Position numbers and translations under genes: made by a program | Notes under the pieces: generated by a model | The model's database searches: none | The model's input: only the letters and a program-made list of their open reading frames with translations | What the model was told of the DNA's origin: nothing | Part shown: piece after piece, positions 1 to 64,000 of the stretch | Numbering within the stretch: the first letter of the stretch is position 1 | How the letters are laid out: every line of letters begins with the position of its first letter | Assembly: GCA_963556145.1 (NCBI GenBank) | Contig: OY744461.1 | Location: 992,001 to 1,056,000 of the forward strand | Direction: 5' to 3' | Length of the DNA stretch: 64,000 nucleotides | DNA from: Hygrocybe punicea | Lineage: Eukaryota > Basidiomycota > Agaricomycetes > Agaricales > Hygrophoraceae

Positions 1-500
1 TCTAGTATAAGAACTTTTATTTTCATTTAGTACTTAGGCTGTTATTCGTTGCGCACGAATTTGAGGTGTCTCTGGCACGCAGAATGAAAAATGGGTCAAA
101 CTAAAAAAGTAAAGCAGGGGCTGCCTAGCCGCAGTGTTGTACTTGAACTTCACTCTACTAATCTTGTCAATCAGAGGAGTATCGAGGATGTTAGAGCTTG
201 CATGAGTTTGGGGGGGGGGTTTTCCAAAAATGGTGAAATCTACACTGCGACGCCACCTTTTCTGAAAACAGCAATAAAAGAAATATAATTTCACAGTCTT
301 TGAACATCTTTTCTTTTCTTACAATTTTTATCATATCTTTATCATACCTTTTTCAGAAATATACAAAAAATATGCACTATATATCTTAATGTTTTTGGCA
401 AATGACATGTTAAAATAATATGGATTAATTTCAAAACAATTTCATGGCATTTTTATTAGAAATATTATGGCTTGCATCCAGTGTTTATAATCATTCAAAC
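1..500. other. No recognisable gene
   Basis: AT-rich sequence with short overlapping open frames on both strands. None shows a familiar motif, a usable splice pattern or a convincing start. A G-run lies near 212-220. I see nothing to annotate as a gene. Confidence 0.5.
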
Positions 501-1500
501 TCATGCAGGAACCTCTTGATCATAGCATGAAGCCCAAGGAGATCATCCTCAGATTCAGCCTTGATTGTCATAACAAACTCCACAGCTTTGACAAGGTGAG
601 AAAAGTTTTCCAAAATGGCAGAATCAATTCCAATTGGCAGAATATACCAATGAAGCAGTGCCATCCATTTATTGATCTTGTATTGACTGTGACATTTTAA
701 AACTGGGTCTCAAACACATCCACAGAATGCAGCTGGGGGTGTTGACATTGCTTTTTCAACAAGTTGGCCAAAGAGATGAGCCTTGTCTGAACTAAGATGT
801 ATTTTTTCCAAGGAGGAGCTGAGGACAGTCCACAGGTCCCATAAGAATGCCATTTCATTCTCATAGAATAGATGGAATGGATCCAGAGGGAAAAAGCTTG
901 GATGAAGAAAAGCAGAAGAAGCAGCACACAAAGGCAAGCATGAGATACCAGTCTCTTTGATAATTTCAGCTGCCACAGTTTTGGATGTTATAGACATCAG
1001 TTCGGCAAGTGTTGTGATGGTTGGAACTCTGTCAAGGTAGCAACAAGTTTCTGCACAGCATACATGGAAAAAAATTCCATTCCAGCTGCCTCTTGTAAAA
1101 CACAGGCATGCAATTTATACGCCTTAACAGTTCCATGTGACCATTTCCATGCCTCATAATGTTTCAAAGAGAGTCTTTGAGAAGTGGTCAACTCCTGTAG
1201 TTCAGAAGGCAAAACAGGTGGCAATGGAGACAGTGTGTAATTCCCACAGAGTGCCTGTTGCAGATGCTTAATCTCATCATGTGGGTCCAAGGATAATCCT
1301 CACTCCCACTATCTCCAGAATCATTGGACATGTCATCCTCAGACTCATCAGACATGATGCTTCCAGAATCTGTAGACATAGAATTATCCACAGAGGTGTC
1401 AGCCTCATCAGAAAATCTGTTGTGTGAGAGAGGAGCAGGATCCTCCAGAAATTTCAAAATTCCACACTCTGATGAAAGTGACTGGGAATCCAAATCACTT
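500..1500 (-). pseudogene. Tnp2/CACTA-like (Plavaka-related) transposase remnant
   Basis: Three overlapping minus-strand frames (997-710, 1290-997, 1493-1188) read as fragments of one protein. The 997-710 piece contains a block FFPLDPFHLFYENEMAFLWD, of the form seen where fungal Tnp2/Plavaka-type transposases carry F-P-x-D-x-H-L-x-x-E-N followed by L-x-D-L-W. Downstream on the same strand (about 700-500) another frame continues with KWMALLHWYILPIGIDSAI and an acidic/hydrophobic stretch typical of the same family. Upstream (1493-1300) the frame is Ser/Asp/Glu-rich. Frame changes and stops separate all pieces, so it cannot encode a full enzyme. Family assignment is by recognition of the conserved block only. 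Confidence 0.5.
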
Positions 1501-2265
1501 TCATCTTGGTCACTATCACTCCATTGGTGACCTTGTCAAATCTGTAATAAAGTCAGAACATTTCATCATAATTTTCAAGATAAGCTACTGAAGTCTTGGG
1601 CAGAATCTGCTGTATTCAAATTAGACAAACAGGATAACAACATATAAACTGAACTGACCATGAGCTTCTTGAATATCTATATCAGAATCTGATAAATAAT
1701 TAAAACATGTGATGATAAAATATCTGCAAAAAACTGACCATGCATAGCAGGTTGGGGGTCTGAATCTGTGTTAAAATAATGTCAGAAACCATATCTGAAT
1801 CGTCCAATTACACATACCAAGATCCATCATAAATTCTGGAAAATTAAATATGAATGATTGACAATACAATCATACCTTCATCAGACTGATTATCCACCCT
1901 CAAATAATCCTGAGAGCATGGACCCAATTCTATCATGAGGAATGTCAAAACTGTTAGATTGTCAGAATCAAAATTATTGACATAAAATCATACCAGTCAC
2001 ATTATCCCCACTGGACTGAGAGGGCTCATCAGCAAAAGGCCCCTCCACTTAGTCAGCTTAGTCAAAAGGATTAAGGCCAACAGGGTGGATAAGGTGAATA
2101 AGGTGGATAAGAACACATTAAGAACATTGTAAATCTCTAATAAGTGGATAAGAACAGCATCAAGAATATCGTAAATTTCTAATAAGTGTAAGGTATATAG
2201 TACAAGTACAAGGCTAGTCAATCCAATCAATATTTGTGTGGCCCTTGTAAACCCTTGCAAGGGAT
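1500..2265. other. AT-rich intergenic/decayed transposon sequence
   Basis: Contains imperfect short direct repeats (TAAGGTGGATAAG-type and ATAAGTGGATAAGAACA-type units at 2090-2200). No gene recognised. Confidence 0.4.
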
Positions 2266-2319
2266 ATGCGCATGTCAATTGACTTGGCTCCAGCCCATTG
2301 TGAGGTGGTATTGAGCCCT

Positions 2320-2710
2320 CATGTTGCCACTGTCAATGCCATCATCGTCACCAGTGCCTGGCTAGTTGGCTGGTGCTGGGTTGATGTTGTCGCTGTCATT
2401 ATCACATTTGCCTCGGTTGCTGTCACAGCCCAGGTGCACCATTGTCACCTTCACTGCCATTATCTTCCTCATCACCATCACCATCTTCATCACCGTTGTT
2501 GCCATCGTCGCTGTCAATCACAAGCACTCGAGCCAGTTGGCTGGTGCAGGATTAATGTTGTTGCTGCCATCCTCATCCACCATCCTCATCACTGCCATCC
2601 CTTTAAACACTGGCCTCATTGCCTTCGTCGCTCTTACCACCAGCAGATGATGTCACCTAGTTGGCGCCAGGCTGTTGTTGTCATCATCATTGCTGTGCCA
2701 TAATTGTCCT
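2320..2710. repeat. Degenerate tandem/interspersed repeat rich in CATCATC/GTTGTTG
   Basis: Blocks beginning GTTGGCTGGTGC followed by TTGATGTTG or TTAATGTTG occur near 2365 and 2537, with a third relative at 2662 (GTTGGCGCCAGG). They are separated by CCATCATCAC-type runs. The plus-strand open frame across it (2266-2703) is His/Val-rich and looks like a repeat artefact, not a gene. The complementary strand would be Asp/Asn-rich, so it may be the acidic linker of the adjacent decayed transposase. Confidence 0.4.
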
Positions 2711-3960
2711 CATCATTAAAGACAAAGTCAGTAGATAGTAGGATTACAGGAAATACCTGGGCCATGGTCCCAGTCAATGTTGCTGTTTGTCGTCACTGTG
2801 AGTCGAAAATTCTGCTAAGTCCTTTATTTGGCTGTGCTTGCCTTGGTTGGACTTTCAGCACTCCAACTCTCCAACACTCATCATGCTCACTCTTCCTCCT
2901 CCCTCCTTCACTAGTACTCCTTCACAGCCCCTCCCTTCACAACTCCTTCATCCACACACACCACTTCCTTGTTCCCTAGACTGGTAAGTAAATACTTGTA
3001 TTTCTACTAACTACACAATGATTGCAGGAATAAAAAACAACAGCACCACTGGCTTCGGCAGTGACAGTAACCAGACAAGAGCAAATGACGATCCCAGTGA
3101 GTCCCCGCTACCTGCTTTCTACACCCACTAACATCTTTATCAGTTCCCTCAAGAATGTTGTGTCAGTAACCTCCACTTTATCTTCATTTACAACCCTCAG
3201 CTACAACGCTTACAGGGACATGCCATCAACAGTGCAACAGTACAATGGTGGCAACGGTGACAGCAGTGGGGGATGAATTAGCACCCATGTATATTAATAA
3301 TTAGCTATTGTTAATAGGTTTATTCTATATGGCTCCCCATTAATAATACTTTTTATTATTCAATATTCAATGACCAGAAAAAGAGAAATAAGAAAGAAAA
3401 TAAGATAAAATCCAAGCTATATTAAAAACAACTAAGCCGAAGTTAAGTCAAGTTAATCAGAGGGATTAGCTTTGCTTCCACTTGTTGCCTTAGTTGTTTT
3501 AAGCCGGTCAAGAAGAGCAAAGCCCATTTAAATGTTGACTAGGCTTATGTAAAGGATGACTAAGACGACCATCTGTATTTGGTTCCTATCAATTGGTGCA
3601 GCCCCCTTATATAGAGTATACACTGGGGTTGGCCTAAGCCCCGGTTACCTTGCCGGTAACCCCTCATTGCGGTAACCGGAGGTCACCAACACCAAACATG
3701 GCGTATACAGACATAAAGCAACCAGCATCTGGCCATCCCCATGAAATTTGAAATATTTGAACACTGCAAACCTTCATGTTCGCGTCACTGTCACCCACCC
3801 CCCCTCAAAAGACTGTCCTCGTGCGACAAACGCAGGCAGCATGTGCCAGTGAGCTGCTGGCTAGCATTGATTTCAAGTACACTATAGCCCTCTAATCACT
3901 GGCCTGAGCCCCCTCTCTCACACGCTTTTGCAACATTCACCCACCCCTTCACCTTTGCGG
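2711..3960. other. Intergenic, no gene recognised
   Basis: Pyrimidine-rich short frames at 2704-2979 and 3061-3276 have no family signature. Inverted short motifs built on GGTTACC/GGTAACC lie at 3644-3690 and are the only structure I noticed. Confidence 0.4.
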
Positions 3961-4108
3961 TGGAGAGGTACCGGGGGTACCCTCGGGGTGCTCAGAGGAC
4001 GCGTGCATCGGAAAGACTAGGATAGGGTATCTACTACATCCAGATCTGCTAACTCACTGGATCAACCGTGGGAACTGAGTCACATGATCCATCCTCGCTA
4101 CCACTCCA
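3961..4108 (-). repeat. 3' LTR of the gag-only element
   Basis: 148-bp terminal repeat, TG...CA with 5-bp inverted ends TGGAG/CTCCA. It differs from the right copy at about 4007 (A/G) and 4084 (A/G), so the insertion is young. Confidence 0.85.
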
Positions 4109-4314
4109 AGTGCCCCTCCTCCACATAGCGACGCCCTCGTCGCTATCAAAAGGGAAGAAAGAGAAAAGAAAGAGAAAAAGATTGAGCACGTCAAGTAAAA
4201 GAAGAAACAAGGACAGGAAAGAGAGAGAAACGGGGAGCGGAAGGAGAAGGAGAAAGGGGAAAGTGTCCAAGAGCAAAAAGAAATGATGAGTCCACAAAAC
4301 AACACTTGAAACAA

Positions 4315-6456
4315 CTACTCCGGTTTGGTCCAACCCAGGGCTATCAGTGTCCTACTCAAATCGTGAAGACGGGGATCACGATCCCAATCAGGGTACGTCA
4401 GATCGGGGGGTGGTGAGTCAACAGAGACAAGGGGTCGGGTGATAGTGGGTCTCCCAGGGCCAATGCCGTGGGGGTGGCTTCGAGTGAAAATGGGGCCGGA
4501 CGGTGTGGGGAATGTGCATCGGGGTTGTATGCGTGGGGTGGATTGTCGAACGCAGCGTCGCGAAGCAGTAAATGGCCTGGTGGAGGGTCTAAGGGCAGAT
4601 GTGTTGCGTGGGGTGTTCCTCGTCGTGGTGGTAATGTAAATGGGGATATGCGCTGTGTCTTCGGCCCAGCTGAACGGGCGGGGTGTGGGTCGAACGGTTG
4701 ATGTGGACATGACTGACGGTGTGGGGCTGGACACACGAACGGGAACGTTCGCGACTGTCCGTTCGGCGGTTTCGTTGTCCTGGTACATCCCAGGCTCCTT
4801 GCTTGTCGTGCTCTTCGACGGTTCCGCGTTTACTTCCTCTGTCCCCGTCCCTGCTTGCCTCGTTTCCTCGTTCGCCCTCTTTTCTGCACCGTCTCTGTCC
4901 CCTTCTCTCGTGTCCATTGTCGTCTGCTTCCGTTCACCCTCCCCGGACTTCGCGTAGTTGTCCGCTCATGCTTCGATACCATTGGACCTCGGCGTTCGCA
5001 GTTGCGGCGCGTGGACGGTGGCGTCGTGGCTTGCTGTGGGTTTGGACGCGTGTAGTTTCGTGGGACAGGCGAGTGGGGTAGACTCGGGGTTTGGGATCGA
5101 CGCGGGTGTGGGTAGGTCTGTGGGCCACGCGTATATGCTGGGAACGGGGCTTGCGGCGCGTTTGGGCGTCTCTGTTAGCGGGGTTGGTGGTCTCTGGGTG
5201 AATGTGGACGCACGGTGCATCTTCTGTTGAGATTCGGGCGAGGGGACGTGCCTCGGCACGAGCGCTGTAGTCAGCTCTGGGAGTGGGACTGGTGGGGTCG
5301 TGTTCGTGTTCGCGTTTGGAGCCGTCTGCATTGATGTTGAGGTGCGGGAGGGTGGTTGCTGCTGTGCTGCCGTGGAAATATAAGCCAGCGGCGTCATTTG
5401 GGTGGGCAATAGCGAGGTGGCGTGTTCGGGCGCGAACGTCGTTATTCGTGGTGAGGGTAGGCGCGCTGTGGTGTGCTGGGGCGCGTTTTCGCGCGTGGAT
5501 GGGGCAGTTTGGGTGCTTGACGGGGACATGGCGCGCTCCGGCGCAGCTGTCGTCGTTTTTGGTGCGTTTGGGTCGACGGTTATGGGTGCTGGGACATGTT
5601 TTTGCGCTGGGGGTGCCGCATTTGCTTGCGTTGACGTGTTGGTGCAAGGGGGTGGGTCCGTTTGCGACGAAACGGAGGTGTTGGTGCGCGGCTCTGGTTG
5701 GGTCGCGGTGGGCAGTCGTCGTTAAGTTGCCACGGAAGCGTAGGTCGACGGCTCGTTTTGTGCTGTCGTTTGGGCGGGTGTAAAGATGTTTGTTGACGCT
5801 AGTGTGACCCAACGCTGGCGTTCTTCGGCAATCCCTGTGTTGCGTCCTTCTTCAAATGCTAGCGCGATTTTCAGACGCGCTCGTTCCTCGTATTCCTCGG
5901 TCCTCTTTTGGTAAACGGCCTCTATTGTGTCCAACGTTCTCTGTACTCTGTCCTCGAAGTTCACATTTTGTTCTGTACTCTGTACTCTGTCTTCGGAAGT
6001 TGCGGTGCCCGATATGATGTTTGAATTCGCGATGTGTGCCTCTGTTCCTAAGGCTGTTGTTGTGGTAGTAGCTGATGTACCTCGTACGTCTGGTAAATGG
6101 GATTCTAAGTCGTCTGAGGTTGGTTGTGTGAAGAAGACGTCGAGCATAAATGTTTCGGACTGTAAAGGGTCCAGACTTTGGAGTAACGAGGACTCTTTGG
6201 CTGCCAAGGCATTGGGACTGAGTTTGTCAATCCACCGAGCGATGAATAGTTCCCGAACTATGGGCCAATGTTTTCGTAGCTGTTTCGGAAGCTCAAGGAA
6301 CCAGTGTTTTGCTGTGTCAGCGATTTTGCTGGCGAATATCTCGATTTTATCGCGGTCACTGTTCCCCAAGACAACTTCTCGGTCCACCAGGCTCAGCCAG
6401 TCTGCTGGGTCCCCAGATGAGCCCCAAAACACAAAAAGCCTTCGGTAATCCGACAT
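4315..6456 (-). CDS. Retrotransposon Gag-like protein, one frame with two stop codons
   Basis: A single reading frame runs from the ATG at 6456 to the stop at 4315 (714 codons), interrupted only by TAA at 5722-5724 and a stop at 4966-4968. The first 244 residues contain a Gag/capsid-like helical block: GDPADWL near residue 15, then an alternating hydrophobic segment ending WPIVRELFIARW near residue 80. A Glu/Arg-rich coiled segment follows at about 170-215. The rest is Pro/Thr/Ser/Ala-rich and low in complexity, ending with a short acidic/aromatic tail. No protease, RT, RNase H or integrase motif is seen. The stops could be read through or could be inactivating mutations. The antisense strand is also open (GC-rich) but shows no family features. 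Confidence 0.65.
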
Positions 6457-6528
6457 TGGAGTTGAGGGAGATATGGCAAGTCAAAGCAAGCAGGCTAGGG
6501 AGTGGAAAACGGAGCAAATGCAGTGTGC

Positions 6529-6556
6529 GTGGGTTCAAACCACACTCTCATCACCA
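6529..6556 (-). promoter_or_regulatory. Primer binding site complementary to a tRNA 3' end
   Basis: On the plus strand this reads as the 3' end of a tRNA. A T-arm has loop TTCAAAC and a 5-bp stem (4 of 5 pairs), followed by a 7-nt acceptor strand, discriminator A and CCA (6554-6556). The element strand is therefore complementary to about 28 nt of a tRNA, longer than the usual 18-nt site. A discriminator A would fit tRNA-Leu among others; the isotype is not established. Confidence 0.7.
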
Positions 6557-6558
6557 GG

Positions 6559-6706
6559 TGGAGAGGTACCGGGGGTACCCTCGGGGTGCTCAGAGGACGC
6601 GTGCGTCGGAAAGACTAGGATAGGGTATCTACTACATCCAGATCTGCTAACTCACTGGATCAACCGTGGGAACTGAGTCACGTGATCCATCCTCGCTACC
6701 ACTCCA
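6559..6706 (-). repeat. 5' LTR of the gag-only element
   Basis: Second 148-bp LTR copy, colinear with 3961-4108 without indels (constant offset 2598). Confidence 0.85.
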
Positions 6707-7173
6707 GCAGCACACTGGCACCCCTTGGATCTGAGCAATCCCATCTTCCAACCAGGTCCCCATGTCCGCTTACACCTCCCAGACAGTTTCATTGGCTGAA
6801 TAGATCGACTTTGGGCCATGCGGAACGCTTCTCTCAATTAGTGAGTGTCCCTTTCCACATCTTGCTTCCATCCGGCCCTTTTTTGACATTTGCTCATCTA
6901 TAAAAGATGGCCAGTAGGCATCTCATATCCCCTCTCAAGACCCCCCCTCCCTCACCTGTTGGCTGTCAGTGAGACCTCGCAACTCGCCATTTACATTGTT
7001 TGTAACCCCCCCTCCTTCCTCACCCAGCCATGTCATTTACCAGCCCCACAGCATCAATCAGAAGCCATTGGCAATGCTAACTGACATGTTGGAACCATTG
7101 CAGGCCCCCATGGAGTGTCTGTCATTGCCTGTTGCACCTAAGCAGTGCCACCTTGATGCTGTGATATGCCAAG
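6707..7173. other. Left flank of the Crypton-like element, no separate gene
   Basis: Pyrimidine-rich sequence between the LTR element and the tyrosine-recombinase gene. It may contain the 5' region of that element. No termini identified. Confidence 0.35.
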
Positions 7174-8196
7174 ATGACATTGGAGAGGCGCACCATGCTT
7201 TTGACCCATTGGCTCTCTCTGCCTGTGTTGGATGACAGCACCATGGAAGGCAGCCCCCTCTCGCCCTTGCAGCAATCTGTGTCCCTAAATGGGGTGAGCG
7301 CACAGAGCCCTGTACCCTTGAATGGCCCACCTACATGCCCTGCTTCTCTGCCTCGTGAGACCATGACATGCCCCATCTCACTGCGCACTCAATGGTCAAT
7401 GGATGTCCTCGAGAAAGATTCTCATTGGCTCCGCCTTGGAATGGTTTGGCAGGAGCAGAGTGGGAAACAGACCAAGAAGACTTATGACCGACACCTCAAG
7501 AGCTATCAGGATTGGTGAGAGCAAACACAGGCTGAGATTGCCGCCAGGGACTCAGCACAAGTCCCTCTTCCTGCCTTTCTGATCATGGCTACCAAGGTCA
7601 CACATTTCCTCCAATATGAGTCTACACGAGGGAAGGTACATATACCTTTTTGACATGTTGTAGGCTGGTGCTGACATTTTCCCATGCAAGCGCAAATGTG
7701 GCAGTAATGAGATGATCGCTGGCTCCTCTGTTGGGGTGTCACATGTCAAAGGGGTTGTGTCGGCCCTTGAATTCCACTGATTCCACCACCAGCATGAATA
7801 CCTGCATGATTCTGCTGCTCAGATCAGCCTCCACTCGGATAGCCGTATCACCACTTTCGAAAAAGCTGTTCAGTACAATGAGCCTAAACGCACCAATGAT
7901 GCCCAGGTCCTCCAAGTGGCAGGGAGCTCATCAGGTGTGTGCCCCCCATTAACCCAATGTGTGCAGCAGCAGTGACTGAAACATCCTTCCAGACACTTAC
8001 TCAGCAAAGGAGCTTGAGAGCTGCTCCATTTGGTGCCTAACCAATGCAGCCAGCAGCTGTGAGCGGCTGTTCATTGCTATTCGTGATGGGGCCATGATGT
8101 TGCTATCAAGCCAGACAGCATTCTGGGGTGAGAGTGCTTGGATGCTGCTCTGGTCTGATTTGTTCCAGACCATGATCCCCTTCAATGATGTTGCGC

Positions 8197-9050
8197 TGTA
8201 ATGGCAAGGTCAGGATGGCTGCGGAATAAAGATCCTAGCCTGGGGGTGTCAGTGTAAAAGTGGCAATGAATAGTTAGCAAGCTTCAGTAAGTGAAAAGAG
8301 ACAAAGGAGTAGAAAAGCCACCAAGTAAAACTACTGATAACTATCAAGACCAGTCGAAGCCAACAATGTCGGGTACAGTGGGTCGGGTGTCAGGTGATGA
8401 GAGATATAAGAATGTTGATGGTGGAATGATAGAGAGAGGGTTGAGGAGACCGACAAGTTGAGTAAATGATAGATTTTTACTGATAGGCAGGTTCTGAGTG
8501 AGGGGAAAGGGGGAAACTACTTTCTTATTTTGACATGGCGCTTGGGCACCATTTTTATACTACAAAAATCTCTATCTAGATTTGGACGAGAGTCCTCAGC
8601 CGATGAGGGAGAACAAAGAGGAAGAGAAATGGGGTAGTGATGAGAGAGTTGCGATGCGACGATGACAGGAAAATGAGTGGGAGAAGTAAAAAGCTGTGAA
8701 AAGATATGAAATACTTTTATATATCTCCATAAGGGAGATGGTAGGCACGAATTAGGCAAGTCCGATGTCAGGATTCCAGTCTGATAAGATCCATCTGCAA
8801 TGTTTGGGATTCTGTGCGTTTAGGAGTTAGACCCCTGTACGCAAGTGGCCATGCTAGTCAATATGCATTGGGTTACGTCGAGTTCGAGTGTGGATCACTA
8901 GGGACGTTGGGTTCGAGCGGATTTGTGAGATATCGAGTTTATGGCCTCAGAGGGCCAAGAGCCCTCTACAGCGCCTGGGTGTCAGATTCTGGTGAGTGAT
9001 GTTTTTGAATATGCAAGGTGGGAAGACAAAGGCTCACCATTACTTACAAT
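8197..9050. mobile_element. Insertion(s) interrupting the recombinase gene
   Basis: Colinear recombinase sequence stops near 8196 and resumes near 9051. The intervening 0.85 kb lacks coding similarity. A 9-bp direct repeat GGGTGTCAG lies at 8244-8252 and 8977-8985 and may be a target duplication of an inner element of about 724 bp. The outer limits read TGTAATGG at 8197 and CCATTACTTACA ending 9048, which could be solo-LTR ends, but no matching target duplication is present. Element class is unresolved. Confidence 0.4.
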
Positions 9051-9399
9051 TTGTTCAGGCCTTGGTGGTGCTCACAGACAATGCGAAGCATAACCAGATG
9101 GGGCAAGTGGATGAACATGGTGCATTGCGTCACCGCCTGCCTGAACTCTGTGGGGTTGGTGCACTTGCCCTGCTCTTCTTCACACACTTCCATGTCCTGG
9201 GCCAACCTGTTCCTGAATTTTCACTGGACTTCAATGAGCCTGATTGTGGCCAATATGGTGTATGCTCATGGTACAAATATCATGTCTTCTGGCCCACACA
9301 AAAGTCTCCCATGTCATGCCTGACCTATGAAAGTGAGTGCGATGAAATCAAATCATCCCAAACTCAGCCCCTCGCTCTCTGCAGACCACCGTGACCGTT

Positions 9400-9548
9400 T
9401 GAGTAGGTCGGAGGTCCCTCGAGATTGCAAGAGGGTGGAAGCTGCTCGAAGGCTGAGATAGGATTGTCTACTACATCCCAAAGGCTACTAACTACAACAA
9501 ACCATGGGAACTCTATCATGTGACTGTCCAGGCACAACTACTACACCA
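9400..9548. repeat. Diverged LTR related to the 148-bp LTR
   Basis: Shares ordered blocks with the 3961-4108 LTR: GATAGG, TCTACTACATCC, CTAAC, GGGAACT, a GTGAC-type block and a terminal CTACACCA. It splits the recombinase frame between the HRDR-like segment (about 9390) and the segment leading to THAAR. This looks like a solo LTR of an older relative; the ends are approximate. Confidence 0.45.
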
Positions 9549-10319
9549 TGTCAACACCATCCATGCTGCTGTCGGCATCTCAATCTCAAAATTGACACAT
9601 GCTGCTCGTCCATTCACTGCCCAGATGGCTCGCGTCCATGGTGTGAGTATTGATGGCACAAAAGCATTGGGTGGATGGAGTGATAGTTCTGGGTCCTTCT
9701 GCCCATGCTATTATTGTGCTTTACCTGTTGATGCAATGCTTGGTGCAGCCATGTTTAATGCACGCAAGCCTGAAACTTACCAATTGCTGCGTGATGCCCT
9801 TGGTCTGTTGCCAAGCCATTAACTATTTTCATGGAGTTGCATGACTGATCAGAGTTCCTCCCAGAACCACCAAAATGTCTAACTCAAGACATTTTCCCAT
9901 GGATTGAGCAGGAGAAATCCACTCTTGATGCTCAATCGGTGGCCAACCCTAATACACGAGATTTCGCCCTCAAAAACTTTCTTGGCTTGTTAATGTGGTT
10001 CCGTCGGGTCATCCTGCAAGATGCAGCTGTCCTTGTATCTCTATATCCTGCCACACCTATTTTCCAGGTTGCACCATTCAATAACCCTGTCTTCCGATCC
10101 TTTGCACACCATTCCCATGAAATAATCACAAATGCAGAAGAAAGTGCCTGGCTTGCCCTGGAGGACCTCCCTGACAAGTATGCACACACATTCTGAGGCC
10201 TTGTTCAGGGCACGACAATGGAGCAGCAGCAAGCATCAGTAGGGTTGACCATGGGTCTTGAACAGGTCGGCTCAGCTGACACCACACCCATACCTGTGAA
10301 CACCTTACCTGGGGTGGTT

Positions 10320-11030
10320 TTGACCTGCACCTGCACCCGAACATCCATAGGTCATGATGGTACACCTTACCTGTGGTGTACCATCACATCCCACCATCCA
10401 CCACAGCACCTGTTCCACTCTGCAACCTCGCAGATGCAGCACTGGTGTCAATTGACGCGACATGTGTGTCTGCGAGGTGATCGAGACTGGGAAACGGGTC
10501 ATTGGACGTGTCATTGAGCAACGGAGAGATGACCAAGGGTGACTGAGGGGGCATACGCTGTCAGACGTGTTGTTGCATGTCCGCGAGGTGGATGAGAGGG
10601 GGATGTGTTGTTGTTGTTGCGTGTCCGTGAGCTGGACAAGAGGGGGATGCATTGTCATCGTGCTGTTGCCCCATGCTGTTGTTGTTGTCATCATAGTGTA
10701 GTTAGCTACAGTTCATTACTTGATCAGAAATTGAGACTTACCTGTAGGCTGGGAGGTGGGAGCACCACCCCCCAGCCACCTCCCTGCTCCTTCTTTGACT
10801 ATTCTGGTCAGTCATCTGGTCACCACGCGCTCGCTCGCCCTTGGTCATAGCCGTTGTGGTGGTTGTGTGGAATGTCTTCAAGTTGTCCTGGGATAACTGT
10901 ATGAACCCGTGACACACCGCCAAACCATGGGTACGGGTCATGGTATGGTCATGGTGTCCAAAAGTGGACACCATGACCTGTACCCACTTATCCCGTACCG
11001 AAAGACTGCAGGTTTCCAAAACCCATGGTC
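10320..11030. repeat. Insertion carrying the TCAATTGAC / GCGAGGTG repeat module
   Basis: Between colinear parts of the recombinase gene lies about 0.7 kb with the palindromic core GTCAATTGAC at 10449, GCGAGGTG at 10473 and 10591, a (GTT)n-rich stretch at 10605-10690, and an inverted repeat GGTCATGGTGTCC/GGACACCATGACC at 10948-10980. Related modules occur inside the hAT at 22,601 and in the palindrome at 60-61.6 kb. Confidence 0.45.
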
Positions 11031-11935
11031 AATGCTAAGCATCAGCACAGTGCATTGCACAGCTGGTGACACTAACCAAAGCAGTTGAGGCCATGAAGGT
11101 TTTTCTTGACATGCAAATGAATGCCAAGAAGCCCCGTCGACATCTGCAAAAATCAAGTATGTCTCCATGATTGTTTTGCACAAACTGTCCCTCATCTCAC
11201 ATTTGCCACATCAGTCCAGTTGCCACCACTGAGCGTTCCTGTATCTACCATGAGTTGTGCTCCACTCAAGCCAGTTTCTCTACCACCATCCTCACCACCC
11301 CCTCTGGCTCAAGCACCCACCATTACAATTAACATCTCCACCTCACAACCTGGACTCCATGCCTGACAACTGCCCACCACAGCCAACCCTTCTGTCTCTG
11401 CTGGTTTCAGCCCAGAGCCTGCCCCAGCCATCCCTTCATCTCCACCCATGTCAATCTCATCAACGCCACCTTTTACTAATGACCACATCTCTGGCCTGCA
11501 GCTTGAAACGTGGAAGGACCTTGTTCTTGCCTATCCGGAGTCTCAGCTGCATCAACACAGCTGGGAATGGTGTGCCGAAGACTGGTTGCCCCACTACCTG
11601 TACCCAGAGGTCACAAGCATCACTGCCATCTGGGAGGAGTGGGCAAATGGCCTGGATGGCTACCTCTCCACACACCAACTTGAGGAGCGGTGGAGGGCAA
11701 AGTGGAGATGAAATCTGCCCACCTTGAAGACACCCCACGCATGTCGGAAGAAGGTTGTACAGCTGGTATAGGAGCTGTCAAACCAGCACTGCTGGGACAT
11801 GAAGCTTGCCCTTCGCTTCCTGTGTGAGAAATATGAACCGTACTTTTCAGCTTGGAAGTTCTGTGAGTATCTCCAGAAGAAAGACGGGACTGGGTGGGAA
11901 GATGTTGTGTCTGCGGCAGGAGTATACTTGATAAA

Positions 11936-12392
11936 TATGCTTAATTCTACTTACTATTTTGTAATATACTAGCCATATTGAAACTGGTTCCCTCTAATGT
12001 TGACCTCCATTCCAAGTTAAGAAAGGACCAGGCAATCAAGCACCTCCAAGCCAGACTGAGGCAGCAGAGTGTTTGACTGCAAGGCACACCCCATCTGCAT
12101 TCCCTCACAGGGACCACTGCAAACGCTCCTACAGCACAATCCTCAATACATGCAGCCAAAGTCACAAGGTAACCAGGCCAAAGATGGAAGCGTGAGAACA
12201 TGCTCATGTGATGAGTAAATAGCAGTAAACCGGTGGCCACCAGACCTTCTATACATGACAATACCAGCATATACCACCAATTCCAGGTCCCATTTCTGAT
12301 AATACAGCCAAGGTAAGCTCAATACATCTTTGCAAATCAGTAGCAAATTCAGGTAAATGTCTATGAGCTGGGTTGGCTAAGACAACTGTATT
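11936..12392. other. No gene recognised
   Basis: Sequence between the recombinase remnant and the outer hAT. The overlapping minus-strand frames show no family motif. Confidence 0.4.
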
Positions 12393-12607
12393 TTGGCGAT
12401 TAAGGTAGTGTTAATAATTCAGGTGTCGGTTACTAACCTGAGTTACTAACTCACCTCTCCGACCCCCCTTTTTAACACAAGTTATTAACAATTATTAACT
12501 AACTAGTTAATAACCAGTTAAAAATGTTGTAAATGAGGTTAGAAATAAGTATCATGTTAAAAATAGGTGGCCGTGTTCAAAACTGAGTGAAAAATGACAA
12601 AAAATGC

Positions 12608-15600
12608 TCAAAATTCCCAGTTAACAGCACAGTCTTTGCTCTGGACTGGTGGTTTCACCTCCACTGGCAGAGATTTTGCTTGAGAACTAGCCACTTCCAT
12701 GGAGAGCATGTCCTTTAAAAACACCGCTTTCAAGTCTATGTTGTCATCAACTACAAAAGAAGGGTCCTCGGGAACTTTGTTCAACAGGCCCAGAAGACTA
12801 TCCAAATCTGCATGTGAGTCGGATTCATCACTGGCCCCGGGGCTTGGTATCTCCAGCCTTGAGACCCACCTGCTGAAAGCAAGTCTTTCTCCATATCCCA
12901 AAACTTCACAGTAGGGTGACGCCTTTCTTTCTGAGCCTCATGCTGGAGAGATGTGATTAGATGAGACCACACTTGTAGCAGCTTGAAGAGGTACGTACTT
13001 TGTGTATCCCATACCACTGCCCAACTTGAATCATATTCACTAATGTACAGACATCCTGATTGGCACATAAGGGGGAGTTGAACCATGTAATTTTAGATCC
13101 TGTGCATTCATCAGGCATAGAATTGACGAGTGTCGAGTATATTTTGATTGCCAGCATCTGTAGCTGACAGTTAGATGTTCGTTGCCACAATATCAAAAAG
13201 TTAGAGGCCTACAGCTAGCACACAGGCTTTCAGGTGCTCCTTCAATGATTCCCACCACACAAGTGTATTACCATCAGGCAGGGAATCAGTGAATGGCCAC
13301 TCACAACATGCGAATGCATGTAACTGCAGGTGGAATTGGTTAACAATCTCTGCAGGGCTCATTGCTTGAAGCAAGGCACTGGTTCCTTTGGAAGCCTCAG
13401 GGACCTGAGCAGCAAGGTCAAGTTCTTGGCGGAGTAGGTGCTTGAAAAATTCTTTTGTGTGGTCATATGCTCTGGCGTGTGGAATGGACTGTGTATCAGC
13501 TCATTGGTTCTGATTGTGCTTGGGTATTGACAATGTTGTTGACACGGTCGTGGGTTTCTTGAGGACCCAAGAATAACCTTGTTTGTGATTTCATTTATCA
13601 TGTACAGCCAATAGAAATGAGTGCTGCTTATAAGGATCCAAGAAAAATGCAGTAAAGTAGATATCACTTGGGGACTCATCTATCAATGCTTTGTAACGTC
13701 GGTTGATGATCGCAGTAACCTGTCTGGAGAGAGCAGTTGTGATCACCATGACCTCTGGAGACTTTGAAAATAAGTCATTCAGGGTTGCAGCGATGGCCAG
13801 CCAGAAGATGAAAACATCAGCAGTGTTGGCTTGAGAAGATTCTAATGCCCAGAGTGAACGACCAAGAGGGCTGACAATAGCAATGTATTGGAGTAATTTG
13901 AGTTGAAATTTGAGGTATGTGGTCTGTGATGTCAAGACCTGACAAAGTGCTTTGTTCTGTGAAAGTTCTCATAAGAAATGGGCGCCATTCAACATTGAAT
14001 ACAAACCTTCAGTTTGATTGTTCTGTTCATGACCAATGGCCTAATGAGAGGGAGGCATCGATCTAACGCTACTATTACAGACCAGTGGGTTGCGAATCTC
14101 ATTTTTCCAATCTTCACTAGTCCTTGTCTGATGTCTAGATCATTTTGTGCCTTTTTAAGCATGGTGATGGAGAAGTTGGATTTACTGAAGAATTTGATAG
14201 TGCTTTTGAGATGTAACATCATCTGGACACTATTATAGACAATCTGTGACAAATTCAAGGATGGTTACTCACGTCTTTGAAGTGTGGCAATTTGTTTATG
14301 TCACCGATGGTGTTGTGAAGGTGGTGGCAACAGTCACCAAGGTCCATGATTGTTGGAAGCTCTTTGTGAGCATCTTTGCATCCATGTTTGGTATTTCCAG
14401 TGTTGTCAGAACACATTCCAGCAACTTGGCCTTCCCCAACTGCATGAATCGTCTTGAGGATTTTATCTGCAGTATGATGTTCATCCGAGCCTTCATAGGC
14501 ATCCAAAAAGTAACTGTTGTGAGCATTGGTCGTAACGTGAATGGTGTAGATGGATTGTGGCTTTCGAGTACTGTTGCCATCAAAAATTAAAGTGAGATTT
14601 GTCTCATTCTGGAGAATCTCCATTACTTGTTTCTGCACATATGCTGCCTCATCAGGAATAATTTGCTCTTCAAATTTGTCAGATGGTGTATGTGGTATTT
14701 GGGGTTGGCAATTGATATGAATTCTTTCCATTCAGCTGAATCAAGGACATGAGGAACAAGGCCAGTGACACAGATTAACTTCATGATGCAGTGGTCAAGC
14801 TTAGCTTGTAATTCTCGGCAACCAGCACTGGTAAAATTCAGCTCGATGCACATTTTGGCATTCTTGGACTGTGGATATGTTGGAGGAGGGGGATCATGGT
14901 GCTCAGCTGTTGGGTCAGATTGCATGGCATCCAATTTGGCTCCCAAGGGGGATTTCACTGCATGGTCACTTGCAAATTGCTTGAGATCAAGGTCAAGATG
15001 CCGGCAAGATGCGGCATGCTTAAGAATATGGCACTCTTGAGCATTACCAGCCCTGTGCCAGTAGCAACCCTTGGCAATGCACCTATAGAAGTCTTTCCCT
15101 GTGTTCTTATGCACGTACTTGACAACAAGTGACGAGATTACTTCTTTTTTGGGCCGACCAGGACCCTTCCAGGGCTTGACAGGCCTAACTACAAATTTTG
15201 TGAAGATTTTTGGATGACTCTGGTTTTAGTCAGTACAATTTCAGTTTGTAACGTCAAATGTGGCTCACTGTCAAAGTTTTGTCGTCATTTTCCTCTTCAG
15301 GTTCCTCTTCCTTGTCATTTGATTTTCGCTTTGTTCCAGAAACCACCAGAGTTTCCACGGTGCCTGGAATAGTCAGAAGGGTCAGAAGCTAGACCCAAAT
15401 TAGCGATTATGGGCATTCTAGCCATCAAAAGCATACTTTTGTTCCATGAACACAATAGATCTTCTTAGCTGTGTCTCCTATATCCTTTACCCATTTCTCT
15501 AAGGCTGGGTCACCAGGGTACTCAGTAAGATATTTGGTAAGAATATTGACAACAGCACAAATGTTGGTGCTGCGTTCAGTGATGAAAATTTTCCCCATTT

Positions 15601-15809
15601 TCAACAAACACTGCCGAGAGAGATTCACAGACAACACAAACAATGTTTTCACCTGCCCGTTTTAGATGATTAGGGTCGAGTTCAAATGGTTCCAGTTGGT
15701 ACTCACTGATTTCTTCTGGAGGATTTGGAAGAGCTTCTGGAAGGTGCAAGAGAAGTAAACGAAGATTGTCCAAGTTCTGCTGGGTAGAGGAGGGCATTTG
15801 GGTCGCCAT
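12608..15809 (-). pseudogene. hAT-family transposase (BED-like finger, DUF659-like core, C-terminal hAT region), broken
   Basis: Read on the minus strand from 15809. An N-terminal segment is followed by a Cys/His cluster resembling a BED finger (about 15110-15000, C-x4-C spacing followed by H and C). The DUF659-like core lies at 14731-14255 and includes LTLIFDGNSTRKPQS, CSDNTGNTK and ILDLGDCCHHL-like text (here MDLGDCCHHLHNTI). Helical parts are at 14258-13989 and 13935-13591. A C-terminal block at 13196-13000 contains YSTLVNSMPDE and MIQVGQWYG, and the tail is acidic (12901-12608). Frameshifts and stops between segments make it a pseudogene. Order and strand agree with the enclosing hAT termini. 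Confidence 0.8.
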
Positions 15810-15900
15810 TGAGGCTTGTTCGAACCCTTTTGACGAAGTTTGACTGAACTATAACCATATACAGAAGCCTGAGTGAGGCAAATTTTTAACAGTTAATAAC

Positions 15901-17587
15901 TACTGCTGTTCCGGCCCGGCCTCAAAGCCGTGAGCCGGCCAGGCCAGGCCCTCATAAGCCAAGCCCAGCCGGGCCGTAGTGACGGCTTTTGGTGGCTTAC
16001 GGCTCGGCCTGGGTGTTTGCGAGCCGCAAGCCAGGCCGTCAGGCCACGGCCTGGTACTCATAATAATTAATTAATATAATATATTTATCCATTCCGCTGT
16101 CGCAACTTCCCTGTCACCCAATGGCTGAAGCACGACGAAACCCTGTCCCTGCCATTATCTTTACCCGTGGTGTCACTTTTACCCCATCTCGTTCGTCTGC
16201 TACTAACCTCACCTTGCAAGATGCCACCCGCTATCGAGGACATCAAGCTCCTTGTCAAGAAAATAATGACGCTCTCGAACTCCTTACCTCCCTCCGTTCC
16301 GAAGGGAAATACAAAAGACAAGATCTGGTCTGTCATGTCGAGACCGGAAGGTGAAACCACATTTGAAACATTCAATAAACGCTTTGATGCCCTTTTTGCC
16401 GAGGATTGTCGCAACTCGGAAGGCCGACTGCACTATATCCGCCAAGGAAAAAGTGGGATGGGTGTGGTCTGCTCATATCTTAAGAAAATCGACTGGCCTC
16501 AAGACTTCCCGCTTGAACTTGTTGAAATAAAACTGAAACGCTTGGCCGCCGAACTCAGCCATCTCATGTACACTCTCAAGTCACCCTCATTTACTTTGCC
16601 AACTAATGACCGCTTATCAGTGAAACTAACCTCGACGAGCCCAAAACCACACGCCATATCAATCCTGCGTCAAAACTCTGGGATGCCGATAACATTGAAC
16701 AGGCCGAGCTCTCGTTTCAGCACCGGGCTGTGGAGGATTTCCACACACGCTGTGATCAAGTGGATCCCCCGCAAACAGAGGCTCCACCCGTGCCTCCGTC
16801 TCCACCCAGCCGGCGTACATCAAGTCCAGCGCCTCAGTCGTCCGAGGTGCTTGTCCCACAACCAAAGCGCCCAATCACTGTTGTTGAGAGCGATGAAGAG
16901 GTTTCGGATGGTGTCCAACCAAAGCGCCGTATGTATCACCCAATTGAAATTGATTTTACTCATTCTCATTGTCACTACAGCCAAAAGGAAACGAACCACG
17001 TTAGGAAATCCAACTGCCACCGATCACAATGGTCTTTTGATGGACGTGGATGTACAGGACATCAGCAACGAGGATGCGGATGCACCTTCACGTGAAGACA
17101 GGCGACGCGATGTTGATCGGTTTTTTCAGCCGGCTGTGTCAAAGGAAATGGTGGTATTACAATCAGCAAACGCTGCAGCTGTTTGAAAGGAGACATTGTT
17201 GAGGCTTTACAATGTATTAAGTGTGCGATACGAAATGATCTACTCTTTCAGGAGCAAGCACCCTCGTCGGCATTGGAAGCAGAATTGGAAGCTGGTTATG
17301 GCTTTGGTGAGGACGATGGGGATACAGATGACTCAGGTGATGTGTCGCCGGTTGATGATGAAGATGAGCCTATGTCCGACATAGAGTAGCGTCCCTTGTG
17401 CCTCAATAAACAAACCTTGCCTGTTCGCTGGGTAGTAGGGCTAGAAAGCCGTGGCCTGAGCCGGGCCAAGCCAGGGCCAAGCCGTGGTTGACGGCTTTGG
17501 CTTGGCTAGAAGTTTCACAAAGCCGGAGCCCCTTCAGGCCGGGCCAAAGCCGCCAAAGCCGGGCCAAGCCGGGCCGGAACAGCAGTA
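15901..17587 (+). mobile_element. Nested, internally deleted hAT element
   Basis: Terminal inverted repeats TACTGCTGTTCCGGCCCGGC (15901-15920) and its inverse ending at 17587 are flanked by perfect 8-bp duplications TTAATAAC (15893-15900 and 17588-17595). About 150 bp of GC-rich subterminal repeats (GCCGGGCC, AAGCCG, GGCCAAG) lie at each end. The element sits inside the subterminal repeat array of the outer hAT, so it is younger. It keeps only the N- and C-terminal parts of a transposase-like gene. Confidence 0.85.
16121..17389 (+). pseudogene. Residual transposase-like ORFs of the nested hAT
   Basis: A 339-codon frame (16167-17186) ends with DVDRFFQPAVSKE, which resembles the start of a BED-finger region in fungal hAT proteins. 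The frame starting at 17183 (68 codons) has EALQCIKCAIRNDLL followed by an acidic tail, resembling hAT C-termini. The catalytic middle is absent, so an internal deletion joined the two ends. A second frame (16730-17095) is open in parallel and is Pro/Ser-rich. There may also be frameshifts in the first part. Assignment to hAT rests mainly on the element termini. Confidence 0.55.
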
Positions 17588-17703
17588 TTAATAACCCCCC
17601 TCACAGACCCCCCGAGTTAATAACTGGTTAATAACTGGTTAATAACCGGTTAAAATAACCCGGTTAATAAATTCAGTATTACTAACACTACCTTATCGGC
17701 GAT

Positions 17704-17974
17704 CGGAATCACCGATTTTGGCAGAGTGCTCGCTGTTTTTTTAGTGGGTCGGCCTATTGAAGAACAGTCGCTGATAACTGAATCATCTTCCCTTAGGGAA
17801 AACAAGCAATTATTTCCATTGAGACCATCTCCAGAACCGGCAATACTATTTTGACGCTTTGACGCTTGATGATCGTGTTATGTGGACCAACATTGTAAGG
17901 TTATTCATTAGCCATGTCCGAGTTCTAACGATAAAATAAGTTCATTATAAAATAAGTAATGTCCCCCCCCACCC
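17704..17974. other. Intergenic spacer 3' of the secreted-protein gene
   Basis: No gene. It contains the right flank of the outer hAT and the presumed 3' untranslated region of the minus-strand gene ending at 17975. Confidence 0.5.
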
Positions 17975-18677
17975 CTAGGCCTGAGTCCAGAAATCAAACT
18001 TCTGGTCAGCGTCTCCATCACACAGTGCCAAGAATGGTGAATCATTGACCACGCCGTCAGTCTGGACGCACTGATTCTGCGATCCAGCCGGGCTGATGGT
18101 GCACCCGGAGGCGAACAGTCCACTAAATCCTGAGGCGCCTGTGTTACACACATCGCACTGGATGATGAATGATTGGAGTCTGCGAAGAGTGTGTGTATCA
18201 GAGGTTAGAACAAAGTGAACACGGGGGCTCACGGATCGGCTGGTGACGAGAGGTTCTCGGGTTGAAGGACGAGAAATCCGCTGTTGTCACCGGTGGAGAC
18301 GACTAGCTCTGGGAACTGCGGGACTTGAAGGGATCTGAGACGGGAAGGTTAGGGTCAGAGGATATGCGAGCAGACGTGTATATATATATTATACGGTGGA
18401 GAGGTCTAACGTACCTGATCGTGTAAGAATTCGTTGGTGCGCCATTGAACGCAAAGCGGAACTCGGCTTGCGATGTCGTGGTAACTTGATTGACGACAGT
18501 GGACCCGGGGCCCGGGTTCAAAAATCCCCACTCGACGCCGTTGTTGACCACGGACACACCTGTGCCCTCGAAATTGGGTTGGCAATTTGCACCGCGAGAG
18601 GTGAGTGGTGTCGCGGAAGTGCTAGAGAGGGTGGAGAGGAATGAAAGGGCGAAGGCGATAACTGCGGAGGAAATCAT
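17975..18677 (-). CDS. Small secreted protein, 189 aa, three exons
   Basis: Exons complement(18677-18415, 18334-18233, 18179-17975) splice with GTACGT and GTGAGC donors, CTAAC/TCTAACC branch sites and TCTCAG and TTCGCAG acceptors. Both introns are phase 2 and the frame is complete (190 codons with stop). The first 20-odd residues form a signal peptide (MISSAVIAFALSFLSTLSST), so the product should be secreted. The mature part is rich in Asn, Gly, Ser and Thr. It has cysteines near the start, a C-x-x-C pair (QCDVCNTG) in exon 3 and a final DGDADQKFDFW segment reminiscent of ricin-B-like beta-trefoil repeats; that resemblance is weak. No enzyme motif is seen. It is one of the few intact host genes in the window. 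Confidence 0.85.
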
Positions 18678-18801
18678 AATAGTATAGTGTATGAGAGGTC
18701 TCGAAGGTGGACGGGTGAATTAGAGGGTTGAAAAAAATGTAAGCCAAAAGCCGTGAAGTGCAAAAGCTGATGAGGAAAACCGATGGCTGGCCTCAACCAA
18801 G

Positions 18802-18808
18802 TTTTATA
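18802..18808 (-). promoter_or_regulatory. TATA box of the secreted-protein gene
   Basis: TATAAAA on the minus strand, about 125 bp upstream of the ATG at 18677, followed by a pyrimidine-rich leader. Confidence 0.5.
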
Positions 18809-18829
18809 CCTCCACCATCGTGTACTGCC

Positions 18830-19660
18830 TTCAAAAATGTAGGAAACGAAGGCCCTGCTGGCGGCGTGGAGGACCCGTCATCAAGTGTGGGCGCATTGCA
18901 TTATTATTCAGCGGCCTCCCTCTGCCGGGTATCTTCAGCCGTGGATCTTGCGCGCCGCGGTGCCCCCCAAAAGACCTTCGCTACCTTCTAGCACACTGCC
19001 TCGGCGCGGCGCTCGAAATGTCAAAGGAGACGAGTTTCAGTGCGCACCGTGACTGCGCACTGCGCACAGAAGCAAGATTTGACTCTAGCTCATGTTTCGG
19101 CTATTTCAAGTTCCAACCTTGTTAAATGCTCCTTGCTCTATCGTGGGCCGAGTCACTGTCCGGGACTTCGTCTGGTGGCAGAGACGACAAGTTATGATCC
19201 TGATTCTCTGAGTTCCTAGTTCGAGTGAATGAGTGAATGTTTTCCTCCCTGGCCCGACCTTACATCAGCCCGGTGACCAGCTAGACCCCGGTCCCGATGT
19301 CCACGCAATTAGGTGGATTCCTACCTAGAGCTTAATGAAGTTTCAGCCCATAGATTCATCGATCCAGAGAACGTACTCGGTGACCGGTGTCAAAATCAAC
19401 CCTCTTAGGCGTATAGCTGATGGCTGATGCAGCGAGTGTCAGATTTGGAGGTTAAAGACGACGTATCGACCCTCAAGTCTATTGCGTTGTAGCCGAGAGG
19501 GGCGCCTTCACTGTCATAGCTGGCAGTGAACTTCTGCCAAGGCTTACCAAAACCTGATATATACATAAACGAGCATTAATATTGTCACGACATTTGTTGC
19601 TTTCTAAAAACACGAGGAACGAGGGTAAATTAGAATTAAGTCTATGTCATCAGCGAAACC
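18830..19660. other. No gene recognised
   Basis: Unique-looking sequence upstream of the secreted-protein gene. Short frames lack motifs. Confidence 0.4.
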
Positions 19661-19669
19661 GCATTTTCA

Positions 19670-20080
19670 TTACAAGAGGATATATCGTATGATAATCTCT
19701 AGCTTCCTTGTAACATCCAGCACAATGTGAACAATATTATATGCGGTTTCAGTCACCTGGTCTCTATTGACAATACTCCGCTTTCTTCGCAAGGACCACC
19801 TGAATGTTACCTCTTGCAACCTGGCAGACAGAAGGGTCTTGCATTGCGAAGAGGGTGCCTGGATCACGATGTGTTGCGAAGATGCTATCGGAATGGCGTT
19901 ATCTTGCGATGAGGTTGCCAAGATGGTTGTGTCTTGCGAAGAGGTTGTCGGAATGGTGTTGTCTTGTCTTGTATCACCATGGAGACAGTACATGCAATGT
20001 AATATGAGAACAGTGAAGGAGAGGCCGACGCAGGCAAGAACCTCAATGATTTTCAGACTGGGCACCAAAAGAGTGTTCAT
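19670..20080 (-). CDS. Putative small membrane protein with a 9-10-residue Ser-Gln repeat
   Basis: A 136-codon frame begins with an amphipathic/hydrophobic segment predicted to span the membrane once (residues about 8-32). Four imperfect repeats ending SSQD, SSQD, SSQH and SSQC follow, encoded by tandem units of about 30 bp at 19850-19970, then a basic stretch and a hydrophobic end. The complementary strand is also open across the repeat, so coding status is uncertain. No family recognised. Confidence 0.3.
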   Translation of the reverse strand: MNTLLVPSLKIIEVLACVGLSFTVLILHCMYCLHGDTRQDNTIPTTSSQDTTILATSSQDNAIPIASSQHIVIQAPSSQCKTLLSARLQEVTFRWSLRRKRSIVNRDQVTETAYNIVHIVLDVTRKLEIIIRYILL

Positions 20081-20325
20081 TGAGAAAGCAGCAATTACAT
20101 CCGATGAGCAGCAGATAGCAGGTAACAGAAGAGAAAAGGGCAGCGACGTGGAGCAGGGTTGAGATCAGGGACACGTTGCAAGAGCGAAGAGAAATAATGC
20201 AGGGGGCAGGCCAAGACACACGAAAGCGAGCGGGACATTGAGAATTTGCGGCGATAACACATGGCCTGTAAATTATTATTCACCGGCAATCACTGTACAT
20301 GCTGACAATGCTCACCATTTGAAAA

Positions 20326-21842
20326 CTAGTTCAGATGATCTTGAGTAGCCTTGCGAGCGGCGCGTTGAGCGGCCAGTTTTGAGACACCAGAGACATTGGT
20401 TCGGGTGGTTAGAACTCGATGGAACTATATTCGCCATCCTCGATTCCCCAGCCTTCTTGGCTACTGAGCACATAACGAGCCTTTGAGTGTCATGAGCGAT
20501 GTCAGTCCTCAAAATGCCAATGCCACACTTACTAAAACGGCCACGTATGCGATGTTCCGAGGACTGACTCGAGTCATTAAATACAAATCGGCAATTCCCT
20601 TCTTCCCCGCCGATTTTCCAGGTGTCGTCTTCATCGCAGTGCGACGGCCAGTGAAAATATGCCGGAAGCACTAGCAACAGTCGTTAGATCACATCAAAAT
20701 AGGCTAAGATACTTACTGAGAGGAGAAATGGCCCCTGGAGAAGGCCCACGTCGATAGCGTTGGGATCGTAGCCATCTTCAGGGTAAAGGAAAGTCAGCCA
20801 ATCATCAGCAACTACACTTATCTTTCCTTCCTGAACATCGCGGCAAAACCTACAAAAAAAATGATGCCTGTCGTCATAGTGTTCCAACATGAAAAATGTT
20901 AGTAAATGAACATACTGTTCAGGGTTAGCCTTGAAGTTGTTGAGCATATTTCGAGGACAGAGTAGTCGGGCAGAGGCTAGGTGTGCGAATCCACGATCAC
21001 CTTTGTTGCGGTTTGTGGTGCTAATCTGATTGTTGTCAAGGGTTGGGACATATGCCATTGCAGTGTAACGTAAAGAGCCGATATCATCAGTCCGTGCAAA
21101 ATGGGAGTTTGTGTCAAACTGTAGAAAATCCCTCAGAAATCGCAATGAAAATTGAATGTGCAAGTGAACACTCACAAAGTTGGCCAAGTCATGGAAAAGA
21201 GATACGTCCTGGTGCTCACCCAAGTCCAAAACAGCTTCCTTCAAGCCTGGAGTGATGTCGAGGATAGCACGATAAATGATGCCGGCCTCTTCAATAGTAC
21301 CACCGTCCCTATATGCTGTGAAAATGAAAGTATTCATCGACCAAATCAGCTTGTGATACTCAGGTCTCGAAAAAGTTCGTCGTCATCATTAATGTTATCT
21401 CTGCCGTTGCCATCAAGTCGCAAGCCAATCTGCATCGCCTGTAATACATTGGCAAACGGACTTATGGCACGCGGAATGAATCTTGCTGATTTCTTGAAGA
21501 TGTCGAGGCCATCTGACTGGGTTCTGAAAGAAAGAACAATGTTAGTAGAAACTATATTATAAATTTGACTTACTTAGGTCGCTTTCATGTAGATGCATTT
21601 GCAAGCATGTCGGTAAGTTGTAATACGGTGAGTTTGCGTTTGTGTTTATCGTGCACATCGGATTCGGATTCTTCGTTGTCGTTGTTATTCTGAGTTTCCA
21701 AGTCGCCATCTTGTGATTCGGAGTCACTGTCGACCACGCTTACATGACGAGGCTTTGCTGTGGTTCGCTTGGATTCAGGAGCTGCCAGTTTAGACTTCTT
21801 TGTTTTAGTAGGAGCCTTTGGGTTTGGTGGGTGAAATGGCAT
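20326..21842 (-). pseudogene. DUF6698-like protein gene, damaged
   Basis: The minus-strand gene starts at 21842 with a basic, then acidic Ser/Asp/Glu tail of about 80 residues. Introns with consensus sites lie at about 21570-21520, 21180-21120, 20915-20850, 20718-20675 and 20550-20480. The core at 21330-20700 has VVADDWLTFLYPEDGYDP and the following exon reads GKSAGKKGIADLYLMTRVSP, matching the pattern of the agaricomycete DUF6698 family (function unknown). Two lesions are visible. An in-frame TGA precedes the first donor (about 21586, where CGA would restore Arg), and a frame change near 21365 lies between ELFRD and PEYHKLIW. The C-terminus is approximate. Confidence 0.6.
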
Positions 21843-21928
21843 GGGGGAAGTTAGCGAAGAGGGGACTTGATGGTACTCAAGTTATATAAGTACGAAGTTA
21901 CAATTCCATGACGTCACTATTAATTTAG

Positions 21929-22401
21929 CTACTGTAGGTGCCTTTTCTTCACAGCAAGTTCAAGTTTCGGTAGTACATCTAGCAAATGTTACTGAGATCT
22001 AAGAAAGATTTGAGAGATCATTTACCGATATAGGTGTGAATCACAGATTCAGTCTCAATCTCCGACTCGGGTTCAGTTGTACTCCCAGTGTGCGCTTTAT
22101 CAAGTTTTGCCGTCTTTGCAGAGTATTTTGAGGCCGGTGAGAGATCAAGGGGCTTTTCATCAATACTGGTAAGCGTAGGACCATCATCGAAAGGGTATTG
22201 GTCCTCGATAGAAGGTGGAAATGTGATAATGATGGTCTAGATCCACAATCAGTCATAGATTATTGGGGGAAGTGCAAGGCTGGTAGTACTTACAATTGGC
22301 CCAGGATTATTGGGCTCAAACTCAAACTGGATGCTGTGCTCTCTCCTGGATACAAAAGACCAGGGGCTTGGAAGATGTATCGAAAATGTATTTTCAGGCA
22401 T
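21929..22401 (-). CDS. Hypothetical protein, 122 aa, three exons
   Basis: Exons complement(22401-22294, 22236-22026, 21978-21929) with GTAAGT and GTAAAT donors and CTAG acceptors give exactly 123 codons including TAG. The N-terminal half alternates hydrophobic and charged residues, as in a beta-rich fold, and contains FEFEPNNPGPI. The centre is rich in Asp, Ser and Lys with TEPESEIETES, and the end is LPKLELAVKKRHLQ. No family is recognised. It lies 86 bp upstream of the DUF6698-like gene on the same strand. The two could be remnants of one locus, but the stop between them and separate starts favour two genes. Confidence 0.5.
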
Positions 22402-22482
22402 TGGTGACGAGCAAGATGTAATCTGACACGTGATTTTAGCCGGTAATCAGAAAGTTACCACTACCGATCACAACCAAAATGG

Positions 22483-24060
22483 CCATGACTGGTCTAACTG
22501 TGATAGAAAACTATACGGCACAGCTGGTGAGTCTCCTGAATGTTGCTGCAGCACAGTTATACTTTTAATGACATAAACTAGATTAACTCAGAGCTAGAAC
22601 TAGTGTTGGGGAAGTTTGGTTTGGTCCGGTTTGGGGCCTTTTTGCCCAAACCGGAAACCGAATGGTCCAGTTTTCCACCCAAAATCCCCAAACCAGACCG
22701 AAACCGATGCAAACTGTTTGCATCGGTTCGGTTTCGGTCCAAACGCGGTCTGAACCGCGGACCGTTGGTGGTCAGCCCCCCTGTGCCATTCTGACCTCGC
22801 AACGGCGCCGCACATGTCAATTGACGTGGCCAGCTCGTTGGCGAGGTGGGATTGGGGTGCTGGGGTGCTCCGCCTTGTACACGCGACGGCGGGTGTGTTA
22901 AACCCGGTGGCCGGATTAAAACCGATGGGCGGGTTAACCCCGCGTTGGCCGCATTTGCGTTTCGCGGTGGTGGTGGTGGTGGTGGTGGTGGTGGTATGAC
23001 GCCACGTTCGGGTGGGCCGCCCACCTCGGTTGTATCCAGGTGGTGGTGGTGTCCCGACGCGTCATACACATTGTGCACGCGACGACAGGTGGGTTGAACC
23101 CGCGTTGGTTGTTTTCGGCGGACGCGTGGTGGTGGCGTACGAGCCTCTCCGCATGAATGTCCCAACGCATTGGCCGCATTGGTGTTGCATGGTGGTGTTG
23201 GTGGTGGTGGTGGTGGTGTGGTGCCACGTTCCATTATATACGAATAAAATCAATAAAAGAAAGGATACAAACAACATACCACGAAGGAGCGGGGGTGGAT
23301 GCACCACCCCCCGCCACTCGTTCCACCTCTCTGACTCCCACTCCACCCTGTTCACGTTCCTTTGCGTGCGCGTGCGTCTTGGACGTGTTGTTGTTGGCGT
23401 CCGACGTGGCGGTCCTGGTGGTTGTGGCGGTCCTGGTGGTTGCGGCCATCGTGGTGGCAATCGTGGTCGTCGTCGTCGTGATGGTGGTCGTGGTGGTGGT
23501 CATGGTGATGGTGCGCTAACCTGTAATTTGTTAAAGCGTTAGTTAAGTTCGAATAAATAAAAATAAAAAAACATACGCAGGCGGCAGGGAGTACCCCGCC
23601 GCCCATTTTGTCAACCTCAGGTGCTCCATCGTCCTCGTTTGGCGTACATCGGGGGTGTTGTTGGTGGGGGTTGGTGATTTTGGGTGACTTTCGAAGTCAG
23701 CCAAGTAACCGACTTGAGACTGTCGGTTTGTGGTTCAAACTGAGTTTGAAACCGTTTCGGCCCGCGGCCAAATCTCCCAAACCGAGACCGAATGGTTTGG
23801 TCTCTGCTAGAAATTCCCAAACCGAAACTGAAACCAGCAGTTTCGGTTCGGTCTAAACCGGGTTTGGGTCGGTCTGAGACCGAACTTCCCCAACACTAGC
23901 TAGAACACTCTCGCATCAAACAATCTTACAGCATGACAAACAGGATTGCCCGGCCCAGAGACTCGGACCAGGCACTTTCGAAAGGACTCGAAATTAGGGA
24001 AGAGCCTGAGACTCGGAAGGTTCAAGTTGTTGCTGGAGGACTGTAATGTATGTTGTTGAT
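22483..24060 (+). pseudogene. Plavaka-like transposase fragment split by a hAT insertion
   Basis: ATG at 22483 opens an exon ending IENYTAQL at a GTGAGT donor (22530). After an intron ending AAACTAG at about 22583 the frame continues NSELEHSRIKQSYSMTNR, but only once the hAT at 22601-23898 and one target copy are removed. It stops at about 24045. The arrangement copies the Plavaka gene at 27170-27300 (DNYTTQV, intron, GELEHRRVKRFYGLTNK), including the intron position. This is therefore a diverged fragment of the same family. Confidence 0.5.
22601..23898. mobile_element. Non-autonomous hAT element, 1,298 bp
   Basis: TIRs begin TAGTGTTGGGGAAGTT at 22601 and the inverse ends at 23898 (CTTCCCCAACACTA). 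Perfect 8-bp duplications GCTAGAAC flank it (22593-22600 and 23899-23906). Subterminal 150-200 bp at both ends are dense in AAACCG/CGGTTT motifs. The interior holds GGT/GTGGTG microsatellites (22965-22996, 23190-23220, 23400-23515) and a GTCAATTGACG module (22815). There is no transposase. Open frames inside are low-complexity products of the repeats. Confidence 0.9.
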
Positions 24061-24338
24061 ACCATTTTGACAATTCGGACTCACTGAGGTGATACTCAGA
24101 ACTTTGTCTTACAGCCCACTGCGGCGCATGTCCACAGATTGAGAAATTGTAATATACAAGGGTACGCGTGGTTTTAAGAGCATAGATTTTGTGTGTTGCC
24201 GACAATAAGTTATGGCTTTGGTCCAAGTTCAAGTCGCACTAAAAAACTGACTGACTTAGTACTAACCCCGAATTGTCGGTGCCAAATTGAGGTTATGAGG
24301 GTTGTCCTCATCGAAGTCCTCAGGCTACTTCTCGTCAT

Positions 24339-27300
24339 CATGGTACTCTGTATTGCCTGTCGGAAGACCTATTCGAGTACCCAAGGACTCAAGGCACACC
24401 TACGGTATTGCAAGAAAAACATAGAACTAATGGCAGCATCATTACAGAAGCGGACAGAAAATGTGAAGAAGTCAAAGGCAATGAAAATACAACGACATGA
24501 CTCGGAGGAGGTTCAGAATATGGAGAAGGAACGCGAAGTGTTGTGGGAATTCCAAGCCAATGAGGTGCGCAACATATCCCCTTGTCTGGCCATATGATTT
24601 CATTTTGTGTGTTTGAGGATATTACATTGGAACACAAGGGTGACAATGAACCACTAGTTCAAGTACGAGAAGATGTCGAACCCTCACAATCGCAATCAAA
24701 ATACCTGAGCTGAGCTGGGCGTCCACGCAAAATACCTCAAATTCTGAAGGACTTCGTGCCAGAGGGTGTATCAGGTCTACCATCATATATCACCAAGCGT
24801 CAACGACCTCGAAAGCAACCTACTGTGCTGCTGCCTCAGGCTGTACTAGCTCCACTGGTCCATGTTTCATCTCCCAGCCCAGGCCCACCTGACATCGAAG
24901 TCATTGACTCGGAAACCACTTTCCAGACAGAACCCAATCATTTTGGCGTCTATCGGCAGTACACAACGAAGCCAAAAATGGATCCAGAAGATGAACATAC
25001 CCTGGATATACTTTGCGATTCTCCAAATCTCGCAGTGGCTTCTCCGGGTGATGAACACAGTCATGGGTCTGGTATTCTACATGGACTTGGTCGGGTGATG
25101 CAAGATATCAAAGACGATTACTTCTTGCCCTTTCTCAATGTCACTCGCTTTCGGCTTATGAACTGGTTTTACTGGGTCTCAATGACTAAATCTGTAGCAG
25201 AGGTCGATCGCCTTGTCAACGATGTTCTTCTGGCTGAAGATTTTGATTGCGAACACCTTCATGGATTTAGCACCAAACGTGAACTCGACCGCCTTGATAA
25301 ATACGACAAGACAAATGCGACATTTTCTGCAGAAGATGGCTGGCATGCAGGTTCAGTCAAGATCCGGTTACCTAATGAAAAGGTCAAGTTGAAATCCGAA
25401 GCTGAGGCACCCGAGTTTGAGGTCAAGGGGATCTACTATCGATGCTTGCTGGAAGTTATCAAGGCAGCTTATCAGGGTGCAGGTGCATGACTCAGTACCA
25501 GACTCGGAACCAGACTTGGACAATCCTGGAGATCGAGACAACATCTGTATGTACAGCGAAATCTATGACTCTGATGCTATGCTTGAAGAAGATGCAAAAA
25601 TTCGCACTCGACCACAAGAACCTGGTGATGACCCTAATGTCGAAATCGCAGTTGCACCAATCTTGGTGTGGTCAGACTCGACACATCTTGCTAGCTTCGG
25701 TACCGCCTCCTTGTGGCCAATCTATCTCTTCTTTGGCAATCTTTCCAAGTACTTCCGCGGTAAACCAACGTGTTTTGCTTCCCACCATCTCGCTTATATG
25801 CCAAAGCTCCCCGACACAATTCAAGATTACTATTTGTCTATATTCAACATCCCTGCATCTGCCGATGTGCTTCGATTCTGCAAACGTGAACTTATGCAAG
25901 CAATCTGGCTACTTTTACTGGACGACGACTTCATGCATGCTTACGTCCACGGCATCATCATTTTATGTGGTGATGGTGTGTTGCGGCGTCTTTTTCCTCG
26001 ATTCTTCACATATGCCACAGATTATCCTGAGAAGTGAGCTGTTTTATTTACAACATGGCAAGATCTAACTCGACATCAACAGGGTACTAATTGCATGTAT
26101 CAAATACCTTGCCGAGTGCCCATGCCCACGTTGTCTCGTGAAAAAGGAGCAAATTCCAGCTTTAGGCACATTTGTAGATGACCAAAGACGTTCCAATCTT
26201 CGGAAGGATGATCACTGGTTTCGGACGACAATCTCAAGGGTCCGTGCATGGATATTTGAGAAGGGAATTGGATTAAACAGTGTGGAAATCGAGAGACTGT
26301 TAGACGAGCAGTCCCTACATGTAAATCAGGTAGTCTCTCGTCTTTTGCTGCTTACTACCAACAGCCTGACATTGACACAGAGTGCATTTTCAACACACCT
26401 GTCTGAATTCGGTTTCTCTGTTTATTGAATGTTGGTTCTTGATTTGATGCATGAATTTGAACTTGGCATGTGGAGGTCAATCTTCACTCATATACTTCGC
26501 ATTCTACATGCTGTTGGAAATGATGTCGTTCAGATTTTCAACCAAAGGTATACAGGTTATTCTCAATAAATTCAAGTACTTATGTGATGCAAGGTTCCGA
26601 ATGGTTCCAACTTTTGGCCGTGACACCATTCACCGGTTTGGAAAAAATGTATCTGCAATGAAGAAGCTAGCGGCGCGTGATTTTGAGGATATTCTTCAGG
26701 TATGTACCCTTCTAAACCTTGCTTGTTCACCGACGCTGTATTGCCTATAGTGCATCCTACCGGTGATTGAGGGCCTCCTACCACCAGCTCACAACAAAAT
26801 TATATCAGACCTTCTCTTCGAACTCTTAGTTTGGCATGCATATGCAAAGCTACGTCTTCATACCGACAAAACTCTTCTTCAATTTGAAAATTCAACAAGG
26901 ACACTCGGGGCCACGCTGCGATGCTTTCTAAGAACAACTTGCAGATTCTATGTTACAAAGGAGCTACCAAAGGAAGAAGCAGCACGTGGGCGAAGAAAAG
27001 CAGCTTTGGCGGCCAAGGAGGTGGCCAAGGGCACTTCAAAGGGCCCAGGTATGTCGGAAGCAAAAGGAAAGAGCAAAGCTGGTCCGCATCGGAAGTACCT
27101 CAACCTCGCCACCTATAAGCTCCATTCCCTCGGTGATTATGTCAATACAATTCGTCAATTTGGCCCAACCGACAATTATACTACTCAAGTGGTGAGTTTT
27201 CTAATATTAAATAGGTTTAACATTCAAATCTATTCATAGGGCGAGCTGGAACACCGCCGTGTCAAGCGGTTCTATGGACTAACGAACAAAAACAACTACG

Positions 27301-28580
27301 AGTTCCAGATTGCGAGACACCAACGATGACAGGCACTTTTGCGAGGAATCAAACAGCGCGAAGAAGATTTTAAAAAGGCAGCTGAAGCAACCGGATTGCC
27401 AGAGAACTGTGCTGAAGTATCACTGGAATTTACTGACAACGAACCACTTCCTTTCACTTCACCTAAGGATCACCATCATATTGCCGACTCTCAGCGTTAT
27501 TATGACAATCTAACACAATGGCTTAGCAAGAAGCAAAACGATCGGGCACTCAAGGTATTTTCTTTTGGATCTATTGTATTGTGTGTTGATGTGTAACGAC
27601 ATTCAGAACTTCATCCCACAGCTGAAAGACCACCTACTTGCATGCATCACACACCGTCCCTATGATGGTGACAAGCAAATTTTCACAGATGCTGAACGTG
27701 ACAAATTGAAGTTTATCAACAATCGCATCTATCGACACAAAGTTGTACGCATCAACTACATGACGTACGATATGCGCCATGATCAAGATTCCATCAACCC
27801 TCGGACACACCCCGACATCATGGTCCTTGCACATGAAGACAAGGACGACACTGATCCACATCCATATTGGTATGCTCGTGTCATTGGTGTTTTTCACATC
27901 AACGTTAGGCACACCGCCCTGGCTGAAGCGCAGAGAATGGAGTTTTTGTGGGTACGGTGGTTCGGTCGTGACCTCAGTAGTCCAGGCGGCTTCAAAACTC
28001 GTCGTCTCCACCGTGTCGGCTTTGTCAAGTCTGGTGTTCCAGACGCATTTGGATTCCTAGATCCAAAAGAAGTCATCCGGGCAGTGCACCTTATTCCTGC
28101 CTTTGCATATGGACGCACCTCGCACCTCTTGGGGCAATCAATTGCACGCCAACCATGTGAAAATGATGAGGACTGGGTTTACTACTATGTGAATATGTAC
28201 GTGAGGTTCTTTTCTAGCTCCTGAAATGAATTAACATCCAAGAGGTTAGGTTCGTCGATCGAGACATGTTTATGCGATTCCTTGGCGATGGGATCGGTCA
28301 CAAGGCAACTCGATTTGCGGAGAAGGATATAGTAGAGCCAGATCAGAATGAGCAAGACGAGGAAGAGGGCGAGGCATACAATGTCGCCTTGGAGAGGGAA
28401 GGTGAGGATGTAGAACAAGAAGAACAAGACTATGGCTACTGTGAGGCCAGTGATGATGAAAACGAAGGCGACAGAAACGAAGGTGACGGAAACGAAGGCG
28501 ACGACGACGCAGTCTCGGAGGACATGAACTTGGGACCTGAGGATGGAGAGGACAACGATGGGATTGAGGATTTGTATTAA
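24339..28580 (+). pseudogene. Plavaka transposase gene, nearly complete with two nonsense codons
   Basis: Begins with a C2H2-type finger (CIACRKTY...GLKAHLRYC). The long multi-exon frame has a conserved block NHFGVYRQYTTKP (about 24940), the catalytic-region segment with ILVWSDSTHLASFGTASLWP and LFFGNLSKYFR (25640-25760), C-P-C-P-R-C-L (26120) and a block around 26430-26500 reading LDLMHEFELGMWRSIF. Then come LLVWHAYAKLRLHTD (26815), ELEHRRVKRFYG (27243) and a BAH/SH3-like WVRWFGRD region (27950). The C-terminus is very acidic (28330-28575). Two stop codons fall in otherwise conserved positions: TGA at about 24712 in the basic G-R-P-R linker, and TGA at about 27328 after RHQR. Several introns have clear GT-AG sites. 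Plavaka is a fungal CACTA-related superfamily. Confidence 0.8.
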
Positions 28581-30640
28581 ACAGAGGGGTATGCACGGCT
28601 TTAATGGACTCGGATTGTCTACTGCAGCCTGCTCCGCCCCCCTTGCCAGTGCACCGTAATATATTGTACCGACAGCCTGACATAGGAATGCAAGAAGCTC
28701 CCCGACATCCCATGTATAATAATGTCAATGCCTTCCTGCGCTTCCGCTTAGAAGAAACTACCTGTCAGCCTATATATTATCATTTATTGTATTGTTAACA
28801 TCTTTCTGCACTCTCCCTTGCCAGACGCTGCAATACTCTGCCATTGAGGTGTCTCCCTGCAAGACCACCCCATCTGTTACTCGCTTGCCTTGCCTTGCCT
28901 TCGTATACTAGAGATCGCCGGTTCGCCCATCACATACAATCGTCACCTGACATTGCAATGTTTTTGCTTTTTTGCTGATGGTACGAATTGGGCGGCCAAG
29001 GCTTTCAGCCTCGCACCTTCACTCGTCACTATCTAAGATATCCCTCTGCTCCTCTCAGAGCGGCCATCTTTTCTTTCTCCCACCCCCCCACTACCTTTTT
29101 AGCCAATTCCCCACCCACACTCATTCAACCCACCCGCCACTCCTCTAGCAGTAGGCATCTTCGTCGACCACTCCACCTCATTACAATCAGCTCGACGCAT
29201 CGTTCACGTCCTAATAAAGAAGCCCCACGCCCGATCTACTGCTTGGCCCACCCACCCTCACAGCTCATCAGACTCCTTGTTTAAGTCTGGACTTTGGTTT
29301 CGGGTTTGAAAAAACCCCTGCATGTTTTTTCCCCCAAAAAGAAGATTGCTATTCCGTAATCACACCTCTCTCCATATACCCTCAAAATTGACCAAAACTA
29401 TAGCCTGCACGAACATAGACTCGCGGTCTTTCAGGGCGTAGCAAGGTCTCAAGATCTCACTGGCAAGCGCCATAAATATATTAATATTAAATATCGTGTG
29501 CTGTGCTTTGCAGGGTGTACATGGAAATTACAGTAACATTGAGCAAACACTACACACAAGACTTGAGATTTACACGCACCGACATCCAATATTTGTCCAC
29601 AATTGGTTGACACTGGAATGGTAGCAACGTTCCACGTCTGTCTCAAAAATTATATAATCTAGATCCTGTGTCAGGCTGATGGCAGTTATTGCCTTGACAT
29701 TATGTCCTCAGGAGCACAGGCCAACGCTTCAAATTTTGCCTGCCAAAACGTGTCAACAACGCTAAGGGTGAACAAAAGAAGGATCATGCCTAAAGCGATG
29801 CAGGCTTGTGCTCTTTCCAGACCTCGCATGCCTACCTCTCTTCACTCTTGAGCCAGATACTAGCCTTCCATGTATTCTTCGGAATCTCTCTCCTATAGGT
29901 CCGTTGGTATGCCTTTACCGTGGCTTGAAAAGTCCAACCTTGACCAGGCCAAGTCTAAAGGAGCAGAGGCAGAAGGCAGCACAGGCAGTAGAATACCCCA
30001 TTTAATCATTTATTCTAACGTGGTTAGGAAGTTTGTGAAAGGTTATTTCTGCGGGTCAGAAACCGAAACGGAGACCAGGGATGACTTTTTGGGTGACGAG
30101 ATATAAGTGGCAAGAGAAGATTAGTACCAGTAGATGAAGAAAAGTGGAAGAGGTCCCATGGTGACCAGGGTTGCGAAAGCTCAAGGACAAGTAGATGACA
30201 CAGTACAAGGTGTTTCTGGATGAGACAAGACACCATAACGTTAATGTATACTGTCCAGATACCAGACATATCTGTCAGCACAAATGCCCTTGCGGGGTTC
30301 ATGGACATCAGAGTGACAAACCGTTTGACTCGGACGGGGGATTCATCGAGATAGCTGTTGAGTATGCAATGTCACATCATTGAGAAACTGGGCAATGGGA
30401 CTGTTCGCCGGAATGCAACTGAAATTGAGATTACAGACAGATCCCCAGTCACAGTAACATTTGAAAACTTGAACCCCAAAGCGTGACCGATTGCCTTTTT
30501 TCTCTTTCCCACAAGCTGCCTACAAAAAATGGCAAAATAACTGAATTTAAAGTTTACTTTATTGTAGTCTAATGGGCTTTGTCGGGACGGATCCATGCAT
30601 AAGACTCGCCCCCGCGATCGAGAGCCCACTGTAGGAAGTA
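28581..30640. other. No gene recognised
   Basis: 2 kb of mixed sequence. A Pro/Ser/His-rich frame at 28988-29284 and others at 29808-30383 show no family motif or intron logic. Element termini for the Plavaka transposon were not found here. Confidence 0.4.
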
Positions 30641-31975
30641 GAATCAATGATAAACAGTGAACAAATCACTGAATCTGGCACTTGCCTGTTTTCAGTGACA
30701 ATCACTCATAAATGAAATTCAGTGATGAAATTTTTTGTTGCTGTAATTCAGTGAGAAATTTTTTCATGTTGCTGAAAAACATTGTCTCAATTAGTTGCGC
30801 AATGAAAATGAGACACAAGAAGTTGATGATACTGAAAATGAGACATCAGTGGTTCATGAGCTGAAAAAGAGACAGGGCCCTACCTCTGCACAGACCAATC
30901 AATGAATCAGTCATGTGCGCTTCAACGTGACATACTCTGTCACCCCCAGTTTAGCTTCTTCAGTTATTGTTTCAATGACGCTTCTGTTATACTTTCTACA
31001 ACCAGTTGCTCTTCCTGGGCCGCACAAGCCATTTTGTCACACAGTCACAGCCACATCACACAGGCCACCTTGGACTCCTTTTTATTTTGTCAATTCGACC
31101 CCCCACTCTCATTTTTATATCCCAATGCACTGGGCATTCAACTCCCCACTGATTCCTGTTGAAAAACAGACCCGATAGTCCCACAAATGGCCCCAACGAC
31201 CCCGTCCAACATGGAGCGCCATCCACATGTCGAACATCAACAGGAGACCCAATAGTCGATGGAAAACATGTGCCATGCAACAGGTGTTGCATGTGCACTC
31301 ATACGTACGCCCATCCTCATCGTCCCCACAGTTCCTGTGCAGGAAAATGCATTCACGCCCACCAAACAGCATTTTCAACACATCCCCCTCATTTCGCGCA
31401 CCTGAATTGCCCCATGTTTGTGTCAATGGACTCACCATTATCCCCAACAACAAGTCATGCCACACTACTGTCTTGCCGTCGCCTCCTTCATCCACCAACC
31501 CATGTCCACCTCCATTTCACCCTTGACTTGTTCGTCAACCCCCTCTATGCCCTCCGCATCCCTGGCAGCAAGTACCAACACGTCTCCAATGTCTGAGCCC
31601 GCACTGTCCCCCAAAATGCTGCCTCCGTCATCCTTGTCACCTGCTCACATTGCAGCCCAAACCCCATACCCCCAGTTTTTCTCTAGGGCATGCCAATGGT
31701 GATGATGGCAAGCAGCAATGGCTTGAGATCTGTATGTAATAACCAGTGCCATATGTGTATAAAATGAAGTGACTGTATGCATTGTAAATCATCGAGTGAG
31801 CCGACAACAATTCAATGGCCCAGATGATTTATTATCAGTAATACCTCTGTTTATATTACAGTGCTGAACATGCTGTAATAAAGTGATAAAACTAACTACT
31901 TTTCAGATGGAAAAAATGAGACCTTCAGTGATAATAAAATCACTGAAATTTTCAGTGACTTCACTATTAGACAAT
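30640..31975. repeat. Possible non-autonomous element with CAGTGA subterminal repeats
   Basis: At least five CAGTGA/TCACTG motifs in both orientations occur at 30650-30760, and about five more at 31880-31970. They flank 1.1 kb of pyrimidine-rich sequence whose overlapping plus-strand frames (30902-31702) are Pro/His/Cys-rich. The symmetrical clustering resembles transposon subterminal repeats. Exact TIRs and a target duplication could not be fixed. Confidence 0.35.
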
Positions 31976-32225
31976 GACATGGCTTAATACTTTTGAGTGA
32001 CCTCAGGCATTGCTTTTCATTGAAACTACTTCCTATGGTGCACCCCTTTTTGCACGTCACGGTTTCACTCCACTTTTCTTATTTACTCCAGAGGAGACAT
32101 TTCTGGTACCCTTTTGTCTCCTCCCGAGTATGTCCTTCCTCTTTTGCTTCTTGTTCCTTCTGATCCCTTGTAGACCTTAGTTTTTTGGTTTCTTGCAATA
32201 TAACTTCATCACATCATCATCCTGA

Positions 32226-34341
32226 ATGCCTCATAATGAGAACAGCAATGAACCAGAAAGCCAGACACAGGCAACATCCTTTGACTTGGAAACCACCTTT
32301 GAACCAACAGTTAGGGATGCATGTGTCAAGCTCACCGAGGATTACTGTGCAGGATGGATTGACAAACCCACCACCATCCTGGAGCTCACATCAGCCATTC
32401 CTTTCAGAACCATCAGTGAGAATGATACCATTAATCACCAGGCTTTTGTGGCCTATTTCTGGATGCTTGGCAGCTACAACAATGTACAGAGGGGTGGATA
32501 CAACCATTCAAATGCATTCAATCAGCTTGTCGACACTGATTATGGTGAAGGAGACCAGGAGACAGAACTCAGGGAAACCCAAGGAGAAGATGACCCTGTC
32601 CTTACTTGACCACATAAATGTGGAGCCAGCAAGTCCCTCGATGATGCCAATGACCAACCTAGTCCTACAAAATGGTACATCAATATCACTCTTTTCCTGT
32701 GGGTTGTCCAGGAGAGATTCAGTCCTCCATCAATCCTTACATGAAATGTGTACTCTTCTTGAAAACTTCTTGTGAGATATCAAACTTACCATTGCATCAA
32801 TACTTAACTCAGCCTCCTGTCCCCAGTTCCCTCAGTCCAAGTGGACCAGTCTCATCTCTGGGCAAACCGTTGACCTTGATCATGCCCTCTCTGGACTCTT
32901 CACCACTTCCACCAGGAACTTGCACAAGGAACAGGTCAGATCATTTGAAATCTCACTTGGACCTTTGTCCCCTGCCAAACCATCACCTCCCACAGTGAAT
33001 GGATCACCACTTGGGAACCAACCATTGAGGCCAACCACCTTTGTCTTCCTGAAGCGAGAACCTGAGCTATGGCATTTCAGGCATTACATTTCTGGACTAT
33101 TTTCTGCCCTTCTGGTGGACCAACACCAATGTGTCATTGCCCTTGACAAAGGCATCTGCATCCATGTCGCACAATGCTGGGACCTCCTCCTTACCAATGC
33201 ACACAAGTTCACAGACTTGCAACTCCACTGGATCCACTCTTGGGATAGACAACTTGAACCACACTGTGTGGCTGGAATCATCCTGCAAACTTGACATCAG
33301 GATGCATGCTGCCACTGGAATGACAACAAGTGCCCAAACTCTGCCAAGAAGTGTAATTATGTCCACCATTGCTCCAAGTGCCATTCTACCTCACACAGGG
33401 TGCCTGACTGCCCACCTAAGTAAACCAGATCCTTGGTCCCACTGGCCAAAGTATGCTCACTACCTTGTTTGGGATGATGATGGCCCAGAATGCCTTTCTG
33501 TCACCCTCTCCAGCCTCCACAAGCCACCAGTACCCACAGTCCCTGAGAACGAACACCAGAACACTGCTGCCCTCTCCACAATCCACAACAACCCCAAGCT
33601 TTCACCATTGTGACCCCCATCCATGTTGATGTGCACCCCAACCATCCATTTGTGGACTCTGTGTGCAATGCCTTGCACACCAGTTTCTGGCCTTGGGCCT
33701 GGACATCTGGCCTCAACTACCCAATGACTTGGGACAATTTGCATCAACCAATCTCAGACCCTTCCCACTGTGCTCTCCTGTTGGGACAGCATGATGTGGA
33801 GGTCACGCTCAGCCAGCTGTCCCCTTCCTTCAGTTCCAATCTCCTTCTGGGGATGTACAGCATGCTGCTTGGCATGATACTCAAACCACACTCTTTGAAA
33901 CTCTGTATGGTGGTTGACCAGAGCACAGAACCCTACTCACAGAATTCCTTGATTCCCAAGGAGGACCACTTCATCCAGATGGACAACTTACATCAACTTG
34001 GATCCACATTATGCTGTGTCCACGTGGATCACCCCTCCCATTGCCTCATCATCTTCAAGTCTGATATGTCTTGTGCCTACTGCCTGATGCCCATGGCCTC
34101 ATTGTGGCAAATCCACCAGGTGATGACCTTCAAGACTGAACACTTCAATGAACTGTTGCAACCATTTTGGCAATGGTGCTGGGGGATGCATTTTCGGTTC
34201 CTTCACATGCCTGGTCACCTGGATTGCTGTCTACATCCTCCTTCTCTTGGTCTCTTCACCTATGTCAATGACAATTTTTCTTGGGAATTTGCAGATGAGC
34301 TCACATGGTATGGACCATACAATAAATACATGCCAACCAAA
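32226..34341 (+). pseudogene. DIRS-like retroelement, left part: Gag-like ORF and reverse transcriptase
   Basis: The ORF at 32226-32609 is the likely first protein. Further plus-strand frames give a Gag-like segment (32920-33290), then a Cys/His cluster (C-C-H...C...C...H-C-x-x-C...H...C, 33308-33415). The reverse transcriptase (33610-34341) has PKPHSLKLCMVVDQS, motif A FKSDMSCAYCLMP, motif B NHFGNGAGG (one frame over, 34155-34190) and motif C YVNDNF where YxDD is usual. Stops and frameshifts make it inactive. The frame stops abruptly at the Helitron boundary (34341/34342) and resumes at 54121. Confidence 0.75.
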
Positions 34342-34373
34342 CTAGTGGGGTGTGGGCCATTGCTTTGCATGGC
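34342..34373 (-). repeat. Helitron 3' terminus: hairpin plus CTAG
   Basis: On the plus strand GCCAT-T-GC-TTT-GC-ATGGC (34356-34373) forms a 7-bp stem with one bulge and a TTT loop. Ten bases separate it from CTAG at 34345-34342, followed in sense by the target T. This is the canonical Helitron 3' end. Confidence 0.85.
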
Positions 34374-34487
34374 ATATTACTCGTCCCTCCTTTTTTTAGC
34401 AGGAGAACAAATATTAAGATTGAGCATATATAAACAGTACAGCATTATTACCATTACATGACAATAAATTAATATTTGAAAAGTTAT

Positions 34488-37400
34488 CTATATCACCTTC
34501 ATTAATGCAAATTGATCTGGTTGATATACCGTACTGTTGATGAATATGCGGGCAGTAAAATGTGCATCACCAAAGTACACAATTCCTCTCAATGTGTAAG
34601 CAGTGGATATGTCATCTATTGACAAGTTTATAACTTGACTAATTATTAAATTCTCAATAGAGTCAACTGTAAACATGATTAGAGGTGGAATTTTGTTAAA
34701 TGCAATAAATTTAGTAATCTCTCCCCAACACAATTGACATTTGTGCCGTTGTCTATTAACTATGATTTGAGCAAGACATGTTGAGATGGTTCCAGAAAAT
34801 GAATATGAACAATGAAAGATGGCATCACATCTATCATTTTCCAGAATGGTTATGTTTTCACAATTCATACATTTAAGACAAGTTGAAGTCATTGGTTCAT
34901 TTGCTTTCATTATATAATGGGCCAAATCACTTATGGCAATGCCAACTTGACCATAAGGAAATATTTCGAGTTTATCTTGATGCAATAAATGTCTGATTGT
35001 ATTTCTAACTATTTCTAAATCTGTTGTGTGATTCTTGGATCGTTTGAATCCTAAGCTCAAAATCTTTAATATTTCATTGATGCTATTGAATCTTTTTTTC
35101 CAACTTGATGGATCTTCATTCCATATTGCTAGTAATATTGTAAAGAGTGAATCATAAGCACAGCTCCAATCTTGCGCATCCCATATAAACCCTTTTGGTT
35201 CATTTAATTCAATAGTACTTGTTTTTCGTCTTTTTTTCACAATGGAAGATGAACTTACAACTTGTTGTAATTTTCGTTTTTTATTTTGCAATACATTGGC
35301 TGTGGAATTTTTATGAGTGACAGTGATTGGAACAGTTCCTTTTGCAGGAACAAAGTTGAGGTTTCTGAAATCTGCCTTTTGATTTTTGTTCATAGGTTTA
35401 ATTAATTGCCATGGAGAGGGCTGTGTTGTGTATTGATTTAGTTGCTCCATGGCTTTCCATGCAATAGCATGATGAATGTTTTTTGGAATATATGACTTTC
35501 CTTTCCATTTTCTAAATTGATCAATGATAGAATTTCGCTGATCTCCCTTGACATGGTCTGGTAAGAGTCCTTGATATTTCAGTTTGGTAATCTCATCAAG
35601 CAGTTCTAATTCTCTGAATTCTTGCCTGAGATATCCAGAAGCACCACCTGTAATTACTTTAGGATCAAAGCCTTGCATGATGATAGTTCCTGCTGCAGAA
35701 GCACTTCTTGATAAGCAAGTATAATAGGATTGGTGGTTTCTACAACTACTGAGGTCAACTACATTGTTAGGACGAGTACGTCCTTGACATGCATAATCAG
35801 TCATTGCAAAATTAGGCAGTACCAACACTTGTTCTCTTGACAAAGATATCACATCATCATTCGGTAATGAGCACATGGTGGACGTGACATGTTTTGTAAT
35901 CGGAACCACATTTTCAGGAAGTCCTTCTATGTTAATTGTTTTTGGAGGATTCAATAATCTGACAAATAAAGTGTCCAGTACAGTTTGTTGCTCAGGACCT
36001 ATTGCACTCTGCCAACCCACAACTATGCCCTCTGCTCCTTTGGTAATGCAGCACTCCGTTGCATCATTGTTTCTCAGCATCACTGGCATGCCTACACATA
36101 AGTCCAATCTTCCTGGTATATGATCAGAGGATGATGCATGTGGTTGGCTCCAAAGTAGCTTTCGGAGTGAGGGTTCCAATATCTTTGTGTGTCGAATAGG
36201 ATCCAAAATTGTTGACATGTGATGAGATTTTCTTTTGCTATTGGAACTAGTAGGATCATTCCATCTGTCTATGGAATAGAATGATGTTAATGGTCTCCTA
36301 TTTTCAGCAGCAAAACGTTGAATACCAAGTTCATTGATTTTGTCTTTTTGTGCATTCAATGCAGTTATAACTGACACATTCCTGAATTTCTTTTGGGCTA
36401 ATTTTGGATCATTTGGACTTTTTCCTGCAACACGAGTATGAAGAAATGCAATATCTTTGGGAGTACATGCTTTGTATCTCATGTTTTCCAAAGCAAGCCT
36501 CAGTTGGACATCTTCTTCTGACTGATTGGTTTGTCTCATATTTTCACGTAATATAACAACTGTTGTTATTTGATGCCAAAGAGCTTTGCCTATAGCCGCT
36601 TCCTGATTTGCTATAGTTTGACTGGAATTGATTTGGACACCAACGGTTCCAGAGTATAAAGGAGCACCACTCATAGCTGGTGGAAGTTGGCCAAAATCTC
36701 CTGCAAATATCATATTAATGCCACCAAAGGGTTCATCATAAACACCACGTGCTTTTGCACACTGAGCACTGATTTTATACATATCTCTGCAAGATAACAT
36801 TGACACCTCATCAATGAAAATGTAATCCACACCATCAAGATTGGCACGGACTTGTGCAAGGGAACGAGATGATCCTCCCTGATTAATTCCAAGAATGGAG
36901 TGATATGTGGATCCATTTACAAGGGCAGCAGCACCACCGGTTGGTGCAAGAACCACAAATCGATGATTTTCGTTGTGTTTACCAAAAAAACTAGTCAATG
37001 CTTTGATGACTTGTGATTTCCCTGTGCCTGCCATTCCACCAAGATACATGCGTAGCTTATCAGAACTATTAATCAACGTAGAGTGATTGGCAATGATATG
37101 AAATGCTCTCTTTTGGTCAGTGTTCAACTTGTAATCATTGATAGTTATATCAATAAGATGACGATCAGCTCTGTTTGCAGGAATAAACATATGGTTGATG
37201 TATGCTGCATCCACTATCTTGACATCATTATATTGAAAATTTGCCAATTTATCTATGGTTGCTGTGTTTGTTGGTAAATTTTTATTTCTGTCATCGATGA
37301 TTTCTTTTTTCTTTGCAAGGACTGCAGCTCTCCAAAATTTTGCTGATTGTACTACAGGTGGTTCTATAGGTATCAAAGGTCCTATATCTGGGGTACCATC

Positions 37401-40400
37401 AATACAATCATCGAGCCATCCTGACCTTTTCAAAGTTCTTTCAGCTATTAGCATTTGATCTTTCCTCTTTTGTCCTTTTTGACCAAGTTTCAGGAGTATT
37501 TCTGTGTCATTATTGTCTTCATCAATGTTGTTGTTGAAGTCGTCGCCGTTAAATGCAAATTCAGCATTGTGCATGTCATCCAGTTCATCAAGACCGTTTG
37601 AGGTCACCCATGAATACCTTATATCTGCAGTATTATTCTTCTGACGTTTAGCAGAGAAATCATCTCTTGCATCCAAACACTCATACCGTAGACCAAAGTA
37701 TTTCATGATCTCGAGCTCTCTTTTAGAAAACTCATGGTCTACAAAAGCATTATCCCATGTTTGTAATTTACATTTGAGTTCTTTGCCACTTCTCCATGGC
37801 TTGAAAAACGTTAACATTGTACAACAATAATATTCTCGATCACCACGGTCAGCCCTTGGCAAAGTGTTTGGAATAAAATTAGGAACTATGAAGGGATCAT
37901 TCCCTTTCATTTTGGCATGGTGGGTAAGATATTGTGGATGATTGGGATGTAAAGTATAATCATTTTCAAATTTTGTCAATTTATTAAGATCAACTTCATT
38001 TGTTTTATCAACTATTTCTGGGCCTGCATTTTTATTCAAACTATCAGGTTTTAGAATTTTATCTATCTCCATGACTATATCATTATCAACGACATCAGAC
38101 AAGTTGTCATCACTAGAATAGTCAACATTAGTAGGTTCAGTGCAAGAGTCAGACAAATCATCACAGCCTAGATTGTCAAAAATTTGGTTTTGCACTGGTT
38201 CTCTTCTGGCCCTTTTGGTCTTTGTTTTGGTGCGTCTTTTCTTTGGTTCCATAGTGGCAAGACGTATCCAGTCATACAGTGATACATTATCATACAAGGC
38301 TGGTCTGAACATATAATTATTTACTTTGGAAAGTCCAATGTATGCGTCATTATTCTTACCAATAACAACCTTTTGTGCATTATCTTGGTCTTCACATATA
38401 TTGGGAATTTCTTCATCAGACCATGCACTGATAACCTCTTTAACATAAGATCTCCAAAAGAATGGCACAAATTTATAACTGGTGTAGTGATCAGGATTTC
38501 CAAGCACATATAATGAAGCCATTGGAGCACCAATTTCCATTTTGGAGGTGAGTGAATTGACTATTTGTGTAAACAGTTTTCTGACTTTGTCTTTTCTTTT
38601 CAGGTCGCCACCAATCATTTCGGAATTCTTATCAAAAATACTTTTTATCACTTCAAAAATGCTATAGGTCTTCAAGGAGAATTTTGTAATATAATCTGTT
38701 ATGTATGCAACTATGGCCTTTATAGCAGTACCTGATAATAAGCTGGTCACATCAGAATTGCATCGTAGCATATATGTAACTTCAGGTGTCACCGTGTTCA
38801 TCCAAGGTTCACCATGCTTGAGGTTGAGAGCACCAGTGTTAGGTTCTACAAAGGTTTGTTGAAAGATATCACGGGGAAATCGTCGTTTACATTCACCTTT
38901 CGAATTAAGACAATATGGCTTTTTTTTGCCATCATGCCTGTTATGTACATTTAATCGCAATAAAAGATCATCTACAACATCCTGAAACCTTTGCCACCAT
39001 GTTGATCTTTTGTTGTGATATTGACAATTCATGGAACAATTATATGATGGTGGATCTGGCATGACACATGTTGGTGGTTGATATTCAGGTTCCGACATTG
39101 TCTGTTCCATTTTCTGTGATACCTCATCTTTAGAACCTGTCATGAATTGTCCTACACACAAACTTTCCAAATATTCCACTAATCTTTTCTGAAAGTCAGA
39201 ATTTTCACCCATAATTTTGTCACATATTTCCTGAGGTGTAAGGCATCCCTTTATCCACAACAGCATATGAAGATGCAAGGTAAGACGTCCTTGTTCCTCT
39301 ACCGTTGCATAATAACCTGATGTGTTTCCATACAGGCCAGGATGAGATTCATTTATTCCTAATATATGTTTGATGAACATTTCAGTAGTAAAGTGAAAGA
39401 AGCGGGCTCCAGCAACTGGATTGTTTGCAATTAGTTTGTAACAATCCTGGGGTAGACGTAGTTTAGGATAAAACTTTTCTTTGTTGTCAGCATAATATAA
39501 GCATAGTGGGTGATTGATGTCTGCAGGTGCAAAAGTGATAAACCAAGTTGGAGCACCAATATAGGATATCAGAGACCAAATCTCATTTCGCATGTATTTC
39601 TTGTTAGTAATTGAACCTTTGACCTGACCAGCTACGTGATCCAGATCAGAAATGAGTTTATAGCATGCTTTCTCTTCCGATGTATCTGGTTTGACTCTAT
39701 CACCTCTAGACAATCTTTTAGAGAGGTCATCCAAAACAGCTGTATTGATATTCATCAGGCGATCTGCAATATCGTTGAAATTATGTTTGTTAGTCAACAA
39801 ATATCCTCTGGTTGTACTGTCTTTGATTTGTTCTTGATTGAATGCAATCAATGGAAAATAGGGATCGGTTTGAAATCTTTTGTCATGGTACATCAGGAGA
39901 TGTCTTTTGTGCATCATATCACTGATGCTTAAAACATCCTTGTCTATGCTGCTAATACCACCCAAGCCATATGGAAATAGGCAGGGGAACATCATAGGAT
40001 ATAATTGAGAATTATTAAAGAATGATTCTGGATTTCTAGCATGGCTTATGGCAAGAACACCACCATGGTCATCTATCAAGTGCTTGGTGGCTCTAGCTAT
40101 TAATGCTTTTGGACTTGTAATATCTAGATCTTCGCCAGTTACACCACTAACAACAAAGGGACAAGGCCCATCTTCAACACCATCTTCCTCTTCATTGTCA
40201 AATGCACTAGTGGCTTCTGGTTCCTTATTTGTGTCTGCTGGTCGATATGCAACCACAACAGGAATTCCATGATCTGGATATTGTGCTAGATTTTCATAGG
40301 AGATATCTAAATCATAGTAATCCATGTGATTCAATTTCAGCCATTCTAAAGCTGCAGAAACTCGCCTTCAGCGAACCAATAAAGGCGTTCGCTCCATGTC

Positions 40401-42134
40401 TTCTGGAGTTGGTCTGGCAGGACCCGTGAAAATGAAGGCTAGCACTTCATCAAGTTCTTTAATTGTTGGAGGCAACCGTTGATATATCTTTGGTGTTGGG
40501 TTTTGAAACATGATGGCATTTGCTTTCATTTTATGCATCCCAGATGAGACACGAACAATACATTTGTTGTGACGAACACGGGCAATCAAAAGTTGTTCAG
40601 CAAATGTTAGATTTTGAAGTTGTGCAGGAATTCTTCCCATCCAAAGTCCATTTGCCAAAGCATATTTGGGAGTTTGGCCTTTGTTTAGACTGAGCACACA
40701 TGGCTTGCATATCCATTTACATGTCTCATCTAGCACTGGACCTTTAATATCCTCTATTGGATCAGAACAATGATGTCGTTCACATCTTGTGATTCCCATA
40801 TTTTCTCTAGTTAATATTTTCAGATTAACCTTTGTTTTTGACAATAAAGACATGTTCTTCAATGCAACCAATTGACCGCACACGGCACACCCACTTTCTT
40901 GAAAACATTCAGGTGATGTATCTCTGCACCAGTTGCTGATTATGGTTTCCTTCAATTCAATAGATGGTGGAGGAGGAGGAAATGATTGCTCATCTGACTT
41001 GTCCAATTCTTCTTTCATTTTAGTCTGAGTTTCTTCTGTTTCGCACTCATATGTTTCTGTCATTTGTTGTCTTTTGTACCACTCTTTACACTTATCTTTA
41101 TTTGATTTAATATCATGCACATGAAAAATAGAAACATGAGTATCACAAGCTGAACAATTATGCCTCATTAATGCCACAGATAGATCTTGTCCATGTAATC
41201 TTCGTAATGTCTTTGACAAATATATACCATGTATTGTTGTTATTTCACCAATATCCTTCACCGTCAACTTTGGCAGAAGTTCATGCAAAGGCATTTTGAC
41301 CCACAAATATTTTTTTCTATCTCCATATACAATGTTGGCAGCCTGTTGATCAACATGATCCACGTATTCAAATAGTATGTCGGAATCATGGTTGATATTA
41401 TTAGACGGTAGCATGAAAGATTGAATAAAGCTAAACTTGAATGTTGGTATTCGTTTACCACCACCAATGTAGTCATATCTATGAACGGAATTTATATATA
41501 AAGATTTAAACAAGTTTCTGAATAAATTCAAATTGAACATAATTATGTTTGAACGGCTATGCCGTATTATGAAACATAGTGTGGTCCACAGCAACGTTGC
41601 ATGTGATAGAGAACTAGTAATACAATGAAACAAATATGATCTGAAATCATGTCGTCTCAATAGCGATCGCATTAGCAATGCATTGATCATTTTACAACGA
41701 CATTGAACAGTGATAGGTTTGAGAAGACAATACAAAGCGAAGAGATATTTAGGAGGTAAGAAATATGTTCTGTCATATTGAATAGAACGTAATTGCATTT
41801 TGAACGCGCTATTTTTAAATGTAGTCCAAACGAATAATGGATCGACCGTCAAGTTATCTTTTGTTATTTCAATGAACTTTACACATTGTGTTGCATTTAT
41901 TTGCATCAATATTGTTGCATCGCCCTGATCTGGGGCAAACTCATGTTCTATGAGTTTTCTTTGAAAAACACCCAATTCTTGGGTCAATACCGATATCAAA
42001 GGAGCGGATATTGGTTCAAGAGAGATATACATAAGTTGGTCTTGGCATAGTTGTGGAAATATGGTTGCGTTTGCAAGGAAATGTAGATAAGTCAATACCG
42101 CAATGCAGACATGCATGATATCGTGGAGATTCAT
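34488..42134 (-). CDS. Helitron Rep-helicase (RepHel) with C-terminal cysteine-peptidase-like domain; one in-frame TGA
   Basis: One frame of 2,549 codons from ATG 42134 to the stop at 34488, broken only by TGA at 40370-40368 (CGA would give Arg). The N-terminal part has Cys clusters (CSACD, CAVCG, CKPC) and a DUF6570-like block up to the TGA. Next is the Helitron-like N/Rep domain with HUH motif HLHMLLW (about 39280-39256) and the paired tyrosines YITDYITK (about 38710). The Pif1-type SF1 helicase follows with Walker A GGMAGTGKS (about 37045-37015) and Walker B FIDEVSM (about 36825-36800). A further 320 residues contain DWSCAYDS (about 35170), two C-x-x-C pairs and GDAHFTAR (about 34570), the layout of a USP/C19-type cysteine peptidase with a zinc ribbon. 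It nicks, unwinds and pastes the element by rolling-circle transposition. Activity depends on whether the TGA is suppressed, edited or a true null. Confidence 0.88.
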
Positions 42135-42199
42135 GTGGATTGGTGATAGTAAGAGAAAGCACCGCCCATGTATCTATTTAACTAGTTAAGTGGTTCGGA

Positions 42200-42598
42200 T
42201 CATGAACAACAATTAACACAATTGGATTGATCATATGACATTATCTTATTTGTAAGCTCTTCCAAAAACATCATAAGGTGTGCCTGAAGCTTTATAATGT
42301 TTTTATTCAATTGAATGTTTTCGTAACATACGTAATATTCCGGTACTGAATAGTCATAGCTTTCCTTGGAGTGATGGTTATGCTTGCCACCATATGAGGG
42401 GGATTTGTTACAGTTGTCACAGGGGATGGATGAGGAATTTACCATCAAATAATATTGAGATCTCCACTCAATTATTTTTGTTGTTATCATAAGTCCGAAA
42501 ATGTTGTAAAAAGTGGATAACGTTATGTTTTCGACATTTTCGGACTTATGATAGCAACAAAATAATTGAGTGGAGATCTCAATATTATTTGATGGCAA
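42200..42598 (-). CDS. Short ORF with two C-x-x-C pairs, doubtful
   Basis: A 132-codon frame just upstream of the RepHel ATG in the same orientation. It has CDNCNK and CVNC motifs, but its first 50 codons lie inside the long hairpin at 42422-42617. It may be an artefact or a spliced leader peptide. No family recognised. Confidence 0.2.
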   Translation of the reverse strand: MPSNNIEISTQLFCCYHKSENVENITLSTFYNIFGLMITTKIIEWRSQYYLMVNSSSIPCDNCNKSPSYGGKHNHHSKESYDYSVPEYYVCYENIQLNKNIIKLQAHLMMFLEELTNKIMSYDQSNCVNCCS

Positions 42599-42617
42599 AA
42601 ATTCCTCATCCGTCTCC
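42422..42617. repeat. Long inverted repeat (about 82-bp arms)
   Basis: Arms 42422-42504 and 42534-42617 are nearly perfect inverted copies. The innermost 60 bp match around ATTGAGATCTCCACTCAATT with two differences. They enclose a 29-bp loop. It lies in the 5' leader region of RepHel and could be a MITE or a structured regulatory RNA/DNA element. Confidence 0.8.
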
Positions 42618-43083
42618 TATGTGTCTCCCCATTTAATTGGTCCATAAAGTTGGCAGTTCTGGTTTATTACATATATTCAATTTGAATGTTCATTAACTCG
42701 AGTCATAGTAATCCAAGGTTGTCCTTCTCATGTTACCTTCTCATGTTACCTGTGGTGGCTGTACTGACAAACGTGAACTGAAATTAATACACTTAATTTA
42801 GGCAAACAGGTTTTCAGTCACCAAGATCGATGTCTTATGTGATATCTGTGTATACTTATTATCTTACTCAATTGTTATGGTCATAGGAAAGTAACACAAG
42901 CCATTTTCAATAGAGCAAAAAAAGAATTGTACAGATATTGTACAAATGTAAAGAATGGCGGTAGAGGAGGACGTTGAGGGCACAGATTAACAACAGATTA
43001 CCAGAAATCAACGACTGAGATAAAAGTGTCTTTAGTCAAATATAATTAATACTCCACAAAAAGAGGACTTACAGCAACCGAAA
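42618..43083. other. Spacer between RepHel and cargo, no gene
   Basis: AT-rich. Contains a short direct repeat TTCTCATGTTACC at 42726-42752 and no coding signal. Confidence 0.5.
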
Positions 43084-44998
43084 CTAAGGGCCAGGGTCCA
43101 GTTTAGATGTTGACGCCTTGGGAGATGAAGGCCTTGTTTGGCTCGGCGTAATCGAGACTAGGATATCGTGAGGAACGATATTGCTCCAATCTACATCCAT
43201 TGATAAACCGCCTGGCTCCGCCGGGGTCGACGACTGATGGCGTGACGATGCACGCGTATTTGGACGGAATCCTAGGATATTGATAAGATCAGATGTGAAA
43301 TCTATATAGAGTGTGATGTGCATACCCGGAGTTGGAGACTTCTTCAGAGGCTTCGCTGGCTGGAGCCTTTCTGCGATAATACCGGCTTGCTCCGATGCCA
43401 GATCCAACTTCCTCCTCTTTGCTGTCTCGCCGTCCTCGTGATCGCCGCTGAGAGAGTCCTGTATGGGTTTGGGAGGTCCATCGTTGTCGTGCATGATTAC
43501 ATCGTCATCAGAATGCAACAACCCCTCCCATTCTGGTCCTAACAAGCCCAACTTTGCGGATTCCAGTGGCACATCATCCGACTCGGAGGAGACGGGTGGT
43601 TTAACTTCCACTGTCAATTTTTCGGATTCCGATTTCTTGGATCCGCGCGATGGCGCAATTTCGACAGCGACTGCGAGATGTCAGTGCATTATTCAGAGCA
43701 AAGTGAGTAACGTACGCATTTGAGCCTTTGATCGTTTCTTCTTTACCGGGGCTACGTCCTCCTCCATCTTGATATCGTCTATGCATGAATGAACAATATG
43801 CGTTATAAGCTTGATATTTAGAATTTAATAACTCACCGTCAGCGTCGTCATCGGGTTTGGACTTCACGGTGCGTTCTGTGATGATGAGGAGTTACCGTGT
43901 GTGATGATCACAGACAATGAAAGTACTTACTGGGCTTGGGCTTGGGCTTGGGCTTCTTTTTGTCCTTCTCGGACGAATTGTCTGCGCCACCTGAATATTC
44001 AGTACATCTATACACTGCTATGGTTAAAAATTTGTACAAACCAGCGGAGGATGTCTTCTGTTTTTTGACCGATTTTGACTTGGCTTTGCCCTTGCCCTTG
44101 CCCTGGGGAACCAGCTCTTCTGCAAATGTATTATATTATTAGCACATTCACACATGTAATTATAGATCATACCTTCATCGTCCTCCACCACATCGGCATT
44201 GACGAGGACACTATGTCCTTTACACCAAGCAATAACATGACCGATGATTTCGAGCTTTGTGGCGTCCGGAAGCCCACCGAACGACCAATTTGCAGAGGTT
44301 CCGCTGTGCCATGCTGGCACAGATTCGTCGTATTTCGCCCAATCTATGATGCCAGATGTCATAATCCATTTGTCTGCCAATGCGTATATATACTCACCGA
44401 GGTCCTCTGGCATGGTCTCGGTGCTAACAGCGCCATGTTGAATCAATGCCGATGGAGAATGCTTGCCGACATAAAACTCTTTGAGGAGCCAATCGTCGAA
44501 AATCTTGCTTCGCCAGTCACGGGCAACCTCGTTGGCCTGTTTTGCGACCAAAACCTCTGCCCAAATTTCGTCCATGACGGTGTCGGTATACTTGAGGTAA
44601 TCCCGAAGTAAATCGGTCCCTTCCTTATCGTTTTTGACGTAGTCCGGCGAGTAGTGGGGTGCCTTGTTGTATGCGACGGCTGCTGTCGCGTAGATGTACA
44701 TATCCATTTGATAAATCAATCGACGCAGCGGTTCCTCGTATCGTTCGGGCATTTCCCGCCATAACTCGCCTCGGGCGGTGGCATCGTGAGGGTGGGTCTT
44801 CAGTACATAGAGATTACGAGAGAAGACGGGAACGGTGCCGGATTCCTTGTTGGGTGCCGGAATCTTCGGCGGGACCATGTACTGGATTTGGAAGATGCGA
44901 TGCAGCTCCTGCAGCTTTTTGGGCGGCGCATCAGGCCAGTATTTGAAAGTTGCGGGATTGACGGCGGGAGTCGAAGTTTTGACGACTGGCAAGGACAT
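43084..44998 (-). CDS. Helitron cargo gene A: nuclear-type protein, 532 aa, seven exons
   Basis: Exons complement(44998-44173, 44119-44042, 43990-43931, 43875-43837, 43778-43716, 43670-43326, 43271-43084) join into exactly 533 codons. All splice sites are GT-AG, introns are 40-54 bp, and all six introns are phase 1, so exons 2-6 are multiples of three. Residues 1-275 form a globular, Trp/Tyr-rich helical domain (KYWPDAPPKK, ELWREMPERYEEPLRRL, SANWSFGGLPDA). The rest is disordered and strongly charged. It has Lys-rich tracts with KPKPKPKPKRTVK and KKKRSK that look like nuclear localisation signals, acidic patches and Ser-Pro sites. No known enzymatic motif. It shares orientation with RepHel. 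Lack of decay suggests recent capture or continued use. Confidence 0.8.
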
Positions 44999-45340
44999 GG
45001 TAGCTGTAGTAGAATCTTTGTGGTGGGCGTCTGAGGGAAAAAACGAGGGGAACGGAAAACGTTGGATGTCAGGGTCGATGCCCTAGCCTATGAAGCAACT
45101 GGCCAGGTCAGATGACCTGTCAACGACACATGTTCGGCATTGTATACATTGATCGGACACGCGGTGTACAAATAACATACAACCAAACAGATTCTGAAGT
45201 TGTGCCGTAATACATCCTTAAAATGTCGATAAGCGCTATTTGTCATGTAGCTATACAAATATATATTGTTAACTTGTGACATGTCGAAGAGATCGAACAT
45301 GCTTGATGTTAATATACATAATGGTATGGTCATTAACATA
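44999..45340. other. Upstream region of cargo gene A
   Basis: No gene recognised; presumably the promoter of gene A. The minus-strand frame at 45417-45088 has no motif and runs into the repeat array. Confidence 0.4.
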
Positions 45341-45344
45341 GACA

Positions 45345-46245
45345 ATGGATTATCGAACGCTTGTCGAACACTCGTCGAACAGGCCAAACAGTGTTCGAAA
45401 AGTGTTCGACAAGTCAATGCTACATCAATAAATCAAGTGGAATATATATTAACGTAGCAATGACTTGTCGAACACTTGTCGAACAGGCCGAACACTGTTC
45501 GACAAGTGTTCGACAAGTCATTGCTACATCAATAAGTTAAGTGTAATATATATTAACGTAGCTACGGCTTGTCGAACACTTGTCGAACAGGCCGAACAGT
45601 GTTCGACAAGTGTTCGACAAGTCATTGCTTTGTTAATAAATCAAGTGGAATATAGATTAACGTAGCAATGACTTGTCGAACACTTGTCGAACAGGCCGAA
45701 CACTGTTCGACAAGTGTTCGACAAGTCATTGCTACGTCAATAAATTAAGTGTAATATATATTAACGTAGCTACGGCTTGTCGAACACTTGTCGAACAGGC
45801 CAAACACTGTTCGACAAGTGTTCGACAAGTCATTGCTTTGTTAATAAATCAAGTGGAATATATATTAACGTAGCAATGACTTGTCGAACACTTGTCGAAC
45901 AGGCCGAACACTGTTCGACAAGTGTTCGACAAGCCATTTCTACGTTAATATATGTTCCACTTAATTTATTGACGTAGCATTGACTTGCTGAACACTTGTC
46001 GAACAGTGTTCGGCCTGTTCGACAAGTGTTCGACAAGTCATTACTACGTCAATAAATTAAGTGTAATATATATTAACGTAGCTATGGCTTGTCGAACACT
46101 TGTCGAACAGGCCGAACACTGTTCGACAAGTGTTCGACAAGCCATACGGACATTGATTAACGCATCAAGATGCATATGACTAACCGAACACTTGCCGAAC
46201 AGTGTTCGGCCTGTTCGACACGTGTTCGGCAGGTCGTTACATTGT
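45345..46245. repeat. Tandem satellite of about 104 bp with perfect palindromic core (array 1)
   Basis: Eight to nine units with about 104-bp period. Each contains TGTCGAACACTTGTCGAACA, a 10-bp spacer GGCCGAACAC, and the exact inverse TGTTCGACAAGTGTTCGACA. The linkers are themselves inverted (GCTACGT...ACGTAGC around an ATATAT centre). The last units (45985-46240) are inverted or degenerate. The many 60-70-residue plus-strand frames here are repeat artefacts. The array separates divergent genes A and B. Confidence 0.9.
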
Positions 46246-46249
46246 TATT

Positions 46250-46514
46250 CATTCTAAAGACAAATATGGGTGCACAACCAACCCCTTGCCGATCCAACCG
46301 GGGGAGCATCATTGTTGCCATTGTCTCCTGACACGAATCTGATATCATTGATAGTCAAAACGATTATCCAAACTTGATTAACTCTTCTTCTCCTTCACAC
46401 TCACCATCTCACAACACATCCTGAGTTATAGAACACATACCGGTATATCACAGTACCATTCTGAACCCCGTTGAATTTACAAACTAACATAATCTGATCT
46501 GTTAGACCTTCAAT
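46250..46514. other. Presumed promoter/leader of cargo gene B
   Basis: Non-repetitive spacer between the satellite and gene B, with no clear TATA box. Confidence 0.35.
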
Positions 46515-48333
46515 ATGCCCAAATATCACAAGGAAGTTGGCTACGAAGTGTGCCGCCACATCTGTCCAGGACGAAACTGCCTCTCGATGCAGACGCAAAC
46601 TATCCTCTGGAAAAGGGAAGGAAGTTCCTGTCAGCGCCATTGTGGATCCGCAAGCAAGCATCCAAATTGCATCGCATCCGGTACCTGTCCTCTATCCAGC
46701 TGTATTGGACGGAAGGGCACAGAAAATTCCATAGGTGTTCGAAATGCTACTGAAGAGGAACTTGCATTGTTGCCATCGACGGCGTCCAATACACCAGATC
46801 CCACTTCCGATGTGGAGATGGAGGATGCAGCCATGAGCACGATTACACAGTCCGTCAGGACCGATCCCGTTTTCCACATAATCTTTGTTCTTGATCCCAC
46901 CACCCGTATTACAAGCAAAGCCGCTGCAACCAATGATCTTGCATTCGTCAACGTTACGATTTCACAAGACGAGTACGAAACCGTCTCGCACCTCGATGGT
47001 TATATTCACAATCTCAAGGCGCACAAGACGCGATATTTCGTTTGCATGCAGGAATGGGTTTGTATATTTTAAAAATGTATGGAGAATTATCGCTAAAGAA
47101 TACTTTCCAATTCCAGGTTTATGTTGCTATGCGAATGCACCACTGGCGGTGTGACGAGCCCAACAGTGCAATACGCCGCTTCAATGTTGAATACATGTTT
47201 TGGCCGGAGTTCGCTCATGCCATGCTCAACTCACCGGGGTCGAACATAACATGGAATAAGTTCAAATCCACCGATTGCGTATTTGGTGGTGTGGACATGG
47301 GAATGTCCTATATGTAAGCGTGTCAAACATTTTTGCCGAGTTTCCTTTCTTTTTGATTCGGTTAATTCGAATGTCATCTATAGTGGTAATCAATATGGTA
47401 TAACGGTCGAAAACGTGTCGACATTCTTGGCCGGAATTGACCAGCTGTGTCGAACGATTCAGGTGTGGCCACCACCGAAACAAATGAACACCGTGCATTC
47501 GAAATGGACGCAGATGCAAAACTTGCTCCATGTCGCATTGTCAAGGACGCACACGATGCGACCACAATCAAGGCTGCTGAAGGACGGTGAACCGTTTCCA
47601 CCGAACATTGTTTTGAAGCGAACGCATAGTGACACCGGTCACCATGTGTTGTTCCCGGGCGATCCAAGGCGGAATTGGGACTATATGCGCCTGAACTGTG
47701 AGGTCCCCGGTTCACGTTGGTTCGGTCAAACCTATGTTGAGCCGCTGGCCAAGATCGGAGAATGGCGAGTGTTTTTGTTAGGTGGAAGGGACATTTACAC
47801 GGTCCATACGCATTACAACAAAGAGAGCAAATCATGGAGGTGGGATATTGTGACGACCTTCTATACGTTAGAGGAATTGAGGTAGGCAGATGCCCTCCAT
47901 CTCGCATTACATGTTCACGAGTTTTTGGCATTTTCCAAGATCGTTCCAAGCACAGGGAATGCTCATGAAGACCGATGTTTGCAATCCGGATCACGGCTCC
48001 ATTGCAATTCGAGATCAAGCAAGACAGCAATTCTTCGGCTTCGTACGAGACACCTACGAGGGGCTGTATGCCATAGAGTCGACGTTGATTGGTGGGAAAC
48101 CTTCAATGAGTGTATTCTGTCGCATGGACATTTCGCTCATTGTTGATTCAAACACCAACAATGTCAATTACTTCGTGAACGAGATCGAACGGTATCACAC
48201 CTGCAGCTTGTGGTCCAACATGAAGCAAGGCGCGAAATCCGCTCGGGCACCAATCGGATCTTTTGCGGACACATTTTCGGCGGTATTTTATAAATGGCTT
48301 GTAGACATTACAAATGCATACTCATATTTTTGA
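46515..48333 (+). CDS. Helitron cargo gene B: ATP-grasp-like protein, 543 aa, four exons
   Basis: Exons 46515-47057, 47117-47313, 47384-47881 and 47940-48333 splice to 544 codons with stop. Introns are 58-70 bp with GTTTGT, GTAAGC and GTAGGC donors. The C-terminal half reads like a fungal ATP-grasp-type protein. VLKRTHSDTGHHVLFP could be the phosphate-binding strand and loop. WFGQTYVEPLAKIGEWRVFLLGG matches the conserved E-x-R strand of the fold in part, and CRMDISLIV with YFVNEIER resembles the metal-binding R-D...N-E end of such enzymes. Substrate is unknown. The first 75 residues are Cys-rich and atypical, so the true start or an upstream exon may differ. It is divergent from gene A and convergent with gene C. 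Confidence 0.7.
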
Positions 48334-48508
48334 ACTTCACTTGTACATTAGTCAACTTTAAATGTCACAAATCGGATCTCATGTCTGAGAGGCACGAAAC
48401 GCTTGGATTTCAATGATAGGTACATTACAAATTCAAGGCAACATAAAGAGAATTGGCAATAGGCCACGCTGCATGGCACACTAGTTTCATGACGAGAAAG
48501 ACGACAAG

Positions 48509-50529
48509 TTAATGAGAGACGCCCAATACCATCACCCACTGCACATTTAGGGAAATACTCTTCAACAAATCATCAGAGCGTTTGAAGGTATTGATCGTGT
48601 GGCCGACCACAACGCACGATTCTGCAGGAACATCGCCTGGAAAGTGGGGGAGTTTCTGAAGTATTTTGAGGGTGTCGGTAAAGTCCGTTTTAACTTTCCG
48701 GGCATCATAGATTGGGACTATGAATACAGGCATCAAAAACGAAACCAAGGACATTGTGTGAGAGAGAATAAAACTAACCAATGTCATGGAATGACAGCGC
48801 AGTCTTTTGGTAAGATGGAGCGGGACGTCGAGTAAAAGGACTAGACTGCACGAATTTCGAAGAGGAAGCTTCTATTGAATATGAGTAAGGATTGATAACA
48901 GAGCATTGAATGTATACTCACTGCTAGGAGATGCATCCATCCCACTTGCCGCTGTCGTCGAGAAGGACAGAAAGCCCTTATATAGTTGTGCACGAAATTC
49001 CGCCTCACCAGTGACCATTCCAATGGCGCCAACATACCGCTCCCATTCTCCTGAGAGTAAAGCCCCTTGGATGACTTTGATCAGTTTCGTGTTCCCACCA
49101 ACTTTTGGCTCATCAAGGAAGCATGAATCGACTAGAATGACAGAAGTGAAGATCATTGGGATGGCACCAGCAACGGAGTGGAAGAAACTACGCCCAAATG
49201 CTCCAGTAGAGATATTGGCGGGATCGTCACGAGAAAGATTCGAGTACTTGCCAGATCGAACAAAGGTCACTGCAGAGAACAGCAAACTGTTATGCGATGT
49301 GAATTGTCTTTAACCATAAAGTCCTAGCTGACAGCTTACTTTTGGTTGACCTTGCGAATGTTGCTGATAACATCGCTGTACTGAGGATTGCCATTCCCTA
49401 TAGCACTAGACCAAGATACCATGGCCGCGGCCCTATTCAATATTAAGCATTGCTTAAGAAGATAAAACCGAATAGTTACTTAATGTTGACACAGTCCTTA
49501 TATGTATCGACCAACTGAGGGTCTCTTGTACCAATGTCGGACTCATCCGTGTTTGGAGAGCGTATGCTAAGCAAGGACATCAATTAAAAAAATAATAGAC
49601 AGATGTAATGTACCTGGTGATTTGGTTTTGTGCATATGTCACAGCTCCATCATCGCTACTGGAAACATTGTCGTCACTGATATCATGAAGATGGGTAGTC
49701 TTTGTGACTTTGGAGGAAATCGCCTTCATGGTTTTGATGGATGTATCAGAGTTGCTGATCATTTATTAATATATGAAGGACAAGAATCATATGAAGTATC
49801 ATACCGAAGACCATTATCTGCATTTGATTTCTTAGAACCGAATTCGAGTTTTGCGATAGGCCTACGACATGTCTAACATATGACCAATTATTCAATTTCC
49901 AACTCACATGAATGTTTCGTCGCTGTCGTCATCCTCATCATGTAATTGATGCTGGTTTGACTTTGTCTTCTTCGATGGAGAAGAGAATTTACTATGTAAA
50001 GCGATTAAAGAATACACAAATATAAAAGACATTATTTAGAGCTACTGACCTGTCTTCGTCTTCCTCTGAAGCATGCCGCCTTTTACCGCTGAATATAAAG
50101 AATATTAGTTTGCATGAACAGTATAAATTGAACTTGCAAACCTTGCTCTATTGGTGGTCTTCCTGGACTGCCTATATTACTGAAGTAAATCACTAGTATC
50201 TGAAAATACAATTCATGAGACACACCTCATAGACGAGACGGGTTTGGCAATGCTAGCGACGCTATGAACACTAATAACGTCTTCGTCTTCGGAGTTGGCA
50301 ATACTACTGGGTGGTTTAGTCATGGTGGATGAATCAGAATATTGGAATAAACACGTACACTTCATCATCAACAGGCTTGGTGGTGGTGACCTTCTTACCC
50401 TTCCTAGAAACAACAGTATGACCTTTATTCAGAACGAGCAGCAATACATGAAAATAAATATACATACGAAACGGCGCTTGATCGAGCTTTGGACTGAGTC
50501 TTCACATTCACAGACTTCTTAGGGGCCAT
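48509..50529 (-). CDS. Helitron cargo gene C: 460 aa, 13 exons, function unknown
   Basis: Exons complement(50529-50468, 50403-50359, 50303-50226, 50171-50142, 50088-50050, 49991-49908, 49861-49805, 49754-49614, 49566-49480, 49432-49340, 49286-48922, 48871-48779, 48717-48509) join to exactly 461 codons. The first ten introns are all phase 2, so exons 2-10 (30-141 bp) are symmetrical; the last two are phase 1. Residues 1-205 are basic then acidic and disordered, with an NLS-like GKRRHAS and KKTKSN. The globular part includes FGRSFFHSVAGAIPM, EWERYVGAIGMV, and a C-terminal VPIYDARK...CVVVGHTINTF...NVQWVMVLGVSH segment. I believe related uncharacterised proteins occur in Agaricomycetes, but no function is known to me. 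The gene is intact. Confidence 0.8.
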
Positions 50530-51433
50530 TGCAAAGATAAGAGCTTTAGGGCGAGGAATGAATCTGTGCGAGATATCGTAGATGAATGAAGGGTCGGATG
50601 TGGACGATACCATTGCGCTCTCATCGCTATTTAAGTACACTGAGACAGATCGAATACAATAAAGAACTCGTTTATGGAGATCACACCGGCAGGTATGAAA
50701 ACTACATCTGTTGATGGTTTGAAGGAGAACTATTCGGATCATAGCGCCATAAAAATGAAAAAAAATCAGGGACATTCCCCATGATGTAGAACCCATGATT
50801 GACCAGCTGTTACGCTCAGCATCATCCAACAACATGGATATGGATTACTGGTATGGAGAATAATCAAACACTAAGTCTAATTAGGATTTTGGAATGTAAA
50901 ACAGCTGTCACCACATGGAACTGATCATAAGATCATAACACAGCCAAATCGGAAATAGAAGTTTATGTGACATATATACTCATTTCCAAACAAATACAAA
51001 CATCGGATCAACTATACTGACAGTTGCATCGGAAACAAATCATTCTGAATGGATAGGGGTTTCCTTTTAATGCTGTACAATAAGGAGGTCAAGCATTACG
51101 ATAGCTGTCGATGTATATCCTGTCCTATAAAATGGAGAAAAACAATAAGAATCTATTGAGAAGATCTGCAACACAAGAATGCAAACACCATACAGACATC
51201 ACAAGTTCATGGAGGATGAACATGATGCACTTCCATAATCTCGATGACGATCGAAAACGATTCATGATAAAACAGTCGAAAATTGCATTTGAATTATAAA
51301 TCCCACTTCCACTTTGCAAATGGACACCTATTACGATTTCAAAAGCGCATGTCAGTCCATATACCACTGAAGGCATTCATACATTCAACTCTACTTTACA
51401 GCTGAACATTTAAGTAATCTCATATCGACACGG
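50530..51433. promoter_or_regulatory. Intergenic region between divergent cargo genes C and D
   Basis: 900 bp with no supported gene. It must hold both promoters. The minus-strand frame at 50835-50425 and the plus frame at 51111-51299 lack motifs. No unambiguous TATA element located. Confidence 0.4.
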
Positions 51434-52495
51434 ATGGACAATGATGACAGTCAACTCGCCAATGCTACAAATGTATGTTCAAATTTTACGATGTATGCTG
51501 TGTTTCTTTACATTTGCAGATTTCGAATATCAATGTAGTTCATAATGACTCACCAAATTGCTGGAAACTTACACGGCCGAGTACTGATACCACCGAGCAT
51601 GAAGAACTTGTCTTAAGCTTACAGGCGATATTGGTGGCCAAAGACCTACCACCAATCACCAGCAGGTATATTGTTCCATCACATAAATCGTAAACAATTG
51701 ATATACATATATTTTCCAGACCACCCGAACGTCGAACACCATTTCTTCGTCAGAGCATCCTTATAGCAGGTCTCAACATACCACTGTTCGAATCGTACCT
51801 TGACAACCTCCGCATCTTACATCAGAAACTGGCCCGTACTTTCCCAGAACGTGCAATGCTGGACTTCACGTCATCCACCTATATTGAATACACTGCATTA
51901 TCTATTGGCACCCGATACTTCACCGATCGCCGACATGACAATGTTTCATACCATATTCCATTCGAACACAATGTCGATCCCAAAGGTATCCTGTCATCCA
52001 TGAGCAATACTCGATACTTCCATGGGACGGATAATAAGGTCCTTTATTTCAAGTTAACATCAGACGGAGGCCGGCATTGGTGAGTGCTCAGCACAACAAT
52101 AGTTTGACCATTGATAATGATATAGATGACAGCTTTGTACCTGCCAGTCCAACTTGCTTCAGGATTGGTGACATTGTAGAAGTCCAGATGACGGTATCGG
52201 CGGTTTCAGTCAAGAACGACAAATTTAAGATGATACTCAATCTGCGCTCATTAGCACTGGTCAACAGCGAGTTTACCGAGGTACCAGACATATCTAATAA
52301 TTCAATTAATAATAACTAATGTACATCCAGAATGCGACGATAGGTCGAACGAAGGCACCTCATCCTGCTCTCAATACTATGACCAGGATTAATATCAAAC
52401 GTAATGTGGGTTATGTCCAGTTGACAGACGATGGTGAAGATGTCATAGAAACCCGAAGACGTTTGACCAACCTGAGGATGAATGAAGCCGATTAA
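51434..52495 (+). CDS. Helitron cargo gene D: OB-fold-like (RPA-like) protein, five exons, one problematic junction
   Basis: Exons 51434-51472, 51520-51665, 51720-52079, about 52126-52280 and 52331-52495 (TAA). Exons 1-3 join cleanly and encode a domain with RRTPFLRQSILIAGL, MLDFTSSTYIEYTALSIG, HIPFEHNVDPKGIL and GRHW. Exon 4 reads SPTCFRIGDIVEVQMTVSAV followed by KFKMILNLRSLAL, a five-strand pattern resembling an OB-fold. Exon 5 ends LKRR-like (IKRNVGY) and is charged. The natural GTGAGT donor at 52080 and ATATAG acceptor at 52125 give TG+A, a stop. A 53-bp intron with a weak GTCCTT donor (52039-52091) would keep frame but removes conserved-looking residues. The gene is either alternatively spliced or broken by a small deletion. 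Confidence 0.6.
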
Positions 52496-52985
52496 TATCT
52501 ATTATAATTACATTGTACAGTTACATGTGAACATCAATTTTATATAATATTATGTTCTGCAATACGTTCACAAGTGAAATAAAAACACAAATAGTTTCAT
52601 AAAGTGACTGGATATCTGAGTATCATTTAATCGTAAAAAGTCGTCATCATTTTCCTGTGAATATAACTATTCAAACCGATATGGTATTTCTCATTCAATG
52701 GTCCGGCCTAACATGCATGGACATTTGCTCAGTACCTTTCAAAAACCTAGAATTAATTGATAAATGTATGTATTGTACACACATATCATATAAAATTTAT
52801 ATTGTTGTGTAGTAAGAATGGGTTACTTGGATTACATATGGAAAATTTACTGAACACTTTGTTGAACAATATTGGACCCATGTAGCTACATCACAAAAAC
52901 ATCCGATATACTGCACTTAGATCTTGCCTTTCCACTGCCAGACATCCGATATACTGCACATACCATTGGCTGTGCAATGGCAGTA
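52496..52985. other. Spacer, no gene
   Basis: AT-rich region downstream of gene D. Direct repeats of CATCCGATATACTGCAC (52898 and 52946) are visible. Confidence 0.45.
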
Positions 52986-53725
52986 CCCCTGATTAAAACC
53001 GAGACACTTGTCGAACACTTTGTTGAACACTGTTGAACGGTTTTTTGGCCTGTTCAACAGGTGTTGAACAAGTGTATCATTAATAATACAATGTGCATTG
53101 TAAATCTAGCTACACCTTATATAATGTACGTAACTTTATTTATGCAAATGTAATGCTTCAGATGAAGCCTGGAACACTTGTCGAACAGCTTGTCAAACAC
53201 TGTTCGGCCTGTTCGACAAGTGTTCGACAAGTCCATCATTAATAAACTCAATGTGCATTGTAAATATATCTACACCTCATATGATGTATATAAAGTACGT
53301 ACCATTATTTATGTCATTGTAATGCTTCAAATTAAAGCTTGGACACTTGTAGAGTGGCTTGTCGAACACTGTTCGGCCTGTTCGACAAGTGTTCAACTAG
53401 TCCATCATTAATAAACTCAATGTGCATTGTAAATATATCTACACCTCATATAATGTATATACAGTATATATACAGTATGTACCATTATTTATGTCATTGT
53501 AATGCTTCAGATTGAAGCTTGGCCACTTGTTGAACACCTGGTTGAACACTGTTCGGCCTGTTCGTCAAGTGTTCGACGTGTCCATCATTAATAAATTCAA
53601 TGTGCATTTTAAATCTAGCTACACCTCATATAATGTACATACCTTTATTTATGCAATGGTAACGCTTCAGATTGAAGCTTGAACACTTGTTGAACACCTT
53701 GTTGAACACTGTTCACCATATCTGA
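52985..53725. repeat. Palindrome-bearing tandem repeat, period about 160-180 bp (array 2)
   Basis: Four to five units, each with a core of the form ACACTTGT-(T/C)GAACA...AACACTGTT(C/G)GGCCTGTTCGACAAGTGTTCGAC, then TCCATCATTAATAAA, a GTGCATTGTAAAT block and a TGTAATGCTTCAGATT block. The palindromic core is the same as in array 1, but the linkers are unrelated. The array lies in the 5' third of the Helitron. Confidence 0.85.
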
Positions 53726-53769
53726 CCAGTGTCCGATGTTCCTCCTGTAAATAATTCTAATACATATTG

Positions 53770-54120
53770 CACAATATATGTATTTGTAGACACATTTGAT
53801 GTATGGTTGTCAATTACACTGGCAGTTCCTCAGAATACAGCTGGGACACTGGTTGAACCCGTCACAGAGCAATGTTCAGCGCCTTCCACTCATGTTAATT
53901 TGTAGTATTACTTATTCCCAATTTGGAGCCTGTGATCCGGCTGCCTTATTGTACTTTCTGATTGGGACAACAACTTCTCACAGTCAGCTCCGCCCAGTCA
54001 CACGGTTTCATAATTATTCCCAGGGCTTCAAAATTGTTCCCACAGTTTCAAAAAATTGTTCCCACGGCTTGGCAAATTAGAGTGTGACCCTGAGTTTTGA
54101 GAATCCACTGTATAGAACGA
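53770..54120 (-). repeat. Helitron 5' terminal region
   Basis: Sense strand starts TC at 54120, preceded by host A (T54121 on plus). About 60 bp in, three imperfect 25-bp repeats of the type TTCAAAATTGTTCCCAC occur at 54006-54066. No gene. Confidence 0.7.
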
Positions 54121-54985
54121 TTCCCTTATAGGGACTCGTAACAGGTCCACCTCCTTGGCCTCTGGGATGACCTTGGCATTCCCCACAAGGAAAAGAAACA
54201 GGAATGGGGGGACTCCCTCATGATTATCAGCTTCCAGGTGGACCCTAACATCCTCACCATCATCATGCCCCCTGACTGCTGGATGGAACTTCTGGACACC
54301 CTCCATACTTTCACAACTCCTGGCTGCTGGTATCCCCTATGAGATTTCCAATGTATGGCCAGTTGGGTTAATTGGGCACTCAATGTTTACGCCTCCTACA
54401 CCCTGGCCTGTTCTCCCTGTACCACAAGATGTCTGGGAAGTCCATTCCACACAAGCACCTCTGGGTCAATTCTGCTGTGGTCCACAAACTCTCCTGGATC
54501 ACAACACATGTCGAGGGTGTCCACCTGCTTTCCTCTGTCACATGGTCATTATCTGATGCCAACTTTACTTTGATTTTGGATGCTTGCCTGACAGGGATGG
54601 GTTTCTGGTCCCTGGGACTTGTTAATGGTCACCAGTGTCTTTTCAGCATGTTGGATGCCCAGATCTTTTATCTCAAGGCCCTTGCTGTCCTCTCTGCACT
54701 CCACTACACCCCGCTCAACATCCAGCCACTTCCGTCCCACGTCGCCCTCTTTACCGACAACTCCAACACAGTCGACATATTCAACACTCTCCATGCCCAA
54801 CCCTCCCACAACCCGATGGCCACAGTCAACCTCTCCATCCACTTCAATGTCCAGTTCTGGGTCTTCCACATCCCCGGTTCTGACAACATCATCATGGATG
54901 CACTCTTGCATGGCCCCAATGACATTGTCCGCTATGCTGCCCCTATTATGCGCATTGTCTCATTTGAACCCCCTCATCTTCCGGT
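54121..54985 (+). pseudogene. DIRS-like retroelement, right part: RT end and RNase H
   Basis: Resumes the RT frame directly after the Helitron: LLGLWDDLGIPHKEKKQEWG, then IISFQVDPN. The RNase H-like segment includes WVNWALNV (54360), an acidic-site stretch LILDACLTGMGFWSLG (54570-54620), a second acidic block LFTDNSNTVDIFNTL (54745-54790) and VFHIPGSDNIIMDAL (54860-54905). A TAA at about 54136-54138 and frame shifts near 54340-54370 interrupt it. Confidence 0.75.
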
Positions 54986-55000
54986 GGGGGCAGCACTGTT

Positions 55001-55989
55001 GTGACTACAACAACTTGTTCAGCCAGGCAACCCTGTAGGGCACCTTGGCTGATCTCACAGTTGCAGCACAAATGGGCAGTCATGATGGACTGTGCTATTG
55101 AACCCAGTACAGCGGATGCATATTCTTCTGCACTTGAGTCTTATCTTTGTTTCTACTCTGCCCACCACTTCTTCCCGGCCCCCACAGCCAATACTTTCAG
55201 TTTCTATATCATATACATGTGCTTCCATATCAAGCCCCAATCCATTGACAACTACCTTTCTGGCATCTGCAACCAACTTGAACCCTTCTACCCAGACGTC
55301 CGTGCTCTCTGTCACCACCACCTCATTATGAAGACCCTTGCTGGTTGCAAGAAACTATGCTCCACCACCGTCACCCACAGGTGTGCCCTCTCCTGGATTG
55401 AACTCTCCTCCCTCTGTGCTTCTTACCCTGTTCACCCCTCTTACGACAATGCACTCTTCCTTACTCTTATCTCAACAGCATTCCATGGCCTTCTCCAGCT
55501 TGGAAATCTTGTTTGGCCAGACTTGCTTCATCTCCAGGACTACTGCAAGGTCACCATGCGCAGCTCTGTCTCTCTTCATGATCAGTCCTTTGAGTTCTTC
55601 CTGCCTGGGCACAAGGTGGACCATTTCTTTGAGGGTTCCCATGTTCTACTCCACCATACTACAACCCTGGACAACCCCCTGCATGTTTTCACGTGTTACC
55701 TCCAGTTACACAATGGCCTTTTCCCTTCCACCCTGAACTTTTTCTTTGATCGGACAGCTCCCTTCCTACTCATTTGTGGTTCCTCCATTGCTTACACTGC
55801 CATTTCCCAGACCCATCAGTGGCCACTCTCTCCGCTCTGGCAGTGCCACTGACAGTGACTGACCTTGCTTCTGCAGGTGTCCCACCTTACATAATCCAAT
55901 GCATCAGCTGGTGGGTCTCTAACACTTTGCAGATCTATGTCCGCAAGCACCTGACACTACAAGCTGCCTTCTTGTTTGCACGGTGCTGA
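55001..55989 (+). pseudogene. DIRS-like retroelement, tyrosine recombinase
   Basis: A 283-codon frame contains STADAYSSALESYLCFY, IKPQSIDNYLSGICNQLEPF and box I as FHGLLQLGNLVWPD, where relatives have L-L-R-L-G-E; the catalytic Arg is Gln here. The H-x-x-R box survives only in another frame at about 55824-55850 (GHSLRSG). The Tyr segment NTLQIYVRKHLTL (55920-55955) is in a third frame. It is inactive. Together with 32226-34341 and 54121-54985 it forms a gag-RT-RNaseH-YR order typical of DIRS/Ngaro elements. Confidence 0.75.
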
Positions 55990-56070
55990 CCTACCCTCTT
56001 GGGTTCATTACTTCATCTCTCAGATGTTTTTTCTTCTTTTTATTGGACCTTTTGCCTCTTCCCTATTAGT

Positions 56071-56263
56071 GTTGCCTAAAGTCGGCTGGTCAAAAAAAGC
56101 TGATCCTGGTCCTGATTTTTTGATGCACAACCAGCTTTCTCACTGACTGATATTTGGTAGCTATGGTCTATAGCTACCAAATATCAGTCAGTGAGAAAGC
56201 TGGTTGTGCATCAAAAAATCAGGACCAGGATCAGCTTTTTTTGACCAGCCGACTTTAGGCAAC
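56071..56263. mobile_element. Perfect fold-back MITE, 193 bp
   Basis: Arms of about 93 bp starting GTTGCCTAAAGTCGGC and ending with the exact inverse, meeting at a short centre TGGTCTA near 56164. I see no mismatch between arms. No target duplication could be identified (flanks ATTAGT and TGCCTT). It sits just 3' of the DIRS recombinase. Confidence 0.85.
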
Positions 56264-57925
56264 TGCCTTTTACTTCTCATCGTGCCTCAGACCTTTCTTT
56301 TTCTCCACACCTTTTTCTCCTCTCCCCTACCAATTTCCTTTAGCTTTTAGCACCACACTGTTTCTTCTTGTATATTACATACTTATCAAATTCCAGGCCT
56401 TGCTGCTGTTTCAGGGCAAGGCCGCATTCATCTCTTTCACCAAAAAACTGAGAGGTGCTTGATTGGGAAAATAATGCATTATATGTCTATGTAGTATCAA
56501 GTTTGGCGTGGATTGAGCTAAAATTGAGCGAGAAATTCGGGCGGAATCTAAGCGGACTGCGAAAAACAGTCGGGGCGCTTATCAAATTCAAGTTCCTGCT
56601 TCTACCTACACAAAGATTTGCCAAGCTACGGGTCGACCACTCTGCGCTGTCATGTATATCAATGGGTCAAAGCTTGAAGCTGTTACAACTTGAAGGGTAG
56701 AGCGTCTCAAATCGGTGCTTAGTATCTGATTGACCGCTGCGTAGGTTCTCTTTCTCTGTCTGTTTTCTTCCACAGATTATCCTCGCATGGCCGGAGCATC
56801 CATGATCTTTGATCGACACAAGCCATTGTACCACCGGTATACTTGTTGAATATTCTGTTTATGCGAACGAGGTTCAAGTTCATGTGTGCAGTCATGATTC
56901 TCGAATCTCGACCCTGCACAAGCATGCGATTTTACCATACACGGCCTTTTGAAGGCATGTTTAGGAAAGCGAAAACTAAAGTCCGGACTGAACTTGGGGC
57001 TTACTCTTGGCACGTACAGGGGTCCAGCGCCGTCCCAATCTGCCACTCATTTTCTGTCGGCAATGATGTTTCTTAGGTGATTGTGCGAGATCGTGAAAAC
57101 TTCCGAACCGTTGAAAACTTTCCCTCCCCAATATCCGAATGATGTCGCTGCAATTGCCGGGTAGCCGCATCGATACACAGCAACTCTTGGCTGGGTCCAT
57201 GTAGAGCTCGGAGGGGGGCAGTGACCCAAGCTGAGGCCAGCGAGGCCAGCGGCAGAGAATCGTTTCTCTCTCTAAGAGGGCGTCTGATCTCTCAAATGCA
57301 GGTTGTAGCCACCGGTTGAACGTTGAACGCTGAACGTTTGTACCTCACTTGAAGAAAGATGTGCAAACCTTTGGTTTATTTTTGTTCAGTGTGAAATCGG
57401 GGGTTATTTCTGATCATAAGGACGAATATGGCCATTGGCCAAAAATGACTCCGGTGCCTGTTCAACGTTCAACGCTAAACTTTAATAGATGAATCGGGTT
57501 ATCGGCGGAACGTCACGGTGTACCTTGTCAGTGTGGAAGCTGTGTGTTTGCAGCCGGTAGCACGCTAGTCTTTGGTTTCCGAGTCTCATTTAGGGTTTAT
57601 CTTCCCGTCTCCGTCTCGACCGTCTTACCCGTTTCGCTCCTGAGGCCTGAGTAGTTACGCAATGACACAGGTAAGTGCCCACTCCCAGCTTGTTTTCTCT
57701 TGACTCTAGTTGGACTCAAAATTCACCAACGACTGAAGGAGAGACAATTTGATGACCATTCAAATATTCAAATTTCAAATGTGTATATCACGCATGTACA
57801 ACTGTTAAGGTCTCTCAAGTTGACCGCCCAAGTGTCAGGATACCGATGACCTTGATCTTCGCGATGTCAGGTTTGGACAGCCCCTCCGCAAATGCCAACA
57901 TTGAACCTTGTTGCAAAATGACTCT
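56264..57925. other. Mostly unannotated; contains a short inverted repeat pair
   Basis: 56280-56450 may include the DIRS right terminal repeats. The frames at 56455-57229 show no recognised family. TTGAACGTTGAACGCTGAAC (57315-57334) and an inverted relative (57458-57480) flank 125 bp, a possible small MITE. The rest is presumed 5' flank of the DUF6533 gene. Confidence 0.4.
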
Positions 57926-57932
57926 TATATAA
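57926..57932 (+). promoter_or_regulatory. TATA box of the DUF6533 gene
   Basis: TATATAA, 73 bp upstream of the ATG at 58005. Confidence 0.55.
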
Positions 57933-58004
57933 TGCCGCCCAGTACGTGTTCGGATGTCGCCAGACTCTTCACTTCAAGTTTAGCCCTGGGACCACTACAG
58001 CGAT

Positions 58005-59653
58005 ATGGATGATCTATTCAGTAAAATCGTGGCCGCTCTTATGCGTCTCCAGATAGTGAAGGTAAAGCCTCACCTATTATCACCTATTACGGCTTGACAG
58101 TCCACCTTCTCGTATAGTATATGATTGGTACGTCTTCTACATCATTCGAGGGTTAAATAACTCGAGTCCAACGTGCCTTAGTTGCCAGCATGACAATTTT
58201 AGTATGTATTCTGACATCATTTTTACAACGCTGCCGCTGTGCTGATTGGATCTTAAGCTCTACGACTACTTTCTCACCCTTGATCGTGAGGTATTCAACC
58301 CTCAGCCATGTATCTCTCGCAAGGGAATTTATCATGCGCTCACAGATAACTCTGATCTGGAGATCGAAATGGGGGCTCGGGAAGATATTATTCCTGCTAG
58401 CACGTTATCCAACCTTTATTGATGTCCCCCTGGCTATGTACCGTACGCTTATCTCATTTCTACATTTCTAACCTCGACATTGGATTGATCGAGACCATAG
58501 TTCTATTAACACCTGATGCACCCCCGGTGGTATGTCCCCCCTCCCTCATTACCATTTGGGTGTAACACAACGCAACAGAAATGTTTATCGCTTTACATCA
58601 TGACAACATGTGAGCGGGCAACTGGTGTATACCATTTCTTCTCCTTCCTGACATCTTTCGACCGCTAGGGTTGATTACGTTCGGTATAACCATGTCGGAG
58701 GGTCAGTAATATCCTCAGCGCCTAGGTAACCGAACTAATTAATTGAGTCGCCAGCAATTCTCTTTCTTCGGACGTATGCTTTGTACGCTAGTAGCAGAAA
58801 GATGCTCATCTTCTTGATCACGCTGTTTTCGGTGTGTGATACCGCGCACTCTAGCCTCCTTTGTAGTTTTGACCTCACTGTGCAAATAGGCATTTTTAAT
58901 ATCGGTTGTTGTCATCACGGAACTATTCCTTCGCTCTGTGCAATGTATGTTCTTCCTGCGCCCTGATATCAAATGCGTGTGCTTCATATATTGCAGTTGG
59001 TCCATCTCCATTACCCAAACTTATAGGCTGTTATCCAATTGCCGGTAGAAAGATAGTTTTGGTCAACTTGGTTTTGCTCATGGTGCAAGAAATGAGTAAG
59101 TGACCATCTGCTTTTCCTGTTCTCGAGCAGCTTATTGTAATCCGTCACAGTCATTGTTTGTCTCACTATCTACCGAGGGATAACGACGATCCATTCCTTA
59201 AAGAGTCCATTGGTGAAGAGCCTTTTCCAGGACGGGTTGATGTATTTTATCTACCTATTCGGTGAGTCGTAACCAGCATTTGACGAAATAGCGGGTGATT
59301 TCTCAATTCAAAGGCAGTCATGTCCATAGGCAACATGGTAGTTGTGGCGGCAGGACCGGTACGTTATCTTTTCGCGGTAGCTTGACAACGAGACGACAGC
59401 TCTGACGGGCATTTCAGTCAGAATTCGTCAACCTTCTTAACATGTGCGCCCGCTGCATCAAACCTTAGGTGGTCAAATGAACGGCCTTCTGATTATTATT
59501 TTTGTTCTCTCCAGGTTTCAACGGGTAATGCACAGCATCCTTTCCACAAGAATCATGCTGCATATTCGCAACGCCGCCCACCAAGATAATAATACGTCAC
59601 TATCAGAGGGGGTGGACCAACCCTTTCGAACCAGAAATCGTTCTCATGCTTAG
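58005..59653 (+). CDS. DUF6533 family seven-helix membrane protein, about 15 short exons
   Basis: Exons begin 58005-58061, 58118-58127, 58182-58201, 58258-58290, 58346-58442. They continue through small exons with consensus GT-AG sites to the stop TAG at 59651-59653. The spliced frame reads YMIVASMTIL-LYDYFLTLDRE, then WGLGKILFLLARYPTFIDVP, the DUF6533 signature near residue 40. Next come LFLRTYALYASSRKM, LISVVVITELFL, VLVNLVLLMVQEM, MYFIYLF, SIGNMVVVAAGP and a cytosolic end RVMHSILSTRIMLHIRN. These give about seven hydrophobic helices, so it is an integral membrane protein. Function is unknown. The gene appears intact with at least 13 introns of about 50-60 bp. Confidence 0.82.
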
Positions 59654-60146
59654 ATTCACCCCCCCAAAGGATAATTCTGTACAGGAAAATCGACTGTAAA
59701 TTAGTGTATTTGAGACGAGATACCCTTCCTAACACGAACGGCCCGCTAGTGTTATGAGCGCCGTCCGTTAATACCCTTCTCTGCTAACGATTACACGGAG
59801 GACTTGATCACAAGTGTCGGGGTTCGAGCAGATTTATCTTCCAGGTTTAGAGAGTAATTTATTCCATCATATTCTACGTATACAACTTTATACACTACTG
59901 GCAGTCGGACTAGCATGACAACAAGAGCGCAGTCAAAATAGACAACTTAAGACTCATCAAACCTCACCGCTATACGGGTATGGCGCTTGGAAATACATAT
60001 CCCAAAGTCGGTCATATGGATGATAATCTTACCGAAAAGGTAATACAAGTATCGGACCTAAACATGTGTAAACAAATGGCTGAAAAGAACACCCCGCAAG
60101 CGCCAACCTCTATGACGTTCCATGTGCACTTTTATTATTTGCGCGA
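59654..60146. other. No gene recognised
   Basis: Spacer between the DUF6533 gene and the long palindrome. Confidence 0.45.
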
Positions 60147-61572
60147 TAAACACTGCGCGTTTGCGCGATTTCAGGTATCTTTTTTTTCTCTTGCCTTCTC
60201 CTGCCCCCCTACCCTTCCCCACCACCCCCGCTCTACCCACAAGGCAATGGCAGGTGATGGAGAGCAAGCCAGGAGGGTGGTGCGCCCACGTACTGGCACA
60301 GGTAAGTCACCTCACCATCTGGCTTCTACTAACAACAACCACTATGACCAGGGCCACCAGGCAATGTCAGCATCACTGGAAACAGTGACAACGAGGATGA
60401 ACCAGAGCAAGAGCAACAGTTGGGGAACGAGGACAACAAGTCCCCACCCTTCTCCCTGTAGCCCAGCCCCTCCACCGCCTCCCCAAACCAACCACCACCT
60501 CGCGAATGGGTACGGCGGCGTCAATTGACACGTGCACGGCATTCGCGAGGTGAACACAAGGCTGACGACAATGGACAGGGCAGGAACAGTGGGAAAGGGA
60601 ACGAGGACAACAAGTCCCCATCCCTCTCCCTGCTGCCCAGCCCTCTGTTGCCTCCCCCACCTCCCCCGCCCACCACACCTCACGAATGGGTGCGGCCGCG
60701 TCAATTGACGTGTGTACGACATTCGCGAGGTGTTCAGGTCACCCACCCTTTCACGGAAGGTGCATATAAGCAGGTATTTTTCATTTTTTTAAATATACAT
60801 AGAGATTTGCAAAAGAAAAGAAAAAACAGGTATACCTACTGAAAACCTTGTGAAACGTAGACGCACATGTTCGCGAGATGGAGGCAGGGCTACAGGGAGA
60901 GGGGTGAGGCCTTGTTGTCCTCATTCCCCCCTCACTGTTGTTCTTGCCCCATCCAGCCTCGTTGTCGCTGTTTCCTTCGATGTCAATGTCCTTTTGAAAG
61001 CCGTGCACACATCAATTGATGCGGCCGTACCCATTCGTGAGGTGTGGTGGGCGGGGGAGGTGGGGGAGGCAACAGAGGGCTGGGCAGCAGGGAGAGGGAT
61101 GGGGACTTGTTGTCCTCGTTCCCTTTCCCACTGTTCCTGCCCTGTCCATTGTCGTCAGCCTTGTGTTCACCTTGCGAATGCCGTGCATGCATCAATTGAC
61201 GCCGCCATACCCATTCGCGAGGTGGTGGTTGGTTTGGGGAGGCGGTGGAGGGGCTGGCTACAGGGAGAAGGGTGGGGACTTGTTGTCCTCGTTCCCCAAC
61301 TGTTGCTCTTGCTCTGGTTCGTCCTCGTTGTCACTGTTTCCAGTGATGCCAACATCGCCTGGTGGCCCTGGTCATAGTGGTTGTTGTTAGTAGAAGCCAG
61401 ATGGTGAGGTGACTTACCTGTGCCAGTACGTGGGCACACCACCCTCCTGGCTTGCTCTCCATCGCCTGCCATTGCCTTGTGGGTAGAGCGGGGGTGGTGG
61501 GGAAGGGTAGGGGGGCAGGAGAAGGCAAGAGAAAAAAAAGATACCTGAAATCGCGCAAACGCGCAGTGTTTA
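60147..61572. repeat. Long palindrome (arms about 570 bp) built of tandem modules
   Basis: Left arm 60147-60720 and right arm 61000-61572 are inverted copies, about 95-97% identical by eye, symmetric about 60,860 with a spacer of about 280 bp. The outer ends read TAAACACTGCGCGTTTGCGC. Within each arm a 160-170-bp module repeats about three times, each marked by a palindromic TCAATTGA core, (G)CGAGGTG and GGGGACTTGTTGTCCTCGTT. All open frames inside (for example 60525-60842 and 60850-61377) are mirror products of the repeats and are not reported as genes. It may be a fold-back transposon; no target duplication was found. Confidence 0.8.
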
Positions 61573-61856
61573 CATCAGCAAAACCCGGTTCCGCTACCAA
61601 GCCATATATAGCAATTCCATAGATGTCATAGCACCCATAGCAGCCATAGCAAGGTCTTATAATTTACAGCACTACCTAGCTTTGCACGCTCCTATGAATT
61701 ACTACATAGTTTGGCTGGCCTCTATAGAGTACTTTATAGATGGCCCAGAATGTACTGGAATCCCTGCCATACCACTGCTGGTTCATTGATACTTTCTCAC
61801 ATTCAGCAATGTTGAAAACTCAAAAAGGTAATAGATTTGTATAGCGACAACAGATA
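61573..61856. other. No gene recognised
   Basis: Short spacer containing CCTATAGAG/CATAGCA-type simple motifs; likely 3' flank of the zinc-finger gene remnant. Confidence 0.4.
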
Positions 61857-62669
61857 CTATAGCATCGTATTGAGCACCGAAACAGTAACAACCTTCCACC
61901 CCATATGATCGTGACTTCCCTGCCTGCTCGCATGCCGGGAACTCTGCGTGCTCCCCCCAACCGGGACACCGCTCTTTCCCCCACTCAGACAGTCATGCAA
62001 TCCGCTCGCAAGCAGGGCAAGCCCGTGAGCGCCATGTTCGCTCGAATGCTGATAATGGTACCGCAATCCGTTCATATTCTTGTACTGTCGCTGACAGTCA
62101 CCTACGCCGCAAGCAAACGGGCGCAACCGGCGTTCCACCTCGCGCGCCACCTCTCACAGCTCGTGCTCTGTGAACCCAGTCGCATCCACGTTCCCTTCCG
62201 TACCGGCGTCACTGTGCCCACTGGCAGCGGGTAATTACGGTAAAATGGGGCCGTTCGCTTGCTTGTAGCTCTTGCTGCAGTTCGGCTTAGGGCAGCGGAA
62301 AGGCTTGTTCAGGAGGACACAGGACGAGACAGCGTGGTGCTTGCCCGCGAAGTCCCAGATGGCAGATGTGCATGTGTGCGTGTTTGCATCTTGGGTGGAA
62401 GAGTGGGCTGCGGGAGAGGGCACGCGGGACGTCGTCGGCATGCTCACAGGCGTCGAACCTGTGCTAGAGAAGAGCAGCGCTGGGGGGATGCAACCCGTGT
62501 ATTGGCTTGTCGGATCACTCCCACCCTGGAGTTTTATGGCAACCGCCTGAGTATGCGGGTGGCCCTGGCCCTGTGCTGGTGGCTCCTCCGGAATGCTCGC
62601 AGGAGGACTCGGGACGGTGCCAGGCATACTACTCGAGTAATCCGAGTACCCGGCAGTAAAAAAAAGCAA
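61857..62669 (-). pseudogene. SFP1-like split C2H2 zinc-finger regulator, truncated
   Basis: The minus-strand frame 62669-62235 has a Pro/Ser/Thr-rich start and ends FRCPKPNCSKSYKQANG then a stop; in fungal SFP1-type factors this motif continues to the two His ligands. Another frame (62150-61857) supplies the second finger, LRPFACGVGDCQRQYKNMNG-L-R-YHYQHSSEH, and the LALLASG tail. Between them (62234-62151) the frame is shifted and contains a stop, and the His half of finger 1 is missing. An intron is not obvious, so I call it a broken gene. Confidence 0.6.
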
Positions 62670-62676
62670 AGCCTCC

Positions 62677-63863
62677 TCACCTTAACCAAATACGACCCCC
62701 ACCACTCTTCTCCCGCACGAGCTCCCATTCCCTCCGCATCTCAGATCCACCAAAACAGTCCAACAAGACCTGCCCCCCCTCTCTCGTGCCCTCACCCTCC
62801 AATATCCATTCCCCCATCCATCCCACGCCCAACCCGGCCTCACGGCGATACCTGTACACCTGCCTGGTCCACACGTACTTTTTCACCAACGCATACCTGG
62901 TGGAGGAGTTTGGACTGTAGATTTTTGTTGAGGCGTGTGCAAGGGTTAGCCGGGGGACACCGCTGCCGCTGCCGCCGCACTGGTAGGCGGCAGGAATGCG
63001 AAGGGTGTATCGCGGGTTCGCGGATAACAGGAGAACGTGGGCATAGTAGAATGTAGAGGGGAGTGACAACGGTTCTTCGAAGGGAGGTGGTTCGGGTGGG
63101 GAGAATGGCACGAGGCCGTACCCGTTGAAGACGAGCCACCGTCTCCACCACCCGTGTTGTTGTTGCTGTTGCTGGCACGTCTTCCACTGTCCTGGCTCGG
63201 TCAGATTGTCGGAGGACTGAGAGGAAGGGGGTGGGAGAAATCCGAGGTTGCAGATGAGGTCCCCGGTGGAAAGGTGTCCCACAGACCGGCGTCCAGGAGC
63301 TGCTCCTCGCACTCTAAGATGGCGTGCTCGGTGAGCTCCGAGCATGGGACGAACACGAGGAGGACGGGTGTGCGGTTACGAGATGTTGCCATTTGCAAGT
63401 CGTGCGGTGAAGATCGTAGGGATGGTGTGGACCGGCTGCGCGTGATTAGCGAGCCAGTGTTGTTGTTGTTGTTGTAAGGGAAGAAGGGTGGGGGGCTGAG
63501 CAAGGAATCGCTGGAGAGGCGGGATAATGCGAATCTCCGGCATGGAAGCGGAAGGGATTTGGAAAAGTCGTCGTCTGAGGTTGATCCGGAGCTTTGCAAG
63601 GTGCGTCGCCAACTGCTTGCGTAAACTTTGAGGGCTCGCAGATCCGCCGAGGGTGGGGGAGGGGGGAGGACTGGGTCATTGTTGCCGAATATGGACAGTC
63701 TCCTGCGGACACCTTTAGAGAGGGGTAGAGTGTGGAAGAGGGAGAGAAAGTAGGATTTGGACCCAAGTTTATAGCAAAGGTCTAAAACGGTGGGGAAAGG
63801 TAAAGTGGGGGCAACATCGCGAAATAAAACGGAAAAAAAGTGAACTGTGCCAAACATGAACAA
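62677..63863 (-). pseudogene. Conserved-looking fungal hypothetical protein, frameshifted
   Basis: Two minus-strand frames overlap: 63863-63201 and 63345-62677. The first includes LSIFGNNDPVLPPPPPSA and [20 protein letters not shown]. The second continues one base out of frame as [79 protein letters not shown] and SGGGRIWLR to the stop. The switch near 63270-63260 (DTF-PPG versus LSTGD) could be a real frameshift or a missed tiny intron. Long Ser/Pro and Asn runs are present. No family name known to me. It abuts the zinc-finger remnant by 8 bp. Confidence 0.5.
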
Positions 63864-64000
63864 AGATAGGACTTACAAGAATTTCGTGAACTCGAATGTG
63901 AGATGTATTGAGCCTAGGATTTGGAGACCTGTGTAGTATCAGTGTGATTTTTAGAGGAATATGTAGTGGGCACACAGAGCTGCATAGTGCTATCAAGTGC

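Follow-up and report, generated by a model that had tools for sequence, protein, structure and literature searches.

Where fungal Helitrons carry extra genes, these have until now been reported as captured and of unknown origin. A Helitron of Hygrocybe punicea, which carries four multi-exon genes (A to D) in addition to RepHel, raises the question of whether such genes are passengers or parts of the element. The window, i.e. the whole 64-kb stretch of DNA that was analysed, belongs to contig 1 of a genome assembled into 42 contigs (92.2 Mb); its features are listed in Table 1. In this genome, A–D are located within the element termini, occur with RepHel in two families of copies (F1, to which the window copy belongs, and F2), retain their order and strands from family to family and show constraint when families are compared. 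Since they are kept together, in order and under selection in related families, they look like element parts and not like stray host genes. They are likely to be accessory genes that belong natively to a large lineage of Agaricomycete Helitrons and serve the element itself, and it is quite likely that this service would be to its own rolling-circle replication or expression.

Table 1. Features of the Helitron in the 64-kb window
Feature	Position	Strand	Description
Whole Helitron	34342..54141	-	19,800 bp; boundaries from copy comparison; 3′ end at low coordinate
Helitron 3′ terminus	34342..34401	-	...GCCATGCAAAGCAATGGCCCACACCCCACTAG then T; hairpin and CTAG
RepHel	34488..42173	-	Helitron_like_N, PIF1, upstream DUF6570; one in-frame TGA at 40368-40370
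Gene A	43084..44998	-	550 aa, 6 exons; C-terminal half lysine- and acid-rich
A-B start-region palindromic array	45360..46145		104-bp unit x 7.6; dyad built of TTGTCGAACA
Gene B	46515..48333	+	543 aa, 4 exons; Cys/His-rich N-terminus, ATP-grasp-like domain
Gene C	48509..50529	-	471 aa, 13 exons (small exons 4-5 uncertain); charged N-terminus
Gene D	51434..52495	+	285 aa, 5 exons
Second array near 5′ end	53047..53714		169-bp unit x 4.0; TTGTCGAACA half-sites as in first array
Helitron 5′ terminus	54082..54141	-	TTACGAGTCCCTATAAGGGA...; TT instead of usual TC

The 3′ hairpin of the element, GCCATGC/GCAATGGC, can be read in the sequence near the terminal CTAG, in keeping with the CTRR end and nearby hairpin of canonical Helitrons. 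The junction A/CTAG is found at 8/8 left ends examined in F1 copies, the host A adjoining CTAG in all of them. The sequence TTACGAG forms the 5′ end in seven of eight copies and, in the eighth, is not found in the stretch compared. The present element thus does not have the canonical 5′ TC; for HELPO, the 5′ end is given as T[C/G] (PMC4289320). The host base on the 5′ side is T in 3/7 and C in 4/7 F1 copies, the Helitron canon being insertion between A and T. When the element is excised in silico, its flanks form a single open frame, KYMPTK/QVHLLGLWDD (...KYMPTK/QVHLLGLWDDLGIPHKEKKQ...). Because the flanks fuse in frame without the element, insertion at the window site was precise, with no target-site duplication; none is visible at six other paired ends either, as is canonical for Helitrons. 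The interrupted flanking frame resembles what we take to be a retroelement gene; Pfam finds no retroelement domain in four flanking open frames.

RepHel scores 114.6 bits with PF14214, the Helitron_like_N profile, and 74.5 bits with PF05970, that of the PIF1 helicase, both above the cut-off, as in a canonical Helitron. The preliminary description gave it one stop or frameshift, which proves to be the single nonsense codon of Table 1; this is a sense codon in 3/3 other aligning copies, a fourth copy compared not aligning. A PDB sequence search with the RepHel C-terminus gave nothing useful. Helentrons, which are likewise rolling-circle elements with added enzyme domains, carry OTU, VTD and AP-endonuclease domains within the RepHel frame (PMC9741609, PMC6431247). 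The present element differs from them in that it ends in CTAG and that its two RepHel frames (1959 and 601 aa) have no AP-endonuclease match in Pfam at E up to 1.

Genes A–D are located between RepHel and the 5′ end of the element, i.e. on the 5′ side of RepHel. Their models, spliced with GT-AG introns, contain no internal stop in the window copy, the terminal stop being the only one. The positions, strands and order, A(−) B(+) C(−) D(+), agree with those described earlier, as does the placement of all four genes inside the Helitron. Of the lengths then given (A 532, B 543 and C 460 aa), that of B is identical to ours, while A and C are longer here (Table 1). Three of the four genes had been taken as fully intact, but D, which ends only at its terminal stop, is open too in the window copy, so that there are four. 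A second frame is also open in the first 70 codons of B; since the diverged F2 aligns in the ATG frame, the earlier model of B is supported. A compensating frameshift pair at the start of B was considered and rejected, because no such indel stands out in the 16 other covering F1 copies and F2 aligns in the ATG frame.

The block at 43000–52600 is present, in all or part, at 18 scored loci including the window copy. Its main pieces at the other 17 loci are 98–99% identical to the window, and smaller pieces on the A side 94–99%; with so many nearly identical loci, chance is not an explanation. Protein searches of the genome indicate that all four genes are high-copy, with at least 140 loci for A (the best 140 of 335), 98 for B (best 98 of 553), 138 for C (best 138 of 1106) and 136 for D (best 136 of 834). 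The 3′ end of RepHel is present at 40 loci at 98–100% identity (best 40 of 706). Among the best 40 of 371 right ends, 24 are full-length and at least 98% identical, 15 are 93–95% identical and one is a partial match (99%). Because the best candidates alone were scored, these copy numbers are lower bounds, and partners that seem absent may be gaps in the matches listed; a single-copy host homologue of any of the four might likewise lie below the scored matches.

The genes are linked to RepHel and to each other. Among the matches listed, 38/40 RepHel 3′ ends are followed on the same strand, within 22 kb, by at least one of A–D, and 19/40 by all four. Chained clusters of the matches listed comprise RepHel-A-B-C-D-right end (10), A-B-C-D-right end (8), RepHel-A-B-C-D (8), A-B-C-D (23), A-C-D (17) and C-D (21), plus smaller groups, while A (28 clusters), D (14), C (13), B (10), the RepHel end (6) and the right end (11) also stand alone among the matches listed. 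The chaining, for which one row per locus was used, with rows for further exons and a single RepHel match at 89% excluded and 137 of the 138 C loci entered, groups matches by element strand by construction; the nearest-neighbour test was repeated without a strand assumption. In this strand-free test, A is within 8 kb of B at 74/98 B loci, on the expected side and strand in 74/74. At 104/137 C loci, D is within 8 kb of C, 103 times as expected and once on the opposite strand; the remaining 33 have no D among the matches listed. A is within 12 kb of the RepHel end at 31/40, all 31 as expected. At random sites, an A or D that close would be expected at about 2%, and an A within 12 kb at 3.6%. The proposal of a co-travelling accessory set, made in the preliminary description, is supported in this genome by the same order and strand at dozens of loci, by linkage to RepHel in F1 and F2 and by strong constraint between families.

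Each family has its own degree of similarity to the window copy. In F1, identity is 96–100% for A, 89–91% for B, 90–96% for C and 91–96% for D. In F2, it is 93–94% over 205 aa for A, 76–77% for B, 73–74% for C and 67–70% for D, with 98% at the DNA level for the RepHel 3′ end. F3, mostly at 83–91% and with stops present, is a decaying family. F4 is at 93–96% for A, 91–94% for C and 90–95% for D. F5, at 66–71% for C and 58–62% for D, is known by these two genes alone, its A and B not being found among the matches listed. F3 and F5 were sampled by one stretch each, F2 by three stretches of two copies and one left end, and F4 by two stretches. Among the matches listed, RepHel co-occurs with F1 and F2 only, F4 and F5 showing no RepHel link; the right end is present at 94% in two F3 clusters. 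The two F4 stretches, about 8.5 kb each, are mosaics in which A, the array and B are F2-like (92–97% DNA identity). Near window position 48280, by the end of B, they switch to F1 (98–99%) and remain so through C and D. In these two stretches, blocks have been exchanged between families, the A-array-B block being that of F2 and C-D that of F1. Since the junction is common to both, one recombinant was copied. As judged by A, C and D, 15 clusters follow the F4 pattern, namely 13 of the 17 A-C-D clusters and two with F2-type B; in the 13, B is presumably also of the F2 type and ranks below the scored B matches, as was seen in the one looked at (L050).

Between F1 and F2, dN/dS (NG86) is 0.098 for A (dS 0.27; 204 codons of exon 1), 0.115 for B (dS about 2; 529 codons) and 0.082 for C (dS about 2; 219 codons, four exons only), these ratios being rough because synonymous sites are near saturation and few codons are available for A and C. 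For D (266 codons), dN is 0.21 and dS is saturated, so that the ratio is not computable. The compared F2 exons have no stops. Between F1 and F5, the ratios (NG86) are 0.141 for C and 0.148 for D, and between F1 and F3, with stop codons excluded, 0.165–0.291. Even as rough values, the low ratios between families indicate that A–D have been kept functional between them.

Among F1 copies, no selection is visible and the changes look neutral. In 18 rows, 219/303 singletons are C>T or G>A, 190 of these 219 at CpG, which suggests that the host methylates F1 copies. Compared with expectation from non-coding rates, 71 synonymous changes are seen against 92 and 129 non-synonymous against 181, the shortfall factor being similar for both. 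Shared and singleton F1 variants show no difference in the non-synonymous to synonymous balance (p = 0.79), and the shared variants of D, one synonymous and eight non-synonymous, run opposite to constraint. Open frames are found in 8/17 covering F1 rows for B, 13/17 for C and 11/15 for D. Decay after insertion, combined with constraint between families, is the pattern that would be expected of transposon genes. The preliminary description had named a dN/dS near 1 in Helitron copies as the sign of passive capture; the neutral changes among F1 copies, if taken alone, are that sign, though any transposon gene would be expected to show them once inserted.

The shared A-B start region is occupied in F1 and in F2 by a dyad-symmetric array that is specific to the family, its half-site recurring beyond D. 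The 10-mer TTGTCGAACA occurs 35 times as an exact match in the 64-kb window, always in the element, 29 times at 45340–46240 and six times at 52980–53760. The A-B start region of F2 has another unit, 82 bp x 6.6, whose dyad is built of ACCGAACA. Of the 31 copies of ACCGAACA in F2 stretch L033, 30 are in the A-B start region, and the neighbouring stretch L047 has four more, some 0.7 kb past D; TTGTCGAACA is absent from both stretches. The array of F3 is of the F1 type, and both F4 stretches have the F2 type along with F2 A-B. The half-sites of F1 and F2 have the core CGAACA in common. Such paired, family-specific sites suggest that they may be recognised by a protein of the element.

The product of B is probably an ATP-grasp ligase, as predicted from its relatives. 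The best fold matches of relative P0001 are the ATP-grasp enzymes RimK, D-Ala-D-Ala ligase and LysX, from which B differs in its extra Cys/His N-terminus and in being transposon-encoded. In Pfam, P0001 matches RimK at E 0.018 (15.1 bits, below the cut-off of 21) and relative P0002 matches R2K_3 at E 0.0081 (16.8 bits, below the cut-off of 26.3), while B itself has no ATP-grasp match. The earlier label "ATP-grasp-like" is thus better supported by the fold matches of P0001, even though the Pfam scores are below cut-off. The Cys-rich N-terminus of B resembles Metallothio_yeast at E 0.0056, also below cut-off. For A, C and D, Pfam gives nothing above cut-off and no known replication domain, A having only a low-complexity match at E 0.22, and no fold is assigned to these three. 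D does not match RPA or any OB family significantly, one of its relatives reaching OB_MEIOB_N at E 0.2 only, and the structure model of relative P0003 (pLDDT 38) is too low in confidence to use. The OB-fold-like label given earlier is a tentative one for D. Searching PDB sequences with alignments of D and of B gave nothing useful. Relatives of D are present in four named Agaricomycetes; none of 6100 candidates among the public proteins of other species (E up to 0.001) is a relative of C.

The closest comparison is HELPO1 of Pleurotus ostreatus, whose 'captured' genes capA–capF, mostly of unknown function, number one to four per element (PMC4289320). Both are Agaricomycete Helitrons with extra genes inside the element and, in several further basidiomycetes, capB accompanies RepHel (PMC4289320). 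HELPO1 is 1.5–13.7 kb long, its RepHel has about 1400 aa and its cap genes are downstream of RepHel, in contrast to the 5′-side position of A–D; the available part of that report describes no four-gene set across diverged families, family-specific arrays or ATP-grasp gene (PMC4289320). Plant Helitrons have an RPA-like gene that is kept by the lineage and thought to serve the element, as well as tandem repeat blocks in the element (PMC4683698). They are similar in having a lineage-kept extra gene as a candidate for element service, together with repeat blocks, but theirs is a single RPA homologue, whereas D lacks a significant RPA or OB match. In the main text of the open-access papers searched, which include few from subscription journals, no report was found of the four-gene set or of a Helitron with ATP-grasp; Helitron and iteron occur together there in one paper, on yam geminiviral sequences. 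Full-length host gene capture by Helitrons has been called exceptionally rare (PMC6431247). The present element differs from these Helitrons in its four ordered genes across diverged families, its family-specific arrays, its 5′-side gene placement and its ATP-grasp-like gene.

If four host genes had been picked up once and then amplified with the Helitron without any function, changes among F1 copies would look neutral and CpG-driven, as they do, and stops such as those of F3 copies would be expected. Such passive capture is nevertheless rejected as very improbable, since it is contradicted by the conserved order and the F1-F2 constraint: diverged families keep the four genes ordered, with dN/dS near 0.1 and stop-free F2 exons. 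Segmental duplication of the chromosome, as opposed to transposition, would explain why copies of the block are long and nearly identical, but the flanks are unrelated between copies. The ends are exact, the flanks differ among the 8 left and the 7 right ends compared, and no target duplication is seen, so that segmental duplication is rejected as extremely improbable.

An unlikely alternative is that A–D are directed at the host cell, for example by counteracting silencing, and aid the persistence of the element and not its movement. The lack of a known replication domain in A, C and D (Pfam), the presence of an ATP-grasp ligase, which is unexpected in a transposon, and the CpG decay, which suggests host methylation of copies, all fit this. 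The family-specific repeats at the A-B starts and beyond D point, indirectly, to a role at the DNA level on the element. With regard to origin, A–D might be what is left of a second mobile element, or of a plasmid, with which a Helitron fused long ago; such an origin is compatible with service to the element and seems quite unlikely. In its favour, the set possesses a divergent start region and a repeat array of its own, its blocks swap as units in F4, and 21 clusters have C and D only, among the matches listed; against this, the set is bracketed by right ends and RepHel ends in F1.

That diverged families retain A–D as a set marks these genes as candidates for components still missing from the Helitron machinery. 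A tentative guess is that A would recognise the repeats of its family, both in the A-B start region and close to the 5′ end, or that the Cys/His N-terminus of B would do so; either way, this gives a concrete testable pair of element protein and element repeat. It is an equally speculative idea that B would ligate an amino acid or a peptide onto a protein, using ATP-grasp chemistry; should B work as indicated by its fold, a ligase that modifies proteins would be added to the known components of eukaryotic transposons. C and D may, at a similar guess, work together with RepHel, either on DNA or within the nucleus. A more doubtful extension is that the element, while living as a Helitron, is a rolling-circle replicon of five proteins. 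RepHel and A–D would then be one replication system with an iteron-type control region, the ATP-grasp ligase would modify an element protein, and new families would arise by swapping A-B and C-D blocks with matching repeats.

Among copies of F1, the family of the Helitron in the window, copy-specific base changes are dominated by C>T at CpG. When window positions 46250-52600 were compared with 17 other F1 copies, 190 of the 219 C>T/G>A singletons lay in a CpG position, and about 34% of CpG sites were changed versus 1-1.5% of other C sites. This excess suggests that the F1 copies are methylated, as opposed to having undergone CpA-type RIP.

Once the Helitron is taken out, the reading frame of the interrupted gene continues across the joined flanks. 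We take this gene to be retroelement-like; Pfam found no retroelement domain in the flank pieces tried. The 5' end of the element is almost identical, in inverted orientation, to a stretch close to its 3' end, and the pair may form an imperfect inverted repeat. The motifs at the C-terminus of the Helitron protein RepHel recall a cysteine protease; this region has no match in Pfam, and a PDB sequence search with it gave nothing of note.

Features of the Helitron, its insertion site and related clusters (window positions unless a contig is named)
Feature	Position	Strand read	Remarks
Interrupted gene, presumably retroelement-like	33547-34341 and 54142-55852		Flanks join in frame
Helitron 5' end	54131-54141	minus	TTACGAGTCCC
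Stretch close to Helitron 3' end	34377-34387	plus	TTACTCGTCCC
RepHel C-terminus	34491-35183	minus	Cys box DWSCAYDSLF, CxxC pairs, His box GDAHF
Tandem B-C-D repeat, F2 cluster	G000:C35:1919580-1932606
Tandem B-C-D repeat, F2 cluster	G000:C34:144658-165075
Tandem B-C-D repeat, F2 cluster	G000:C40:1669298-1681201		Second C absent among matches listed

In three clusters of F2, a diverged family with the same gene set, accessory genes B, C and D occur as tandem repeats, perhaps produced by rolling-circle replication read-through. One Helitron copy (L018, G000:C35:5158443-5165240) breaks at the equivalent of window position 49797 and is followed directly by an inverted Helitron 5' end, a junction that is a nested or end-to-end insertion. 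In an F1 copy (L023), the array of palindromic tandem repeats is separated from B by about 970 bp of inserted sequence in which CAG, CAA and CGG runs abound (locus positions about 7940-8910).
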